Part shown: one piece after another, positions 1 to 64,000 of the stretch
How the letters are laid out: each line of letters begins with the position of its first letter
Position numbering within the stretch: position 1 is the first letter of the stretch
Assembly: GCF_040564635.1 (NCBI RefSeq)
Contig: NZ_CP159837.1
Span: 515,001-579,000 of the forward strand
Length of the DNA stretch: 64,000 nucleotides
Direction: 5' to 3'
From: Planktothricoides raciborskii GIHE-MW2
Lineage (GTDB): Bacteria; Cyanobacteriota; Cyanobacteriia; Cyanobacteriales; Laspinemataceae
Position numbers and translations under genes: made by a program
The notes under the pieces: generated by a model
Seen by the model: the letters and a program-made list of their open reading frames with translations, nothing else
The model's database searches: none
Told to the model about the DNA's origin: nothing

Positions 1-1
1 C

Positions 2-337
2 CACGAAACTACCGTTCGAGACCAAGCACAGTATGCCGAGGGAGATATCAACAACTATGCCCCAGAGCAGCGACAAACCCTAGCCGAGGCTGCCGCCGAA
101 ATTCAGCGGCTACTGGAGCAGTTGGACAAAACCTACCCTACCAATACAGTGGCGGGACAAATGCAGGCGGCGCAGGAAGCAATCAAACAAATCGATAGTA
201 ATATGCCCCTAGCAGACCGCATCCTCAGTGCCGTTAGGGTAGGAGGTACGGAAGCCCTAAAACAAACCCTAAACCACCCAGCGGCCACTTTCGTACTGGC
301 CCTGCTGGATGACTGGCAAAAGACCAAGGGAAGCTAA
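2..337 (+). CDS. C-terminal end of a pentapeptide/effector-type cyanobacterial protein (5' partial)
   Basis: The reading frame is open from the first bases of the window to TAA at 335-337, so the gene starts outside. The visible 111 residues are a helical, Gln/Ala-rich tail (NNYAPEQRQTLAEAAAEIQ, then a IDSNMPL segment and a C-terminal DWQKTKGS). From memory, this tail ends many cyanobacterial pentapeptide-repeat and effector-associated proteins; the diagnostic N-terminal part is not in view. The next gene begins 32 bases downstream on the same strand and is probably co-transcribed. No catalytic motif is visible, and the function is unknown. Confidence 0.7.
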   Translation, partial: HETTVRDQAQYAEGDINNYAPEQRQTLAEAAAEIQRLLEQLDKTYPTNTVAGQMQAAQEAIKQIDSNMPLADRILSAVRVGGTEALKQTLNHPAATFVLALLDDWQKTKGS

Positions 338-369
338 GAGCAGATAAGCTGAAATAGGAGTCACGCCCA

Positions 370-1101
370 ATGCCGGAGCAGCAAGAACCAAGCCGAGAAA
401 TAGAGGCTGGAAGAGACTATCGCGAAACTAGCGTTAGTGACAGTGCCTCTTATGCCGAACGAGACTTATTCAATGCGAATGTTGTTAATGTTTTTAACAT
501 CATTCCCGATGGAGCGAGCCGACAAAAAATTCTGAAACTTTTAAGCAATCCCATGACCCCGGTTTCTTCAAGCAGAGAGGAATTGGAGAAATTGATTGAG
601 GGGTCACATCTAACATTTGATGAGGCTGAACGCAAGTTAATTCAAAAAATAATTGAAAGCAGCGAATTTGAATCCATCACAAATCGAATCAAAAGCTATC
701 AGTTTCTAGCGCAATATTTAGGGGACAAGGAACACAGAGAATGGTTGGCAGAATTCATGGCTTATGGCTGTCGCCAGCAACTTATTGATATTGGTGCTTT
801 GAAGAATTTACACGAAAATCGAGAGATTTTCGTAAAATGGTTGTGTTATTGTCTAAAATGGGTTCAGGCTTACTGTAGTAGGTTAAAACCAGGGCTGATT
901 AACGACACAATTCGAGTTAAGTTGCAGAAGTATCCGCCAGAAATTTTCAATCAAGCATTTGCGGTACTAGAATTTTATATAACAGTTAACTCTATCAAGA
1001 CAAATCAACCAGAATTAACCAGCAATAGTGGTGAATTATCCATTTTAAAACAATCCGCGAAACTTCTAAAAAAAGAAATCTATGGTGATTTTACTAATTA
1101 A
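370..1101 (+). CDS. Conserved hypothetical protein, cyanobacterial
   Basis: This 243-residue protein starts at ATG 370, supported by an AGGAG Shine-Dalgarno sequence at 356-360. The N-terminal 45 residues are polar (EIEAGRDYRETSVSDSASY) and resemble the linker of cyanobacterial effector-associated proteins. The rest is predicted alpha-helical with no membrane segment, signal peptide or recognisable catalytic motif. It lies 32 bases after the truncated gene at 2-337, so the two probably form one operon. It may be the second part of a multi-gene signalling or effector module, but this is inference from position only. I do not recognise a named family. Confidence 0.7.
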   Translation: MPEQQEPSREIEAGRDYRETSVSDSASYAERDLFNANVVNVFNIIPDGASRQKILKLLSNPMTPVSSSREELEKLIEGSHLTFDEAERKLIQKIIESSEFESITNRIKSYQFLAQYLGDKEHREWLAEFMAYGCRQQLIDIGALKNLHENREIFVKWLCYCLKWVQAYCSRLKPGLINDTIRVKLQKYPPEIFNQAFAVLEFYITVNSIKTNQPELTSNSGELSILKQSAKLLKKEIYGDFTN

Positions 1102-1248
1102 CCCGCTGAAAATCACCATATAGCAGTTACCATATTCAAGCAAGTAGCGTGAGAGGAGAGATTCACGGTATAATTAATTATTCTTGCTTCAATTTGTTGT
1201 AGGGAAATGATGAATTTGAACCATTCCAGATTTGGCAATGAAAAAAGA

Positions 1249-1437
1249 TCATTTAGTTTTTGGTTCTGGAATTTCTGGATCATCTGGGTCAACTTCATAT
1301 GAATAATTTTTTTGATATTTTTCAACTAGATCAATTAAAAATGTGAATGCTTCATGAATTTCAGAGTTTAGTCCGAACAATTCTCGCCATTCTTTTGACT
1401 GATCAATTATAGTTTGAAGTAAATCTTCGTCAAACAT
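1249..1437 (-). CDS. Small acidic hypothetical protein
   Basis: This is a 62-residue ORF with an ATG at 1437 preceded by an AAAGGA ribosome-binding site. The protein begins MFDEDLLQTIIDQSKEW, has an amphipathic helical middle and ends in a very acidic, proline-rich tail (VDPDDPEIPEPKTK). It faces the gene at 370-1101 and sits just left of an IS630 element. Acidic tails of this kind occur in small cytosolic antitoxin-like or immunity-like proteins, but nothing here proves such a role. The call as a real gene rests on the good ribosome-binding site and non-random composition. Confidence 0.5.
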   Translation of the reverse strand: MFDEDLLQTIIDQSKEWRELFGLNSEIHEAFTFLIDLVEKYQKNYSYEVDPDDPEIPEPKTK

Positions 1438-1560
1438 ATTGGTATCCTTTGTTGTTTTTTTCGGTTATTTAAGGATTCGATGTCCCGGAAATTATTCAGG
1501 ATATTATCTAGTAAAAGAAAATCAGAGTGCATTTATGATTGATTGGGATCCTTCTAATTG

Positions 1561-2511
1561 GTATAGTAATTTCACATAAGAGTGATAAATAAGCTAGATG
1601 TGCTAAAATCAAGAAAAATCCTGAAGGGGGAAACGAAAATGGCTTATAGTATCGACTTGAGAAAACGAGTAGTAGATTACATAGAGAATGGGGGAAGCAT
1701 AAAACAAGCCTCGGTGCTGTTTCAAGTAGGGAGCGCAACTATTTATAGATGGTTACGTCGTCAAGACTTGACACCAAGTAAAAACCCGACGGCAAAAATT
1801 GGATTTGGCAGCGCTGGAAAAAGATGTTTAAGAAAATCCGTCAGCTAGATTGCTCGACAGAGCGAAAAAGTTCGGGGTGAGGCCAAGTACCATTCACTAC
1901 GCTTTAAAAAAACTGAAGATTAGACGAAAGAAAAAAGAATTTCGCTATGGAGAAAGAAACCGAGAAGAACGCATGAAATATTACAGATTGTTGAGAGAGT
2001 TCATCAAAAAATTGGGCAGCGAAAACCTTGTGTTTATTGATGAATCAGGATTTGAAGCGGAGCCTAACTGTGTTTATGGCTGGGCAAAAAAAGGAAAAAA
2101 AGTCTGGGGTGAAAGAACCGGAAAAAGGGGGAAGAGAGTAAACTTAATTGCCGCCAGAAAAAAAGGGGGGAAAACCTTAATTGCCCCGATGCTTTTAACA
2201 GGAAGTACACAGGCTTCAGTTTTTGAGCAATGGTTATCTATATATTTATTGCCGGAACTTAATCAGCCTTCAATATTAATTATGGATCACGCCTCAATTC
2301 ATCGAAAAAAAGTGATTAAATAAATAGTATAAGCGGCTGGACATCAAGTAGTTTTTCTCCCGAAATACTCCCCAGATTTAAATGACATAGAGCATGATTT
2401 TAGCGCTTTAAAGAAAGCTATAATGTACGCGCCTCCTGGTACATCTATCGATGAAATTATTCGGAATTATTGCGCCTCCTAGTTTATCAGTCTTATTTGA
2501 AATTACTATAC
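1561..2511 (+). mobile_element. IS630-family insertion sequence (decayed)
   Basis: The element is about 951 bp and bounded by inverted repeats. The left end at 1561-1584 reads GTATAGTAATTTCACATAAG and onward. The right end at 2488-2511 is its complement with two mismatches over 24 bases. The terminal TATA contains the TA dinucleotide duplicated by IS630/Tc1 elements. It carries one transposase gene, broken by a frameshift and stops. It appears to have landed in a minus-strand gene, a piece of which is left at 2511-2600. Confidence 0.85.
1639..2482 (+). pseudogene. IS630-family transposase, frameshifted and with stops
   Basis: The start at ATG 1639 gives a helix-turn-helix domain (YSIDLRKRVVDYIENGGSIK). 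The frame is lost at the A-run near 1795. The second frame holds an in-frame TAA at 1829-1831 and then reads through the catalytic core: the first Asp in FIDESGFE and the second in IMDHASIHRKK. It stops again with TAA at 2321-2323. Beyond this the C-terminal motif PDLNDIEHDF is still readable to TAG at 2480-2482. Together these show a DDE transposase of the IS630/Tc1 superfamily with at least three disabling changes, so it is inactive. Confidence 0.85.
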
Positions 2512-2600
2512 TTGCCACAGTAACAACAGTACGGACCATGCTTTTCTAGCAATTGCTCTCTTTTCCGGCACCGTTCCTGCCATCGCATTTTTTTGGCCAT
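2511..2600 (-). pseudogene. Fragment of an HNH-like gene cut by the IS630 element
   Basis: Reading leftward from ATG 2598-2600, with a GGAG motif upstream, the sequence encodes MAKKMRWQERCRKREQ followed by LLEKHGPYCCYCGK. It then runs into the right inverted repeat of the IS. A basic N-terminus followed by a CxxC knuckle (CCYCGK) is how many small HNH endonucleases begin. Across the IS, with one TA removed, the frame continues only about 15 residues before TGA at 1522-1524, without a recognisable H-N-H motif, so the rest may be deleted. The HNH label is tentative. Confidence 0.35.
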
Positions 2601-2663
2601 ATATGTAACATCTCCGGTCTTTGCAAGGGGTTGTTACATATACGTCAGGGGTTTGAAAAAAAA

Positions 2664-3431
2664 TTACACAGATTCTCCCCAAATTTCTGCCAATTTTTCT
2701 AACAGACTCTCTGCCAAGTCCTCTAATTCGCCATCGCCATCGTCGATTTCTTCGCGATCGAACCCGCCACCGGCATCACTTCCGGCTAATACCTCTCCAC
2801 CGGCAGACCGCCACTCGTATTCTTCACGAGTTCGGTAGATGCGCTCTAATTCGGCGACAATCTCTGAGAGCGATCGCATTTCCAACAAGCAGCGCACCTG
2901 CACTGCCACCGGATCGTCCCCTTCGAGAAAGGCGACCCCATCCTCTAAACGACCGATATAATCTAAAAACTCATCGAGCGATCGCAACTCGGCCACTTCC
3001 ACCCGTTCCAATGGCTCCTCAGAAGGCGGCATAAATCCCAACAACGTTGCCTCCCGAAATGATTCCTCTATTCGCACCACCATATAACCAATGCGATCGA
3101 ACCAAACCTCTGGCGGAATGGTGCAACTTTGTTCTCCCGGTAAAATAAAACGGCATTCTAAACGCCCCAAACCAGTCACCACTAAATCGGCTACATCGTC
3201 ACACAGACGCATCACCGGATTCCAACTATCACCGGCACTTAATTCTGTGGGAATATCCATGAGTTCCAAGTAGTCATTGACCACCCATACCGCCAAAGTA
3301 TTTAACCGGACTCGCTCCGTCTTTTCAGGACTCGGATGCTGTAAAGCAAACTGCTCTGCTGTGCGTCGCGCTGCCTGAGTCACCGGCATTCGCTGAGATT
3401 GTTCTTCTATATCTTGCGTGGCGTAAACCAT
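2664..3431 (-). CDS. DUF1822 family protein
   Basis: This 255-residue acidic protein matches the cyanobacterial DUF1822 family: an N-terminal helical region, the RLNTLAVWVVNDYLELMDI segment near residue 45, a WNPVMRLCDDVADLVV block and the CTIPPEVWFDRIGYMVV block. The C-terminus is glycine- and Asp/Glu-rich. DUF1822 genes usually lie directly downstream of a sigma-70-like gene and near CHAT-domain genes. Here the sigma-like gene ends 16 bases upstream of the start, so the pair is one operon. The biochemical function of DUF1822 is not known. Confidence 0.8.
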   Translation of the reverse strand: MVYATQDIEEQSQRMPVTQAARRTAEQFALQHPSPEKTERVRLNTLAVWVVNDYLELMDIPTELSAGDSWNPVMRLCDDVADLVVTGLGRLECRFILPGEQSCTIPPEVWFDRIGYMVVRIEESFREATLLGFMPPSEEPLERVEVAELRSLDEFLDYIGRLEDGVAFLEGDDPVAVQVRCLLEMRSLSEIVAELERIYRTREEYEWRSAGGEVLAGSDAGGGFDREEIDDGDGELEDLAESLLEKLAEIWGESV

Positions 3432-3446
3432 AATTTATCCCTCCTT

Positions 3447-4130
3447 TTATAGATATCCCTGAGATTCGCCAAATTTACGCAAACGAGGTTGGCACTTGCG
3501 CTGATAAAACATACTCAGAGTCGAAACTTTTACCCCAAATTCTGCTGATAGTTCTTCCCACTTGGTTTCTGGGGGCAAGCGCCGCAGAATTAACAGTTGC
3601 GCCGTTATTTCTGGATGATTTTTAATGTGAGTCTGGCGCAACTCCCCATCGGCGTCTGTTTCCGCCCAAGTTCTCACCTCTTCTTCTATTGGCGGAATAT
3701 CGGCAGGCGCTGCAAGAGTATCCACGGGGTCTATAGCTTCATCTGACCCCGAAATCTCACCAAAAGCCCTCGTCGCTTTTTCTTCAGCGGCTTCGATGCG
3801 GCAATCTTGCAGCCGTCGCTTCAGATATCCATTCAGCCAAGTTGTGACACTGCTGCGATCGGGGTTATACTTCTGCCCCGTATCCGCTTCACAAATATTT
3901 TTGGAGAAATACAGCCAGGTTTGTTGCTCCGCATCCTCATAATCAGGAATATTTTCCCGCCACAGCTTGCCGGAATTCTTAATTAACCGAATTATTTTGT
4001 TTAAACCTCGCCTGCGTTGGCGGCTTTTAGGCGGATGCTTGCAGGTTTCCTCCACCAGCAAGCGTAATTGCTCATCGAGTCCATGCATAAAGTGATTTAC
4101 CCTGGGGCGAGATTGTCCATTTCCGGACAA
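3447..4130 (-). CDS. Sigma-70-like factor of the cyanobacterial DUF1822/CHAT cluster
   Basis: This 227-residue protein has the layout of a small sigma-70 family protein. An N-terminal helical region 2-like segment (LKRRLQDCRIEAAEEKA and preceding DYEDAEQQTWLYFSKNI) is followed by a linker rich in Asp/Pro/Glu. A C-terminal region 4-like helix-turn-helix (TKWEELSAEFGVKVSTLSMF, then YQRKCQPRLRKF) ends the protein. It would be expected to bind DNA or RNA polymerase, but the substitution pattern is far from housekeeping sigma factors. The start may be at 4130 or at the internal ATG 4086-4088. It is followed directly by the DUF1822 gene. The CHAT gene expected near such pairs is found, truncated, at 6069-6908 on the other strand. 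Confidence 0.75.
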   Translation of the reverse strand: MSGNGQSRPRVNHFMHGLDEQLRLLVEETCKHPPKSRQRRRGLNKIIRLIKNSGKLWRENIPDYEDAEQQTWLYFSKNICEADTGQKYNPDRSSVTTWLNGYLKRRLQDCRIEAAEEKATRAFGEISGSDEAIDPVDTLAAPADIPPIEEEVRTWAETDADGELRQTHIKNHPEITAQLLILRRLPPETKWEELSAEFGVKVSTLSMFYQRKCQPRLRKFGESQGYL

Positions 4131-4433
4131 TTATTCCACAGGATCAAGCCGCAAAACCCTTGCTGGGACAAAGCCTCCCGTTTTCCATCTTTTGCCTTCA
4201 CCGCCCACATCTATCTGTCAGGGCAATCTGGAAATTTTACACAAAACACCAGAAAAAAATTGGCCAATCCACCCGGCGAAATGGGGGACACCGGCTTTTT
4301 CAGGTAAAACTGATGGGGGATCTGAATTCCAGGGGTTATAACATAGATAATAGACAAGAGTGCCCATACTGATCTCGATCCCCCCAACTCCCCTTAAAAA
4401 GGGGCTTTTTGGAATTTTGCACTCTTGTCTAAT
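4131..4433. other. Gene-free stretch with a small MITE-like hairpin
   Basis: These 303 bases lie between the sigma-like gene and an IS630 element. No ORF with a plausible start is present. The right half contains a 79-bp inverted-repeat element listed separately, and inside it a C-run/G-run hairpin (CCCCTTAAAAAGGGG). The first 100 bases presumably hold the promoter of the sigma-like/DUF1822 operon, but I could not identify -10 or -35 boxes with confidence. Confidence 0.5.
4352..4430. repeat. MITE-like inverted-repeat element
   Basis: The perfect 12-bp inverted repeat AGACAAGAGTGC (4352-4363) / GCACTCTTGTCT (4419-4430) encloses a 55-base spacer that itself folds into a C-run/G-run stem. The element has no coding capacity. 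Flanking A/T-rich bases (ATAAT before, AATTATA after) are compatible with a TA target. It abuts the left end of the IS630 element at 4434. This is called from symmetry alone; copies elsewhere in the genome would confirm it. Confidence 0.45.
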
Positions 4434-5425
4434 TATAGCAGTTCGCGCAGGCGTTGCTACAAATAGTCAAATACTGCATCTCTCGCCTTATGGAGATTAA
4501 AATCATAATGGGGAAGCTCTTTTTTGATCGCGTTTTTGATTTTTTGCCACCAATGCTCAATGGGATTTAATTCAGGAGAATATTTTGGTAAAAATAGTAA
4601 TTCACAACCCGCCTTCTCAATTAATTCTCTGACTTTATTTCATTGATGAAACCGGGCATTACCCATAATTATGACTTGACCTTTTTTGAGATTAGGTAAT
4701 AAGACTTTTTCTAGCCAACTCTCAATTACCTGAGATGTACAATATCCTTGATACACCATTGGTGCAAAAAACTCTTTTTGACATAAAGCCCCAATTATGC
4801 TGATACGTTTCGATCACTTACCAGGCTTTTTGCTATAATATCTTGATCCTTTTTAATTCCAGCCATATTTATAAATTTCATTCCGCATTAATCCCGCTTT
4901 CATCCATGTAAATCAATTGTTCTGGTTCAGATGAGGCGATTTTTTCCAAAAATGCCTTTCTCTCTAATTCATCTCTTTCTTGATAACCATAAGTTTTTTT
5001 TCGAGTATATCCCAATTTTTTTAGTTTCCTACTAATTGTATTGTGACTGAGTCCTCCCCACATCTGATCTAATTCCTTTTGGCTTTTATCTTCATTGTTA
5101 TCAATAAAATTTTTAAATTTGTCCCAGGCTGTAATTTTTGATGGGTGGGGCGGTGGCACTGACTGAATCGGTTGCGTTTACCCATTTAATTCCCACTGTT
5201 TTTTCCATCGATAGTCCAACGGCTAATCGATAACATTCGACTGACTTGACTGACTGAATAGCCTTATTCTAATAAATTTAAGGCTCTAATTCGTAAATAT
5301 TGACTGACTATAAGCTTTTGCCATTTTTTTGCTTGATTCTGTTTCTTTATGTTACTGGATGTGATTGATTATACACTTGATATTCTGAAGGTTTGTATGT
5401 CACAAAACCATCGCGAACTGCTATA
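4434..5425 (-). mobile_element. IS630-family insertion sequence (decayed)
   Basis: The element is about 992 bp, bounded by the perfect 14-bp inverted repeat TATAGCAGTTCGCG at 4434-4447 and its complement at 5412-5425. The transposase reads on the minus strand and is broken in several places. The same TATAGCAGT end type is shared with the IS at 7703-8680, so the two belong to related subgroups. It separates the sigma-like/DUF1822 operon from the group II intron remnant and the CHAT gene. Confidence 0.8.
4457..5324 (-). pseudogene. IS630-family transposase, multiply frameshifted
   Basis: ATG at 5322-5324 begins MAKAYSQS, the usual start of this transposase family, but the frame hits TAG within about 13 codons. 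The helix-turn-helix region is scrambled by indels. The middle is intact at 4878-5159, ending in the first catalytic block MDESGINAE. Downstream, scattered frames encode the second catalytic block (NARFHQ) and a C-terminal block near 4550-4600. The last codons (DAVFDYL then TAG) fall at 4457-4480. At least four indels or stops make it non-functional. Confidence 0.8.
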
Positions 5426-6068
5426 TTGCTAAACTTCCAAGGTTTATTTGGGCACTTGGACGTAGCGCCCAAAGAACTTGTATGAATGGTACGGGTCGAT
5501 AGGGAAATCACTTTCCCTACCTCCCATTCAGAACGGAGCGTGCCATTTTCACGGCACTCCGCTCCTGGCTGCACACGCTGTACCAGGCTCCTACTCCGGC
5601 GACTCGCGTCATCCGTTTTGGCACAACTTACCTTTCACCCTCTTTTTATCTCAAACCTACCCATAAAGGTGGCACTTAGCATATAAAGGGTTACTTTGTT
5701 GGGTTGAATTTGCAGCCGTCTCCCGTCTGCATATACTAGGAATTATCCTATCGGTTTCTGCATTTATTCCCCCTCCACGCTTTGCCGGTTTCTCCCCCAG
5801 CCTCTCGGAAAAAGCCGGGAGAAGAAAGCGTATATCTCAGCGACTGCTTCCCCCAAGGGATTCGCTATGCCCCCAGCCGTCAGATTTTGCAGATATCTTT
5901 ATTCGAGACCCCTGGCAACGGGGCAGAGGAGATGAGGGGCAGAGGGGCAGAGGGGATGAGGAGGGGATGAGGAGGGGATGAGGAGCAGAGGAGATTAAGG
6001 GATGAGGGGCAGAGGAGCAGAGGAGCCCGCCGTCGGCAGAGGGGATAAGGGGATGAGGGGCAGAGGAG
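5426..6068. other. Gene-free stretch: group II intron remnant and low-complexity DNA
   Basis: No credible gene is present. The left two thirds hold the 3' part of a group II intron on the minus strand, listed separately. From about 5925 to 6125 the plus strand becomes a purine-rich simple sequence built from GGGGCAGAGGAGATGAG-like words, then flips to a C-rich run (repeated CACCCCCG). Such filler often marks the site of a rearrangement. Here it sits exactly at the truncated 5' end of the CHAT gene. Confidence 0.6.
5489..5750 (-). mobile_element. Group II intron remnant (3' part, domains V and VI)
   Basis: On the minus strand, 5564 down to 5531 is a 34-nt domain V (GAGCGGAGTGCC, GTGAAAAT loop, then GGCACGCTCCGTTC). 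It is followed by a domain VI stem-loop and an AC 3' end at about 5489, with a bulged A in ATCGACCC. It aligns with the better-preserved intron at 51682-52484, including the word ATATGCAGACG further upstream, here near 5735. No reverse transcriptase ORF and no GTGCG 5' end were found. The 5' part is lost into the low-complexity segment, and the left limit of homology given here is a minimum. Confidence 0.7.
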
Positions 6069-6908
6069 ATGAGGAGAAAAATATCTCCCCTGCTCCCCCG
6101 CACCCCCGCACCCCCGCACCCCCGCTCCTCGGCAGTCGAAACAGCATCTCTGTTTGCGATTCAAAACCCGACAAAAGATTTAAATTATACCGATATAGAA
6201 GTAGAGGCAATTCAAAATTTCTTTAATCAACCTACGGTATTAAAACAAGAAGCGGCGAATAAAACCGCATTCAACCAAGCAGTTGCAGAATTAAAACAGA
6301 CGGGTTTTGCCCATTTCTCTTGTCACGGCTATTTTAAGTTTGCCAATCCCCGGATTTCGGGACTGATTCTCGCAGATGCTAAACTGCCGGAAACCGCTGT
6401 TACGGAACCAGAAAAGCCCCGAATTCGATCGCGTCGCGGTGAGTTTAACCCCGATGAATGCTTGACTTTGCCGGAAATTTTTAATCTGCGGTTGCCGCAA
6501 TGTCGTCTGGTTGCCCTGTCTGCCTGCGAAACCGGCATCACGGATATTAGCACTAAGACCGATGAATATATCAGTATCCTAGCGGGGTTTTTCTTTGCCG
6601 GTGCCCGCAATGTGTTGGGGACTTTATGGGCAGTGAATGACCTATCCACAGCGGTTTTTATGATTCGCTTTTATGAAACTCTTCTGGGAGAAAACCAGCC
6701 CCCGGTCGCTTTGGCTTTGAAGCAAACCCAGGAGTGGATGCGGTCAAAAACCGTGGCGGATTTGTTAAATTGGGTTAATGGCTGTGCGTTGATTAATCAG
6801 CAACAACGGCAGGAAATGAGTAATCATTTAACCGGATGGCATGAACTTACAGAAACTCCGTGGCGATCTCCTTATTATTGGGCAGGATTTTGCGCCGTTG
6901 GCCAGTAA
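6069..6908 (+). pseudogene. CHAT-domain caspase-like protease, 5'-truncated
   Basis: From about 6130 the frame encodes the C-terminal CHAT domain of a caspase-like peptidase. The blocks read SLFAIQNPTKDLNYTD, then FSCHGYF with the catalytic His, LVALSACETG with the catalytic Cys, GARNVLGTLWAV, and SPYYWAGFCAVGQ at the end. Both dyad residues are present. CHAT proteins are normally much longer, with TPR or other sensor regions before the protease. Here the first 20 residues are translated from C-rich simple sequence, so the sensor half is missing. It could be a dead remnant or a free protease domain if transcribed. It is probably the former partner of the sigma-like/DUF1822 pair at 2664-4130. 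Confidence 0.8.
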
Positions 6909-7343
6909 ATTATGCTACAGTAAAATATGCTTTAGCATCATTACAAATAGAAGAATAAAGCAACGACAATGGATTGCGATCGATATTGGTAGCCATGATG
7001 ATTATGATATGTTTACAGCGGTTTTCTGCCCTTCCTTGTAAACCACACCCGTCGGGGATTAAAATCCCCGACTGTAGGGGTCAACGGCAGTTGACCCCTA
7101 CAGTCGGTTAAAACCGACTAATCATGCTTGGTAGGGGTCAACGGCTGTTGACCCCTACAGAATTTTAGTCGGTTTTAACCGACTTGCGCTGTTAGCCAGG
7201 GAATTAATTCCCCGGCGGTTAATTGACAGGCGATTAATTCCCTGGCGGTTAATTGGCGGTTAATGTGGTTTATTAATTTAAAAACCTCTGTATGCCATAA
7301 CAGTATTGATAAATTTGTCATCTAATTGTCATCCAAGGAAAAT
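6909..7343. repeat. Array of palindromes in a gene-free stretch
   Basis: At least five palindromes follow one another. GTCGGGGATT/AATCCCCGAC is at 7051-7072. GTAGGGGTCAAC/GTTGACCCCTAC occurs twice, at 7074-7101 and 7131-7158. AGTCGGTT..AACCGACT occurs twice, at 7102-7119 and 7167-7184. A field of GGCGGTTAAT and GGGAATTAATTCCC words follows from 7198 to 7265. No ORF is credible here. The arms are perfect or nearly so, which suggests recent copying or selection for symmetry. Confidence 0.7.
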
Positions 7344-7675
7344 ATGAAATCAGAGGAAATCATCGCCAATTTTTTGCAAGTTTGGGAAAATAAACCCAAT
7401 TTGTTTCTAGTTTCGGACGTAGAGACAGATTTAGACCGTCTTAGCCAAAAAATTACCTCATTACCCGATCCAAGTAATGCCGAATTGGTTGCGAAAGAGA
7501 TTCAATAGTGGTGCAAAAAAATCCCATTATTCGATATTTAGTCTATGTTTATAATAAAAAAAATAAGCCGAAAAAAACTTAGGTAAAAGGCGTAGATAAT
7601 CTCCTGGATAATCCCTTTACGGAATTGTCGAAAGTGTTGCAGGAAATTGTTAAACAATCTCAGGATAATGGTTAA
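7344..7675 (+). pseudogene. Small decayed cyanobacterial gene
   Basis: ATG 7344 has an AAGGA ribosome-binding site and opens MKSEEIIANFLQVWENKPNL. After 54 codons it stops at TAG 7506-7508, in a context (EIQ, stop, WCKK) suggesting a CAG to TAG change. Beyond the stop, another frame continues NPIIRYLVYVYNKKNKPKK, and after a further stop VDNLLDNPFTELSKVLQEIV to about 7673. Taken together this looks like one gene of about 100 residues with a nonsense change and frameshifts. The first 54 residues alone could still be made. The family was not recognised. Confidence 0.45.
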
Positions 7676-7702
7676 TTCATGGGAATGCTCGACAGGAGAA
7701 AT

Positions 7703-8680
7703 TATAGCAGTCGCCAGTCCAGTTAGGACACTAGACGCAAGCTAAGTGAAGAACATTTTCTATGGCATCTCGTAAGGTATCAAAATTTTTAAGTTGGTGT
7801 CGAATGCGACTTTTGAGCCAAGACCAACATTGTTCAATTTTATTGAAGTCCGGAGAATAGGGGGGCAGATACCAAACTTCACATCCAGCTTCCTCTACCA
7901 TCTGCTCAATACGTCCCCCTTTATGAAAAGTTGCATGATCAATGATCAATTTCTGTCCCGGTTTCAAATTAGGGATCAGACAGGTTGAGAGCCACAGTTC
8001 AAATACGTTTCGATTACAGGCTCCTTCTACAGTAAAAGGAGCCAATAATTCTCCATTACGCAAAGCGGCAATCATATTGAAAAAGCCCTTGTCGTCGTCC
8101 TGACTTAAGAGCATAGAGTCGTTCTCCTTGTAGACTGTAGCCATAGCTGTAATCGTCGCGACTATCCATACCAGCTTCATCTGCATAAACAATATCGGAT
8201 GGTTTGACTGATTCTAGCTTCTTGACAAACTCCGCCCGTTTTTCCAAAGGAACGCTCTCGGTATCCATAAGTTTTTTTTTGCGGGTGAAGCCGATTTTTT
8301 TGAGTCCCCTACTGATGGTTCTTTCACTAATTTCACCGTCCCATAATTCAGCCAGATGAGCTTGGGTTAATGAGCGCATTCTCTTCAACAAAAGCTCGAA
8401 ACTTATCCCAGTCCGTTATGCTATGACTATGCCCCGGGGGTCTGTATGTCTTAGCATGGAAGTCTCCAGTTTCTTCTTTACCCTTGAGCCACAGATCGAT
8501 CGTATTACGGCTAATTCCAAACAGTTTACTGGCTTCACTCTTCTTCATCCCGTTGATTTCAATGGCCTCTATGACCTTTTTCCGTAAGTCGTAGCTGTAA
8601 GAATTAGACATGGGTAGATTTATCTCGAATTTTGGCAACTTCTTTTATTCTACGTCCTAACTGGACTGGCGACTGCTATA
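7703..8680 (-). mobile_element. IS630-family (ISY100-like) element with perfect 27-bp ends
   Basis: The 978-bp element is flanked by perfect inverted repeats: TATAGCAGTCGCCAGTCCAG... at 7703-7729 and its exact complement at 8654-8680. Intact ends over 27 bases indicate recent movement. The internal transposase gene carries two frameshifts, so the copy itself is not autonomous but could be moved by a transposase encoded elsewhere. The TA at each tip fits the IS630 target rule. Confidence 0.9.
7731..8611 (-). pseudogene. ISY100-like IS630 transposase with two frameshifts
   Basis: ATG 8609-8611 begins MSNSYSYDLRKKVIEAI, the first helix-turn-helix, with SEASKLFGISRNTIDLWL following. The frame shifts near 8372 (after EENAL) and continues LTQAHLAELWDGEISERTIS, with the first catalytic Asp in YADEAGMD. 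A second shift occurs in the T-run near 8083 (SGRRQG to NMIAALRNG). The last segment carries IIDHATFH and YSPDFNKIEQCW with the remaining acidic residues, and ends at TAG 7731-7733, two bases inside the inverted repeat. Some IS630 elements use programmed frameshifting, but two shifts at unrelated sites point to mutation. Confidence 0.85.
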
Positions 8681-8829
8681 AAACCAGAATTAAAACCAGA
8701 ATTAAATTCACATTCTATTCTGTGTTTTCTGTGTCCTTTGTGTCTTTCTGGTAAAAATTTTTTGTCACCACAAAGACACAAAGAAGACGAAGGGAAACCA
8801 TTTTTTATTCTTACTAATAGTAATTTTAT

Positions 8830-10275
8830 ATGAATCCTCAACCAAACTCCACAGCCGATCGCATTTTTGCTCCCAATGTCTATGTATTTGCTTATGCCCT
8901 AATTGATGGCAGCGAAAATCAGCCTCATACTCATTCCCTTTGGGAATATGGCGACGAGATTATTGGGAATTTTACCGATAAAAAAATTACAGATAACCTA
9001 GATTTTAGCCATGATTCAAAGAATAAGTCCAGTAGCGATCGCCTTTACTTAATTGCCGAAGATGCCCTATCTTTTACCAGTACCAGCGAAAAGTATCCCG
9101 GTATCGAAGGATTTGCCCAACCCCAAAAAATCAAAGATAGTTATGCCCTGTGGCTGAATATCGGCTATTCTGATGAAAATTAAGCTGCGGAACCTGTCCC
9201 GGTAGAGTCCCTAAAACAATTGAATCCAAATCATGTCTTAAGTCTGCCACAAGCTGAGGAATTTTCCGGGCAATTTGTCGGGCAAACTTTGCTAATTACC
9301 GCTTGGTTAACTACCAAAACCCAACAACGAGATCGGGACTATCTCCGCAGAGTTGCTGACCAATGTTGTCAAAGTCTCTTGGGAGAATATGCCCCGCAAT
9401 GCGATCGCGAAGGGGAATTATTTGCTAGTCCGATTTTTGCCTACAGTAAACCGACTCAACGGGATAAATATCCTCATGTTTTAGTTTGGCTATTCCGGGA
9501 TGAAAAAGCCGATCGCCAATATAATTACTATCAACAGGAATTAATTGCTTTATTCCTCTATCGCAGCAAAATTATTAAAGCCTTCCAGAATAGTCGTTTG
9601 GTTTATGACTGCCTAGATCGAGCATATCGCAATCTTGAAAATAGCTTAGATCGGTTGCAAACAGACCTGAATTGTCCGCACGATGTAGTCACGAATGACG
9701 ACGATCTGGAAAAGTTTAAAACCCAGTTAAAAACTTTTGCCACCGAGTCTCTACCCTACACCCGATTTCTGCGAAAAATGGAGGATTTCCACAATACAAT
9801 TGAGATAAATATTCACAATTATAATCAGATAATTGATCAAATTTGTGCTAACATAGAATATGATGGATAAAATCTATCTTTTTTGCGGGATTTTGGTCAA
9901 GAAACCGCCCCGCTATTTCTGCGCCAAATTAAAGCGGACTTAGGCTATTTTCAACATGGGACGGATTTGATTAATACCGCGATCGCCTCGATTCGGGGCA
10001 TTGTGGAAATTGACCAGACAGAAGGCGATCGCCACCGGGAAAAAACCGAAAAAGAGGGTAGACAAGAACAAGAAAAAGATAACCAAAAACTCCAAGACCT
10101 GATTCAATCGGTGGGGGTGGGGATTGCGGCGGGTGCGATCGTGGCTTCCTCCTCTGGGTTAATCACCCAACCTTGGTATTTCCCCAACGGCAAAAAAGTC
10201 GAATTGTCTCTACTTCCCCATCCTTTTATGATTGCCTTGGTTTTGAGTTCTCTATGTGCTTTAGGAGCGTGGTAG
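8830..10275 (+). pseudogene. Conserved cyanobacterial membrane-anchored protein interrupted by two in-frame TAA codons
   Basis: Three ORFs, 8830-9183, 9220-9870 and 9883-10275, share one frame. They are separated only by TAA at 9181-9183 and TAA at 9868-9870, with sense sequence continuing straight through both. Joined, they give about 480 residues: an N-terminal domain (NVYVFAYALIDGS), a middle domain with RVADQCCQSLLGEYAP and VLVWLFRDEKADRQYNYYQQ, a long helical part (AYRNLENSLDRLQTDL, RFLRKMEDFHNTIEINIHNY), and LGYFQHGTDLINTAIASIRG. A C-terminal hydrophobic pair (VGIAAGAIVASS and FMIALVLSSLCALGA) follows. I recall full-length homologues of this architecture without stops, but the function is unknown. 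No frameshift is present, so the damage is recent or the stops are tolerated. Confidence 0.7.
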
Positions 10276-10649
10276 ATTGCCACAATAGTAATTAGTAATC
10301 GGCAGGAAAAGAGTTAGAAAACCACAGAAAAAAGGTGGCTTCAGGAAATAACTCATAGAAAAATTATAGGTATTTTATAGGTATTTTATAGGTTTGTTTA
10401 GCGATAATCATCAAATAAACAGCTTATATTTAATCTTTTCTTAGCAACTTATAACCCCATAAATAATACCAATTTCACAAATTATTGCTACAATTACGAA
10501 ATCGTTCCCCGGCTGGAAAGAGCTTTCCCCTGCTGGAACCTGGGAAAGAGGGCTAAACGAGGGCTATTGTAGGGGCGCTAAGGAAAAGCGCCCCTAGATA
10601 ATTGTGTTAATCTTAATTGAAACAACTATACTACTGGGGCTGAATAATG
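10276..10649. other. Gene-free stretch with short direct repeats and a hairpin
   Basis: No ORF of interest. At 10360-10395 the word ATAGGTATTTT is repeated in tandem, and at 10500-10550 GGCTGGAAAGAGCTTTCC and related words recur. A perfect 10-bp hairpin, TAGGGGCGCT/AGCGCCCCTA, sits at 10570-10596 between the plus-strand gene remnant and the convergent minus-strand hydrolase gene. It may terminate transcription from either side, although a clear T-tract is missing. Confidence 0.5.
10570..10596. terminator. Perfect GC-rich hairpin between convergent genes
   Basis: The arms TAGGGGCGCT (10570-10579) and AGCGCCCCTA (10587-10596) enclose a 7-base loop. Location between convergent transcription units suggests a terminator or an interspersed palindrome. 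Similar TAGGGGCG palindromes occur at 61367-61391. Confidence 0.4.
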
Positions 10650-11513
10650 TTAAATTCCCAAAAAATTTAACACTTGTTGAATATAAGTGGGAAAGTCCTC
10701 CAACATTGGAAAATGAGCCGTGCCTGGAATTTCGACATACTGGACTAAATGGTTAAGTGCTGCTGCTTTGCGAGCCCCTGCCGCTGGAATGATTTGATCG
10801 TATTCTCCGGCTACCAATAAGACGGGTACTTTTAGGCGGGCAAACTCTTGTGGCATTACTTCCGTGGCTTTCTTACTAACTGAGGTAAAAATTGTCCCCA
10901 AGGCAGCCTCGTAATCTGCCATTAAATAATCTTCTAAAAATGCTCGACTCATCTGTCCAGAAACTGGACGATGCAGAAATCGGGCAATAAATAGCCGATG
11001 CATTAATGGAATTTGCTTGAGCCAACTAGGACGAAATTTGACTACTTGCGCCCCCCATTTATGAAAGGCGGTAAATGCTTTTTCGTCGTACTCAAAAATG
11101 CCGTTACAAGTTAGAATAGCTTTTTCTATTCGGTGAGGATAGCGGTTAAGAAATAGGGTGGCAATGGAAGCCCCCATCGAATGAGCATTGATGTAAATTG
11201 GCTGTGGCAATTCTAGGAGATCCAAAAGCTGATTTAAGTCTTCGGCATAGATTTCCAGTTCATAGTTTGAGTTGTTGTAAGAGGCTGTACTCGATACCGA
11301 GGAATCAGGTGATAACCGGGAACGGCCAAATCCTCGCATATCGTAGAGTAAACAATCAAAGCGATCGGCTAAAGCGGCGGCGGTACTTTGCCAATAACGT
11401 GCGGATCCTCCCCATCCGTGCAAAAACACCATGATCGGTTTTGAGGTGGAAGAGGAGGGCGATCGCACCCATTCATAATAATGATCGACCCCTTGAACTT
11501 TGATATAGGGCAT
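10650..11513 (-). CDS. Alpha/beta hydrolase
   Basis: This is an alpha/beta-hydrolase fold protein of about 287 residues. The oxyanion loop HGWGG lies near residue 33, the nucleophile elbow AHSMGAS carries the catalytic Ser, the acid is likely Asp in VAGEYDQIIP, and the catalytic His is in GTAHFPMLED near the C-terminus. No signal peptide is present, so it is cytosolic. ATG 11511-11513 (MPYIKVQGVD) is preferred over an upstream TTG at 11531. The substrate cannot be told; the closest general type is the haloperoxidase/esterase-like hydrolases. It stands alone, with a strong hairpin upstream separating it from clpX. Confidence 0.85.
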   Translation of the reverse strand: MPYIKVQGVDHYYEWVRSPSSSTSKPIMVFLHGWGGSARYWQSTAAALADRFDCLLYDMRGFGRSRLSPDSSVSSTASYNNSNYELEIYAEDLNQLLDLLELPQPIYINAHSMGASIATLFLNRYPHRIEKAILTCNGIFEYDEKAFTAFHKWGAQVVKFRPSWLKQIPLMHRLFIARFLHRPVSGQMSRAFLEDYLMADYEAALGTIFTSVSKKATEVMPQEFARLKVPVLLVAGEYDQIIPAAGARKAAALNHLVQYVEIPGTAHFPMLEDFPTYIQQVLNFLGI

Positions 11514-11586
11514 TTTGACTCGTCCGGGCAAAGTTCTAAACTACGTGGTTAAATTGTTAAAAGGAATAGACCTCTGGCAAAATTGT

Positions 11587-11651
11587 AAAAAGCCCCCCTA
11601 GATCCCCCCTTAATCCCGCGATCCAAGGGGGATTAAGGGGGGACTTTTTAG
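11587..11651. terminator. Long C-run/G-run hairpin downstream of clpX
   Basis: The arms AAAAGCCCCCC...CCCCCCTTAATCC and GGATTAAGGGGGG...ACTTTTT pair around a short loop near 11620. On the minus strand it lies about 40 bases beyond the clpX stop and ends in T/A-rich sequence, so it is the likely terminator of tig-clpP-clpX. Confidence 0.55.
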
Positions 11652-11691
11652 GTTGGGAAAGCATTCTGATCTATTGTCCACAAAGGGGAAT

Positions 11692-13032
11692 CTAGGCAGA
11701 TTCTGGTTTCGGTAGGGATGAGGGATGGAGGAGCAGTTCTGCGGTTGAGCGTTTTTCCACCATTTCCCCAGTAATAGCACAACGGGTTACATCCTTGCGG
11801 GAAGGTAATTCATACATCACATCGAGCATCAATTCTTCCACAATGCCCCGCAAAGCGCGCGCCCCAGTCTTGCGCCGGTATGCTTCCCGTGCGATCGCCC
11901 GAATCGCATCGGGCTTAAACTCTAACTGCACATTATCCATGTGGAGTAGCTTTTGATACTGTTTCACCAGTGCATTCTTAGGCTGAGTCAAGATATTGGT
12001 CAGGGCTTCTTCATCCAGGGGGTCTAAAGTGGCTACCACCGGAATTCGACCAATAAACTCTGGAATCATACCAAACTTCACCAAGTCATCTGGCTCCACT
12101 TCTTTCATCATATCTGCGGTGCGTTGGTCTCTGGAATTATTATCGCCCGGTTGCACAAAGCCCATAGATTTTTTACCCATGCGACGTTCCACCACTTTTT
12201 CCAGACCGACAAACGCACCCCCGCAGATAAACAGAATATTGCTGGTATCGATCTGGATGCAATCTTGATAGGGGTGTTTGCGTCCACCTTGAGGGGGGAC
12301 ATTGGCGATCGTACCTTCTAACATTTTCAGCAATGCTTGCTGAACCCCTTCTCCAGATACATCTCTGGTAATTGATGGATTTTCGCTTTTGCGAGCCACT
12401 TTATCGATTTCATCGATATAGATAATGCCTCGCTGTGCTTCTTCCACATCTAGATCAGCAACCTGGAGCAATCGCAACAAGATATTTTCGACATCTTCTC
12501 CCACATACCCGGCTTCCGTCAGAGTCGTGGCATCGGCGACGGCAAAAGGAACATCGAGAATTTTGGCTAAAGTTTCCGCTAACAGAGTCTTGCCACACCC
12601 GGTTGGGCCAATTAGCAAAATATTAGACTTATGGAGTTCCACTATATCATCCGACGACATTTTCCCACTGGCCTTTGCTTGTAAAAAACTTAGGCGCTTG
12701 TAGTGGTTATAAACCGCCACGGACAATACTTTTTTTGCGGCATCTTGACCAATCACGTGATCGTCAAGATATTTTTTCAGTTCTCTGGGCTTAGGAATCT
12801 GACTCAATGAGAGATTTGTAGCGCGAGAGCGGCGTTTTTGTGACGGTTCCGATCGCGGAACCGGCTGGGGGGCTGCTGCGCTGGAGTCAAATAGCTCCTC
12901 ATCCAAAATCTCATTACACAAGTCTACACATTCATCGCAAATATAGACTCCCGGACCGGCAATCAATTTGCGAACCTGCTCCTGAGACTTACCACAAAAG
13001 GAACATTTCAGATGGGAGTCGTACTTAGACAT
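11692..13032 (-). CDS. clpX: ATP-dependent Clp protease ATP-binding subunit ClpX
   Basis: The 446-residue hexameric AAA+ unfoldase feeds substrates to ClpP. The N-terminal zinc-binding domain has CSFCGK and CDECVDLC, four cysteines in the first 40 residues. It is followed by a Ser/Arg-rich linker, [10 protein letters not shown], Walker A GPTGCGKT, Walker B YIDEIDK, the sensor and arginine-finger region [11 protein letters not shown]-like block (here [13 protein letters not shown]), and the [14 protein letters not shown]-terminal box. Length matches cyanobacterial ClpX. It starts 62 bases after the clpP stop and is the last gene of tig-clpP-clpX. Confidence 0.98.
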
Positions 13033-13094
13033 AGACGGCCTCTTACTTGCAGTGCGCGTGGATCCTCACCGTTTGGCAAGACCCAATGGAAAAA

Positions 13095-13829
13095 TTATTT
13101 AGAAATTACCTGGTCAATCAGACCATAATTTTTTGCCTCTTCTGCGGACATGAAAAAATCACGTTCCGTATCGGCGGCGATCTTATCGAGAGGCTGATCG
13201 GTATGTTCAGCCAGTAATCGATTCAATGTATTTTTATGATATAAAATTTCTTTGGCTTGAATTTCAATATCCACAGCTTGTCCCTGGGCTCCGCCAAGAG
13301 GCTGATGAATCATAATTCGGGAACTGGGTAAAGACATTCTTTTGCCCTTGGTTCCAGCACTTAAAAGAAATGCGCCCATACTTGCGGCCAAACCATAACA
13401 AATCGTGACCACATCGGGTCGAATTTGTTGCATGGTGTCATAAATCGCCATGCCTGCGGTGACGGATCCGCCCGGAGAGTTGATATAAAGCTGAATGTCT
13501 TTTTCGGGATCTTCTGACTCTAAGAATAGCAGTTGAGCCACCAAGGAATCAGCGACGTTATCATCCACAGGTGTACCGAGAAAAACAATCCGTTCTCGTA
13601 ATAAGCGAGAGTAGAGATCAAAAGCTCGCTCTCCCATACCCGATTGTTCTACCACCATAGGGATGACATTTCTCGCCGGTAAACCAGAATTGAGGGAATT
13701 TTGGCGATCGCTGCCAGAATTTTGCTCTGCTAGTCCGGCAGTTGCCATGACGATTTCTGGGTAGTTTGAGTGGATTTCCAAAGAGAATGAACTAGAAATT
13801 GGATGATGACTGGACTGAGATTGAAGCAT
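13095..13829 (-). CDS. clpP: ATP-dependent Clp protease proteolytic subunit ClpP
   Basis: This is the serine protease core of the Clp machine. The catalytic triad is visible: Ser in [10 protein letters not shown], His in MIHQPLGG and Asp in TERDFFM. The longest frame is 244 residues. An internal ATG at 13746-13748 (MATAGLAEQ) would give 217 residues, which is nearer the family length of about 200, so the first 27 residues may be 5' leader. It lies between tig and clpX on the same strand, the order seen in many cyanobacteria. A 725-base gap with a large hairpin separates it from tig, so it probably has its own promoter. Confidence 0.97.
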
Positions 13830-14555
13830 AATTTTTTTAGAATTTGTCTGAAAACTATCGAAGTCTTAAAATCTCAGAGTAGCAAATTTCTGGGGTGACT
13901 ATTGAGTTTTTCCCGGCATTTATTGATTGGATCTGCTCAGAGTGAACACAAAGCTGTTTTTATATTCTCACTGTTACAGACCGATCGCTGGATGGAGTCA
14001 GTCACACCAGTATTTTTTACAGGTGGATGCTCAAAGCTGATGAATCATAAATCAGTATATGTAATCAACCTCTAAGTTTGTTGGCAAAATAGAATAACGC
14101 TCAATAAATCCAGGCGATAGGATAACCCTGGTCAGAGATTAGTTGGCAATTATTTTTTGCCTCAAAGCGATCGCGATCGGGTCGGGGGATCTTAAAACCT
14201 TAGTCAGTGGATCAGATTAGACAGTTACTAGGTGGTCGGATCACCATAGAACATAACCCTGTTGTGAGTTTTGCTTCACTGGTTATGGGAAAACGGTTGA
14301 GCTTCTACTATCGAGATGCCACCATTGTTCCGATGTTCCGATTGTAAAACAAAAAACATCTTCTTGCCCGGACATCAGTCTTCTTGATATATATTATGCC
14401 CTAGATCCCCAAAGAATGAGGGGAATCAGGAGAAAATTACTCATTCTTGGATCAACTAGGGCAATAACCGAGTCAAGGCGATCGCTCACGGGGAACCGCA
14501 ACGTTTAAGAGGGCGCTTCCGTCAGGCATCCCTAATGTTTGGCTCTGACCACAGG
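13830..14555. other. Gene-free tig-clpP intergenic region
   Basis: These 726 bases hold no convincing ORF. The region contains several HIP1-like octamers and a large imperfect hairpin at 14398-14462 (GCCCTAG and AAGAATGAG arms), about 95 bases beyond the tig stop. That position suits a terminator or attenuator between tig and clpP. The rest presumably carries the clpP promoter; no sigma boxes could be fixed by eye. Confidence 0.5.
14398..14462 (-). promoter_or_regulatory. Large imperfect hairpin between tig and clpP
   Basis: The left arm at 14398-14420 (GCCCTAGATCC...AAGAATGAG) pairs with 14440-14462 (CTCATTCTTGGATC...CTAGGGC), leaving a loop of about 19 bases. There is no T-tract after it on the minus strand, so an RNA-processing or attenuation site is as likely as a simple terminator. 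Confidence 0.4.
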
Positions 14556-15971
14556 CTATTCTGTCGGTTCGGAGTTTTCTTCTGGGACGGACTCAGGGTT
14601 TAGGTCGGATTTAGGCTCAGAGTCTTCTAGGTCACTTTCATCAGCAACCGAAGCTAAAGTTCCTGGTGGGACTAGCTCAATTTTTCCATGTTCTGCCAGA
14701 AAATCGAGAGATTTTTCTTGGATCAGTTCAGCCTGAACCAATTCTTTCAATCTCTCCAGATCCACATCTGCGGACAATTGAGGTGTCAGTTCAGCGATAC
14801 GCTTTTCCACCGCCTCTGGTGCGACTTCCAGAGATTCCATCTCAATGACTTTTTTCAGCCCTAAAACCAATTTCAGTTTTTCGATCGCCTCTGGACGAGA
14901 ACGTTCCCGCAACTGGGGCAGATTGTCTTTCGTGTACAACTGTTTCACATCCATCCCATAACGTTCCAACTGGATGGCGGCTTGCATCAAAACATTATCG
15001 ACTTCTTGGGAAATCATTGTTTCGGGCAGTTCAACTTCCACCTTTTCCAATAGTGCAGTCTTCAGGGCTGCATGGGTATTGGCTCTGGTTTGTGCTTCTG
15101 CTCTGGCTTGAAAATCTTTTTCCAGAGATTCTCTTAACTCCGCAAAAGTCTCAAATTCGCTCACCGCTTTGGCAAAATCATCATCCAGTGCGGGTAACTC
15201 TTTTTCTTTCAGTTCTTTGATGGTGATGGTAAATTTAGCGGCTTTTCCGGCTAACTCTGTATTGGCATATTCCGGTGGGAAATCTACAGAAATTTCCTTA
15301 GTTTCTCCCACATTCATCCCCACGATCCCTTCCACAAAGCCTTGAATAAATCGACCTGGGGTAATTTCTATTTGATAATTTTCTGCTTGACCCCCTGGGA
15401 TTTCTGGGGATTGCCCTTCAGGGGGTGCCACCAACTCTCCGGCATAATCAACCACAGCAACATCACCGAATTGAACGGCGCGTCCTTCCACTGGGATTAA
15501 AGTCGCTTCTGCCTGGCGTTTTTCTTCTAAAAACTGATCGACTTGTTCTGGATTATATGGGATTTCTTCAGCCTTCACCTCCAAGCCCTTGTAATCGCTC
15601 ACTTTCACCTCTGGGGGTACATCGACGGATGCCGAAAAGGTGAGCGCTTGCCCGGGTTCAAACTGGTTAAGTAGCTTGTCAAAGCTGGAACGCAGTTGAT
15701 AATTCCCGATCGCCTCAATTTGTTCTTGCTTGATGGCTTTTTCCAGACAATTTTGAATCAATTCTTCGACTGCCGCTGCTTTAATGCGGCTGGTGCCCAA
15801 CCGTTGCAACAACACAGTACGGGGGACTTTTCCTTTCCGAAATCCCGGAATATTCGCAGAACGACTAAATTCCCGAATCACCTTTTCATAAGATTCTTGG
15901 GATAATTCCGGGGGAATTTCAATTTCCAGACCAATTTGACTGGAGGGAAGCTTTTCCTGGGTGACTTTCAT
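14556..15971 (-). CDS. tig: Trigger factor (ribosome-associated chaperone)
   Basis: This 471-residue protein has the three trigger-factor domains. The N-terminal ribosome-binding domain carries the signature GFRKGKVPR near residue 45. The FKBP-like PPIase domain has QFGDVAVVDYAG and GRFIQGFVEGIVGMNVGET. The long helical C-terminal domain holds ALKTALLEKVEVELPETMI. An acidic Ser/Glu/Pro tail ends the protein, as in other cyanobacterial trigger factors. It binds nascent chains at the ribosome exit. It is the first gene of the tig-clpP-clpX set and diverges from asd. Confidence 0.96.
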   Translation of the reverse strand: MKVTQEKLPSSQIGLEIEIPPELSQESYEKVIREFSRSANIPGFRKGKVPRTVLLQRLGTSRIKAAAVEELIQNCLEKAIKQEQIEAIGNYQLRSSFDKLLNQFEPGQALTFSASVDVPPEVKVSDYKGLEVKAEEIPYNPEQVDQFLEEKRQAEATLIPVEGRAVQFGDVAVVDYAGELVAPPEGQSPEIPGGQAENYQIEITPGRFIQGFVEGIVGMNVGETKEISVDFPPEYANTELAGKAAKFTITIKELKEKELPALDDDFAKAVSEFETFAELRESLEKDFQARAEAQTRANTHAALKTALLEKVEVELPETMISQEVDNVLMQAAIQLERYGMDVKQLYTKDNLPQLRERSRPEAIEKLKLVLGLKKVIEMESLEVAPEAVEKRIAELTPQLSADVDLERLKELVQAELIQEKSLDFLAEHGKIELVPPGTLASVADESDLEDSEPKSDLNPESVPEENSEPTE

Positions 15972-17134
15972 CGGCTATACATTGGGACAATAAACATTCG
16001 GACAGAGATTAAAGATATTTCCCCACCCCTTGAATGACTTGTTTTTGGGGAGGGAAAATTTGCTCAAGGCACCTTGAGGGACAGTGCAAGGGGTCAGGAC
16101 GGAGAAATTGTTAAGTTTAACAGCAAACAATTTAAATGTCTCTATACTTGAGGATCAATGGCCAAGCATTTTTGCTCGAATCGAGGCATCAGCAAAACCG
16201 AGGGGTTATTTCCTTCTCTGCTTGGGAAAGCGAGTTGGCAACCTGTTTGGTGATTCTTGGCTGATCGTTCTTACCCCTCATAGATGCCGGAGCGACATTG
16301 GGGCGAACCACACTTGCTCCGCCATCTATCTAGTCAAGAAAGGATGCCTGCAATTCTTGCACTGGCGCTCTATGGGTCAACAGACTGCTGTTGACGTGAG
16401 TTAGTCTTGACGCAATTATTGATCCTAGCGGATTTTGCACCAATCAGCTTATATATTAAGGATCTGTATAGAAATTCCCCCCACCATAATCGGTCAATTT
16501 GTCTCTGTAATCCTGAGCTTTGAGTGGTTTGGGCTACCGGATCTAACGGATTAATTTCCGGCTTGCGGGTGCTGCCTTTCCGGGAGGGCAGGGGCGATCG
16601 CCTGAATTGTGTCGTTCTATTGTGTGGTGCTTTGGGGGTTCAACGCCCAAGTATGTAAAAGAGATCCTGATCGGCACGGAATCGAATTGTTTGTGTGATA
16701 ATGTAACCACATAAATAATGATCGACATCATCTAGGATTTTTCTCTAAAGTGAGGTACAACGCTTTGCTTTTGTCGAACGACCCTTAAGGCTTCGCCTTT
16801 AAATTTCCAGAGCAGATTGCCTAAACCCAGCCAATGTGTAATTTAACAGAGCAACAAAAATACAAAAGATTGTAATCCTATGATACCTAGTATATTGTGA
16901 ACTTATGCTGATTTCTGTAAATACGCTACCATTGCCACAAATATCACAAATATAAAGAAAATATATCAATCAATGTCAATCAAGAGCGTATTAGGATGAA
17001 AATGATAGTCATTATATAATTCTCATCGCATCATGGGGATTTCCCGATATCTTATGAGATAAATTTATCAAAAAAAAAATTAAAATTAATTACTTTTAAC
17101 AATCATCCGAACGAATAACTAGGAGGAAATAGAC
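15972..17134. other. Long gene-free region between divergent tig and asd
   Basis: These 1,163 bases contain one 106-codon ORF at 16084-16404 with GTG start, but its composition (Cys/Leu/Arg-rich, no helical pattern) and lack of a ribosome-binding site argue against it. The last 250 bases before asd are very A/T-rich, as expected for a promoter. A short hairpin, AAGGCTTCGCCTT, is near 16788. A fragment of the GGTCAACAG/CTGTTGAC palindrome family is near 16376. A regulatory RNA could lie here but I cannot support one. Confidence 0.5.
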
Positions 17135-18157
17135 TTGTCCAAATCATATCGAGTCGCCATTTTAGGCGCTACAGGTGCAGTTGGCGCAGAGTTGCTAGAA
17201 TTACTCGCCGAGCGGGAATTTCCGTTGGCGGATTTGAAACTTTTGGCTTCCCCTCGTTCAGCGGGCAAAACCCTGGCCTTTAAAGGAGAGGAGTTGCCCG
17301 TGGTGGCGGTGGCAGAAGATTCATTTAATCATGTGGATCTGGTATTAGCCTCAGCGGGAGGTTCCACTTCTAAAGTGTGGGCACCGAAAGCGGTGGAAGC
17401 GGGAGCCGTCGTGATTGATAACTCCAGTGCCTTTCGCATGGATCCCAATGTGCCTTTGGTGGTGCCAGAGGTGAACCCAGAGGCGGCGGCCATGCACCAA
17501 GGAATTATTGCCAACCCCAACTGCACGACGATTTTGATGACGGTAGCTATTTGGCCGTTGCATCAGGTGCAGCCAATTCAGCGGATCGTCGTGGCTACTT
17601 ATCAATCCGCCAGTGGTGCTGGGGCGCGGGCAATGGAAGAGGTGAAAGCTCAGGCGATCGCCATTTTGCAAGGAGAAACCCCCAAAACCGAAGCATTTCC
17701 TTATCCTTTAGCCTTTAATTTATTCCCGCATAATTCTTCCCTCAACGATGTGGGATATTGTGAGGAAGAAATGAAAATGGTGAAAGAAACTCGCAAGATA
17801 TTTAACGCTCCGGATCTCAAAGTCACGGCGACTTGTGTGCGAGTTCCTGTATTGCGGGCTCACTCAGAAGCGATTAACTTAGAATTTAAAGAACCTTTTA
17901 GTGTCACAAAGGTCAGAGAAATTTTGGCCAACTCTCCTGGGGTGAAGTTGGTGGAAGATTGGGAAGCGAATTATTTCCCTATGCCCATCGATGCCACCGG
18001 ACAGGATCCGGTGTTGGTGGGTCGAATTCGTCAAGATATTTCTCATCCTTGTGGTTTAGAAATGTGGATCTGTGGCGATCAAATTCGTAAGGGGGCAGCT
18101 TTAAATGCGGTCCAAATTGCGGAGTTATTAGCCGCCAAAGATTTAATTAAACTTTAA
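17135..18157 (+). CDS. asd: Aspartate-semialdehyde dehydrogenase
   Basis: This enzyme converts aspartyl phosphate to aspartate semialdehyde with NADPH, the branch step to lysine, threonine and methionine. The N-terminal GATGAVGAEL nucleotide loop is at residues 11-20, the catalytic Cys130 in NPNCTT, and the substrate-binding His/Arg region around RVPVLRAHSEA. 340 residues is the family size. The start is TTG at 17135, fixed by a strong AGGAGG at 17121-17126 with 8-base spacing; no in-frame ATG lies nearby. dapA follows 232 bases downstream, consistent with coordinated lysine/cell-wall precursor synthesis. Confidence 0.97.
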   Translation: MSKSYRVAILGATGAVGAELLELLAEREFPLADLKLLASPRSAGKTLAFKGEELPVVAVAEDSFNHVDLVLASAGGSTSKVWAPKAVEAGAVVIDNSSAFRMDPNVPLVVPEVNPEAAAMHQGIIANPNCTTILMTVAIWPLHQVQPIQRIVVATYQSASGAGARAMEEVKAQAIAILQGETPKTEAFPYPLAFNLFPHNSSLNDVGYCEEEMKMVKETRKIFNAPDLKVTATCVRVPVLRAHSEAINLEFKEPFSVTKVREILANSPGVKLVEDWEANYFPMPIDATGQDPVLVGRIRQDISHPCGLEMWICGDQIRKGAALNAVQIAELLAAKDLIKL

Positions 18158-18389
18158 TTAAACCGACAGCCACTTTCGGGTGACTGCTTAATTTGAGAGG
18201 CCAAACGGATTAGTTTAACTGATTATAGGCAAGAGAAATTTGCCAAAATTTCCCTTGCTTTGATGAGTACGGCGAATCTATGACCATTATGCCATCAGCG
18301 CCAGTGATTGCCGATTCAATAAAGTGCCGATTCAACCATGAAGTGCTGATGGATGATGGCAGGCTCAATTAGATGACAAATAATAAGGA

Positions 18390-19289
18390 GTGCAAGAAGT
18401 CAGTGTGGTAAATTTTGGACGTGTTTTCACCGCGATGATTACGCCGTTTAAAGCCAACGGTGATGTGAATTATGATGTGGCTGAAAAATTAGCGGTTTAT
18501 TTGGCAGAAAATGGCACCGATACGGTGTTGGTATGCGGCACCACAGGGGAGTCTCCGACTTTAACTCGGGCAGAAGAATTTGAATTATTTCGCGTGGTTA
18601 AAAATGCTGTAGCAGGAAAAGCTAAGGTTCTGGTGGGTACTGGGTCAAACTCCACTCGTGAGGCGATCTCGGCCACTGAAGAAGCGGCTAAACTGGGAAT
18701 TGACGGGTCTTTGCAAGTGGTTCCTTATTACAATAAACCCCCACAAGAAGGACTCTATCAGCATTTTGCGGCGGTGGCGGCTGCTTGTCCCGAACTGCCC
18801 TTAATTCTGTACAACATTCCGGGAAGAACGGGTCAAAATATGACCCCAGAAACCGTGGCTCGTTTAGCAGAAATTCCTAATATTGTGGGGATTAAAGAAG
18901 CTAGTGGGAATTTGGATCAAGCAAGTCAAATTCGCCGCTTAACTTCCCCGGAATTTGCGATTTATTCAGGAGATGATTCTCTCACTTTGCCCCTGATGTC
19001 CATTGGGGGGAAAGGGGTTATTAGTGTAGCGGCTCATCTCGTGGGCAACCAATTACAAGAGATGGTGCAAGCTTTTGAAAAGGGTGAAGTTCAACGCGCT
19101 GCGGAAATTGATCGAACTCTATATCCATTGTTTAAAACGTTATTTTTGACGACGAATCCCATTCCGGTAAAAATGGCTTTAAAACTCCAAGGCTGGGATG
19201 TGGGTTCGACTCGTTTACCTTTGTGCGATCCGCCAGAGGAAATTACCCAAAAATTAGCCGCAGTGATGAAGGAACTGAATCTACTTTAG
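18390..19289 (+). CDS. dapA: 4-hydroxy-tetrahydrodipicolinate synthase
   Basis: DapA condenses aspartate semialdehyde with pyruvate, the product step after Asd. It is a TIM-barrel aldolase: GTTGESPTL near residue 50, catalytic Tyr in LYNIPGRTG and Schiff-base Lys169 in GIKEASGN. The start is GTG 18390 or GTG 18405; AATAAGGAG overlaps the first, so the second (MVNFGRVF) fits the family start better. The TAG stop at 19287-19289 is itself the first three bases of an 11-bp tandem repeat array, listed separately. rnj follows on the same strand. Confidence 0.97.
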
Positions 19290-19393
19290 CTATGTTTTAG
19301 CTATGTTTTAGCTATGTTTTAGCTATGTTGTAGTTATGTTGTAGCTATGTTGTAGCTATGTTGTAGCTATGTTGTAGCTATGTTGTAGCTATG
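19287..19393 (+). repeat. 11-bp tandem repeat array beginning at the dapA stop codon
   Basis: Nine full units and one partial of TAGCTATGTTK run from 19287 to 19393. The first three end in TTT, the later ones in TTG, and one unit has TAGTTATG. The first TAG is the dapA stop codon, so every unit carries a potential stop in that phase. The graded TTT to TTG pattern indicates stepwise slippage or unequal exchange. Confidence 0.95.
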
Positions 19394-19568
19394 GACAATT
19401 CTGGACAATATTAACTGGACAATATTAAATAGCTGTCTAAAGTGTTTAGAAGATATGAAGTCTGACGGCTGAGGCTCAGGCTTCATGTTTCCTTATTGAT
19501 ACTTTTCTAATGAACATCTATTTACCTTTTTTCTGAAATTTCTGAAAAACCTAGAAACCTAATTAAAA

Positions 19569-21341
19569 ATGAGTAAGAACAATAACTCAAGTGCCGCCCT
19601 AAAAATTATACCTTTAGGCGGACTTCATGAAATTGGCAAGAATACTTGCGTCTTTGAGTACAAAGATGAAATTATTTTGTTAGATGCCGGTTTAGCGTTT
19701 CCTACGGATGGGATGCACGGCGTTAACATTGTTTTACCCGATATGACTTATTTGCGAGAAAATCGCCATAAGATCAAGGGGATGATTGTGACTCACGGCC
19801 ATGAGGATCATATTGGGGGGATTGCTTTTCATTTAAAGCAATTTGATATTCCGGTGATCTATGGGCCACGATTGGCGATGAGTTTGTTAGAAGGAAAATT
19901 AGAAGAAGCCGGGGTGAGCGATCGCACTGAGTTGCGATCTATTCGACCCCGGGATATTGTCCGCATTGGCAAATCTTTCTTAGTTGAATATATCCGCAAT
20001 ACCCACTCAATTGTGGATAGTTTTACGGTGGCGATTCATACCCCATTGGGCGTGGTGATTCATACGGGTGACTTTAAAATCGATCACACCCCCGTAGATG
20101 GTCAACCGTTTGATTTGCAAAAATTGGCGGAACATGGGGAAAAGGGTGTGCTTTGTTTAATTAGTGATTCAACTAACGCCGAAGTTCCGGGCTTTACTCC
20201 GTCGGAAAGTTCCGTTTATCCGAATTTAGACCGAATTTTTGCTCAAGCTGCGGGACGGTTATTAGTCACTACTTTTGCTTCCTCGGTACACCGATTGAAT
20301 ATTGTTTTGCAGTTAGCCCAGAAGCATGGTCGGACTGTCTCGGTGGTGGGGCGATCGATGTTAAATGTGATTGCCCATGCCCGGAATTTGGGATATATCA
20401 AATGTGAAGATAGTCTATTTCAACCTTTGCATGGGATTCGGAATTTACCGGATCATCAGGTGTTGATTTTAACCACCGGATCTCAAGGAGAACCGATGTC
20501 AGCCTTAAATCGCATCGCCAACGGCGAACACCGCAAAATCAAAATTCGTTCTGGGGATACGGTGGTCTTTTCGGCCAACCCCATTCCCGGTAATACGATC
20601 GCGGTGGTTAATACCATTGATAAACTGATGCAGCAAGGTGCGAACGTGATTTATGGCCGAGATAAAGGAATTCACGTTTCTGGTCACGGCTGTCAGGAAG
20701 ACCAGAAGTTAATGATTGCCCTGACTCGTCCGAAATTTTTCTTGCCGGTGCATGGGGAATATCGGATGCTGGTTAAGCACGCACAAACTGCGCAAAGTAT
20801 GGGGATTCCCCCAGAAAATATGGTGATTATCAACAATGGCGATGTGGTGGAACTGACGGAAGATTCTATTGGCATTGTTGATAAAGTCCCTTCGGGAATT
20901 GAACTGGTGGATTCTTCCCGTGTGGGTGTGGTCAAAGATAATGTGCTCAAGGAACGGCAACAGTTAGCGGAAGATGGTGTAGTGACTGTGGCAGCGGCGA
21001 TCGGCTGGAATGGATCCTTGGTTGCTCAACCGGAGGTTCATTTGCGCGGGGTCGTTTCTTCCCTGGAACATTCTCATCTTCAGGTTTGGGTACAAGACAA
21101 GATTGAAGAACTTCTGAGCAGTCACTGGAGTGATTTTGCCGAATCTTTTGATGATGGCAATGTGGACGTTGACTGGGAAGGTCTGCGGGTTCAGGTGGAA
21201 CGAGAACTGGTTCGCCAATTGCGTCGCAAATTCCAAAGTAATCCTTTGTTGGTGTTCTTGATGCAAACTCCCCAAGAACCTCCGGTGAAAACGACAACCG
21301 GACGGCGCCGTACCCGCAGTGCGGCGAAAGTGGCTTCTTAG
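19569..21341 (+). CDS. rnj: Ribonuclease J
   Basis: This is a metallo-beta-lactamase/beta-CASP ribonuclease of 590 residues, acting as 5'-3' exo- and endoribonuclease in RNA decay and rRNA maturation. The metal-binding box HGHEDHIGG is near residue 78. Other motifs are THSIVDSFTVAI, HTGDFKID, SDSTNAEVPGFTPSE, the beta-CASP block TTGSQGEPMSAL, and SGHGCQEDQKLMI with PVHGEYRM. The basic C-terminus (TTGRRRTRSAAK) may contact RNA or partners. asd-dapA-rnj is a recurrent cyanobacterial order. A hairpin at 21376-21407 follows the stop. Confidence 0.96.
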   Translation: MSKNNNSSAALKIIPLGGLHEIGKNTCVFEYKDEIILLDAGLAFPTDGMHGVNIVLPDMTYLRENRHKIKGMIVTHGHEDHIGGIAFHLKQFDIPVIYGPRLAMSLLEGKLEEAGVSDRTELRSIRPRDIVRIGKSFLVEYIRNTHSIVDSFTVAIHTPLGVVIHTGDFKIDHTPVDGQPFDLQKLAEHGEKGVLCLISDSTNAEVPGFTPSESSVYPNLDRIFAQAAGRLLVTTFASSVHRLNIVLQLAQKHGRTVSVVGRSMLNVIAHARNLGYIKCEDSLFQPLHGIRNLPDHQVLILTTGSQGEPMSALNRIANGEHRKIKIRSGDTVVFSANPIPGNTIAVVNTIDKLMQQGANVIYGRDKGIHVSGHGCQEDQKLMIALTRPKFFLPVHGEYRMLVKHAQTAQSMGIPPENMVIINNGDVVELTEDSIGIVDKVPSGIELVDSSRVGVVKDNVLKERQQLAEDGVVTVAAAIGWNGSLVAQPEVHLRGVVSSLEHSHLQVWVQDKIEELLSSHWSDFAESFDDGNVDVDWEGLRVQVERELVRQLRRKFQSNPLLVFLMQTPQEPPVKTTTGRRRTRSAAKVAS

Positions 21342-21375
21342 TCTTTCTGACTAGCTTGCATTAGTAGCAAAAGTA

Positions 21376-21407
21376 GTAGGGTGGGCAAAAACATTTGCCC
21401 ACCCTAC
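21376..21407. terminator. Bidirectional hairpin between rnj and an M50 protease gene
   Basis: The perfect 14-bp stem GTAGGGTGGGCAAA/TTTGCCCACCCTAC is followed on the plus strand by a T-rich tract. It lies between convergent genes, so it can end transcription of rnj. A partial second copy of the arm (CCCCACCCTAC) is near 21431. Confidence 0.6.
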
Positions 21408-21450
21408 ATTGATTTTTATTGAAATGTTTTTCCCCACCCTACATTTATCT

Positions 21451-22203
21451 TTATTGACGATAGGCAATTCGCAGGCTTTGAACTAAGAGAAGAAATGATG
21501 TGGCGGCGATTAAACTGCCCCAAAACCAATAAGGTAATAAGAGTTGTTCGGCGATTTGACCTGTGTCAGAAAGCATATTTCGACCGCCAATGGTGACGCT
21601 ATGAGTAAATAAGTAGTCAAGTTGATGGAAGGTACTGATACAGGCTTGTGTACCGAGGAATTGAATGGCAAATCCTTGTAACCATTTGGGGCTTTTCAGG
21701 GCAATGATAAGGATGGTGATTCCGAGTAAAGAAATGGCGATGATGCCAAATAGCGATCGCACCCATAAAAATACGGAAAGGAGAAGTATTCCCCCTAAAA
21801 ATATCAGACTATAATGGGCGTGCCGAAATTTCCTACTAGCGATAATAAACAATGCTCCAGCAATGGGCGGCCCCATGAGTCCAGCGGCAGCAACTAAAGC
21901 CCGACCAATTGGGCCTAGAAATAATTTTCCGCTATGTTGAGCTAGTCCACTGCCGTTCTGGTAGAGGACTAATTTTTGAAAGTTCCCTCCGAGTATAATT
22001 GCGGCTAAACCATGCCCCATTTCGTGAAACCATGTGGCTAAAATTGTGAAGGGGTATAAAATATAATTCCCCCAGGGAAATTGCCATAATACGACTGTGG
22101 TGATCGCGGCAATAATTAACCAACTTAAGCCCATTTTTTCTACGGTATTTGGTGATATGCTTTTTCCAGAAACTGGGTCTGGGATATCCGAGAATTTTTT
22201 CAT
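21451..22203 (-). CDS. M50-family metallopeptidase, membrane-embedded
   Basis: This is a 250-residue multi-pass membrane protein with the zinc motif HEMGH near residue 63 (WFHEMGHGLAAI). That motif is typical of site-2-protease/M50B-like intramembrane proteases. Hydrophobic segments flank it (LIIAAITTVVLWQF before; IGRALVAAAGLMGPP, LIFLGGILLLSVFLW and IAISLLGITILIIAL after). The second motif with a metal-binding Asp is not obvious; an HQLDYLF segment near residue 193 is a candidate. Targets are unknown. It is convergent with rnj and stands alone. Confidence 0.8.
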   Translation of the reverse strand: MKKFSDIPDPVSGKSISPNTVEKMGLSWLIIAAITTVVLWQFPWGNYILYPFTILATWFHEMGHGLAAIILGGNFQKLVLYQNGSGLAQHSGKLFLGPIGRALVAAAGLMGPPIAGALFIIASRKFRHAHYSLIFLGGILLLSVFLWVRSLFGIIAISLLGITILIIALKSPKWLQGFAIQFLGTQACISTFHQLDYLFTHSVTIGGRNMLSDTGQIAEQLLLPYWFWGSLIAATSFLLLVQSLRIAYRQ

Positions 22204-22469
22204 TGAAGATACCTAATCACTGTATTTCGTTTAATATCTTTATTTTAATCAATTATTCTAATCAATACCCAAAAAAACACGCCCTGATTTTTCTGGAGCA
22301 ACACCACGACTAAACAGCGATTAAACAGGGACTAAACAGCGAGCGGTTCTAATATATGGATTATAATATAATCTTAGGACAACAAACAACCAACAGAAAC
22401 CAATAGGGAACAACCCACCGGGAATGGTAAACAAACAACAAAGAACCAACAACCAATAACAAATCAACC

Positions 22470-22652
22470 CTAATTTTGAGTATTTTCACTGATTGTCGGT
22501 GCGGACTCTAGTTGTAAGGTACTGATTAGGGTTGGTTGGGTGGTATTTTGTGCCGCTCGCTGGTTGAAATTGCTTTGAGATGTAGAGTTGACTGATAAAA
22601 ATAAATGTAAAGATAACGTGATGGTGGCGGCGAGTAATAGTTTTCTGAGCAT
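22470..22652 (-). CDS. Small secreted or membrane-anchored hypothetical protein
   Basis: This is a 60-residue ORF from ATG 22650-22652, chosen because AGGAAGG lies 8-9 bases upstream. The first 22 residues form a signal or anchor segment (MLRKLLLAATITLSLHLFL). The remainder is Ser/Thr/Gln/Asn-rich (NSTSQSNFNQRAAQNTTQ), as in small exported cyanobacterial proteins. No homology is recognised. It lies upstream of the M50 gene, separated by a repeat-rich gap. Confidence 0.45.
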   Translation of the reverse strand: MLRKLLLAATITLSLHLFLSVNSTSQSNFNQRAAQNTTQPTLISTLQLESAPTISENTQN

Positions 22653-22828
22653 ATTTGTGATCCTTCCTGGTATAGTCAACAATGGGATTGCCTATATCTG
22701 TATAATCAAGGATTTTTGAGCCACCGTGGGCGATCGCTATCTCTGAAAATGGTGATATATTCAGAGAAGTTTTGTGACGGCGATCGCCGATGGTTTGAGT
22801 TGACAATGGATATGGGTGCCAAAATGCG

Positions 22829-23605
22829 CTAAAACATCAACTGGAGAATACTTAAACCCAGAGAAGTAATGGTCTGGAGGACATTGCTCCCGCCCTGTTT
22901 GGGGGGATTTTCCACCAATTCAATCTGAGCTAATAACTGTTGGCTGGTTTCAAAGGCTTGGACGTTATTTTGCGCGGCAAATAATTGGGAGGCGATTTCT
23001 GCATCTGCCCGGGCTGGTTGGGTTTTGCCCATTTGTAATTGCACAATGCTTCGAGCTAAATAAGCGGGGGCAAACTCCTCATTAAGTGCCAAAGCTTGGT
23101 TAAAAAAGTCAATGGCTTTGGGCAGGTTGTTTTGTTGGGCAGCAGTAACGCCCCAGTTATAAACATCTTCAACTTTTAAGAACGCTGCTGGGGTGCCAAT
23201 CGCCCCCTGTAAGTTGGCCCCGTTTAACTGAGCATCGGTTAAATCCGCGTCTGCTAGGTAAGCCCCTCGGAGATCCGCGCCTCGGAGATCCGCGCCTTTA
23301 AAATTGGCGCCACTGAGATCGGCGCCGAAAAAAGAGGTGCCTCGGAGATCGGCGCCGCTAAAGTCCGCATAACTTAAGATGGCTCGACTGAGGTTGGCAC
23401 GAGTTAAAATGGCTTGGCTGAGGTTGGCGTTGGGTAAGTTGGCCATGACCAAACCGGCCCCACTGAGATCGCAGCCAGGACATTGTTTGGTGGAAAGGAG
23501 TTGGCGGGTGTGCTGAAAGTTTTCGGCGGTGGCGACGGGAGCGAAACAAAGGGTACTGAGTACCGCTAGGGGGATGATATTTGTTATCTTCATAAGACCT
23601 GCCAT
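22829..23605 (-). CDS. Secreted pentapeptide-repeat protein with TPR-like tail
   Basis: The protein has 258 residues. An N-terminal signal peptide (IIPLAVLSTLCFAPVATAEN) is cut after ATA or so. About 15 pentapeptide repeats of the A(D/N)LxX type follow (residues 50-140; ANLSQAILTRANLSR, GADLRGADLRGAYLAD). They are preceded by CPGCDLSGAGL, a form common in cyanobacteria. The C-terminal half is helical with a TPR-like pair (AIDFFNQALALNEEFAPAY and AYLARSIVQLQMGK). Pentapeptide repeats fold as a right-handed beta-helix; the role is unknown, probably periplasmic. The start could also be the internal ATG at codon 5 (MKITNIIPL). Confidence 0.85.
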   Translation of the reverse strand: MAGLMKITNIIPLAVLSTLCFAPVATAENFQHTRQLLSTKQCPGCDLSGAGLVMANLPNANLSQAILTRANLSRAILSYADFSGADLRGTSFFGADLSGANFKGADLRGADLRGAYLADADLTDAQLNGANLQGAIGTPAAFLKVEDVYNWGVTAAQQNNLPKAIDFFNQALALNEEFAPAYLARSIVQLQMGKTQPARADAEIASQLFAAQNNVQAFETSQQLLAQIELVENPPKQGGSNVLQTITSLGLSILQLMF

Positions 23606-23793
23606 CAGTATCAGCGATAGGTTGATTTAGTAGGGGTATATTTTCAAATTATAGTGATCGCAATAGCGATCACACTTCCAGGGCTAACCGATTTGCACCG
23701 ATTTGCTAGAATTGGTGGCAATTTGCGTGTGCGGTAGCAATCCGCTTTTGGAAAATAACGGAAAATTTATTAGAGATTTATTGAATACTGGCT

Positions 23794-25557
23794 ATGATTG
23801 GACAAACTTTGCGATCGCGCTACAAAATAATTCAGGAATTGCTATCGGCTGTTCGGCAGAAAGTTTATCTGGCTGAGGATACCTTGGCAGAACAGCCCCT
23901 ACCGCCTAAGTATATCGTCAGGCAGTTTCTCGTGGAAACTATGCAAAAAGAAATCGGGCGGTTATTCCGGGAAGCGGTGGGAGAAATTTTTCAATTAGCG
24001 AACTATCACAGTCAAATTCCCGATATTATCGATTATTTTGAGGACGATCGCAGCTTGTATCTGGTGGAAGAGGCGATCGAGGGTCATCCTTTGAGTCAGG
24101 AGGTGACGGTTGGTCGGCAGTGGTCAGAAGCGGATACGATCGAACTGCTCAAAGAGATTTTGGAATTAGTGGCACTGCTACATCAGCAAAAAGTGATTCA
24201 TTTGAATCTTTGTCCAGAGAATGTTTGGCGTCGCCAAAGTGATGGCAAACTGATTTTGACGAATTTTGGTAATATTGAGCGGGTCAGTACCCTGGTTTTA
24301 GATGAGTTTTGGCAAGCTACTAGCCGCGCACCTGTGGGCATTGCTGGTTATATGCCCAGCGAGCAATATCTGGGGGTGCCAAAATTGGCCAGCGATCTTT
24401 ATGCGGTGGGTGCGATCGCGATTTTTGCCCTGACAGGGATACCGCCGTATCAATTGCCCAAAGACCCAGATACGTTAGAAATTGTTTGGCGCGATCGGAC
24501 ACAGGTACAGGTGAGTGAAGCCCTGGTCAAGTTTTTGAATAAATTGATCTGCTATGACTTTAATCGGCGCTATCTGAATGCAGAGGAAGCGTTAGAAGCG
24601 CTGATGATGACAGTGCCTCAAGCACAACCGAGGGTTTCCCCGTTGCCGGTGCAAGTGGATCAAGCTTATGGTTATCAAGACCGTTACGGCAAACTGGTGA
24701 TTCAGCCAGAATTTAATCTAGCTTATGAATTTGTCGGCGGTTTGGCAGCGGTTAAAGTTGGGAAAAAATGGGGCTATATTAACGAGGAAGCCACTTTTGT
24801 GATTTCGCCAAAGTTCGATCAGGCTTCAACTTTTAGTGAAGGATTAGCCAGAGTTCAAATAGGTAGTAAATATGGCTATATTAATCGCTCTGGGGAGATG
24901 GCGATTTCACCACAATTTTCTCAAGCGATGAACTTCCATGAAGGGTTAGCGGCAGTGGCGATTAATGACCAATGGCATTATATTGATAAAACTGGCAATA
25001 TTGTGATTTCTCCTCCGGGCGATCGCCAGGTAGTATCGGGCTGGGCTAGTCATTTTTCCGGGGGTCTGGCTCGCTTCAAGACCATATTTTTCGGGGGTGG
25101 GCATCGTTATGGGTTTATTGACAAAACTGGTCAAGTGGCAATTTCCCCAGAATTTGAGGAAGCCAGCCACTTTTCTCAGGGTTTAGCCCGGGTAAAAATC
25201 GGTTACAAATGGGGTTTTATTGACAAAAAAGGTCAAATTGCTATTGCTCTAGAATTTGATCAAGCCGATGATTTTTATGGGGGTTTCGCGGCAATTAACC
25301 AATTTAATAAGTGGGGATTAATTAACCAGATTGGTCAATTAATTATTGAGCCTAAGTATGATAAAATTGGTAAATTTTCTGAGCATTTATGTCCTGTGAA
25401 AATGGGCTATAAATGGGGTTATATTGATGTGAGCGATCGCTTTGTGATTCCCCCGCAATATGATTTGGCTTTTCCCTTTATCAATGGTTTGGCTTTAGTT
25501 AATTTATCCGGCAACCGTGGGTATATTGATAAGATGGGTAATTTTATCAAACGTTGA
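23794..25557 (+). CDS. Ser/Thr kinase-like pseudokinase with WG repeats
   Basis: Residues 1-270 have a protein-kinase fold: RYKIIQELL at the start, LLHQQKVIHLNLCPENVW as catalytic loop, DLYAVGAIAIFALTGIPPY as helix F. Key residues are replaced: the glycine loop is gone, the VAIK Lys is Arg43 (YIVRQF), the HRD Asp is Asn138 (HLNLCPEN) and the DFG Asp is Asn157 (TNFG). Residues 288-587 are seven or so WG repeats (KKWGYINE, SKYGYINR, QWHYIDKTG, YKWGFIDKKG), a ligand- or protein-binding beta domain. It is probably a non-phosphorylating scaffold or sensor. No membrane segment is seen. It stands alone on the plus strand. Confidence 0.88.
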   Translation: MIGQTLRSRYKIIQELLSAVRQKVYLAEDTLAEQPLPPKYIVRQFLVETMQKEIGRLFREAVGEIFQLANYHSQIPDIIDYFEDDRSLYLVEEAIEGHPLSQEVTVGRQWSEADTIELLKEILELVALLHQQKVIHLNLCPENVWRRQSDGKLILTNFGNIERVSTLVLDEFWQATSRAPVGIAGYMPSEQYLGVPKLASDLYAVGAIAIFALTGIPPYQLPKDPDTLEIVWRDRTQVQVSEALVKFLNKLICYDFNRRYLNAEEALEALMMTVPQAQPRVSPLPVQVDQAYGYQDRYGKLVIQPEFNLAYEFVGGLAAVKVGKKWGYINEEATFVISPKFDQASTFSEGLARVQIGSKYGYINRSGEMAISPQFSQAMNFHEGLAAVAINDQWHYIDKTGNIVISPPGDRQVVSGWASHFSGGLARFKTIFFGGGHRYGFIDKTGQVAISPEFEEASHFSQGLARVKIGYKWGFIDKKGQIAIALEFDQADDFYGGFAAINQFNKWGLINQIGQLIIEPKYDKIGKFSEHLCPVKMGYKWGYIDVSDRFVIPPQYDLAFPFINGLALVNLSGNRGYIDKMGNFIKR

Positions 25558-25842
25558 TCGATCGTTAATCCATCAGCGTTTGGCGGATGGGGGTTGCGTT
25601 CCTGGTCATGCGGGGAGGGGTCAGCAGTCGTTGACCCCGACTGCCCTCGTCTCCGTAAATACTCGCAACAAAAGTAACAAAAAATTAAGCGATCGCCCAT
25701 TGGCGATATTTTTTTTTACAATATAAGTAAATTTACAGACAAGTCCAGGAATTGTGAGACAAAGTAGAAACGATTTGCCGAATTCTGGAATCTGTCGTTT
25801 ATTTTTCCATCAGTAAAACTCCTCAATTGCAGCACCAAAATT

Positions 25843-27141
25843 ATGGATACCCAAAATCGCACAGCGCAGAAAGCCAAGCCTCCCACCCCTGGAAGAATTC
25901 CCCCACCGCCGCCCCCGAAAGCCCCGCCACCGGCGCCTGTGCCCGGTAAAGGGATTCCAGAACAAGGCCATCACTCTGGTTTAATTAGGCAAAAAGCCGC
26001 CCAATTAAAACAGCAAACCTCGGAAAAGTTAATTGAGCCGATGGTGAGAAGTGCTTATGAACAAAAAGTATCGGATATTCATATTCGTGTCGGCGAAGTG
26101 CCTAGGTTTCGGATTAACGGCGAAATGATTCGCGCCGATAATTTTCCGGTGGTGACTCCAGAACTGTTGGAAAAATATCTGCAAGAGATTCTCACTCCGG
26201 CACAGCGAAAAAAATTTGACGAAAACCAAGAAATAGATGCCGCCATTTATTATCCGGGTTTGGTCAGATGTCGGATTAATTGTTTTCAAACCCTCAATGG
26301 TGGGGCGATCGTCTTACGATTGATTACTTTGCATATTCCCTCAATCGACCAATTGAGATTACCGCCGGTTTTGAAGAAAATCATTAGTATTCACCAAGGT
26401 TTAATTCTGGTTACTGGGCCGACTGGTTCGGGGAAATCTACGACTTTGGCGGCGATGATGCGTTATTTAAACGAAACCATCTATAAGCACGTCATTACCA
26501 TTGAAGATCCGATCGAATATGTTCACTCCTCTCACACCTGTTTGATTAGTCAACGAGAAGTGGGGATGCATACTCAAGATTTTCACGTAAGTTTACGGGC
26601 AGCTTTACGGGAAGATCCAGATGTGATTCTGATTGGGGAAATGCGCGATCGCATCACCGTTAATATTGCCCTACAAGCGGCGCAAACAGGTCACTTAGTC
26701 TTGGGCACTTTGCACACCCGCAGTGCGATTAATTCGGTGAACCGTTTATTAAACCTTTTTCCCCCTGAAGAAGAACACGCCATGCGGATTCAAATTGTGG
26801 AATCTTTAATGGCGGTAGTCTCTCAGGTTTTGGTGCCCACTGCTGACGGAGGACGCATCGCCGTTCACGATATTTTAATCAATACACCGGCCATGCAAGA
26901 TTACTTAATGAAAGGGGAAGAAGAGAATGCTTTCTTATTAATGCAAAGCGATACCCATGAAGGAATGCAAACCATGAATCAGGCATTATATCGCACTCTG
27001 ATGAAAGCACTGATTACCGAAGAACAGGCTAAGAAAGCATCGCCGGATCCGACAGAATTGGATCGTCTGATTCGTACCGGAGGCTTTGAAGCCCACAACT
27101 CTCCCCGTGATTTTGAAGGTAGATATGAAGCTAAATTTTAA
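25843..27141 (+). CDS. pilT: Type IV pilus retraction ATPase, PilT family
   Basis: This is a hexameric secretion ATPase powering pilus retraction, hence twitching or phototactic motility. Signatures are: N-terminal PAS-like domain with SDIHIRVGEVPRFRING, Walker A GPTGSGKST at about 192-200, the Asp box TIEDPIEYVH, Walker B DPDVILIGEMRD, and the His box TGHLVLGTLHT. The family is about 360 residues; this copy has an extra N-terminal 45 residues very rich in Pro (PPPPPKAPPPAPVPGKG). Cyanobacteria have more than one PilT, so which paralogue it is remains open. No pil partner genes are adjacent. Confidence 0.92.
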   Translation: MDTQNRTAQKAKPPTPGRIPPPPPPKAPPPAPVPGKGIPEQGHHSGLIRQKAAQLKQQTSEKLIEPMVRSAYEQKVSDIHIRVGEVPRFRINGEMIRADNFPVVTPELLEKYLQEILTPAQRKKFDENQEIDAAIYYPGLVRCRINCFQTLNGGAIVLRLITLHIPSIDQLRLPPVLKKIISIHQGLILVTGPTGSGKSTTLAAMMRYLNETIYKHVITIEDPIEYVHSSHTCLISQREVGMHTQDFHVSLRAALREDPDVILIGEMRDRITVNIALQAAQTGHLVLGTLHTRSAINSVNRLLNLFPPEEEHAMRIQIVESLMAVVSQVLVPTADGGRIAVHDILINTPAMQDYLMKGEEENAFLLMQSDTHEGMQTMNQALYRTLMKALITEEQAKKASPDPTELDRLIRTGGFEAHNSPRDFEGRYEAKF

Positions 27142-27391
27142 TTAGTTTGGTTATTCTTGGTGGTTGGTTATGGCTTATTCGTTGTTGGAGGTTGGCAGAG
27201 GAATAAAAAATTACGAATAACCTATTTTAGAGCAAGAATCTGGTTATATTCCCTGAATTATTCATAGCGATCTATCGCCCATATATTTCCTGAGAGTTTT
27301 ACTCATTACAAAGACACAAATAACCCAGAGATGAAAATCCACTTTTTCTTTGTGTTATTCGTGTCTTTGTGGTCAATAATCAATTTTGCTT

Positions 27392-28351
27392 TTATCGAGT
27401 GGCGTAGGTTTTCATCGGTTCTTTGATAAACCGGATATAGAGATGTTTGAAGGTCGATCTCACCACACGGGGTAAACCAAAGTCAATGGGGATTAAATTA
27501 TCCGGGAGTTTCCAATCGGTAATTTTTAAAGTATCAGGATGTTCTAAGGGAAAATGAATGTCCGCTAATTCGGGACATAATCCTAGTCGTTGAGATGCGG
27601 TAATGGTGGGGATTATGTTTGGGTCAACATTGACGATTTCAATTAAGGCGCGATCGCAGGCAAATACATCGGGAGAAGCGGCTAAAACCCCTAATTCCCT
27701 GGGTTCGCCGCCACTTGGCCCATTTCCTTCATGGCCAATAATTGCGTCCACAATGGTTAAATCAGGGGCGATCACCCGCGCTGTTTCCACTAACATAAGG
27801 CCGAAATGGTTGGCATCTTTTCCTGCTTCCATGTGCCACCAAGCTTTCATTTTTCCCGGTACACAACCAAACAGATTCTTGACTCCCATTGTCATGGTTA
27901 ATTGAGCATGGGATTTGATTTTAGGTAAATTAATCACCACGTCCGCTTCCATTGCCTGTTTTGATAAGCGTAAATGGTTAAATTCTTCGCTGACTGTTTG
28001 ATAGCGTTTGCCGTTAAATTCCACAATGGGAATATTTAACTCTTCCAGTAAAGGTAAATAACCATTTGCTTCAGCCACTCCCTTAGCGCTGCCAAAAGCT
28101 GGACTATCTCCCATAAACGGTTTTCCCCCCACCGCTTGCACCATTTTGGCCACACAATAGACCATTTCCCCACGGGTGACACATTCTTTGGTGGGTCGAG
28201 CTCCGGTGAGTAAATTGGGCTTTAATAAGACGCGATCGCCTGGTTTCACAAAAGCACCCATGCCCCCCAATGGTTCGAGCAAGGTTTCTAGAGAAGCTGG
28301 CAAGGTTTCTATTTGATAGGAATTGGCTCGAATTAAACTGACTGTGGACAT
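27392..28351 (-). CDS. DUF362 domain protein
   Basis: This 319-residue protein has the DUF362 pattern: VLLKPNLLTGARPTKECVTR near residue 40, GDSPAFGSAKGV, DVVINLPKIKSHAQLTMTMG, KNLFGCVPGKMKAWWHM, and IVDAIIGHEGNGPSGGEPRE. The family is often fused to ferredoxin-type clusters; here no CxxCxxC cluster is present, so it is the single-domain form. The reaction is not known. It lies downstream of the SDR-dioxygenase fusion on the same strand, 142 bases away, and may act in the same pathway. Confidence 0.85.
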   Translation of the reverse strand: MSTVSLIRANSYQIETLPASLETLLEPLGGMGAFVKPGDRVLLKPNLLTGARPTKECVTRGEMVYCVAKMVQAVGGKPFMGDSPAFGSAKGVAEANGYLPLLEELNIPIVEFNGKRYQTVSEEFNHLRLSKQAMEADVVINLPKIKSHAQLTMTMGVKNLFGCVPGKMKAWWHMEAGKDANHFGLMLVETARVIAPDLTIVDAIIGHEGNGPSGGEPRELGVLAASPDVFACDRALIEIVNVDPNIIPTITASQRLGLCPELADIHFPLEHPDTLKITDWKLPDNLIPIDFGLPRVVRSTFKHLYIRFIKEPMKTYATR

Positions 28352-28493
28352 AAGTAATCGTTTGGATAAGTTTATTTAGGGGTTTCTCTGCAATTAATTT
28401 CCCCAAGGTGGGGAGATAAGTCTTAATTCTAACACGGGATTTTTGGATTCGGCCAAATTCTAATTTTCCGTCTAATTTAATCTCATTTAAAGT

Positions 28494-30110
28494 CTAATTA
28501 CCCGATAAAGATATGGGATCGTGATAATTTGGACTATATCCTGGTAAAACTTTTACCGTTTTTTGGGCGATTCTTAAAGTCAGAGACAGACGCACTTTGC
28601 CACTGGTGTTATAAACAGAACGATGCACCAAATTATCCGTAAATACAATAAAATTACCGGGTTTTAATACCACGGGTATTGCTTTTTCTTTAACGGCATT
28701 AGGAACATTAAAAAAATGATTGCCGCTAAATGGATCGGTGACTTGAATTTTACATTGATCTAATTCTATTTTGGGAATATATTCAAAGCCATTCCTTTCG
28801 GTGACATCGGTTAATGCAATATAAATATTAATGCTTTTTCCTTCCCCGGACAGTAAATTTGGATAAATATCTCGATGCCAAAATGGGATGAGTTGACGGG
28901 AGGGATAATTAACCCATAACTCCGAACGCCATAGGTGAAAATTTTCGCCGAGATATTTTTTCAATACCGCCAGTAAGTTGTCGTCTTTACACAAGTCCAA
29001 TATTGGCGGACTGTCTAAGTGTCTTTCCATGTAAAATTGCCGCTTATAACATTGGACTAACAGCAACATTAGGGAGCCAAATTGTAAGCGTAACAGCGAT
29101 TTTAATCCTTGAATTAGTAAAAGTTTGACAGGCGGTTTGGGCAAGACTTTTTTCAGAATATGCTGAGAAATCTGCGCTATTTGCTCTTGAGTTAAATTGA
29201 GGGCATAAGGCCCCCAAATTTCATCGGTGCCATCATAATAAATTTGCTTGGGTTCTTCCTTGGGTTTTTGCTTGGGTTCTTGCTTGGTTTCAACCGTTGG
29301 CATCCCGCCAGTCCAGGATAAACTTTTTTCCCATAGTTCTTGACATAAATTATGGTTTTGGGCTAAGGGTGGCCAAGGTATTTCGGCGCCGTTTTGATCG
29401 AAAAATTTCCCGGTAATGGATGCAAATTCTGGAGAGGTGGCACAGAGTAAGCTACTATAAGCACCTTTTTCTGGACTAATTCCCACACCTAAGTATTTAC
29501 TCAATTGATGACCAATGGTAATATTGGATTGGACATATCCCGGATGCACCGCATTGACGTTAATGTTGGTGAATTTTTGCGCGATTTGTTGGGTTAAGAG
29601 TAATAAACAAAGTTTAGACTGATTATATAATTCGATAAAATTAAATGGGGTTGGTTTAACAAATAAATCCCATTGGATTCGAGTCGGTTTTAAGGCTAAA
29701 TCTGAGGATACCATGACCAGCCGACTAGGGGCGGATTGTTGTAATTTTTCCAATAGTAAGTAAGTTAGCAAAAAGTGCCCTAAGTAGTTGGTTCCCCAAA
29801 TTACCTCAAATCCTTCTTCCGTGACGCCTCTGCCGTTGAATATTCCGGCATTGTTGACTAAAATATTTAAGGGTAAGTTTTTGTCTAAAAAGAGTTGAAC
29901 ACAGTGACGGACTGATTCTAGTGAGGCTAGATTTAACGGTAAGTATTCGATGTTTGGGTTGTCGGTTTTTTCCCGGATATAGGCGATCGCTTTTGCGGCT
30001 TTTTTTGCAGAACGACAAGCAATGAAGACATGATGGCCTAGTTGGGCTAATCCCACCGCTGTCATTAAGCCAACCCCTGAATTTCCCCCGGTAATAATAG
30101 ATACTTGCAT
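28494..30110 (-). CDS. Fusion of short-chain dehydrogenase and PhyH-like Fe(II)/2-oxoglutarate dioxygenase
   Basis: Residues 1-265 are a classical SDR: TGGNSGVG (7-14), NNAG (86-89), catalytic Ser near 135, YNQSK (Tyr162, Lys166), and the HPGYVQSNI block. This resembles the protochlorophyllide-reductase/retinol-dehydrogenase group. A Lys/Glu/Pro-rich linker (275-292) leads to a second enzyme. Residues 300-530 carry a phytanoyl-CoA-hydroxylase-type jelly roll with iron ligands His412 and Asp414 (FWHRDIY) and His496 (LVHRSVY). Arg507 or the nearby RIAQK could bind 2-oxoglutarate. Both active sites look intact. A two-step oxidation/reduction on one lipid-like or secondary-metabolite substrate is the natural inference. 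Neighbouring DUF362 is downstream. Confidence 0.85.
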   Translation of the reverse strand: MQVSIITGGNSGVGLMTAVGLAQLGHHVFIACRSAKKAAKAIAYIREKTDNPNIEYLPLNLASLESVRHCVQLFLDKNLPLNILVNNAGIFNGRGVTEEGFEVIWGTNYLGHFLLTYLLLEKLQQSAPSRLVMVSSDLALKPTRIQWDLFVKPTPFNFIELYNQSKLCLLLLTQQIAQKFTNINVNAVHPGYVQSNITIGHQLSKYLGVGISPEKGAYSSLLCATSPEFASITGKFFDQNGAEIPWPPLAQNHNLCQELWEKSLSWTGGMPTVETKQEPKQKPKEEPKQIYYDGTDEIWGPYALNLTQEQIAQISQHILKKVLPKPPVKLLLIQGLKSLLRLQFGSLMLLLVQCYKRQFYMERHLDSPPILDLCKDDNLLAVLKKYLGENFHLWRSELWVNYPSRQLIPFWHRDIYPNLLSGEGKSINIYIALTDVTERNGFEYIPKIELDQCKIQVTDPFSGNHFFNVPNAVKEKAIPVVLKPGNFIVFTDNLVHRSVYNTSGKVRLSLTLRIAQKTVKVLPGYSPNYHDPISLSGN

Positions 30111-30136
30111 AAGTTAATTTTTCTGATTCTGTGACT

Positions 30137-31567
30137 TTATGAGTGGATGAATGATTTGATGTTCCCTTGATGTTCTCTCAGCGATCGCGCTACCACTCCC
30201 GAAATTGCGGCCAATAATAGCCAACCGAGAATGTTAATCCGGGAGTCAAAGAGAGGGACATCTAATACATGAAATAAGATACAGCCGATAAAGGTGATGA
30301 GGTAACTAAAGAAAATTAATCGATCTTGGAAAAAGGGAATTACTTTACTTTCGCTGTCCGAATCGATCGACCAATTACGCAATAATAATATGCCTTGGGC
30401 TACGACCCAAGCAACTATACCAGATAATAATAAGGTGGCGGGAATGCCGGTTTCCGCAGACAGCATTAAGAATAAGTTGTGGGGATGTCCCATATAGACT
30501 TGGGTTTGGGCTTCGTAGAGTGGGGGAAAACTGCGTAATCCCCAGCCCGTTAAGGGCTTTTCTAAGGTCATGTTTCCGGCAAATTTCCATTGAGTGATGC
30601 GTAAAGTCCCTATGTGGCGATCGGGAAACAGGTCGTCGTTGATTCTAGCCCAAAAGTAAGCGGGGACGATCGCCCTTAACCATCCCTGGATTGGGTTTGG
30701 GCCAAAGGCTGCACCCAGTATGGCGGTGACAACGGCGGCGACCACGCCTAGGATCCAGCGCCAGCCTTGGTACAGGGCAAAGGCAATTAGGGCAAGGAGG
30801 GCGATCGCCCAACCATTGCGCGAGTTAGTCAAAATCAGGGCAATGCCATTTCCCAATATTGCCAGGGTTAAAAATAGCCAGCGCATCCACATTTGACTCG
30901 CGTCTTCTGTGGAGTTCAAGTTCACCACTCTGACAATTCGGGGATCGCGGGGATCTCTGACCATTTCTTGTTGGGTAGGTATTTGCTGCCGCTGTTTGAG
31001 GGCTTGGGTTTCTTCAATCCAGAGTCCGAGTCCTAAAATAAACGGAATTAAAAAGTAACTGGCTAAAACATTGGCATAAGCAAATACGGAAGCCATGCGA
31101 CCGGGGGGCGTCCCCATTGGTGCGATCGGCCAATCAATAATTAGCCCTAATTTTACCGGGCCAGTCCAGCCCCAAAATAGCTGACCAAAGCCAATTATTA
31201 CTACGGGAATTGAGCCAATTAACAAAATCCAGGCCATGCGTCGCAATTGTTGCGGGGTTTGAATTAGTACGGTGAAGGCAGCAAAAAAGGCAAAGAAAGG
31301 TAAAAAATTAAATAAGCCTAGCAATGCGGCGATTTTATCTGCCGCTAAAGTCGCACTGATGACTAGGAGTGCGGCTAAGAGTGCGAAGCCTTGATTAATT
31401 TTGCTTTGGTGGATTTGTTGGGGGTAGTTTTTCCAAGTTCCCCCTAGGGCGAATAATAGAGAAATCCCCGCGAGTAAAGGACTCATGGGTAATAAAAGTA
31501 ACCCGAATTGGGCTATGTTCCACCATCGTTGCAAACGGGGGTCAGGATGTGGTTGTAATAGTTTCAT
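30137..31567 (-). CDS. O-antigen ligase/polymerase family membrane protein
   Basis: The 476-residue protein has about ten to twelve membrane segments and a large loop with RMASVFAYANVLASY, then LILTNSRNGWAIALL and the characteristic GWGLRSFPPLYE...MGHPHNLFLMLSAETG block. That block matches Wzy_C/WaaL-type proteins, with conserved Arg, His and Gly in the periplasmic loop. In cyanobacteria such proteins include polysaccharide ligases and the IctB group. Without sugar-transferase neighbours the substrate is open. It ends 26 bases before the SDR-dioxygenase start, so the two may be co-transcribed. Confidence 0.85.
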   Translation of the reverse strand: MKLLQPHPDPRLQRWWNIAQFGLLLLPMSPLLAGISLLFALGGTWKNYPQQIHQSKINQGFALLAALLVISATLAADKIAALLGLFNFLPFFAFFAAFTVLIQTPQQLRRMAWILLIGSIPVVIIGFGQLFWGWTGPVKLGLIIDWPIAPMGTPPGRMASVFAYANVLASYFLIPFILGLGLWIEETQALKQRQQIPTQQEMVRDPRDPRIVRVVNLNSTEDASQMWMRWLFLTLAILGNGIALILTNSRNGWAIALLALIAFALYQGWRWILGVVAAVVTAILGAAFGPNPIQGWLRAIVPAYFWARINDDLFPDRHIGTLRITQWKFAGNMTLEKPLTGWGLRSFPPLYEAQTQVYMGHPHNLFLMLSAETGIPATLLLSGIVAWVVAQGILLLRNWSIDSDSESKVIPFFQDRLIFFSYLITFIGCILFHVLDVPLFDSRINILGWLLLAAISGVVARSLREHQGNIKSFIHS

Positions 31568-31620
31568 GCAACAAGACTGTCCGTATAAAAAAAAGCGATT
31601 CTACCGCCGCAGACATCGCA

Positions 31621-32010
31621 CTATCCTAATATTTTTTTTACCTCATTGAGTACCTCAGCTAAAAAAGGAGCATCTGATTTAATTACATTATCCTCACTGC
31701 CATCATGTTTATGATGAGGAAAGGTAGGAAGATTTAATTTGCGATGGTGTTCCGTATTGTCATAGCGAAAAATTAGGTCGTTCTGTGAATTCATATATTG
31801 ATAACTATACATTTTTCTATCGATGGATATTTCCGTATAGACAAATTCTCGGAAATACAAGAAAGAATTATCTGGAAAATCAATGTTTCCTCGAATGAAA
31901 CCTTCATACATTCCTCTTCGACCGCAGTCTAGATTAAATATTTTGACGATTGCCGATGATGCAAGTAACATCTGAACTTGCTGAAAATAATCTTCAATTA
32001 ACAAAATCAA
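31621..32010 (-). CDS. TumE-like (DUF6516) toxin of a toxin-antitoxin pair
   Basis: The 129-residue protein reads IEDYFQQVQMLLASSAIV, GMYEGFIRGNIDFPDNS, LYFREFVYTEISIDRKMYSY, YDNTEHHRKLNLPTFPHHKH and a C-terminal EVLNEVKKILG. I recognise this as the DUF6516/TumE type of small toxins. The His-rich PHHKHDGSE segment is its most conserved part. The start is a TTG inside the end of the upstream gene (17-base overlap), suggesting translational coupling. The role, presumably an mRNA- or translation-targeting toxin, is by family only. Confidence 0.7.
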   Translation of the reverse strand: MILLIEDYFQQVQMLLASSAIVKIFNLDCGRRGMYEGFIRGNIDFPDNSFLYFREFVYTEISIDRKMYSYQYMNSQNDLIFRYDNTEHHRKLNLPTFPHHKHDGSEDNVIKSDAPFLAEVLNEVKKILG

Positions 32011-32284
32011 TTTCCTCTATCGACTCTTTGGTTTGTTGTAAATGGGTCAGCATTCGATATTCTCCGATCCATTCATCAAAGTCAAAACTATGGGGTAATT
32101 CATCATTGTTAAACCGGGTGATAAATTCCTCGGTGGATAATTGATATTTGGTTTCAAATTCCTGAAGCCGTTTTTGGGTAGCTTTTATTCCGGCGTTTAC
32201 ACTTTGTAGTCTTTCTGATAAAGCACTTTGAATAATTCGTTTGAGTGATTCTGGATTTTTTGCTCTTAGTTTGAGTTCAGCCAT
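31994..32284 (-). CDS. Partner (putative antitoxin) of the TumE-like protein
   Basis: This 96-residue helical protein starts at ATG 32284. It reads MAELKLRAKNPESLKRIIQS, a middle KRLQEFETKYQLSTEEFITRF with a coiled-coil look, and ends in a SFDFDEWIGEYRML segment. It overlaps the toxin-like gene by 17 bases, the usual arrangement with the antitoxin first. No helix-turn-helix is obvious. The antitoxin role is inferred from the pairing, not from its own sequence. Confidence 0.7.
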   Translation of the reverse strand: MAELKLRAKNPESLKRIIQSALSERLQSVNAGIKATQKRLQEFETKYQLSTEEFITRFNNDELPHSFDFDEWIGEYRMLTHLQQTKESIEEIDFVN

Positions 32285-32455
32285 GATTTTTTTCTCCTGA
32301 TGCTGTGAATTTGACTATTTTTTACTGGGGGATTAGTTACTGATTTTTGATTTTATCAGGCGATCGCTTGCTAATTTGGCAATAATAGCAAGCAAAATTT
32401 AATTCAGTAACCTGTTACGACGCGGCATATATGGGCTATGTATTTAGCAATTTAT

Positions 32456-32800
32456 TCAACGATGAATCGAATGGGTCAACCCAGGAATTTCTACATTGTC
32501 ATCGACTCTCGCAAACTCATTAAAAAGTTCAAAAAATAAATCTAGGGCTTGACGCTCGTACTGTGAGAAAAATAAAATTATTTTGTCCCAAGATTGGCTA
32601 GATGTAATCTTAAATTTTTCTTGAATCCAAGGGTCAAAATTGGCAAAGTGTTTCTCTTGCTCCGTTTCGACTTCTCCAAGTTGATGCCGCGCCAAAAAAT
32701 AACCTGCTAAGAAACTTTGTAAGTGGGTAATTGATGGTTGTCCCAGATACATGGCAGGCCGTTTTTGAATCTTGCGGATGATATCGTATAAATCTAGCAT
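32456..32800 (-). CDS. Conserved hypothetical protein
   Basis: The protein has 114 residues. It begins MLDLYDIIRKIQKRPAMYLG and continues SITHLQSFLAGYFLARHQLG, then a helix and EKFKITSSQSWDKIILFFSQYE. The KRPAMYLG and LAGYFLAR blocks recur in a family of small cyanobacterial and proteobacterial proteins found near toxin and immunity genes. I cannot name a Pfam family. It sits 170 bases upstream of the TumE-like pair on the same strand. An immunity or antitoxin role is possible but unproven. Confidence 0.65.
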   Translation of the reverse strand: MLDLYDIIRKIQKRPAMYLGQPSITHLQSFLAGYFLARHQLGEVETEQEKHFANFDPWIQEKFKITSSQSWDKIILFFSQYERQALDLFFELFNEFARVDDNVEIPGLTHSIHR

Positions 32801-32962
32801 AAACTATACTATTTTACCAAATATGACACATTATTGTAATGGTTGTTTTCTTTATTCATGCAACCAGAATCAGTCTGTATTTTAATTAGGCTTTTACCCA
32901 AAGAAGCGATCGCATCTGTCCAGAAAGCGATCGCCTTCATTCCATCACCATCAACGGATTAT

Positions 32963-33805
32963 TTAAGCCAGTTCCCAACATTCAGTCCGGGTCAGGCGAA
33001 TTTGGGCTAAAGCAAAAATAGTGGGGATAATTCGCCCATAATTAGTGGCGATCGCCCGCCAACCTAAATCCGCTAAAAACCAAGTCCATAAAGCGGGGCC
33101 TAAAAACGCAAACACACTCCGAACTGCCCCATAACGTCCAGCAGTTAAGGCCATTCCTCGGCGAGCCATGTGTAAAGTTACATAATTTTGCAACTGAGTT
33201 GCGGCGATGGTTCCGCCGCGAACTAGGGCTTGTTTGGCAATTTGATATTTGGCAAATTGAATGGCAAATTGACGGGCAATTTGTTGCAAAAGCATGGGCT
33301 TAATTAAAGAATTTACCGCCAAGGCGCAACCGCCTTTAACGAATATGCCCAACGGATCTTTTTGTACTGCTAAAGGCAATGGTTGAGAAAAGTTACTACT
33401 GGCAAGCGATCGCTGAATTCTGAGGGTTAAAGACTTTTGTTCGCTTTCCGGTAACTGTTTCCATGCCCGTCCCATTAAATGTAGGAAAACTTCCGCTTCT
33501 AAATCCGTGGTCGAAAGTTTTTCGGAATAAGAAATGTTTAAATAGTTACAAACTTGAATTAAAGCTTGGCGATAACTAAAATGATGGGTTTGGCCCCTAA
33601 TCACCGTAAAGCCATCCGCCGCCAAAAATCTAAATCGCTGCTCGATCGCATCCAACCAAACTGCGCGATCGCGGCTTTGAATGTCCAGGGGGTTTGGGGT
33701 TTGCACATAATCCAGGGGATTAAACTTGGGGCGGAATAGAATATCGGTCAATTGTTGTAACTCTTCTTCTGTCGCCAACTCTAGCACTGTTCTTAGTTCA
33801 TCCAA
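32963..33805 (-). CDS. YaaW-like conserved protein
   Basis: The 280-residue protein begins MDELRTVLELATEEELQQLT, which is characteristic of the YaaW/ubiquinol-cytochrome-c-chaperone-like proteins. Further blocks are FNPLDYVQTPNPLD, WLDAIEQRFRFLAADG, and HLMGRAWKQLPESEQ. The C-terminal half is hydrophobic and Ala-rich (SLIKPMLLQQIARQFAIQFA and VFAFLGPALWTWFLADLG), consistent with membrane association. The function is unknown. It diverges from the FAD enzyme at 34067. Confidence 0.75.
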   Translation of the reverse strand: MDELRTVLELATEEELQQLTDILFRPKFNPLDYVQTPNPLDIQSRDRAVWLDAIEQRFRFLAADGFTVIRGQTHHFSYRQALIQVCNYLNISYSEKLSTTDLEAEVFLHLMGRAWKQLPESEQKSLTLRIQRSLASSNFSQPLPLAVQKDPLGIFVKGGCALAVNSLIKPMLLQQIARQFAIQFAKYQIAKQALVRGGTIAATQLQNYVTLHMARRGMALTAGRYGAVRSVFAFLGPALWTWFLADLGWRAIATNYGRIIPTIFALAQIRLTRTECWELA

Positions 33806-34066
33806 CTTTAGCCACCTCCCTTGATTTTTCTACCTAAATTTAATCCAATTAATCTAGGCAGGTTATTATATATGATTATTTTACGACGGGCATTTTTGGT
33901 TAAATTTTAGCAAATTTTTCGCAAATTTACCGCTCGCATTGAGCATAACGGCTCAACAGAGTCAGATAATTGCCTCGGATCGCCCTTTGATGATCATCGA
34001 TGAATTCACAATAAATTAACATATTGATTGTTACTAAAAACATCCAGGATATCTAGGAAAACTTTC

Positions 34067-35164
34067 ATGTTTGATGTCGCAGTGATTGGCGCGGGAATGG
34101 CGGGTTTAACCTGTGCCCAGCAGTTACAACAACTCGGATATCAGGTGGTGGTTCTAGAAAAATCTCGTGGGGTCGGTGGTCGAGTGGCGACTCGCCGATT
34201 ACCAGAGACTCGCGCCGATCATGGGGCGCGGTTTCTCAAGCCAAACACTGATTTATTACATCAATTGGTGATGGTGTTATCAAGTCATCACATTGTGCAG
34301 CCTTGGACCGATCGCTTGTACCAATTTAATCCCGACAATGGGGAATTGGTCGCCGATGCTAATTGGTGTCCTTATTATATCGCCCCAGAAGGGATGAATG
34401 CTGTGGGGAAATTTCTGGGGACGGGCTTGAATATTTGCTTCAGCGGACGAGTAGAAAAGATTTATCCCGATAGAAATAATCTCATCTGGCAAATTACCCT
34501 GGAAGCGACATCAGAGTTAGAGTCAACGGAAGTAGTTGCGCGAACTCTGGTGATGGCCATTCCTGCGCCCCAAGCTTTGACGCTTTTGGAACCAGAAGCC
34601 ACGGGAGTTTCTTCGGCAGTGCTTGACAAAGTGCGATCGGTGGAATTTGACCCTTGTATCGCGGTCATGGCTGGCTATCCCGCCGCCAGACAAAAAGATT
34701 TAGCCCAACAAAATCCGGTTTGGCGGGGTTTATTCTTTCCGCCAAATGACCCCCTCGCTTGGATCGCTTGGGATAGCAGCAAACGCAAGGGGGCAAAACA
34801 ACCTGTATTTGTCCTGCATAGTAGCGCCGAATTTGCCGAAAATTATTTAGAGGCGACGGATTTACAACCGGCAGGCGATCGAATTTTAGACCGGGCGGCG
34901 GAATGCACAATTCCCTGGTTAAATGCCCCGGAATGGGTGCAGATTCACCGTTGGCGTTATGCTTTTTGTCGCCGTCCTTTACCGGAAGAAATCTTAATTG
35001 CCGATAGTCCGTTACCGTTAGTTTGTGCCGGTGATTGGTGTGGGGGAAATCAAATCGAAGGGGCGTTACGTTCTGGTTTTGAAGCTGCCCGGTGGATCAA
35101 TGGACAATTGCAGGAACTTCCTCTGCCACCTTTGGCTAGTTTTTGGCATAGAATTGCCGGATAA
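34067..35164 (+). CDS. Renalase-like FAD-dependent amine oxidoreductase
   Basis: This flavoprotein has about 365 residues. The N-terminal dinucleotide-binding loop is VIGAGMAGLTCAQQL, followed by ESxxxxGGR-type VLEKSRGVGGRVATRR and a DHGARF motif. C-terminal VCAGDWCGGNQIEGALRSG binds the flavin, as in renalase/amine-oxidase proteins. The ATG at 34067 with AGGAA upstream is preferred; an in-frame TTG at 34028 lacks a ribosome-binding site. Substrate not known. In plants and cyanobacteria related genes are annotated as NAD(P)-binding or renalase-like proteins. Confidence 0.88.
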   Translation: MFDVAVIGAGMAGLTCAQQLQQLGYQVVVLEKSRGVGGRVATRRLPETRADHGARFLKPNTDLLHQLVMVLSSHHIVQPWTDRLYQFNPDNGELVADANWCPYYIAPEGMNAVGKFLGTGLNICFSGRVEKIYPDRNNLIWQITLEATSELESTEVVARTLVMAIPAPQALTLLEPEATGVSSAVLDKVRSVEFDPCIAVMAGYPAARQKDLAQQNPVWRGLFFPPNDPLAWIAWDSSKRKGAKQPVFVLHSSAEFAENYLEATDLQPAGDRILDRAAECTIPWLNAPEWVQIHRWRYAFCRRPLPEEILIADSPLPLVCAGDWCGGNQIEGALRSGFEAARWINGQLQELPLPPLASFWHRIAG

Positions 35165-35413
35165 TTGGCGCGATTCGGCTAAAAAGAGGAGGCTAATGAG
35201 AGAGGAGAGAGAAAAGAGGAAATTAGATATAAAGATAACCAAGAAACCCGATTTCTCTCCTCAAAAATTATATCCCTTTATTTCTGCTATCTAATTTCTC
35301 GGTGTTCTCTGTGTCTCTGTGGTAAATTTTATGAGAATGAAATAATAACTTGATTTTTTATTCAATACATGATAAACTATTGTTATAATAATCGGACAAG
35401 CACTCAAGAAAAT

Positions 35414-36199
35414 ATGTCTAGCATTAATACCGGAATTGAATGGACCGATCGCACCTGGAACCCCACCACGGGATGTACTAAAATTAGTCCAGGTTGCACC
35501 CATTGTTATGCGGAAGCCCTGACAAAAAGGTTTCATACAAATTTCCCTAATGGGTTTAATGTAACTCTCTATCCAGAGCGGTTAACCGAACCCTTAAAGT
35601 GGCGCAAACCTAGTCGAATATTTGTTAATTCTATGAGCGATTTGTTTCACGAAGATATTCCTCTATATTTTATTAAAGAGGTGTTTCAAGTCATAGAAAA
35701 AACACCTTGGCATATTTATCAAATCTTAACTAAAAGACATCAGCGCTTACTAGAACTAGCCCCAGAGTTAACCTGGCATGAAAATATCTGGATGGGAGTA
35801 TCTGTAGAGAATCAGAATTATGTGCAACGGGTGGATTATTTGCGACAAGTCCCGGCTAATGTGCGCTTTCTTTCCTGCGAACCACTCTTAGGGCCATTAG
35901 ATTTAGATTTAACGGATATTCATTGGGTGATTGTGGGGGGTGAGTCGGGCAATAAACACCGACCAATGGAATCAGAATGGGTGGAAAATATCCGCGATCG
36001 ATGTCAGGAAGCTGGGGTGGCATTTTTCTTTAAGCAGTGGGGCGGTAGAACTCCAAAAGCGAATGGCAGATTATTAGATGATAAAATTTGGGACGAAATG
36101 CCCGAAGCTTGGAAAAAACACCGTCAGCGTTGGAAAAACGTCCCGGTTAAATCTAGGCAAGTTGAGGGCAACAAATCCCTTACTTCGGTGGGAAGGTAA
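35414..36199 (+). CDS. DUF5131 (phage Gp37/Gp68-like) three-Cys-motif protein
   Basis: The 261-residue protein carries Cys21, Cys28 and Cys31 (CTKISPGCTHCYAE), a CX6CX2C pattern close to the iron-sulfur site of radical-SAM enzymes. It is followed by RIFVNSMSDLFHEDIP, WMGVSVENQ, RFLSCEPLLGP and IVGGESG, all typical of the phage Gp37/Gp68 family. ATG 35414 (MSSINTGIEWTD) is preferred to the upstream ATG 35369. Its 3' end overlaps the 3' end of tcmP by 20 bases on the opposite strand. The two families are known to occur together. The chemistry is unproven; a nucleic-acid-modifying role is plausible. Confidence 0.85.
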   Translation: MSSINTGIEWTDRTWNPTTGCTKISPGCTHCYAEALTKRFHTNFPNGFNVTLYPERLTEPLKWRKPSRIFVNSMSDLFHEDIPLYFIKEVFQVIEKTPWHIYQILTKRHQRLLELAPELTWHENIWMGVSVENQNYVQRVDYLRQVPANVRFLSCEPLLGPLDLDLTDIHWVIVGGESGNKHRPMESEWVENIRDRCQEAGVAFFFKQWGGRTPKANGRLLDDKIWDEMPEAWKKHRQRWKNVPVKSRQVEGNKSLTSVGR

Positions 36200-37304
36200 C
36201 TTTGACATCATCGGCAAATGTAGTCTGACCTTTATTTTTTCGGCGTTTACTAGCTGGTGGGTCTACAGTTATTTTACCTTGAGATTCTAATTTTTTTAGA
36301 GCTTCTTTATAATTTGTCTTGATGTAGCGTTTGCCAACATGATGTTGCTCATAAACTTCAAGCATGGTCATAGTTTTACCGGCAAATTTATCAAGCAACA
36401 TATCTTCCAATTCGTCAAGGGGTTTTGACAACTCAAAAAGTAAAGGGTGATATTGCGTAGCTGGATTATATTCAAAAGACGGAACACCTTGTTCGGTGCT
36501 AGAGCTTTCTTTTGCCATAATCTCTTTCATTATTTCGTAGCCACGGACGTGCTTAGATACAAATATTAGGTGATGGCTAGTTCTATTTCCCGTCTTGTTT
36601 TTGAAGCAAAATGGTAAAACGTATTGACCTCCTATTTTTTGCAAGGATTCCGACAGTTCTTCTACAACCATTAACTCCCGCTCTTGGGGTTTTTTGTCTT
36701 CTAGATATTGTCGAAGTGTATTTGCTTTTTCTTCACCAAATAGAGCGTTCATGTGTTCTTTAACAGCTTGATTATTCAAGCCCATATTAATTCGGTTATA
36801 GTTAAAGAAAAATATGCAATCGCAACCCCAATCTTTAATCACCGATCCAATTAATCCAAGTGATAAGCCTTTGTAACCCCAAGGATCGATGAAAAAAAGT
36901 GTGGGAACTAAGCGAATCTGTTGCAAGTTTTGAACAATTTCTTCTCCTACTTCTTTGTTTAATACTCTGGGTTTATGCGTTAAGGTATTGATGCCATCTA
37001 GTGAGGCGATCGCTTCCTGAAGAGATTGGGTGTTATTAGAATCAATATCATTAAAGATGGTGATAAGCATTTGTCGCATATCGGGTTCGACGATCGCCCG
37101 TTCCAAAATCCGTAATGGTGTAGACTGAGAACCATCTTTGTAGCGTCCCGGCCCAGAAAATAAATCAACGTATGCAATGTTGTTATTTCTTTTCTTTGCC
37201 GAAGGGATAATTACTTTTGCCCAAGCCCAAAAATATTTAGCCACAATTTCAGCTTTCACTAAAGACTGCTCTCTGGACTCGTTAAAAAAATCACTATTGC
37301 TCAT
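36180..37304 (-). CDS. tcmP: Three-Cys-motif partner protein TcmP
   Basis: The 374-residue protein has a methyltransferase-like Rossmann core: AYVDLFSGPGRYKDG near residue 45, FNDIDSN, and TLFFIDPWGYKGLS as a motif IV-like loop. IFFFNYNRINMGL follows. The C-terminal region (AGKTMTMLEVYEQHHVGKRY, NYKEALKKLESQGKI) looks like a winged helix ending in a Lys/Arg patch. This is the usual partner of DUF5131 three-Cys proteins. Convergent overlap with that gene and position between it and the Septu-like operon suggest a defence or mobile context. Confidence 0.85.
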   Translation of the reverse strand: MSNSDFFNESREQSLVKAEIVAKYFWAWAKVIIPSAKKRNNNIAYVDLFSGPGRYKDGSQSTPLRILERAIVEPDMRQMLITIFNDIDSNNTQSLQEAIASLDGINTLTHKPRVLNKEVGEEIVQNLQQIRLVPTLFFIDPWGYKGLSLGLIGSVIKDWGCDCIFFFNYNRINMGLNNQAVKEHMNALFGEEKANTLRQYLEDKKPQERELMVVEELSESLQKIGGQYVLPFCFKNKTGNRTSHHLIFVSKHVRGYEIMKEIMAKESSSTEQGVPSFEYNPATQYHPLLFELSKPLDELEDMLLDKFAGKTMTMLEVYEQHHVGKRYIKTNYKEALKKLESQGKITVDPPASKRRKNKGQTTFADDVKVTFPPK

Positions 37305-37440
37305 AATTGGGTTTAAACATTCAGATGAGAATAATTAGATTATAGCTGAATCAATTGGAAATCGGCAAGATTTTGCATCTTTTTCTACTCTCTTTGTGTT
37401 CTCTGTGCCTCTGTGGTGAAAAATTACACTCCGAAATGCC

Positions 37441-37508
37441 AAGAAACCGGGTTTCTTTTTTGCCTCCCACAGTTATCTGTGATTTCCCGAAAAGAAACCC
37501 GGTTTCTG
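37441..37508. repeat. Paired AAACCGGGTTTCTT palindrome
   Basis: AAGAAACCGGGTTTCTTTT at the left and AAAAGAAACCCGGTTTCT at the right form two nested palindromes with a 30-base spacer. Related paired copies occur at 47518-47586, 49012-49077 and, diverged, at 59468-59535. On the minus strand this copy follows the stop of the HNH gene upstream by position but lies between it and the tcmP promoter. Confidence 0.6.
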
Positions 37509-37570
37509 TATTTGGATGCTGACGGGGTTTTTCCTCTTCTTCAACCCATGCTTGTTTAAGATTTTATGCT

Positions 37571-39712
37571 TTAATCATCATCCAGCATGATGTCGTCATC
37601 ATCATCATCATATTTGCCATCATTCTCAATCAGTTCGGCAATTTCTTCCTCAGAGTCCAGCAGATTTTCATCATTATCACTGGTTCTATCCATCAATCGA
37701 CCGCTTCTTTCCAACCAATCTAAAATAGAAGTTTCATATTGTAAAGGAATCACATCAGCGATTTGATAACGCGGTGTTTGAGTCAGGGAAGGGTTGACTA
37801 CAGGTTTGTCTTTTCGGTCATTCTCTGTTTCTAGATATTGTGGTGATTGTTGCGGAATAGAATAAGTCTGTGTTGGTTGAGGTTGACGATTAACAGTTGC
37901 TTCAGGTTGTTCAGGTTCCGAATCGATCGCCTCAGTTTCCATAGAATCTTCTGGTTTAGTTTCCGAATCGATCGCCTCAGTTTCCGTTTCCGGTTCATCT
38001 GGGGATTCTGATTCTGCTGATTCTTCTGATAGAAAATCTTCTGATTCAGATTCCGAATCGATCGCCTCAGTTTCCGTTTCCGGTTCATCCGGGGATTCTG
38101 ATTCTGCTGATTCTTCTGATAGAAAATCTTCTGATTCTGGTTCCGAATCGATCGCCTCAGTTTCCGTTTCCGGTTCATCCGGGGATTCTGATTTTGCTGA
38201 TTCTTCTGATAGAAAATCTTCTGATTCTGGTTCCGAATCGATCGCCTCAGTTTCCGTTTCCGGTTCATCCGGGGATTCTGATTTTGCTGATTCTAAAGAA
38301 TCTTCTGATTCAGTTTCCGAATCGATCGCCTCAGTTTCCGCTTCCGGTTCATCCGGGGATTCTGATTCTACTGATTCTTCTGATAGAAAATCTTCTGATT
38401 CTGGTTCCGAATCGATCGCCTCAGTTTCAGTTTCCGGTTCATCCGGGGATTCTGATTCTGCTGATTCTTCTGATAGAAAATCTTCTGATTCAGATTCCGA
38501 ATCGATCGCCTCAGTTTCCGTTTCCGGTTCATCCGGGGATTCTGATTCTGCTGATTCTTCTGATAGAAAATCTTCTGATTCTGGTTCCGAATCGATCGCC
38601 TCAGTTTCCGTTTCCGGTTCATCCGGGGATTCTGATTCTGCTGATTCTTCTGATAGAAAATCTTCTGATTCTAGTTCCGAATCTTCTAAAGACAGTAATT
38701 CATCGCGATCGCCGATATAATCTTGACGATTTCCTGAAAAAGCATCGATTAATCGTGTGAATAGCGATCTGCTGTTTTCTTCCGATCTAAAATAATCATC
38801 CACGGGTAAAAATTCAGCATCAGGTTGTGGTGTTTCAGCCTCCGGTTCTGTTGAGGTTTCTTCCTCTTCTTCCAATAGAGATTCTGCCTCATCATCCCAT
38901 ATATCAGAATCGTAGGATGGTTGAGGTTCAACATTAGTGGAAGACTTGGGTCTACTAATAGTAGGCTTCGGTCTGCCATGTTCGTCAAAACACTCCTCTC
39001 TCGCAGTTCCGGGAAAAGCCTTCTCCTCCATAAAACGCTCTAACATATCCGGGTCGTCTTGAAATACTGTCATCCACACAGAAAAAAATCCTTTATCCTT
39101 TGCTTGAACAACAATATCTTGACGCATTTCTTCGTCATCTAATTTTTGCAAAAGTTTTAGAGACCGATGCGCCTTGTTCCAAGCTTCTGTGCGATGTTCA
39201 TATCTTTCATCTGCGGGTCTAGGTTCATCTGGACCGCCCGGATAGCGATTTAGACCAGTTAACTCCAAAGTTATTTGCGCTTTTTCTTTTTGAGACTGAC
39301 TAAGATTAGAATTAACCTCGATAATTACAACTTCTTCTCCATTTTTTTGTTGGTGAAATTGATAATCAAAAATCCATGCTGTATTATCGATATCAGGCCA
39401 ATAAACATCATCTAATTCTATGTCTTTATCTGATTTAGCATTATTGCAAGGACTACAGGCAAGCAGAAAGTTGTCCCAATCCCCTCTTAATGAATAATAC
39501 TTCTCCAAGCTTTTTGGTAACTTATGTTCTACATGAGAAGTAGAGATATCTAATTTGGTTTCGCAATAAGAACAATAAGGACCTAATCTACAAATCAGAT
39601 CTTTCTTTGCCTCTTTGTAAGTATTATCCTCTATTTTGCGATCGGATGTAAACACTTTAGAATCATTCGTCTTAGGATCTTTTGGCCAATCACCTTTATT
39701 AACTGGTCTCAT
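37571..39712 (-). CDS. PtuB-like HNH endonuclease with long acidic repeat tail
   Basis: Residues 40-100 form an HNH nuclease: CSYC (47-50), VEHKLPKS with catalytic-type His63, DWDNFLLACSPCNNAKSD (Asp80-Asn81, Cys86, Cys89, Asn90). This is the pattern of PtuB, the nuclease of Septu and of retron Ec78. Residues 100-260 are helical with LELTGLNRYPGG. Then a feature unusual for the family follows: residues about 341-592 consist of eight copies of a 30-residue acidic unit (SEDFLSEESAESESPDEPE..). The protein ends in a run of Asp. Its ATG overlaps the stop of the ATPase gene upstream (ATGA), so the two are translationally coupled. Total 713 residues, over twice the usual size. Confidence 0.85.
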   Translation of the reverse strand: MRPVNKGDWPKDPKTNDSKVFTSDRKIEDNTYKEAKKDLICRLGPYCSYCETKLDISTSHVEHKLPKSLEKYYSLRGDWDNFLLACSPCNNAKSDKDIELDDVYWPDIDNTAWIFDYQFHQQKNGEEVVIIEVNSNLSQSQKEKAQITLELTGLNRYPGGPDEPRPADERYEHRTEAWNKAHRSLKLLQKLDDEEMRQDIVVQAKDKGFFSVWMTVFQDDPDMLERFMEEKAFPGTAREECFDEHGRPKPTISRPKSSTNVEPQPSYDSDIWDDEAESLLEEEEETSTEPEAETPQPDAEFLPVDDYFRSEENSRSLFTRLIDAFSGNRQDYIGDRDELLSLEDSELESEDFLSEESAESESPDEPETETEAIDSEPESEDFLSEESAESESPDEPETETEAIDSESESEDFLSEESAESESPDEPETETEAIDSEPESEDFLSEESVESESPDEPEAETEAIDSETESEDSLESAKSESPDEPETETEAIDSEPESEDFLSEESAKSESPDEPETETEAIDSEPESEDFLSEESAESESPDEPETETEAIDSESESEDFLSEESAESESPDEPETETEAIDSETKPEDSMETEAIDSEPEQPEATVNRQPQPTQTYSIPQQSPQYLETENDRKDKPVVNPSLTQTPRYQIADVIPLQYETSILDWLERSGRLMDRTSDNDENLLDSEEEIAELIENDGKYDDDDDDIMLDDD
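37935..38690 (-). repeat. 90-bp in-frame tandem repeats in the HNH gene
   Basis: Eight units of about 90 bp encode the 30-residue acidic repeat. One unit is shortened (the SLESAKSE copy), and most units contain the word GAATCGATCGCC. Silent and missense differences separate copies, with two identical classes (EPES and ESES variants) alternating. Because the unit is a multiple of three, copy-number change would keep the frame open. Confidence 0.9.
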
Positions 39713-41037
39713 TTGGCTACCTCCTGACCAGATAGGGCTGCTCTCCGGTTCATTCTGAGAAAAGCATGATAAGCAGCATCGTCACTGTATCGCATTTTTA
39801 ATTGCGTTTCTAATTCATTTAGTTGATCTTCAATTTCTCTTAGATATCCTGAGTCAAATGTTTTAGCATTTTTCGCATCTTCTATTAACCGCAAGTATTT
39901 TTCAGCATCTGCTTTCATCCGTAAAAATCGCTGACCCTTATGTGGTACGTCTATACCCATCACCAGATCCGCAATATCCTCAATACTTCTGTTATAATAA
40001 AGAGGATTTTTTTCATTATCCAAGTTAATCAGGTCTCCTAACCGGAGAGACTGGATAATAAATGGTGAATGAGTAGTGGCGATAAACTGAATATTTGGGA
40101 AGGTACGATGTAATGCTTCCACCACACCGCGCTGCCAACTAGGATGCAGGTGTAAATCAATTTCATCAATTAATACAATGCCCGGTGTTTCTTTAGCCGC
40201 ATCCTTGCCTAAGTGAGGATTCAACATGGCCGCCCGATAAGCCATATCCGCAACCATTGCTAACATATTCCGCACCCCATCACTGAGAAGTCGTAGTGGC
40301 AGGAAACGCCCATCTGTTGCCTCAGCCAATACTTCACTTTTCACCGAATCATAAGTAATGGTCTGCCAGTCTTCATCTTCCATACACTTGGCAACAGCAC
40401 TGGTCACGACTTCTAAAGCATCACTCCGCGTTGATTTTAAGGCTTTTTCTTCTTCCTTTCTCAGCCAATCAATTAACCAGGTTATATTTGAGTCAGGATG
40501 GAAACAATTTTCATAGCCTTTAGTTCGGGATTCTTTTACGGAATTATTCTCATCTTGATTTTCCTTTGTTTGATTTTGGTTGGGAATCCAGAGACGATCT
40601 GTTCCATAATAAACGATGAGAGGTAAAAGGCTATTTTGACCATTAGAGATCATTTTATTGAGATTTTGAGATAAAGTCTTTATGGTTTTATCTGTCCTAG
40701 GCTTATTCCCTGTATCAGCCAAAGATTGCGTCCAGGTAATTTCTTGTTCTGCAAAAATTCCTTCACAGCTTACTGAAGCCGGATATTGAGGCTGAATGTC
40801 AATGTTTCTACCTTTTTTATATGATTTGAGACGCACGTCGCGATCTTTTAAGGAACGCAACGAATCTGGTTCACTAACCTCTGATAGTAAACCACTAATC
40901 CCAACAGCGATCGCATCCAGAATCGCTGTCTTCCCTTTACCGTTAGCCCCAATAATTAAAGTATAGGGGGCTGAAAGTTCAAACTCCTCGTTTTCAAAGC
41001 ATTTAAAGTTCTCAAGTATGATTCGGTTAATTTTCAT
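39709..41037 (-). CDS. PtuA-like AAA ATPase (copy A, adjacent to HNH gene)
   Basis: This is an SMC/RecF-type ATPase of 442 residues: INRIILENFKCFENEEF, Walker A GANGKGKT (30-37), the ABC signature-like LSDGVRN near 251, Walker B IVLIDEIDLHLHPSW (Asp291, Glu292), and switch His323 in ATTHSPF. This is the overlapping-gene ATPase paired with the HNH nuclease, the Septu arrangement. The start is ATG 41035-41037 (MKINRI), served by GGAG; an upstream TTG adds four residues. The protein is nearly identical to copy B in its N-terminal 330 residues and differs at the C-terminus. It ends EVAK with TGA inside the HNH start. Confidence 0.87.
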   Translation of the reverse strand: MKINRIILENFKCFENEEFELSAPYTLIIGANGKGKTAILDAIAVGISGLLSEVSEPDSLRSLKDRDVRLKSYKKGRNIDIQPQYPASVSCEGIFAEQEITWTQSLADTGNKPRTDKTIKTLSQNLNKMISNGQNSLLPLIVYYGTDRLWIPNQNQTKENQDENNSVKESRTKGYENCFHPDSNITWLIDWLRKEEEKALKSTRSDALEVVTSAVAKCMEDEDWQTITYDSVKSEVLAEATDGRFLPLRLLSDGVRNMLAMVADMAYRAAMLNPHLGKDAAKETPGIVLIDEIDLHLHPSWQRGVVEALHRTFPNIQFIATTHSPFIIQSLRLGDLINLDNEKNPLYYNRSIEDIADLVMGIDVPHKGQRFLRMKADAEKYLRLIEDAKNAKTFDSGYLREIEDQLNELETQLKMRYSDDAAYHAFLRMNRRAALSGQEVAK

Positions 41038-41092
41038 AGTTTTCTCCAATCCTTAAACAAGGCTAAATTTGACCTTTGATGACTGCTAGAGA

Positions 41093-41300
41093 CTATAATG
41101 ATTTCAGGTTGACAATTTGCTGGCGTTCTATTTCCTCGCTAATCAGCGATGATTGGGTTGTCCCAATAAATTGTATCATGGGAAATATCTGCCGAAGCTT
41201 GTTCATTATATTTTTTTCCAATTCTGAATCTAGATGCAATTCTAAGTCATCAATTAATACCACTTCAGGGGTTTGCTCGATCGCTTGTTTACCTAACAGG
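41093..41300 (-). pseudogene. 3' fragment of a second copy of ATPase C
   Basis: In the gap between ATPase B and ATPase A, the minus strand encodes GKQAIEQTPEVVLIDDLELH, then LDSELEKNIMNKLRQIFPMI, QFIGTTQSSLIS and QQIVNLKSL with TAG at 41093-41095. It matches the last 65 or so residues of ATPase C (42603-43574), with a few substitutions and an insertion of about 6 bases. The 5' part is missing. It joins directly to four codons of a lost HNH gene at 41292-41306. Confidence 0.9.
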
Positions 41301-41306
41301 TTTCAT
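41292..41306 (-). pseudogene. First codons of a deleted second HNH gene
   Basis: Overlapping the TGA of ATPase B is an ATG that reads ATG AAA CCT GTT, i.e. MKPV, matching the start of the intact HNH protein (MRPV). The ATGA overlap is the same as between ATPase A and the intact HNH gene. After these codons the sequence switches to the ATPase C' fragment. Confidence 0.75.
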
Positions 41307-42547
41307 TTTGTAGCCTCCGTATCAAAACCGTCTACGAGTTTTTTCCGTTGAAGAAATGCTTCATAAGCAGGATTGTCGCTATATGGAATATATTCCTCCG
41401 CAGTAGCCTTCATTTTTGGATCGCGATCGCTTTGTTGCGGTACTTCAATACCCATCACATTTTTAACAATATCTGTAATGGATTGATTGTCATACTTATC
41501 ATAATCGATTGTTTCTTGAGCATCTAAACTAATTAATTTTCCTAATTCACGACGGAGAGACTGGATAATAAATGGTGAATGAGTAGTAGCGATAAACTGA
41601 ATATTTGGGAAGGTACGATGTAATGCTTCCACCACACCGCGCTGCCAACTAGGATGCAGGTGTAAATCAATTTCATCAATTAATACAATGCCCGGTGTTT
41701 CTTTAGCCGCATTCTTGCCTAAGTGAGGATTCAACATGGCCGCCCGATAAGCCATATCCGCAACCATTGCGAACATATTCCGCACCCCATCACTCAGGAG
41801 TCGCAGGGGCAGTAAACGCCCATCTTTTGCCTCAGCCAAAACCTCATTTTTCATCGAATCATAAGTAATCGTCTGCCAGTCTTCATCTTCCATACAGTCA
41901 GCAAGAGCACTGGTCACGACTTCTAGTGCATCACTCCGCGCTGATTTTAAGGCTTTTTCTTCTTTCTTTCTCAGCCAATCAGTTAACCAGGTTATATTTA
42001 AGTCAGTATCGAAACAATTCTCATAGCCTTTAGTTCGGGATTCTTTTACGGAATTATTCTCATCTTGATTTTCCTTTGTTTGATTTTGGTTGGGAATCCA
42101 GAGACGATCTGTTCCATAATAAATGATGAGAGGTAAAAGGTCAGTTTGACCATTAAACGCGATTTCCTTCAGCTTTTTAGATAAATCTTCTATTGTCTTA
42201 TCTATCTTAACCTTAAGATTGCTGCGGACTAAAGATTGCGTCCAGGTAATTTCTTGTTCTGCAAAAATTCCTTCACAGCTTACTGAAGCCGGATATTGAG
42301 GCTGAATGTCAATGTTTCTACCTTTTTTATATGATGCGAGACGCACGTCATTATCTTTTAAGAAAAGCAAAGAACCTGATTCACTAACCTCTGATAGTAA
42401 AGCACTAATCCCAACAGCGATCGCATCCAAAATCGCTGTCTTCCCTTTACCATTATTCCCAATAATTAAAGTATAAGGCGATGAGAGTTCAAACTCCTCG
42501 TTTTCAAAGCATCTAAAGTTCTCAAGTATGATTCGGTTAATTTTCAT
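41303..42547 (-). CDS. PtuA-like AAA ATPase (copy B)
   Basis: This is a paralogue of copy A, 414 residues from ATG 42545-42547 (MKINRI; GGAG upstream). It has the same motifs: Walker A GNNGKGKT, LSDGVRNMFAM, Walker B IVLIDEIDLHLH and ATTHSPF. The C-terminal 90 residues differ (RELGKLISLDAQETIDYD, VPQQSDRDPKMKATAEEY) and may determine its partner. It ends DTEATK with TGA overlapping the remnant of a second HNH gene, so it once had its own nuclease. Its start is 1,510 bases from that of copy A. If still made, it could compete with or join copy A in the complex. Confidence 0.87.
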   Translation of the reverse strand: MKINRIILENFRCFENEEFELSSPYTLIIGNNGKGKTAILDAIAVGISALLSEVSESGSLLFLKDNDVRLASYKKGRNIDIQPQYPASVSCEGIFAEQEITWTQSLVRSNLKVKIDKTIEDLSKKLKEIAFNGQTDLLPLIIYYGTDRLWIPNQNQTKENQDENNSVKESRTKGYENCFDTDLNITWLTDWLRKKEEKALKSARSDALEVVTSALADCMEDEDWQTITYDSMKNEVLAEAKDGRLLPLRLLSDGVRNMFAMVADMAYRAAMLNPHLGKNAAKETPGIVLIDEIDLHLHPSWQRGVVEALHRTFPNIQFIATTHSPFIIQSLRRELGKLISLDAQETIDYDKYDNQSITDIVKNVMGIEVPQQSDRDPKMKATAEEYIPYSDNPAYEAFLQRKKLVDGFDTEATK

Positions 42548-42602
42548 AGTTTTCTCCAATCCTTAAACAAGGCTAAATTTGACCTTTGATGACTGCTAGA
42601 GA

Positions 42603-43574
42603 CTATAATGATTTAAGGTTGACAATTTGCTGGGGTTCTATGGTAATCAGCGGTGATTGGGTTGTCCCAATAAATTGTATCATGGGAAATATCTGCCGAA
42701 GCTTGTTCATTATATTTTTTTCCAATTCTGAATCTAGATGCAATTCTAAGTCATCGATTAATACCACTCCAGGGGTTTGTTTGGTTGCTTGTTCGTATAA
42801 CTGAGGATTTAGGACAGCGCAGCGATAAGCAATATCCGCGACCATTCCTAATAAATTATATAAATTGCGATTTTGCTTATCCAAATCACAAAAATTTATT
42901 TCTTGATTTTCTAGTTTTAAAAGTAATTCCTCTTGCCGTAGATCGTAAACAACATCTTTTATATTTTCCGAACAGTCGGCGATCGCTTCTTTCACTGCCA
43001 TAAAGACCTCCCAGGGTTGTCCCTCTTGTCTGGCTATTAATTCCATGATTTTGAACCATTCCCAGAGTTGTTTATAATTTTTTGTCGGATTAAACCAATT
43101 CAAATTACCTAAAATAACTGACTTTGGCTTATTCGCTTCAATAGCTTTCAATTTTTTGCTCGGCCATCGCTTTGCACTATAATAAGCAACTATTGGTAGA
43201 ATAATATCTTCTCCCTTGCGAATTCCTTGCTGAAGTTGCTGGGCAATTTTTTCTATTTCTTTAGCATGAACCGAAGTAGTTCTGCCGTTTTCCTTTTCTA
43301 TAGTTCGCTTCCAACTAATTCCTTGTCCATTCACTATCCCTTGACATGAAATTACTACCGGACACTTCCGCACATCTTCTTTATGAATATTACGATATGG
43401 AATATCGCTAAACCCTAAAAACAGGGAACCAGCAGCGATCGCCAATGCTTCCATTAGGCTAGTTTTGCCACTGCCTTTATTTCCCACAATTAAACAGGGG
43501 TCAGTTAAATCGCAGGTAAAATGATCGAATCCTCGGAAATTCTGAATTTCAATTCGCTGAATTTTCATGGTCAT
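42603..43574 (-). CDS. PtuA-related ATPase C with altered catalytic residues
   Basis: This 323-residue member of the same SMC-like group is the first gene of the operon. It begins MTMKIQRIEIQNFRGFDHF. Walker A GNKGSGKTS (31-39) is intact. Walker B reads VVLIDDLELHLD, so the catalytic Glu is Asp275, and the switch motif is GTTQSPL, with Gln306 in place of His. The same two changes are in the fragment C' at 41093-41300. It stops soon after this motif, without the C-terminal extension of A and B. It probably binds ATP but hydrolyses poorly. It is separated by about 55 bases from the next ATPase. Confidence 0.85.
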   Translation of the reverse strand: MTMKIQRIEIQNFRGFDHFTCDLTDPCLIVGNKGSGKTSLMEALAIAAGSLFLGFSDIPYRNIHKEDVRKCPVVISCQGIVNGQGISWKRTIEKENGRTTSVHAKEIEKIAQQLQQGIRKGEDIILPIVAYYSAKRWPSKKLKAIEANKPKSVILGNLNWFNPTKNYKQLWEWFKIMELIARQEGQPWEVFMAVKEAIADCSENIKDVVYDLRQEELLLKLENQEINFCDLDKQNRNLYNLLGMVADIAYRCAVLNPQLYEQATKQTPGVVLIDDLELHLDSELEKNIMNKLRQIFPMIQFIGTTQSPLITIEPQQIVNLKSL

Positions 43575-43619
43575 TCACTGTTTATGAATAATTGGATTAT
43601 AGCCCATTATATCTTGTAG

Positions 43620-43684
43620 GGGCAAAGCATTCGCGCCCAAACCTATCGGTTAAGCGTTAGGACTAATCCGCGAATGCTTTGCCC
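43620..43684. terminator. Long perfect inverted repeat between oxoprolinase and the ATPase operon
   Basis: GGGCAAAGCATTCGCG (43620-43635) pairs exactly with CGCGAATGCTTTGCCC (43669-43684). It lies 15 bases downstream of the oxoprolinase stop on the minus strand and 45 bases upstream of the first ATPase start. It could end one unit and separate it from the promoter of the other. Confidence 0.55.
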
Positions 43685-43698
43685 AATGTTCTCAATGT

Positions 43699-46600
43699 TT
43701 ATGATTCCTCAATCAAATCATGGCCATAGCCACCGCCCCCAGGAGTTTCAATAATAAACATATCTCCCGGATACATTTCTACTGCCCCGGTACTGTCTAA
43801 TTGTTCCACAGTTCCATCGCGACGTTGGACATAATTTTTACCCAAAGCCCCGTCACTGCCACCATTTAACCCAAAGGGAGAAATAAGCCGATGATTCGAT
43901 AAAATACCGGCGGTCATTTGTTCTTGGAAACGCAGGCAACGAATCACCCCATTGCCCCCGCGATATTGTCCTTTACCGCCACTATTTTCCCGAATGGCAA
44001 AACTTTCTAATATGACGGGAAAACGCCATTCTAAAACTTCTGGATCGGTTAACCGAGAGTTGGTCATGTGCGTATGCACTGCATCAGTTCCATTGAAGGT
44101 TTGCCCAGCCCCAGAACCGCCACAAATGGTTTCATAATATTGATATTTTTTATTACCAAAAGTGAAGTTATTCATGGTTCCTTGGGATGCGGCCATCACT
44201 CCTAATGCCCCATATAAAGCATCCACGATCGCCTGGGATGTCTCGACATTTCCGGCAACTACCGCAGCGGGATATTGGGGGTTTAGCATACAGCCTTCGG
44301 GAATGATAATTTCTAATGGTTTCATGCAACCAGCATTGAGGGGTATATTGTCATCAACTAGGGTACGAAATACATAGAGAACCGCCGCTTTACATACCGC
44401 AGCCGGGGCGTTAAAATTGCTATTTTGTTGGGGAGATGTGCCGGTAAAGTCGATTTTGGCGCTGCGGGTGGTTTTGTCTAAAGTGACTTTTACCTGGATG
44501 GTTCCTCCTGCATCCATAAGATAGGTAAATTCCCCATCTTTGAGAACGTTAATCACTCGGCGAACCGATTCTTCGGCATTGTTCTGCACATATCCCATAT
44601 AGGCTTGGACGGTTTCTAAGCCGAAATGGTTGACCATGTTTTCTATTTCTTGAATCCCCCGTTTGTTGGCGGCAATTTGCGCTTGCAAGTCGGCGATATT
44701 TTGGGCTGGGTTGCGGGCAGGATAGGGGCTGGAGTTGAGTTTTTCCAGTAGTTCGTTTTCTTGGAATTTACCGCGAGAAACTAACTGGAAATTGTCAAAT
44801 AATATGCCTTCTTGTTCTACGGAGGTACTGTTAGGAGGCATGGAACCGGGAGTAATTCCGCCAATGTCTGCATGGTGTCCACGAGAGGCAAGGTAGAAGA
44901 TGGGCGCACCGGATGGGGCAGCGGATTTTTGGGATGATTCGGTTAGAAATACAGGGGTGATGACGGTGATGTCAGGTAAATGGGTGCCGCCATTGTAGGG
45001 GTTATTGGAAATATAAACATCCCCCGGTTGTAGGGTGTTGTTTTTGTCTTTGATTAGGGCTTGAACGCTTTCACTCATTGACCCAAGATGGACGGGAATA
45101 TGAGGGGCGTTGGCTACTAATTGTCCGTTTTGATCGAATATGGCACAAGAAAAGTCGAGGCGTTCTTTGATGTTGACGGAGGAGGCGGTGTTTTGCAAGG
45201 TGATGCCCATTTGTTCCGCGATCGCCCGAAATAAGTTGTTGAAAATTTCCAACATTACCGGGTCTGGTTTGGCGGTGATATGGGTTGTTTTTGGGGAAAC
45301 GGGAGAGGAGGAAATTGCTGTTTGTTTGGTGAGAATTAAATGATTTTTCTCGGTGATTTTGGCCTGCCAATTGGGCGCGATCGCATTCGTTCCCGTTGCT
45401 TCAATAATAATCCCAGGGCCGGTAATTATATCTCCCGGTTGTAAATTATCCCGCTGAAAAACGGGAGTTTCTTGCCAGCGATCGCCTACATACATTTGTA
45501 CCGTGGCAATGGGTGAGGGAGGTTCGGGACTGTGACGATAAATTATGGGGTCTTCGGGACTATCCATAATTTGCACCACTTCCACAGAAACAGCCTCAAC
45601 AATTAGGGCTTTTTCTGGTTGAATAAAGCCATAACGTTGCTGGTGCGCGGCTGCAAATTCGGCTTGCATAGTGGCCACATTTTCGGTAAAATCTACAATC
45701 AAGGATGAATCCGTTCCCTGATATTTTAGCTGGACTTTGGGGAAAACTTGGCAATCTTGATTTTCTGTTAAATCACTGATATCGTTATTGGCGATTTCTT
45801 GTTTACCTTTTGCAGCTAATTCAGTGAATATTTGCTGCAATTTTGATAATAATTCTGGGGATAATGGGGCTTCAATTGCCCGTTGCTGAATCACGCGAAC
45901 ATCCGCTAATCCCATGCCGAAAGCCGATAAAACTCCAGCATAAGGATGGATAAATACTTGTTTCATGCCTAAAGTTTCGGCAATTTGGCAAGCGTGTTGT
46001 CCCCCGGCGCCGCCAAAACAACAGAGGGTATATTCAGAAACGTCATAACCCCGTTGTAAGGATATTTTTTTGATGGCATTGGCCATATTTTCCACCGCGA
46101 TCGCTAAAAATCCGGCGGCTACTTGTTCCGGGGTGGAATTGCTACCAGTTTTCGCGTTAATTTCTGTAGTTAATTGATGAAATTTTTGCCGGACAATTTC
46201 CCCATCTAAAGGTAAATCACCATTTTTGCCAAATACTTTAGGGAAAAATTGCGGCTGAATTTTGCCTAACATGACATTACAATCGGTGACAGTTAATGGC
46301 CCATTTTGGCGATAACAAGCAGGTCCAGGATTTGCCCCGGCTGACTCTGGCCCAACCCGATATCGTGACCCATCAAAAAATAAAATTGAACCCCCACCGG
46401 CAGCGACGGTATTAATTGACATCATGGGAGTTCGGAGGCGAACCCCAGCAATTTCTGTTTCAAATTCTCGTTCGTATTCGCCGTTATAATGGGCTACGTC
46501 TGTGGATGTTCCCCCCATGTCAAAGGTGATAATTTTATCAAAACCGGCCATTTTACTGGTTTGAACTGCCCCAACAATGCCCCCCGCAGGCCCAGATAAT

Positions 46601-47409
46601 ATGCTATCTTTGCCTTGAAATTTTTGGGCATCTGTTAACCCACCATTTGATTGCATAAACATTAATGTTGGGGCGGAATGTTTCGATTGGTTGTCGGAAA
46701 GTTGTCCGGCAACGCGATCGACATAGCGGCGTAAAATAGGAGAAAGATAGGCATCGACTACGGTAGTATCTCCCCGGCTAACTAATTTCATTAAGGGGCT
46801 AACTTGGTGGGAAACGGAAATTTGATTAAAGCCAATTTTGCGGGCAATTTCGGCAATTTGCTGTTCGTGTTTCGGATAGCGATAGCCATGCATTAATGCG
46901 ATCGCGCAAGAACGAATGCCGCTGTGATATGCTTGCTGCAATTGGGCAATTAATGGCGCTTCATTTACGGGTTGCAATTCTTCCCCGTGGGCATTGTAGC
47001 GTTCGGCGACTTCGATCGCTTGTTCATAAAGCATTTCTGGCAGAACAATTTCCCGCGCAAAAATATCCGGGCGATTTTGATAACCAATTCGCAAGGCATC
47101 TCGAAATCCTTTAGTAATGACTAAAACCGTGCGATCGCCTTTCCGTTCTAATAGGGCATTTGTTGCCACGGTAGTGCCCATTTTTACTGCGGAAATCAAT
47201 TCCCCAGGGATGGGTTCATCTGTGGGAATGCCCAAAATTTCTCGAATTCCCTGACAAGGGGCGTCACTATAGCGATCGGGATTTTCCGATAACACTTTAT
47301 GAATCACTAATTGTCCGTCGGGACGTTTGGCAACAATATCGGTAAATGTGCCGCCGCGATCGATCCAGAATTCCCAGGGATTTTGATTGGTAGAAATATT
47401 ACTCATCAT
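43699..47409 (-). CDS. 5-oxoprolinase (fused hydantoinase A/B type, ATP-dependent)
   Basis: This enzyme opens 5-oxoproline to glutamate with ATP, in glutathione and pyroglutamate recycling. It has 1,236 residues, close to eukaryotic-type and bacterial fused oxoprolinases. Residues 1-700 are the HyuA half ([62 protein letters not shown]). Residues 720-1236 are the HyuB half ([40 protein letters not shown], ending TPGGGGYG). No break or missing motif is seen. The 5' 120 bases are repeated at 48375-48497. It stands alone in its unit. Confidence 0.93.
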
Positions 47410-47517
47410 TTTTTGTCCTTAGAGAGAATATGTCAAAAATACTAGCAAATTTTACAAATAATGGTAGTCACGGGTTTAAACTCATGGCTACCAGAACGAT
47501 CCAGAAAATAAAACCAA

Positions 47518-47586
47518 AAACCGGATTTCTGAATTAAACCTCTGTTTTGATCCAGGCATTGATGGCAAAAACCCGGTTTCTTTTCA
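47518..47586. repeat. Paired AAACCGG..TTTCT repeat near hepT
   Basis: AAAAACCGGATTTCT and AAAACCCGGTTTCTTTTCAGG enclose a spacer of about 35 bases. It belongs to the same family as 37441-37508 and 49012-49077, the latter also followed by CAGGG and a GATCG-rich stretch. It lies between the oxoprolinase start and the end of hepT. Confidence 0.55.
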
Positions 47587-47625
47587 GGGACGATTCCGCT
47601 TCGATCGGATCGCTGCGCGAATCGC

Positions 47626-47979
47626 TTACTCAATAACTCCTTCCTGCTGCAATATTGCTTCTAATTGCGGAATCAAAGGAGGTAAATAATTTTGGATGGT
47701 ATGCCAAACAATATCTAGTTCAACTTGGAAGTATTCATGTGCAATCACGTTACGCATATCCCCCATTAAGCGCCAGGGAATCTGAGAATAGTAGGTCTTG
47801 AGTTCGGTGTCAATATTGATAGCCGCTTCACCAATGATCATGAAGTCATAGAGACAAGCATTGGCAATGGTATCATTAGCTTCAAATTCGGAAAAGTTTA
47901 CCTCTGCTGTGCGCTTTTCTATTCGCTTAATTGCAGCTAAAATATCACGAATTCTATCGATGGATTCTCTAGAAGGCAC
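47626..47979 (-). CDS. hepT: HepT-like HEPN toxin
   Basis: The 117-residue HEPN-domain protein (DUF86) carries the RX4HXY motif as RNVIAHEY (Arg76, His81, Tyr83), the RNase active site. In this family the Tyr is AMPylated by the partner MntA. DFMIIGEAAINI and IPWRLMGDMRN are typical flanks. It overlaps mntA by 11 bases at its start. The pair is a type VII toxin-antitoxin module, common in cyanobacteria, and may be linked to stress or phage response. Confidence 0.9.
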   Translation of the reverse strand: MPSRESIDRIRDILAAIKRIEKRTAEVNFSEFEANDTIANACLYDFMIIGEAAINIDTELKTYYSQIPWRLMGDMRNVIAHEYFQVELDIVWHTIQNYLPPLIPQLEAILQQEGVIE

Positions 47980-48262
47980 AAATCGCCTCCTTTAAAACGC
48001 GATCGCGCAAGTATGGCTTCAGCGAGTCTGGACTTCCCATATCCACCGAACAACCTAAAACATCTTCTAAATACAAACGGACTCGACTCACGTCAAACAA
48101 TCCAATGGGGCGATCGTCAAATTCCACTAAAAAATCCACATCACTATCCGGTTTTGCTTCATCTCTAGCCACGGAACCAAATAAGGCTAAAGATTTAACT
48201 CCCATTGCCTGTAATTCGCCTTGATGTTTGGCAACGATCGCCAATACTTCGTCTCGCTTCAT
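47969..48262 (-). CDS. mntA: MntA-like nucleotidyltransferase antitoxin
   Basis: This 97-residue minimal nucleotidyltransferase has GS(30)VARDEAKPDSD(41)VD(43)FLVEF, the GSX10DXD motif with both metal-binding aspartates intact. It would transfer AMP to the HepT tyrosine and block its RNase. It starts at ATG 48260-48262 and overlaps hepT. The pair lies between the true oxoprolinase start and a duplicated copy of it. Confidence 0.9.
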   Translation of the reverse strand: MKRDEVLAIVAKHQGELQAMGVKSLALFGSVARDEAKPDSDVDFLVEFDDRPIGLFDVSRVRLYLEDVLGCSVDMGSPDSLKPYLRDRVLKEAICAF

Positions 48263-48374
48263 AAGAGTTAAAAGGATAATTCACAGTTTTTGCTGAATCG
48301 TCTAAATTATATCGCATCGAAAACAGCGATCGCCGACTTGTCACATAGATATTGGTTGCTTTGGCGATCGCCAA

Positions 48375-48497
48375 CTAATCGGGATTTTCCGATAACACTT
48401 TATGAATCACTAATTTTCCGTCGGGACGTTTGGCAACAATATCGGTAAATGTGCCGCCGCGATCGATCCAAAATTCCCAGCCATTTTGCTTTGTCAT
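48375..48497 (-). pseudogene. Duplicated 5' fragment of the oxoprolinase gene
   Basis: ATG 48495-48497 begins [17 protein letters not shown] and runs 40 codons ([23 protein letters not shown]) to TAG 48375-48377. It is nearly identical to codons 7-48 of the oxoprolinase at 47278-47404, same strand. Only a handful of bases differ. It is a gene fragment, not a functional gene, and marks an old insertion or duplication boundary. Confidence 0.92.
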
Positions 48498-48649
48498 ATC
48501 ACTTACTCCAATTTTATTGTCAATAAAATTATAATATGATATCATTAAATCAAATGATTTTTCTAGTGGCTTTGGTTTTTGGGTTATGGAGCAATTTATA
48601 TTTTTCCAGTTTTGATTACAGACACTTTCATCAAAAATATTGATTTACT

Positions 48650-48988
48650 ATGTTCACTTACAAAGGTTACACAGGTCAAGTTGAAGTCGATGCCGAAGCA
48701 GATATTCTATTTGGCACAGTCCTGGATATTAATGATGTCATCACATTTCAGGGTAAAACCGTTGAAGAAGCTCGTCAAGAATTCCAAAATTCGGTTGATG
48801 ACTATCTAGAATTTTGCCAAAAGTTAGGACGAGAACCCGGACGACCGTTTTCTGGAAAGTTGCCCTATCGCACGAGTCCAGAAACCCACCGGAAAATTTT
48901 TATTGCGGCTAAAAAAGCTGGCAAAAGTATTAATGCTTGGATGGATGAGGTGTTAAGTGAGATGGCCGATCGCACGCTCAAAACCTAA
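48650..48988 (+). CDS. HicB-family antitoxin-like protein, apparently without HicA
   Basis: The 112-residue protein has the HicB partial RNase-H-like fold: YKGYTGQVEVDAEADILFG, TVLDINDVITFQGKTVEEA, FQNSVDDYLEFCQKLG. A C-terminal ribbon-helix-helix-type region follows (TSPETHRKIFIAAKKAGKSI, NAWMDEVLSEM). HicB neutralises the small HicA mRNA interferase, whose gene normally lies just upstream or downstream. No HicA-sized ORF with its GSHH-type motif is found on either side, so this is an orphan or a regulator. The start ATG 48650 lacks a clear ribosome-binding site. Confidence 0.82.
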   Translation: MFTYKGYTGQVEVDAEADILFGTVLDINDVITFQGKTVEEARQEFQNSVDDYLEFCQKLGREPGRPFSGKLPYRTSPETHRKIFIAAKKAGKSINAWMDEVLSEMADRTLKT

Positions 48989-49735
48989 ATTAATTGGCAC
49001 CAGAACACCCAGAAACCGGGTTTCTTGAGAAAATCTCTGTTTCCATAAATTATCATAGAAACCCGGTTTCTTTTTCAGGGGCGATCGCTTACTCATTAAC
49101 TGCGTCATCTGGCAATCATATGGTATGATTTATTATCATGGCAGCAGGAAATAATCTAAGCTTAAAAGCTATCACCTATCAGCTATCAGCTAACTGCTTA
49201 CGGCTGACTATAAGCTTATGGGCTGACGATTTAACTACCATTACCTGTAGGCTTTATTTTTGGTAGCGATCGCCAAAACTTCATGTCGCTTTATATATAT
49301 CGCTTTATAATATTTCAAACCATAATAATTCACAGTTTTTTCTGATTTTTCTGAATCGTCTAAATTGGCTCGCTGGATTGCACAATAACAGTGGTCTGTA
49401 CTGAAACCCATTTGTTATGTTATGTTGATGATTTTAAGTAAAGCCTATAGAATCAATCTTGCTATGTTTTTGACCAAGCAAATCAATGAATCAGTCAATT
49501 ACAGATTAGCATATTATTATATAATAAAAAGATAAAATTAGCTTATTATCACAAACAAAAAAAACAGTAATTTAAAATATTTAATATTATTAAATATTTT
49601 AAATTACATCAAACTAATTTTTATCCAAACAATATACGTTTGTAATTTTTTTTGAATATTTTTTTTATTTTTTGTGAAATCGATCTTTTTTTTGCGACTG
49701 AGATTAGAATACAACTCAGGATAGTTGGCTCAGTT
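48989..49735. other. A/T-rich gene-free stretch upstream of the SLC13 transporter
   Basis: These 747 bases contain a paired AAACCGGGTTTCTT repeat (49012-49077) and then very A/T-rich DNA. A notable segment near 49565-49615 is TTTAAAATATTTAATATTATTA and its near-mirror, which forms an A/T palindrome. The last 60 bases carry the transporter ribosome-binding site AAGGAAG at 49738-49744. No ORF is credible. Confidence 0.5.
49012..49077. repeat. Paired AAACCGGGTTTCTT repeat
   Basis: AGAAACCGGGTTTCTT and AGAAACCCGGTTTCTTTTTC surround a 30-base spacer. It is the same family as 37441-37508 and 47518-47586. It lies about 24 bases after the HicB-like stop and could act as its terminator. Confidence 0.55.
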
Positions 49736-49751
49736 TTAAGGAAGTTTCTCT

Positions 49752-51668
49752 ATGATGCGAACCTCGCAATTTTTACGAGATTGGTTGATTCCAAAGAAAA
49801 ATAATAAAAAGCAATGGTTTTTACTAATGCTACTAAGTACCACGGTGGCGATCATAATCGCCTTTTGGGATGTCTGGGTAAACTCCCAACTGGCGACTCT
49901 TGGGTGGCAAGCATGGGTGAGTATGGCAGTGACTCTAGTGGCCCTACTGTTGAATGGGTTTACCTCATTACCGGCAGAAATTGTCTTTCTTGGGGCTTTA
50001 TCGGTGTTATTACTCAGCGGGATTTTGGATACAAAAAGTGCCCTAGCTGGATTTAGCAACGAGGGGATGGTTACAGTTGGCGTCCTCTATATGGTCGTCA
50101 CTGGACTTCAGCAAACTGGAGCCTTGGGCTGGATTTCTCAGCGGGTGCTGGGGTTGCCCAAAGGAGAAAAAGCGGCGCTACTGCGCTTAATGCCACCCAT
50201 TATCGGGTTGAGCGCTTTTCTGAATAATACTCCTGTGGTGGCGATGTTTATCCCAGTGGTGAAAGATTGGTGCCGCAAAATCAGCATCAGCCCATCTAAA
50301 TTAATGATTCCAGTGAGTTATGCCGCGATTTTCGGCGGTATCTGCACTTTGATTGGCACCAGCACCAACCTGGTGGTGAATGGATTATTGATTGCCAACA
50401 CCGATCATCCAGGCTTAGGGATGTTTGATATTACTGGGGTGGGGCTGCCCTGTGCGGTGGCAGGAACCGCATTTCTTTATTTGACTCAAGGGTGGCTATT
50501 ACCCATCCGTAAACCTGTGCTGGGCAACACTGATGAACTGCGTCAGTACACGATAGAAATGGTGGTATCACCACAGAGTCCCCTGGCCGGAAAAAACGTT
50601 GAAGATGCAGGACTCCGCCATCTACCGGGATTGTACCTGGCAGAAATTGTCCGGGGGAATCAAGTATTACCGGCAGTCAGTCCCAAGGAAGTGTTGCGCG
50701 AAAATGACCAACTGGTATTTGTTGGGATCGTCGAGTCGGTGCTTGATTTGCATCAGATGCGTGGACTGCAACCGGCAACGGATCAAGTGTTTAAGCTGAA
50801 TAGTCCCCGGACTGAACGGTGCATGATTGAGGCGGTGGTTTCTAATACTTGTCCATTGGTGAATAAAACCATTCGTGAAGGACAGTTCAGAAGTCGCTAT
50901 AATGCGGTAGTTTTGGCAGTGGCCAGAAATGGTAAAAGATTGTTAGGCAAAATTGGGGATATTGTTCTCGAACCAGGAGATAATTTGTTATTAGAAGCTC
51001 ATCCGATGTTTTTGGAAAAACAGCGAGCTTCCAAAGATTTTTATTTAGTGAGTAGTATTCCTGATTCTGAACCGTTGCGCCATGAGAAAGCTCCTTGGGC
51101 GATCGCGATTTTAGCAGTAATGGTTATCGTTGCTGGCTTTAATTGGGTAAGTATGTTGAATGTATCAATTGGTGCGGCAATCGCGATGTTGGTGACAGGT
51201 TGCTGTTCACCCAATCGTTCATTACAGAGTATTGAATGGTCGGTATTGCTGGTAATTGGCGCTGCTTTGGGAATTGGTGACGCCCTGGAGAATACGGGTG
51301 CAGCACAGGCGATCGCCTCTACTTGTATTAGCATCGCTGGGGATAATCCTTGGGTAGTATTAGCGGTCGTTTATACCCTCACAGTCGTAATTACAGAAAT
51401 TATTACTAACAATGCTGCTGCCGCGATTATGTTTCCGATTTCTATCTCCATTGCTCAAAACTTAGGCGTTGATTTCATGCCGTTTGTCATTTCAGTTATG
51501 ATTGGGGCTTCTGCGGGTTTTGCTACCCCGGTTGGTTATCAAACTAATATGATGGTTTACGGGCCTGGAGGATATAAGTTTACTGATTTTCTGCTGATTG
51601 GCTTGCCTATGGATGTCTTACTTGGCATCGTTACGGTGGCGATCGCACCATTAATTTACCCTTTTTAG
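49752..51668 (+). CDS. SLC13-family anion permease with two TrkA-C domains
   Basis: This 638-residue transporter resembles bacterial SLC13/sulfate-type permeases. Membrane segments occupy residues 20-260 and 430-638, with the conserved SAFLNNTPVVAMFIPVV and GTSTNLVVNGLL blocks in the first half. The repeat NNAAAAIMFPISISIAQ and ATPVGYQTNMMVYGPGGY follow in the second half. Two cytoplasmic TrkA-C domains lie between (about 265-325 and 355-415), as in sulfate/thiosulfate or other anion carriers. ATG 49752 has AAGGAAG upstream. Ion specificity is not told by sequence. A group II intron lies immediately downstream, 13 bases after the stop. Confidence 0.9.
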   Translation: MMRTSQFLRDWLIPKKNNKKQWFLLMLLSTTVAIIIAFWDVWVNSQLATLGWQAWVSMAVTLVALLLNGFTSLPAEIVFLGALSVLLLSGILDTKSALAGFSNEGMVTVGVLYMVVTGLQQTGALGWISQRVLGLPKGEKAALLRLMPPIIGLSAFLNNTPVVAMFIPVVKDWCRKISISPSKLMIPVSYAAIFGGICTLIGTSTNLVVNGLLIANTDHPGLGMFDITGVGLPCAVAGTAFLYLTQGWLLPIRKPVLGNTDELRQYTIEMVVSPQSPLAGKNVEDAGLRHLPGLYLAEIVRGNQVLPAVSPKEVLRENDQLVFVGIVESVLDLHQMRGLQPATDQVFKLNSPRTERCMIEAVVSNTCPLVNKTIREGQFRSRYNAVVLAVARNGKRLLGKIGDIVLEPGDNLLLEAHPMFLEKQRASKDFYLVSSIPDSEPLRHEKAPWAIAILAVMVIVAGFNWVSMLNVSIGAAIAMLVTGCCSPNRSLQSIEWSVLLVIGAALGIGDALENTGAAQAIASTCISIAGDNPWVVLAVVYTLTVVITEIITNNAAAAIMFPISISIAQNLGVDFMPFVISVMIGASAGFATPVGYQTNMMVYGPGGYKFTDFLLIGLPMDVLLGIVTVAIAPLIYPF

Positions 51669-51681
51669 TTGTTAGTTGTTA

Positions 51682-52484
51682 GTGCGATTCGTTCAGGCGG
51701 AAAGTCTAGGGATAAAACCCAAAACCTGCGTCTGGTGTAGGTTCTGACCTACATAACTCTGGGGGTGTACAGGATAGTCCTGTAGACAAAGATTCCCGGA
51801 GGGTTTTTCCTCCGAGGTCATAGACACCTCACCCCACGGTAAAGATTCACTATCTTTACTCGTGAAGCGGGTAGGAAAGCTGATCATCCCTAAGCAGATG
51901 GGAAAAATCAGCAAGTCAAGCGCTCATGGGCAGCGAGAGCGAATTCCCGGCTTGAACCCTCTCCAAACAAAAGTAGCGAAACTGCTTGTTACGCTGCGTC
52001 CAAAATGGCATAGGGAAAGGTGACGAATTTAACAGGTCAGTCACAAAGGAATCCCAGAAATACCTAGGGGGACAGGGAAGACCCTAAAAGCGCATTCAAC
52101 CACCACTAGGGAACGAAGTAAACCCATATTTCTCTTACCAGTAATGGTAAGTAGCGATAGTGTGTAAGCGGATGAAATATTGGGAATGGGATGTGGCAAG
52201 AAAGCTCTTTTCCGCCGGTTTTGCCAGTGGATATGCAGACGTGCCACGGCTGTGAAGTTAGCGATTATTAGTAAGTCCAAAGGACGCACAAAACCAGTCG
52301 CTTACGACATGGTGTGATTTTAAAGGGACAAAGGATGAACGCTATGCCAAACGGGAACGTTTAACGACTTCCCCATTAGGATGCTATTGGTTTAGCAAGC
52401 GCAGCTAGGAGCGGAGTGCCGCGAAAGTGGCACGCTCCGTTCTGAATGGGAGGTGGGAGTTGTGAAGCTCCCATCGACCCCTAC
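51682..52484 (+). mobile_element. ORF-less group II intron
   Basis: This is a complete-looking intron of about 803 nt. It starts GTGCG at 51682-51686, the group II 5' consensus. It contains domain V at 52409-52442, a 34-nt hairpin GAGCGGAGTGCC, GCGAAAGT, GGCACGCTCCGTTC. The domain VI stem follows with a bulged A at 52477, seven bases before the 3' AC at 52483-52484. There is no maturase/reverse-transcriptase ORF. It would need a maturase encoded elsewhere to splice or move. It sits in GTTGTTAGTTGTT repeat sequence, outside genes. A remnant of a related intron is at 5489-5750. Confidence 0.88.
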
Positions 52485-52609
52485 CGTTGTTAGTTGTTGG
52501 TTATTTGTTGTTGGGCAGGGATTCTTTGGGTAGGGATTCTTTGATTGGGGAAAGTGAAAAGGAGAACGGGTAACAGTTATCAGGGAACGGGGAATATTGC
52601 CTGTTGCTT

Positions 52610-52637
52610 GTTCCCCGTTCCCTGTTCCCTGTTCCCT
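52610..52637. repeat. Heptamer tandem repeat GTTCCCT
   Basis: Four units (GTTCCCC, then three GTTCCCT) lie in tandem, followed by GTTATTGG words. Short 7-bp tandem repeats (STRR) are a known cyanobacterial class. The surrounding 52486-52700 is made of GTTATTGGTTATT and TTGTTGG words and carries no gene. Confidence 0.7.
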
Positions 52638-52707
52638 GTTCGTTATTGGTTATTTATTATTGGCTGTTTGCCCGAAATAAGTAATAACCAATAACCGGCA
52701 ATAAATA

Positions 52708-53553
52708 TTAAATCATTCGCTGGAATTCTGCCAGACTATTGACGGTTTTAATTGCGTCCTTCAGTTCCGTCAAGCGTTCCACATTTTTAATTTGAGAAAC
52801 TGCGGGCATCAGTTCTAATGCGGTTTCCCCAAATTTTAATTCTAATCCCAGGGCGATCGCGGATAAAAGTCCTTCTTCTCGTCCTTGTTGAACTCCTTGA
52901 TTCAAAATTTCTTGATACCAGGGAGATTTTTGTAATACTGCCATATCCCACCTCATTATTTGTTGCACAACGCTACTTTCTAAAACAAAGGTAGCAAAAA
53001 ACGCCAAAAGAGTTTCCAGGTCGCTGAGTTTTTCGTCATTACGTAACAATCGCAAAGCTCGTTGTACGGTTGATTTTTCTCCACCTCCTTTTAAAACGGG
53101 AACAAAGGGCAAAAGTGCGGTCAGCGATCGCTCAAAAACTATTTCCGCATTCACTTCCCACAGGTTAATTACTCGATAGTCTTGACGCGCTTGTAAACCG
53201 GCAAATTCGGAAAAGTAACCCTGGGGAATATTGGCATAACTACTTTGAAGAATATTTACCAATACTGGATATACAGGTAGTTGATACTTTTCTTCTGCCA
53301 AGGCAACATAAGCTCTGATTCGCCGGGGCATTTTTCCTGTGTAATATAATTGTAACTCATTTACTAGCAAGAATTCCCCACATTCGGGGCTATAAGCGCG
53401 GACTAATACGTCTCCTTCTCGGCTAATCCATTGGAAATCCGAGTTCACAATTTCTCGGACTTGTACATCAGCAAATGACGTGAGCCATTTCACCCATTTT
53501 TCTGGTTCTAGGCTAATTAATCTTTTACTCCCAATATCGGCTGTTTTAGTCAT
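52708..53553 (-). CDS. Rpn-family/DUF4351-type putative nuclease
   Basis: The 281-residue protein begins with the fold of Rpn/PD-(D/E)XK transposase-like nucleases. EWVKWL-like EKWVKWLTSFADVQVREI, SDFQWISREGDVLVRAYSPE (acidic residue candidates) and EFLLVNELQLYYTGKMPRRI give the E-x-Q pattern. The C-terminus has the DUF4351-like helical tail LGLELKFGETALELMPAVSQ preceded by QGVQQGREEGLL. Such genes are abundant in filamentous cyanobacteria, usually several copies per genome. Whether this copy is active is not known. Confidence 0.8.
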   Translation of the reverse strand: MTKTADIGSKRLISLEPEKWVKWLTSFADVQVREIVNSDFQWISREGDVLVRAYSPECGEFLLVNELQLYYTGKMPRRIRAYVALAEEKYQLPVYPVLVNILQSSYANIPQGYFSEFAGLQARQDYRVINLWEVNAEIVFERSLTALLPFVPVLKGGGEKSTVQRALRLLRNDEKLSDLETLLAFFATFVLESSVVQQIMRWDMAVLQKSPWYQEILNQGVQQGREEGLLSAIALGLELKFGETALELMPAVSQIKNVERLTELKDAIKTVNSLAEFQRMI

Positions 53554-53899
53554 ATTTTTATTTAGGGAATAATTTAGGTTTTTCCTAATAAAATAATAAC
53601 ATTTTTTTGAAAATTTTAATTTTTATAATTTAATTCATTATTCATTATTCATTGATATTGAAAAAAATGATAATAATATATTTTTATGTCAATCAAAACA
53701 ACTGATGATTAACTGTAAACCAGGAAAAGTAAAAAACAAGCGATCCCCTAAATCAGAAATATGATAAATTTCTAAGCTTCCAGAGAACCGATCGCTTTTT
53801 GTACATCAAATATGAAAACCCTAGATATTGATATATTGAACCCAGGCAAAAAAAAGGACAAGGCAATGACTTGTCCTGCTTGAATGAGAAAATAAAAAT
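53554..53899. other. Gene-free stretch with a minus-strand terminator
   Basis: These 346 bases are A/T-rich and hold no ORF. The only clear structure is the AGGACAAG/CTTGTCCT hairpin with T-run (listed). The left part near 53554-53700 presumably contains the promoter of the Rpn-family gene, read on the minus strand. Confidence 0.5.
53848..53877 (-). terminator. Rho-independent terminator for the methyltransferase gene
   Basis: On the minus strand, AGGACAAG (53877-53870) and CTTGTCCT (53862-53855) form an 8-bp stem followed by a run of eight T, the classic layout. It lies 22 bases beyond the methyltransferase stop. Confidence 0.85.
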
Positions 53900-54586
53900 T
53901 TAACTTTCAACATTTAACTTATATTCAATTCTGACCTGTTCCACCTGATGATGTTCGCTTTCAATGAATGTATGACGGCTAATTTCTGATAAGCCAAATT
54001 TCTGAAACTGGGCTAATTCTGTTTCTGATAATGGCCAAGGCGGGCCATCGGGTTGGGCATCAAAGTCACGAATTCTAGTAATCACTAATAAAGTGCCACC
54101 AGGAGCGACTAAAGGCGTGATCGCATTAATAACTTTTTCGCGAATATTCAAGGGCAATGCTTGGATATTGCGACATTCAAATACGAAATCAAATTTCCCC
54201 TGCCAATCGGGATTTAAAGCCAATAAATCCGCTACCACATAGTTAACTGGGGAATTAGGAAATCGTTCCTTTGCCCAGGCGATCGCTGTGGGGGAAATAT
54301 CAAAAGCCGTCACCTGAAACCCCAGGTCTGCCAAAGTTTCTGCATCATCTCCTAAGCCACAACCAATCACTAATGCCGACTTTCCTTGACCCTGAATAAT
54401 TTGGTCATTCAGCCAATCTTGTAAATAAGGATGAGCGGTTAACTTAGCCCAAGGAACTTGACTGGCATCCTTATTTGCTTGGGAATATAACACATCAAAC
54501 CAAGCGGAATGCTCGGATTTCTGTAACGCTTCAGTGGCGAGTAACTTAACTTTTTGTTGCAGGGTTTTTGGTTGTTCTTCAAACAT
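53900..54586 (-). CDS. Class I SAM-dependent methyltransferase
   Basis: The protein has 229 residues from ATG 54584-54586 (MFEEQPKTLQQ). Motif I is ALVIGCGLGDDAETLADLG, motif II acid TAFDISPTAI, then YVVADLLAL and FDFVFECRNIQAL. The general shape, with WPLSETELAQF before the C-terminus, is that of thiopurine-methyltransferase-like proteins. An upstream in-frame start at 54661 would add a sequence derived from an interspersed CACAAAGAG repeat and is unlikely. It follows purH on the same strand with a gap of about 100 bases. Confidence 0.85.
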   Translation of the reverse strand: MFEEQPKTLQQKVKLLATEALQKSEHSAWFDVLYSQANKDASQVPWAKLTAHPYLQDWLNDQIIQGQGKSALVIGCGLGDDAETLADLGFQVTAFDISPTAIAWAKERFPNSPVNYVVADLLALNPDWQGKFDFVFECRNIQALPLNIREKVINAITPLVAPGGTLLVITRIRDFDAQPDGPPWPLSETELAQFQKFGLSEISRHTFIESEHHQVEQVRIEYKLNVES

Positions 54587-54687
54587 ATTTTTACTCAAAA
54601 AATATCTGTGTCCTCTGTGTCTGAAGTGGGGAAAATGAACCACCTCAGACACAAAGAGCACAGAAGACTAACAGGAGGATAGCTGAT

Positions 54688-56253
54688 TTAATGTAAGAAG
54701 TGACGCATTCCGGTAAAGACCATGACGATGCCCAATTCATCAGCAGCATCAATAGAGTCTTGGTCGCGGAGACTGCCACCGGGTTGGACGATCGCCTCAA
54801 TTCCCGCAGCCACTGCGGTCCGTACCGAATCATCAAAGGGGAAAAAGGCATCACTAGAGAGCACCGCACCTTTGGCTTTTTCTCCCGCTTGTTCCAGGGC
54901 AATTTTCGCCGCCCCGACCCGGTTCATTTGACCGGCGCCCACTCCCAAGGTAGTGCGATCGCGAGTCACGACAATAGCATTAGATTTAACGTGCTTCACC
55001 ACCTTCCAAGCAAACAGCAACTCTTGCAACTGATCCTCGGTAGGTTGCTTTTTCGTCACCACTTGCCACTCGCTGGGATTTTCCACCGCATCATCGGTAT
55101 TTTGCACCAGAAAACCACCCGCGATCGCCTTAATCACTTGCTTTGGACCACTGATTAAATCCGGCAAAGTCAGCACTCGTAACTTAGATTTCTTCTGGAG
55201 CAATTCTTCCGCTTCCGGCTCACAACTTGGGGCAACAATACATTCTAAAAATAGCTTTTTCATCTCCGTTGCCGTCGCTGCATCCAGAGGCCGGTTCACC
55301 GCCACAATGCCACCAAAAGCGGAAATCGGATCCGCAGCTAAAGCTTTTTCGTAAGCTTCAACCAAGGTATTACCAAACGCCACGCCGCAGGGATTAGTAT
55401 GCTTCAAAATGGCCGCAGCCGGAGGATATTCCGGATCGATAAACTCACAAATAATCCGTCGGGCGGCTTCCAAATCCACCAAATTGTTATAACTAAGTTC
55501 TTTCCCTTGCAGTTGTTTTGCTGCTGCCCATCCCGTAGGCGTTAATCCGACTTGATACCATGCCGCCGTTTGATGGGGGTTTTCCCCATAACGCAATGCC
55601 TGTTTTTGTTGACCGGCCATGCCAAACCGAGGGGGCAGAGGGTTATCTTCCAAAGAAGCAACCAATGGTTGATTAACCAGGTAAGTTGCGATCGCCTGGT
55701 CATAAGTTGCCGTATGCCAGAACGCTTTTTGGGCACAGACTTGGCGGAAAGCTAGAGAGACTTCTCCCTGATTTTTCCGCATTTCCTGTAAATACCCCTC
55801 ATATTGGTCTGGTTCGCAAAGTACCGTCAAATGAGCGTGATTTTTGGCCGCAGCCCGCAACAGGGTTGGCCCCCCAATATCAATATTTTCAATGGCATCG
55901 GCATAAGATACATCCGGTTTGGCGATCGTTTGCTCAAACGGATAAAGATTTACCACCACCAAATCAATCGGGCGAATATCGTTATTCTGTAAATCGGCGA
56001 TATCTTCTGGCAAATCGCGTCTCGCCAAAATTCCCCCGTGAATCCGGGGATGCAACGTTTTCACCCGACCCCCCAAAATTTCTGGAGACCCGGTATAGTC
56101 TGCCACTTTGGTCACGGGTAAACCGGCATCTTTTAAGGCTTTTGCGGTTCCGCCACTGCTGATCAAGTCAAATTCAAAGTCTTGAACTAATTGACGGGCA
56201 AACTCGATTAAGCCAGTTTTATCTGATGTACTCAGCAGTGCTAGACGCGCCAT
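54688..56253 (-). CDS. purH: Bifunctional AICAR transformylase/IMP cyclohydrolase
   Basis: PurH carries out the last two steps of IMP synthesis. The N-terminal MGS-like cyclohydrolase domain begins LALLSTSDKTGLIEFARQLV and has KTLHPRIHGGILARRD. The C-terminal transformylase has LRYGENPHQTAAWY, LKHTNPCGVAFG and GAGQMNRVGAAKIALEQAG, and ends IVMVFTGMRHFLH, the expected terminus. 521 residues matches the family. It is preceded by era about 230 bases upstream on the same strand, with a repeat-rich gap. Confidence 0.97.
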   Translation of the reverse strand: MARLALLSTSDKTGLIEFARQLVQDFEFDLISSGGTAKALKDAGLPVTKVADYTGSPEILGGRVKTLHPRIHGGILARRDLPEDIADLQNNDIRPIDLVVVNLYPFEQTIAKPDVSYADAIENIDIGGPTLLRAAAKNHAHLTVLCEPDQYEGYLQEMRKNQGEVSLAFRQVCAQKAFWHTATYDQAIATYLVNQPLVASLEDNPLPPRFGMAGQQKQALRYGENPHQTAAWYQVGLTPTGWAAAKQLQGKELSYNNLVDLEAARRIICEFIDPEYPPAAAILKHTNPCGVAFGNTLVEAYEKALAADPISAFGGIVAVNRPLDAATATEMKKLFLECIVAPSCEPEAEELLQKKSKLRVLTLPDLISGPKQVIKAIAGGFLVQNTDDAVENPSEWQVVTKKQPTEDQLQELLFAWKVVKHVKSNAIVVTRDRTTLGVGAGQMNRVGAAKIALEQAGEKAKGAVLSSDAFFPFDDSVRTAVAAGIEAIVQPGGSLRDQDSIDAADELGIVMVFTGMRHFLH

Positions 56254-56369
56254 GACTTATCCTCGTAAAAATCTATCGGCTAGTTTACGTTACTTAGAAT
56301 AAAACGAACTCTGATATTGTCTCGGAAATGTAAGATTTGCTTTGGTTTTTATGCTTTGGTTTTTATCTT

Positions 56370-56478
56370 TACTGTTATTGGTTATTGGTTACTCGTTATG
56401 GGATTGCCATCCTTCAAATAACTAATAACCAATAACTAACAACCAACACCCAACAACTAATAACCAATAACCAATAAC
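56370..56478. repeat. GTTATTGG inverted-repeat cluster between era and purH
   Basis: GTTATTGGTTATTGGTTAC on the left and AATAACCAATAACTAAC plus AATAACCAATAACCAATAAC on the right form a long imperfect hairpin of 7-8 bp words. It belongs to the same word family as 51669-51681 and 52486-52690 and the mirror-image words near 22380-22460. Confidence 0.65.
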
Positions 56479-56485
56479 ATTTTAA

Positions 56486-57430
56486 CTAATCCCGCTCAAT
56501 TCGATAACCAAAATCTGTCAAAAAATGCCGAGATTGTCGCCACTTTGGTTGGACTTTGACAAACATCTCCAGATAAACTTTGCCATTAATTAATTTTTGC
56601 ATTTGTTCCCGGGCAGCGATGCCCACTTCTTTGAGCATAGCTCCTTTTCTGCCAATCAGAATTCCTTTTTGGGAATCTCGCTCTACATAAATGGTGGCTA
56701 AAACACGAGTAATTTCGGGAGATTCTTCCACTTGGTCAATTCCCACCGCCACCGAATGAGGAATCTCTTCACGAGTGAGATGCAAAATTTGCTCGCGAAT
56801 TAATTCACCCATAATAAATCGTTCCGGCTGATCTGTCACCAAATCAGGGGGGTAATAATAGGGACCATTGGGCAGCTTTTCTTTAAGCAAGGATAATAAA
56901 TCATCAAGACCATTACCAGTCACCGCCGAAAACTTCACCATTGCCCATTTATTCAACTTAGCCATTTCTTGATAAGTCCGATCTAACAGGGCAATTTTCT
57001 GAGGGTCTTCTGGTTGCTGGTCTTGTTTATTTAATCCGAGGATGACTGGAGTTTTGGTTTGACTGAGAAACTCCGCAATAAAGCGATCGCCTCCTCCACA
57101 TTCCACGGAAGAATCCACCACAAACAGCACAATATCCACCGACTTAATGGCATTTTGGGCATTTTTTACCAAAACTTTCCCCAACTCATGATGCGGCTTA
57201 TGAATTCCCGGCGTATCCACAAAAATTATTTGGAATTCTGGGGTGGTTAAAATCCCCCGCAAACGGTTGCGGGTCGTCTGGGCGATCGGAGAAGTAATCG
57301 CAATTTTTTGCCCCACAAGATAGTTCATAATCGTTGACTTGCCCACATTAGGTCTGCCAATGATCGCGATAAAACCAGACTTAAAATCAACGGGAGCCGT
57401 AGGGATTAGGTTCATCTCATCAGAATACAT
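56486..57430 (-). CDS. era: GTPase Era
   Basis: This small-subunit ribosome assembly GTPase has 314 residues: G1 GRPNVGKST, switch I TTRNRLRGI, G3 FVDTPGIHKPHH, G4 LNKQD, G5-type KFSAVTGNGLDDLL. The C-terminal KH RNA-binding domain reads GILIGRKGAMLKEVG. The extra 14 residues at the start (MYSDEMNLIPTAPV) are typical of cyanobacteria. Residues needed for GTP binding are intact. Upstream lies a long gene-free region. Confidence 0.95.
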   Translation of the reverse strand: MYSDEMNLIPTAPVDFKSGFIAIIGRPNVGKSTIMNYLVGQKIAITSPIAQTTRNRLRGILTTPEFQIIFVDTPGIHKPHHELGKVLVKNAQNAIKSVDIVLFVVDSSVECGGGDRFIAEFLSQTKTPVILGLNKQDQQPEDPQKIALLDRTYQEMAKLNKWAMVKFSAVTGNGLDDLLSLLKEKLPNGPYYYPPDLVTDQPERFIMGELIREQILHLTREEIPHSVAVGIDQVEESPEITRVLATIYVERDSQKGILIGRKGAMLKEVGIAAREQMQKLINGKVYLEMFVKVQPKWRQSRHFLTDFGYRIERD

Positions 57431-58063
57431 ATCACATATCTTTCCATTTTATTTTTATTTTAAGATAATATACTTATTTATCAAAAAAAATTTCCCACGG
57501 ACAATCGCCACCCTACAGTAATTCTTGATTTCTGCAAGACTATCGAGGCTATCTCGTTTTTCACTGTTTTCTATGATATCAGAAATTTATGAGATTTTAT
57601 TCAAAAAAAACCTCCGTAAAAATACGGAAGTTTTAGCCCTAAAAATGGTTAATTATTCCTAAATATTCGGTATAATTACTTATTTTTCATTATACGAAAC
57701 CAGGTTACTTGATGCAATTTTAAGTACGCCTAGCGGAGAACAGCGGGGTTCTAAATCCTGTTCGGTATCTGGAGTCCCTCTCCCCTATCAGCTTGAACAT
57801 CAAGTCCGCTAATTCCCTGCCGATCCACAAATCGATTAGCTCCCAAATCCGGTTAACGAATCCCGGATAACGGGCTGGATAAATTTGTGATTTGTGTTCC
57901 TGTCATCTATTTCTGAACCGCCCATTACTACGGCCCATCGCTACCGCCCATCACTAATATTTAATCACCAATAATCAATAAACAATAACTGATAAGTAAT
58001 AATTAACAAGCCATAGGTTGATTTTTCTGTCAATAATCCAGGAAAATCATCGGCAAAATCCGC
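57431..58063. other. Gene-free stretch upstream of era
   Basis: These 633 bases contain a hairpin at 57607-57634 (ACCTCCGTA/TACGGAAGT) next to an A-run, which on the minus strand ends in T's and could stop transcription from the DnaJ-like gene. A CCCATYRCTAC-type triple repeat lies near 57920-57955. No ORF is credible; the A/T-rich 57431-57480 likely contains the era promoter. Confidence 0.5.
57607..57634 (-). terminator. Hairpin with T-run on the minus strand
   Basis: AAAACTTCCGTA and TACGGAGGTTTT pair with one wobble around an ATTTT-type loop, followed by a run of T on the minus strand. It lies about 430 bases after the J-domain gene stop, so it could end its transcript. Confidence 0.5.
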
Positions 58064-59398
58064 TTAGGCAATCAACATCAATGGCAGCAAACCGAGAAAT
58101 AATAGAATCGGTGTAGTAAAAACGGATTTGCTGCTAGACATAAGAGAAATTTCATGGCAGCCAGTATAAAGGGTGAGGATTGTATAGTTGGTGGCAAAGA
58201 TTCCCAGAATGGCGATCGCCATCCCATTTTGGATTAACCCCCCCCATAACACCCATAAACCCAAGGGCAATAAACTGGCAGTGGAGATAAATAAATCCCC
58301 AGAAAAACTGCCATTCCCTTGAAAAATTATCCGCATTAAACCACTAGCCCCGGTTAAACTCAAAACCGGGAAGAAGCCGATAATGATTAAAGTCGATATC
58401 GGTAAATTGGTGAACGGGAAAATCTTCTGCCAAACCGTAGCCATGCCCAATACCATGCCCAATACAAAGCATAGATTAAAGATGAGAGCAAAGCCAATCC
58501 CCACGGCGATCGCTTGTCGATTTCCCAACTTAATAAACGCCGGAAATAACCCCTCAATGGGATTGAAAGCAAAAGCCCGCCAAGTTTTGAGGATTTGCAA
58601 AAGTAACCTGAATGGGGGTGGGGTTTTGTCAATGATGGTTAAAGTTTTTTGCAGATTTTCTAAGGCATTTAAGGTCTGCCGATAGTGAAAGCGATCGCCT
58701 TGGGTCAAAAATTCTTTAGCCGCTTGCTTCAAGTTTACTTTTGCCGCTTTCTTTTCGGCAATTTCCTGGTAAACTAAGCCCCGATGATAATAAGCTGCTG
58801 CATAATGAGGATTCATCGCGATCGCTTGGTTTAAATCTTCCAACGCTCCGGTAATATTCGCCAATTTAAACCGAGTTAATCCGCGATAATAATAAATTTC
58901 GGGTATTTGATCATTGCGGTGTAACGCTTCCGTATAATCAGCGAATGCCTCACGGTGATTGCTCAGTTGGGATTGGGCAAACCCGCGTTGATAATAAGCC
59001 TCGACTAATTCTGGATTTAATTTTAAGGCTTCCGTATAATCCGCGATCGCCTCTTGATAATTTAATTTCTGGCTTTTTTTTAAGCCTTGTTGATAAAAAT
59101 TTACAGCTTGCTTATCTTTTAAATTAACTTCAACGTCTGGTTCAGAGACTTTGCTGGTAAACTCTACTTCGTTTAAGGATGCTTGGGCTAACTCTTGGTC
59201 ATACTTTTCCCGCTCCAAGGGATTCCTCAAAATATCATAAATTCGGGTAATTTCCTTAAAAAAATCTCCGGTTTCGTCAGAGGGATTTACATCAGGATGA
59301 TATTGGACAGCCAGCCGCCGATAAGCTTTTTTAATTTCTTCGAGAGTGGCAGTCTTGCTAACTCCCAAAATTTGATAATAATTTTGTTTTTTAAACAT
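58064..59398 (-). CDS. J-domain protein with TPR repeats and C-terminal membrane segments
   Basis: The protein has 444 residues. The N-terminal J domain (residues 5-70) has YYQILGVSKTATLEEIKKAY and the HPD motif at 34-36, so it can stimulate Hsp70. It is followed by a short linker and three to four TPR units (residues 100-230; NYQEAIADYTEALKLNPELV, AYYQRGFAQSQLSNHREAFA, AYYHRGLVYQEIAEKKAA). From about 290 there are five hydrophobic segments. It is probably a membrane-anchored co-chaperone, specific to cyanobacteria in this architecture. It stands alone on the minus strand. Confidence 0.9.
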   Translation of the reverse strand: MFKKQNYYQILGVSKTATLEEIKKAYRRLAVQYHPDVNPSDETGDFFKEITRIYDILRNPLEREKYDQELAQASLNEVEFTSKVSEPDVEVNLKDKQAVNFYQQGLKKSQKLNYQEAIADYTEALKLNPELVEAYYQRGFAQSQLSNHREAFADYTEALHRNDQIPEIYYYRGLTRFKLANITGALEDLNQAIAMNPHYAAAYYHRGLVYQEIAEKKAAKVNLKQAAKEFLTQGDRFHYRQTLNALENLQKTLTIIDKTPPPFRLLLQILKTWRAFAFNPIEGLFPAFIKLGNRQAIAVGIGFALIFNLCFVLGMVLGMATVWQKIFPFTNLPISTLIIIGFFPVLSLTGASGLMRIIFQGNGSFSGDLFISTASLLPLGLWVLWGGLIQNGMAIAILGIFATNYTILTLYTGCHEISLMSSSKSVFTTPILLFLGLLPLMLIA

Positions 59399-59548
59399 AT
59401 CATATGAGGTTCCGTGATTTCGATCAACAATGAAAAATAGAGATTCAGTGATCCGTTTTTAAGTAATTAAAAACCGGATTTTAACCCTAATTATTTTAAA
59501 AAAACTTGCTTTTTTTGGGTAAAAAAACCGGTTTTTCAACTCTACTAT

Positions 59549-59640
59549 TGTGGGCGAATATTGTGGGCGACTATTGCGGGCGAATATTGCGGGCGAATAT
59601 TGTGGGCGACTATTGCGGGCGACTATTGCGGGCGATCGCT
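59549..59640. repeat. 13-bp tandem repeat ending in a HIP1 site
   Basis: Seven units of TTGYGGGCGAMTA run from 59549 to 59640, the last turning into GCGATCGC. The variants alternate between TTGTGGGCGAATA and TTGCGGGCGACTA. They lie directly beyond the alkaline phosphatase stop (59642) on the minus strand. Confidence 0.92.
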
Positions 59641-59641
59641 T

Positions 59642-60799
59642 CTAATCCCCAGTAACATATTGCTGACCCAGCAATAGATAAAAGACATCTGTATTCTCCA
59701 TAGTGCCAGAAACTTGATCGCTATTAGGACCCCAACCATAAATCCCCACATTCGCTCCTGTGTGATCGTGACTAGACCAAGAAACCTGGGGAAATTGACC
59801 TTGACCATTATTTTTTAACACTTTTAACCCGCCAGTTTCGTGGTCAGCGGTGACAATAATCAGCGTATCCGGGTTATTTTCTGCCCATTTGAACACTTCC
59901 GCCACCGTCTCGGCGAACTGCAAAGTTTCCATCACATTTCGTTGCAGGTGATTCTCATGCCCCGCATGATCGATCCGTCCCCCTTCGATCATCAGAAATA
60001 AACCATCCGGGTCATTATCCAAAATATTCAAGGCGGTTTTGGCCATCTCTCGCAAATGGGGTAAATCACCAACTCCGTCAGACTCATAAGGCAAATGACC
60101 TTGGCCAAATTGTCCAGAAACCCGCGTCACCGTTTCCGTGTCTAAAGCCTGCATCTGTTGCCGGTTTATCACCACCGTATAACCCGCAGACTTGGCGGCT
60201 TTCGGGGACATCCCCGCACCCCCGCCGCCAAAGAGTACCTCTGGACGGGTGGTATTGAGATATTGTTGGGCGATTTCCGCTTGTTGACTGCGACCTTGTT
60301 GATGAGCAGCAAAAGCCGCTGGAGTGGCATGAGTCATTTCCGTAGTCGTGACTAACCCAGCGCTTTTCCCCGCTGCTTGGTATTTTTCTAGCACTGTTTT
60401 CAGGGGTTGACCATCCCCAGGAATGGCCATGCTAATCACCCCATTGTTCACTTTTACCCCAGTAGCGATCGCTGTACCGCCCGCTGCCGAATCGGTAATT
60501 GAGTTATTTGCCGAGTAAGTCGTCACTTCTCCTTGATGGGGAAATTGCTCAAACGAAAGCTTCCCTGGGGTGCCATGAGCGTACATTCCCGCTGCTTTCA
60601 CTTGTTCTGGCCCCATGCCATCACCGATCAACAGAATCACGTTTTTTGGTGCCTGCTTGCCTTCATGGGTTGTCCATACTCTGCTCTGTGCTATGGTTGA
60701 GCCAGTGGAAGAGGCTGCAACACAAGATGCACAAGCTACGCAGAAGGACGTAAAAAGGGCAACCCGATAACGTCGATCTCTTTGTAAGGATTTCATCAT
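59642..60799 (-). CDS. PhoA-type alkaline phosphatase, exported
   Basis: The 385-residue alkaline phosphatase has an N-terminal signal peptide (residues 10-38; RVALFTSFCVACASCVAAS). Metal ligand Asp60 is in LLIGDGMGPEQ and the phosphorylated Ser104 in TDSAAGGTA. TTTEMTHATPAAF, LFLMIEGGRIDHAGHEN and TADHETGGL (metal-binding His/Asp) follow, with WSSHDHTG near the end. It would release phosphate from organic esters in the periplasm or outside. No Pho box was identified by eye in the 118-base gap shared with the divergent PPC gene. Confidence 0.93.
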   Translation of the reverse strand: MMKSLQRDRRYRVALFTSFCVACASCVAASSTGSTIAQSRVWTTHEGKQAPKNVILLIGDGMGPEQVKAAGMYAHGTPGKLSFEQFPHQGEVTTYSANNSITDSAAGGTAIATGVKVNNGVISMAIPGDGQPLKTVLEKYQAAGKSAGLVTTTEMTHATPAAFAAHQQGRSQQAEIAQQYLNTTRPEVLFGGGGAGMSPKAAKSAGYTVVINRQQMQALDTETVTRVSGQFGQGHLPYESDGVGDLPHLREMAKTALNILDNDPDGLFLMIEGGRIDHAGHENHLQRNVMETLQFAETVAEVFKWAENNPDTLIIVTADHETGGLKVLKNNGQGQFPQVSWSSHDHTGANVGIYGWGPNSDQVSGTMENTDVFYLLLGQQYVTGD

Positions 60800-60917
60800 T
60801 ATTTATTATGATAGGTTATATATGTTCTAGCAAATTTTGGAGACTAAAATCATCTTCTATCATAAACTTTTGTAGAATAGCGTTTAATATTTTCTTAGGG
60901 TTGTTGGATTACGTCGT

Positions 60918-61322
60918 ATGAAAGTGTTTGCTTTGCGGTTAAAACCGAATGAAGATTTAAAAAAAAGTTTAACCGATTTTGTGAACAAAACTCATCTGAA
61001 ATCCGGTTTTATTTTGACAGCAGTGGGAAGTTTTCAGCAGGTGACAATTCGGTTTGCCGGTCATCCTTATGGTCAAGCTTTTAAAAGTCTATTTGAGATT
61101 ATATCTTTGGTGGGAACTTTGTCACCCAATGGGCTGCATCTTCATCTAGCTGTTGCTGATGCCAGTGGGAAAATTATTGGCGGTCATCTGATGAATGGTT
61201 GCATTATTTACACCACTGCTGAAATTATCATTGGCAGCAGTGAAGACTTGAAATTTATCAGAAGTTTCGATCAAGAAACAGGCTACAATGAATTAGAAGT
61301 AATTGATAGAAATGGCTTGTAA
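60918..61322 (+). CDS. PPC/DUF296 domain protein
   Basis: This 134-residue single-domain protein has the PPC (DUF296) fold: MKVFALRLKPNEDLKKSLTD, GFILTAVGSFQQVTIRFAG, FEIISLVGTLSPNGLHLHLA, VADASGKIIGGHLMNGCIIY and TTAEIIIGS. In plants the domain is part of AT-hook proteins; in bacteria it stands alone and forms trimers. The DNA-binding role is not certain. It diverges from the alkaline phosphatase and is followed by a GC-rich hairpin at 61367-61391. Confidence 0.9.
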   Translation: MKVFALRLKPNEDLKKSLTDFVNKTHLKSGFILTAVGSFQQVTIRFAGHPYGQAFKSLFEIISLVGTLSPNGLHLHLAVADASGKIIGGHLMNGCIIYTTAEIIIGSSEDLKFIRSFDQETGYNELEVIDRNGL

Positions 61323-61366
61323 TCTCAATTTTTATACTGTTGACACCGTTTCTCATTAAAACTGCC

Positions 61367-61391
61367 TAGGGGCGCAAGCATTGCGCCCCTA
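61367..61391 (+). terminator. Hairpin downstream of the PPC gene
   Basis: TAGGGGCGCAA (61367-61377) and TTGCGCCCCTA (61381-61391) form a perfect 11-bp stem with a 3-base loop, about 45 bases after the stop. T's are sparse, so it may equally be an interspersed palindrome of the TAGGGGCG type. Confidence 0.5.
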
Positions 61392-61617
61392 ATAAATATA
61401 GCGGGTTTTATTGGATGAAATACTTTTTCTGGATTCCCGCCTGCGCGGGAATGATAGTTTTTTTTACTTCATAACTCTGAAAATTGCTATAATTGTATTA
61501 ACTTTAATTGGAATAAATATAATTTTACCAATAATTTTAAAAATTGGTATAACGTAAAAAGGAGTTCAATATTTCAAGATTTAATTATTTTATGACTTCA
61601 GAAACAATCCCAAATAA

Positions 61618-62040
61618 CTATTTACAAATCCATTTCCACAGGGGATGAGATTCCCCTTGTTGCCGAATGCGTAAAACCTGTTTTTCCAGACGATTTCTTT
61701 CAGCGGGAGGCATACCAAACAGGATATTGCGACTTTGCCAAACTAATACCGATGTGGTCATGCCAATGCACAAAAATAATCCCATCGTCGGTAAAGGAGA
61801 ATAGTACAAACTGAGGGTATAGCGTAAACTTGCCCAGGTAAATTTTGCCAACATTAGCCCAATATCCGATCGCAAAGCCCATAAACTAGGCAGCCCCACA
61901 AACAACCAAATCACGCTCACTAAAGCCCAACGTCCATAAACTGTCAGACGATGCAACTTTTCTACCTGGGTGGCAAAGGTTGAGTCTTGGGCGGCTTGTA
62001 GATTGGTTGTTTCTAATTCATTTGGATCGGCGGGTGGCAT
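61618..62040 (-). CDS. Small multi-pass membrane protein, hypothetical
   Basis: The protein has 140 residues from ATG 62038-62040 (MPPADPNELETTN). Hydrophobic segments are WALVSVIWLFVGLPSLWAL, a middle amphipathic stretch LMLAKFTWASLRYTLSLYY and PTMGLFLCIGMTTSVLVW. The C-terminus (PPAERNRLEKQVLRIRQQGE, SHPLWKWICK) is cytosolic and basic. An ORF extension to 62160 runs through a GC-rich repeat (RRATASE) and is unlikely to be translated. The protein lies downstream of secD-secF on the same strand and may be co-transcribed, though nothing else links it to protein export. Confidence 0.7.
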   Translation of the reverse strand: MPPADPNELETTNLQAAQDSTFATQVEKLHRLTVYGRWALVSVIWLFVGLPSLWALRSDIGLMLAKFTWASLRYTLSLYYSPLPTMGLFLCIGMTTSVLVWQSRNILFGMPPAERNRLEKQVLRIRQQGESHPLWKWICK

Positions 62041-62248
62041 GAGCTTTTTTTGAGAACAAAAGAAGTAGGGGCGGTGGGTTACGGCCTGAGAATACGATTC
62101 ACTCGCAGTAGCGCGGCGCGATCCGCTTGCGGAGGGTGAGGGAATCGCCACCTTGAGCATCTCTAGGCACCTGGGTTCTGGATTCCCCTTTCTCTCGCTA
62201 GGAAGAAAGGGGAGTCAATTCCTCCGAAAATATCGAGTTTTTTTAGAC

Positions 62249-63292
62249 TTAAAAATCAGACTCATTGGAGTCAAGGGACGAGTCGGAGGTTGATAAGCCT
62301 TCGGCAGATGCGGTCATGGGTTGATGCGAACGCGCATCCGCGCCGCTTCGCGAACGCGCATCCGCGCCGCTTCGCGAACGCGTCTCGCGCCACCAAGCCA
62401 GCATGGTACTGGCAACAAAAATACTAGAATAAGCACCAGCAATAAACCCAATAATCAGTGCCAGGGCAAAATATTTCAGGGTTTCACCCCCAAACCAGAA
62501 AATCGCCAACAATGGCAAAGTTGTGGTTAAGCTAGTGTTAATCGATCGCGTCAAAGTTTGATTCACCGCATCGTTGACACTTTTATTGATATCTTGCTGC
62601 GGTTTTTCTTTTAAAATTTCCCGGATGCGATCGTAAATCACCACCGTATCATTCACCGAAAAACCGATAATCGTCAACAGCGCCACAATAAATAGACTAT
62701 CGACTTCGACACCAGCGACTAAGCCCAAAAGCGAGAACCCCCCGACCGTGACCAAAACATCATGGATCAGAGCAACGATCGCAAAAAAGGCATAATCGAA
62801 CTGAAAGCGAATACTTAGATAGACAATAATCCCAAACAAGGACAATAGGAGGGCCAAAATTCCAGAGGCAAACAGTTGTTTTCCAATGGTCGGGCCAACG
62901 GTATCAATCTGAGTTTTCTGGGGATCAAATTTTCCCAAAGCTTGGCTTAAGGCCGCTTCTAACTCGGTGCGTTGATCCACATTCAAATCAGATGTTCTAA
63001 TCGATATGGCGCGTTTTTGTTCGCCGAGAATTTGAATGCTGCTATTGGCTAATCCTTGAGCATCCATGACTTGTCGCACTGTGCCGAGTTCAATGGGGCG
63101 ATCGCAAGAACCCGGTTGACGACAGTCGAGTTCTAGCTGCAACCGCGTCCCACCGACAAAATCCAAACTAGGGCGCAAAGGGGCCCCAATTTGTTGCCAC
63201 GAAATCAGCATTGAAAGCAAACCAATAATGATGGCGGTTCCGGAAATGAACCACCACAAGGTTCGCCGTTTAATCACATTTAATTTCATCAC
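62249..63292 (-). CDS. secF: Protein translocase subunit SecF
   Basis: SecF, with SecD, uses proton motive force to complete Sec-dependent export. Six membrane segments are seen, with the N-terminal [11 protein letters not shown] block and [15 protein letters not shown] motif. The [20 protein letters not shown] block matches other SecF proteins. The start overlaps the secD stop by 4 bases (ATGA). The C-terminal 45 residues are atypical: after LAWWRETRS the repeat RSGADARS occurs twice, encoded by a 24-bp GC-rich tandem repeat at 62326-62382. This is a repeat insertion in the tail, in frame, and likely tolerated. Confidence 0.95.
62326..62382. repeat. 24-bp GC-rich tandem repeat within the secF tail
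   Basis: GCGAACGCGCATCCGCGCC-type units repeat 2.4 times at a 24-bp period. GC content is far above the gene. A related GC-rich word (GGCGCGATCCGCTTGCGGAGG) is near 62115 in front of the small membrane protein gene. Confidence 0.9.
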
Positions 63293-64000
63293 TGCATCTC
63301 GGCTTCATATTTTGTTACAGAGGACAAGTTCGGGCAGAACAATTCTGGTTTGCGTAATTCATTAAAGGTAATGGCCGTAAACATCAGGGTACGACTGCAA
63401 GTAATGGCCGTAAACATACTCACCGCCACCCCGATCGCGAGAGTCAACGCAAAACCTTTCACCAAACCTGCCCCTAACCAAAATAGTGCCCCGCAGGCAA
63501 TCAGGGTGGTCACATTGCTATCCAAAATACTAGAAAAAGCGCGGTAGAATCCAGACTCTACCGAACGATACAAGCTTTTACCGGCTCGCAATTCTTCTCT
63601 AGTCCGCTCAAAAATCAGCACATTCGCATCCACCGCCATGCCAATACTGAGGATAAATCCCGCAATTCCCGGTAAGGTCAGGGTGACTTCGAGTAAAGCA
63701 AAACTGGCCAAAGTCAGCAGGGCATAAATCATCAAAGCGATATCGGCAATTAACCCAGGCAGGCGATAATAAACCACCATAAAAACCAAGACCAACAACA
63801 AGCCAACCACACCAGCATAAATACTGCTTTGGATACTATCTCGACCCAGGGTTGCGCCCACGGTCCGGTTTTCGACAATTTCCACCGGCACGGGTAAAGC
63901 CCCACCGCGCAACTGCACCGCTAGGTCATTGGCCGTTTCCACGGTAAAATTACCGCTAATTTCCGCTGCCCCCCCGGAAATCCCGGTTTCTGCGTATTGG
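63289..64000 (-). CDS. secD: Protein translocase subunit SecD (C-terminal part; 5' end outside window)
   Basis: The frame is open to the window edge. The visible part has [20 protein letters not shown], then [56 protein letters not shown] and GSILDSN-like [20 protein letters not shown], all SecD hallmarks. It ends [17 protein letters not shown] with TGA overlapping the secF ATG. A short duplication encodes MFTAIT twice near the end (TAATGGCCGTAAACAT at about 63371 and 63404), making the last membrane helix slightly longer than usual. Confidence 0.95.

What the first reader, a model, noticed from the sequence alone, without database searches (positions are those of the whole stretch)
37571..43574. 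Septu-like operon with three ATPases and one HNH nuclease, arisen by collapse of a duplicated cassette
Seen: minus-strand order is ATPase C, ATPase B, fragment C', ATPase A, HNH gene. A and B start 1,510 bases apart and are nearly identical over 330 residues, C' matches the 3' end of C, and an HNH start remnant follows B. Known: PtuA (ATPase) plus PtuB (HNH) form Septu, and both also act in retron Ec78. Inferred: the ancestral unit was C-ATPase-HNH, once present twice. A three-component version with an extra ATPase-like protein at the front is not the standard Septu layout and could be a distinct subtype.
Basis: partly seen in the sequence, partly recalled or inferred. Interest (0 to 1): 0.85.

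Follow-up and report, generated by a model that had tools for sequence, protein, structure and literature searches.

The report
Septu variant with dead ATPase subunit
A cyanobacterial anti-phage gene cluster of the Septu kind carries an extra, apparently dead copy of its ATPase and a nuclease that seems to have captured, twice over in evolution, a small protein that almost every cyanobacterium has, which points to a new way of wiring this defence to its host.

Summary
The layout is real. On the minus strand lie C (323 aa), B, a C' remnant, A and an HNH gene; A and B are PtuA (PADLOC E 7e-135, 1.9e-126) and the HNH gene is PtuB (8.5e-70). The proposed unit C-PtuA-PtuB exists singly, at the same chromosomal site, in two genomes of another genus, so the window's arrangement is a collapsed tandem. 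C is not a third working ATPase: it is a PtuA paralogue that keeps Walker A, has lost the signature serine and H-loop histidine in 4 of 4 alleles and the Walker B glutamate in 3 of 4, and stops before the C-terminal tail. It folds like PtuA (Z 35.6) and is under purifying selection (omega 0.47). The fused copies are not one clade (AU p 0.00025): each resembles its own genus's resident copy. Best reading: a three-component Septu variant in which C is a hydrolysis-dead partner of PtuA and DUF3134 tethers or baits PtuB. Biochemistry and phage defence are untested; known range is one family.

The parts
42603..43574 (-). C: degenerate PtuA paralogue, 323 aa; Walker A kept, signature/H-loop lost, C-terminal tail missing
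   Evidence: PDLC00278 PtuA1 E 8.5e-82 over profile 1-342 of 436; motifs; model pLDDT 82.8, Z 35.6 to E. coli PtuA 8eea_B
41303..42547 (-). B: PtuA copy of the first cassette (its PtuB is lost); mechanical ORF starts at TTG 42559
   Evidence: PDLC00278 E 1.9e-126; intact motifs
41289..41306 (-). Remnant of a PtuB start (MKPVR*), overlapping the stop of B
41093..41290 (-). C': remnant of the 3' end of a second C gene
39709..41037 (-). A: PtuA of the second cassette; mechanical ORF starts at TTG 41049
   Evidence: PDLC00278 E 7e-135; 8ee4_A PtuA E 4.5e-51
37571..39712 (-). PtuB-DUF3134: HNH nuclease with acidic repeat linker and DUF3134 tail, 713 aa; starts at the stop of A (ATGA overlap)
   Evidence: PDLC00315 PtuB E 8.5e-70 over 1-251; PF01844 and PF11332
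38948..39712 (-). HNH part of PtuB (residues 1-255)
37945..38683 (-). 90-bp (30 aa) acidic tandem repeat, 8.3 copies; linker residues 256-635 have net charge -138
37592..37795 (-). DUF3134 domain at the C-terminus of PtuB
   Evidence: PF11332 E 5.2e-23; G000:C1:552592-552795

Best explanation
This is a three-component variant of the Septu anti-phage system: C, PtuA and a PtuB nuclease fused to DUF3134. Shown by sequence: C is a PtuA paralogue with a PtuA-like predicted fold, a P-loop but no signature serine, no H-loop histidine, usually no catalytic glutamate, and no C-terminal tail; the motifs of PtuA are intact and the HNH part of PtuB is a full match; PtuB ends in a DUF3134 protein. Inferred: C co-assembles with PtuA into mixed oligomers. 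A C-PtuA head dimer cannot hydrolyse ATP normally, because neither composite site has both a working Walker B/H-loop side and a working signature side; C would hold ATP without turnover and, lacking the tail, would not recruit PtuB. C would thus fix in a separate gene the asymmetry recalled for E. coli PtuAB, where six identical PtuA carry two PtuB, and would set the threshold at which the nuclease is released. DUF3134, taken from the host's resident gene, would tether PtuB to the partner of that core protein or act as bait for phage proteins that attack it. In Planktothricoides a tandem of two units collapsed to C-B-[PtuB remnant/C']-A-PtuB, leaving two PtuA alleles and one PtuB.
For: PADLOC matches of all four proteins and of C, PtuA and PtuB of relatives. 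Single C-PtuA-PtuB units at the same site in G395 and G397. C is one clade of its own (100/99), PtuA of these loci another (100/100); a joint clade is not rejected, p 0.39. Motifs: in 48 non-C rows signature S 48 of 48, H-loop H 46 of 46 covered, Walker B E 46 of 47 covered (the exception, L124, is a broken frame); in C, S and H lost in 4 of 4 distinct alleles, E to D in 3 of 4, Walker A lysine kept in 4 of 4; tail after the H-loop 15-18 aa in C against 89-117 in 42 of 48 non-C rows. Purifying selection: omega 0.47 (0.32-0.72) and 0.47 (0.33-0.67), 0 of 400 bootstraps with dN >= dS in each. The C model aligns to PtuA 1-376, Z 35.6, rmsd 2.0 over 314. Chain lengths printed by Foldseek suggest that the tail is ordered when PtuB is bound: 8eea A/B 375/372 but C/D 445/456; 9e91 without PtuB 390, 9e90 with PtuB 483/481; 9n6c without the HNH nuclease 425-447, 9n69 with it 427-525. 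DUF3134: fused in the window, G395 and G397 and, inferred across a contig gap, in SR001; resident in 144 of 145 genomes of the class; fused copies not one clade.
Against: No interaction, ATPase, nuclease or phage assay exists, and no complex could be modelled here. C evolves faster than PtuA (omega 0.47 against 0.19), as a slowly decaying gene might. Tail loss is not unique to C: six of 48 other rows have only 0-54 residues after the H-loop; one runs off its contig (L067) and one is a broken frame (L124), and the remaining four (L054, L118, L123, L125) keep their motifs but show no PtuB ORF nearby, so a short tail can also mean decay. In G388 C is intact although PtuA is cut at 84 aa and no PtuB was found. 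The unit is known from 5 genomes (a sixth, G399, ends 107 bases into the site) of one family. The PtuB-docking role of the tail rests on resolved chain lengths, not on an interface, and lengths in other entries vary. The DUF3134 model is poor (pLDDT 57.7), so its role is open. The HNH parts do not resolve as one clade, though that is not rejected (p 0.27). The PtuA tree came with warnings of meeting long branches.
Confidence: 0.53

Rival explanations
1. Ordinary two-gene Septu type I beside a dying PtuA duplicate. C is a truncated, inactive leftover with no role; only PtuA and PtuB matter.
For: C has lost its motifs and tail; omega of C is about 2.5 times that of PtuA; C persists in G388 without a working PtuA; four other PtuA frames with short tails have no PtuB ORF nearby.
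Against: C is an open frame in 4 of 4 distinct alleles across two genera, with near-saturated synonymous divergence between them (NG86 dS about 2.1); omega is below 1 in both close pairs with 0 of 400 bootstraps at or above 1; the alleles end 15-18 residues after the H-loop column; the model is confident.
Confidence: 0.24
2. C is the brake (antitoxin-like inhibitor): it caps PtuA, keeps PtuAB silent and is removed or rearranged on infection, as the RT-msDNA does for PtuAB in retron Eco7.
For: PtuAB of retron Eco7 is toxic alone and neutralised by msDNA plus RT (PMC11555353, passages); none of the scanned neighbours is an RT and no Rfam RNA reached its threshold here; C is the first gene of the unit.
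Against: Stand-alone two-gene Septu is not known to need a brake protein (recalled); 20 other cyanobacterial PtuA-PtuB loci have no second PtuA ORF in the stretch held.
Confidence: 0.25
3. The DUF3134 tail is an electrostatic or stability tail (acidic, nucleic-acid mimic, autoinhibitory) with no link to the resident DUF3134.
For: The tail carries net charge -17 to -18 in the window, G395 and G397, and the window linker -138; the repeat is absent from G395 and G397 and expanded in Planktothricoides.
Against: A 228-nt stretch, about the whole resident frame and no flank, is shared with the resident gene in both lineages; 12 columns are invariant over 10 DUF3134 rows, two of them fused; fused-resident dN/dS is about 0.05 and 0.09; a plain acidic tail would not need the host's own copy twice.
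Confidence: 0.25
4. The fusion happened once and the tail was later overwritten by gene conversion from the resident copy in one or both genera.
For: Same place of fusion in both lineages; C and PtuA of these loci are each one clade and HNH monophyly is not rejected (p 0.27).
Against: Conversion of a 228-nt tract between distant loci, without its flanks, would be needed. DUF3134 does duplicate readily: 15 of 145 genomes have two matches, which suits either account.
Confidence: 0.4

Closest known systems
Septu type I (PtuA + PtuB), E. coli structures 8ee4/8eea/8sux
   Same: PtuA ATPase followed by PtuB HNH nuclease; A matches 8ee4_A over residues 5-418; C folds like it
   Different: A third gene, C, in front; PtuB fused to DUF3134; in the window a second PtuA
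Septu type II / type I-A retron (Ec78/Eco7, Ec83)
   Same: PtuA and PtuB effectors; a third component in front of them (PMC8565338, passages)
   Different: There the third component is a reverse transcriptase with msDNA ('PtuC'); none was found here and NCBIfam's Ec78 PtuA/PtuB cut-offs are not reached
PARIS AriA
   Same: ABC-type defence ATPase of related fold (Z about 18)
   Different: AriB is a TOPRIM nuclease (recalled); A and B match PtuA models far better, and AriA is not among the 25 best listed for C
PADLOC candidate PDC-M30 (TcmP + DUF5131)
   Same: Lies next door; similar genes use the same hotspot in relatives
   Different: Separate genes, convergent to each other; not part of the unit

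Membership tests
Septu (PtuA-PtuB) | PtuA-family ABC/RecF-like ATPase with intact Walker A/B, signature and H-loop | tested here: met
   A and B: PDLC00278 E 7e-135, 1.9e-126; motifs intact
Septu (PtuA-PtuB) | PtuB-family HNH nuclease encoded directly after PtuA | tested here: met
   PDLC00315 E 8.5e-70 over 1-251; ATGA overlap with the stop of A
Septu (PtuA-PtuB) | Anti-phage activity needing both PtuA Walker motifs and PtuB HNH | not testable with these tools
   Shown for E. coli Septu EcB88 (PMC13096335, passages); no assay here
Septu type I (strict two-gene layout) | Only ptuA and ptuB | tested here: not met
   C precedes PtuA in the window, SR001, G395, G397
Septu type I (strict two-gene layout) | PtuB of about 200-260 aa without extra domain | tested here: not met
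   DUF3134 tail, 713/326/324 aa; of 33 genomes with a PtuB match among 388, 4 have frames over 340 aa; the next longest, 303 and 276, are weak matches under 60 bits, not examined
Septu type II / retron I-A | Reverse transcriptase gene in front of ptuA, with msr-msd RNA | tested here: not met
   Upstream gene is a hydantoinase/oxoprolinase; no Rfam match at gathering score in 35000-48000; none of the six proteins scanned at the locus matches an RT
PtuA (for C) | Common descent and fold with PtuA | tested here: met
   PDLC00278 E 8.5e-82; Z 35.6; tree
PtuA (for C) | Catalytic motifs and C-terminal tail | tested here: not met
   Signature, H-loop and mostly Walker B lost, Walker A kept; tail 15-18 aa

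The most novel reading that the evidence does not exclude
An immune complex wired to its host in two new ways. First, the asymmetry of the PtuA oligomer is genetic: C is a dedicated ATP-holding, non-hydrolysing, non-recruiting PtuA-like subunit. Second, PtuB carries an integrated bait: a copy of DUF3134, a near-universal cyanobacterial protein encoded just upstream of mraY, captured independently in two genera from their own resident gene, so that phage attack on that protein or its cell-wall partner arms or directs the nuclease, in the manner of plant receptors with integrated decoys.
Probability: 0.25. Interest if true: 0.87.

Novelty: new variant of a known kind. Interest (0 to 1): 0.63.

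Why it matters
If right, Septu has a three-protein form in which a dead ATPase paralogue regulates or shapes the nuclease complex, which would make the unsolved trigger of Septu testable with a subunit that can be removed. The repeated capture of DUF3134 gives a functional lead for a protein family that nearly all genomes of the class carry (144 of 145) and for which the held library returned no paper, and suggests that bacterial nucleases can acquire host-protein baits.

Tried and rejected
C as a working third ATPase: rejected on motifs. C as a non-Septu protein: rejected on PADLOC and fold. Assembly artefact for the tandem: rejected, SR001 has the same junction. Simple duplication of one cassette: not excluded, but C' is no closer to the window's C than to that of G388. 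One fusion with plain vertical descent of the tail: rejected by the AU test; gene conversion remains possible.

Led nowhere: DUF3134 in phages (no match), in viral contigs (81 stretches, none confirmed) and in the PDB (one match at E 1.5); DUF3134 fold (pLDDT 57.7, no fold search made); the C of G395 in plasmids (3 records, about 27% identity); Rfam. PtuA relatives in viral contigs (59 loci) served only as alignment depth for the model of C (12 of them used). Literature: 'Septu' with 'pseudo-ATPase' 0 papers; 'DUF3134' 0 papers; 'Planktothricoides' with 'defense system' 4 listed, none opened; 'integrated decoy' with other terms, 6 listed of 6,580, all on plant immunity or plant pathogens, listing only. 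The E. coli PtuAB structure paper (PMC12318543) is not held; its content is recalled, with a one-line summary seen in PMC12198126.

Rows dropped: of the PtuA-like ORFs, three under 250 aa before the alignment and eight of 54 (fragments, duplicates, near-duplicates) before the tree of 46; two short L083 frames before the PtuB tree. The whole-library searches scored only a few candidates per genome (5).
Full report
What is there. On the minus strand the window holds C (42603-43574), B (41303-42547), a remnant, A (39709-41037) and an HNH gene (37571-39712). A and B lie 1,510 bases apart; 294 of the first 340 residues are identical, then 32 of 73. Overlapping the stop of B are six codons that read MKPVR*, in the position where A has the HNH start MRPV, and then comes a remnant C' of the C 3' end. 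Planktothricoides sp. SR001 (L001; by its coordinates the same contig as G414:C60) has the same order; C differs from the window by 1 of 972 bases, B by 0 of 1245 and the stretch with both remnants by 0 of 254. The tandem is therefore real and older than the split of these two strains.

Families. All three ATPase-like proteins match the PADLOC model PDLC00278 (PtuA1) best: A 7e-135, B 1.9e-126, C 8.5e-82. The HNH protein matches PDLC00315 (PtuB1), 8.5e-70 over residues 1-251. NCBIfam's models for the Ec78 retron PtuA and PtuB match below their cut-offs, as expected for a stand-alone Septu. In the PDB, A matches E. coli PtuA 8ee4_A (4.5e-51).

The unit elsewhere. In G395 and G397, two genomes of another genus of the same family, a single unit C-PtuA-PtuB lies directly downstream of a homologue of the window's hydantoinase/oxoprolinase gene. 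C there is 327 aa, 48-49% identical to the window's C. PtuB there is 326 and 324 aa and also ends in DUF3134 (8.5e-26 and 9.9e-25), without the acidic repeats. G388, of the window's genus, has an intact C (71%), then a PtuA cut at 84 aa, a DnaJ-domain ORF and TcmP. A profile of C over 388 genomes of the order found C-type proteins in five (G000, G414, G388, G395, G397; four of these are rows of the profile) at 585.9 bits or more, and the next match at 331.3 bits. Twenty other cyanobacterial PtuA-PtuB loci that I fetched show no second PtuA-like ORF within the stretch held, and their PtuB frames are 205-253 aa (in L119 the contig ends inside PtuA and in L083 the PtuB frame is split).

The site. 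After the hydantoinase gene the family shows a defence hotspot (12 genomes without the window and SR001): C units in G395, G397 and, broken, G388; 61 bases like the start of one in G399 before its contig ends; DNA like the window's TcmP gene in G396, G398 and G389 (69-75%); a DUF5131-like ORF in G394, by eye; in G393 sequence that lies downstream of the unit in G395 begins 234 bases after the hydantoinase stop, so this is an empty site; G392, G390 and G391 match none of the queries.

What C is. The tree of 46 PtuA-like proteins puts the C proteins in one clade (100/99) and the PtuA of the same loci in another (100/100); holding both together is not rejected (p-AU 0.39), which fits an old tandem duplication but does not show it; the program warned of meeting long branches. 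C keeps the P-loop lysine in 4 of 4 distinct alleles. It has lost the signature serine and the H-loop histidine in 4 of 4 and the Walker B glutamate in 3 of 4 (G397 keeps it). Among 48 other rows the serine is kept in 48 of 48, the histidine in 46 of 46 that cover it and the glutamate in 46 of 47, the exception being a broken frame. C ends 15-18 residues after the H-loop, where 42 of 48 other rows run on for 89-117; the other six have 0-54, and the four of these that are neither cut by a contig end nor broken (L054, L118, L123, L125) have no PtuB ORF nearby, so a short tail may also go with decay. C is nevertheless kept: dN/dS is 0.47 in both close pairs, with 0 of 400 bootstraps at or above 1, though PtuA has 0.19. 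The AlphaFold2 model of C (pLDDT 82.8, pTM 0.87, 18 sequences) matches E. coli PtuA best, Z 35.6, rmsd 2.0 over 314 residues, PtuA residues 1-376.

How C may work. In ABC-type head dimers each ATP site is made of Walker A/B and H-loop from one subunit and the signature from the other (established knowledge). In a C-PtuA dimer one site would have the hydrolytic side of C, which lacks histidine and mostly glutamate, and the other would face the broken signature of C. Such a dimer should bind but not turn over ATP. Li et al. 2024 (recalled; one-line summary seen in PMC12198126) describe six PtuA with two PtuB, an asymmetric trimer of dimers, inhibited by ATP. The chain lengths that Foldseek prints suggest that the PtuA tail becomes ordered with PtuB: in 8eea two chains have 372-375 and two 445-456 residues; Ec83 PtuA without PtuB (9e91) has 390 and with PtuB (9e90) 481-483; a retron I-A complex without the nuclease (9n6c) has 425-447 and with it (9n69) 427, 448, 512 and 525. 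Other entries vary. C stops about where the short 8eea chains stop. So C looks like a dedicated non-recruiting protomer. This is inference; an inhibitory role is a close rival.

The DUF3134 tail. DUF3134 was found in 144 of 145 genomes drawn from the class; 15 of them have two matches, and apart from the window's fusion the frames listed have at most 222 residues (a few matches were cut from the list). Among 14 control genomes only Synechococcus elongatus has it. In 14 of 15 genomes looked at, the resident gene lies within about 0.5 kb upstream of, and on the same strand as, an mraY-like gene, confirmed as MraY by TIGR00445 in the two tested (1.5e-88, 4.6e-102). In the tree of 25 DUF3134 rows (75 columns) the Planktothricoides residents and fused tails form one clade (100/100) and the G395-genus residents and fused tails another (99/97); keeping the four fused tails together costs 44.2 log-likelihood units, p-AU 0.00025. 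The window's tail is 88% identical to its own resident copy and the G395 tail 76-79% to residents of its own genus, while the residents of the two genera share 61% and the two fused tails about 50%. The homology covers 228 nt, about the resident frame, and no flank in both lineages; dN between fused and resident is 0.064 and 0.168 against 0.362 between residents of the two genera. So each lineage took, or re-copied, its own DUF3134. Synonymous sites are near saturation, so the capture is not recent. In SR001 the fusion is inferred: its PtuB frame runs off one contig inside the repeats, and another contig begins inside such repeats and ends in DUF3134. A tether or bait role is the simplest reason for taking the host's own copy; it is not shown.

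Known systems. PADLOC's authors divide Septu into type I (PtuAB) and type II with a reverse transcriptase, PtuC (PMC8565338, passages). E. coli Septu EcB88 needs the Walker motifs and HNH residues (PMC13096335, passages) and cleaves the variable loop of tRNA-Tyr (its abstract as listed); the Eco7 retron PtuAB also depletes tRNA-Tyr, while the ATCC25922 system is reported to target nicked DNA (PMC11555353, passages). None of the passages read mentions a PtuA paralogue as third component or a DUF3134 fusion; the searches were made, in an open-access library only.

Verdict. The novelty lies in two things that sequence reading alone missed: C is a conserved dead ATPase, and PtuB has a captured host protein at its end. 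A new variant of a known kind; function untested.

Noticed in passing
window 35369-36199 (+) and 36180-37304 (-): Convergent DUF5131 (radical SAM pair protein-like, below the TIGR04471 cut-off) and TcmP genes, matching the PADLOC candidate system PDC-M30A/B; similar genes occupy the same hotspot in G389, G394, G396 and G398.
   Followed up: partly
window 39000-40900 against L001: Within one species C, B and the flank are nearly identical, but A (93%) and above all the HNH part of PtuB (78% aa, dS 0.21) differ strongly: a local allele replacement or diversification centred on the nuclease.
   Followed up: partly
G000:C1:5186197-5186403 (L009): Resident DUF3134 sits upstream of mraY in 14 of 15 genomes and near another conserved gene, without NCBIfam match in the one tested, in 12 of 15: a lead towards a cell-wall role.
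   Followed up: partly
G000:C1 about 5207092-5208303 (L085): A further PtuA-like ORF of another subfamily (PDLC00271, 2.8e-121) elsewhere in the genome; no ORF like this PtuB matched within the stretch held, neighbours not examined otherwise.
   Followed up: no
window 28494-30110 (-): A 538-aa ORF joins a short-chain dehydrogenase domain to a phytanoyl-CoA dioxygenase-like domain (PF00106, PF05721).
   Followed up: no
window 23794-25557 (+): Protein kinase domain followed by seven WG repeats (PF00069, PF14903).
   Followed up: no
L002 7355-7957: In G388 the PtuA gene is cut after 84 codons and followed by a DnaJ-domain ORF without PADLOC match: perhaps another hotspot cargo.
   Followed up: no
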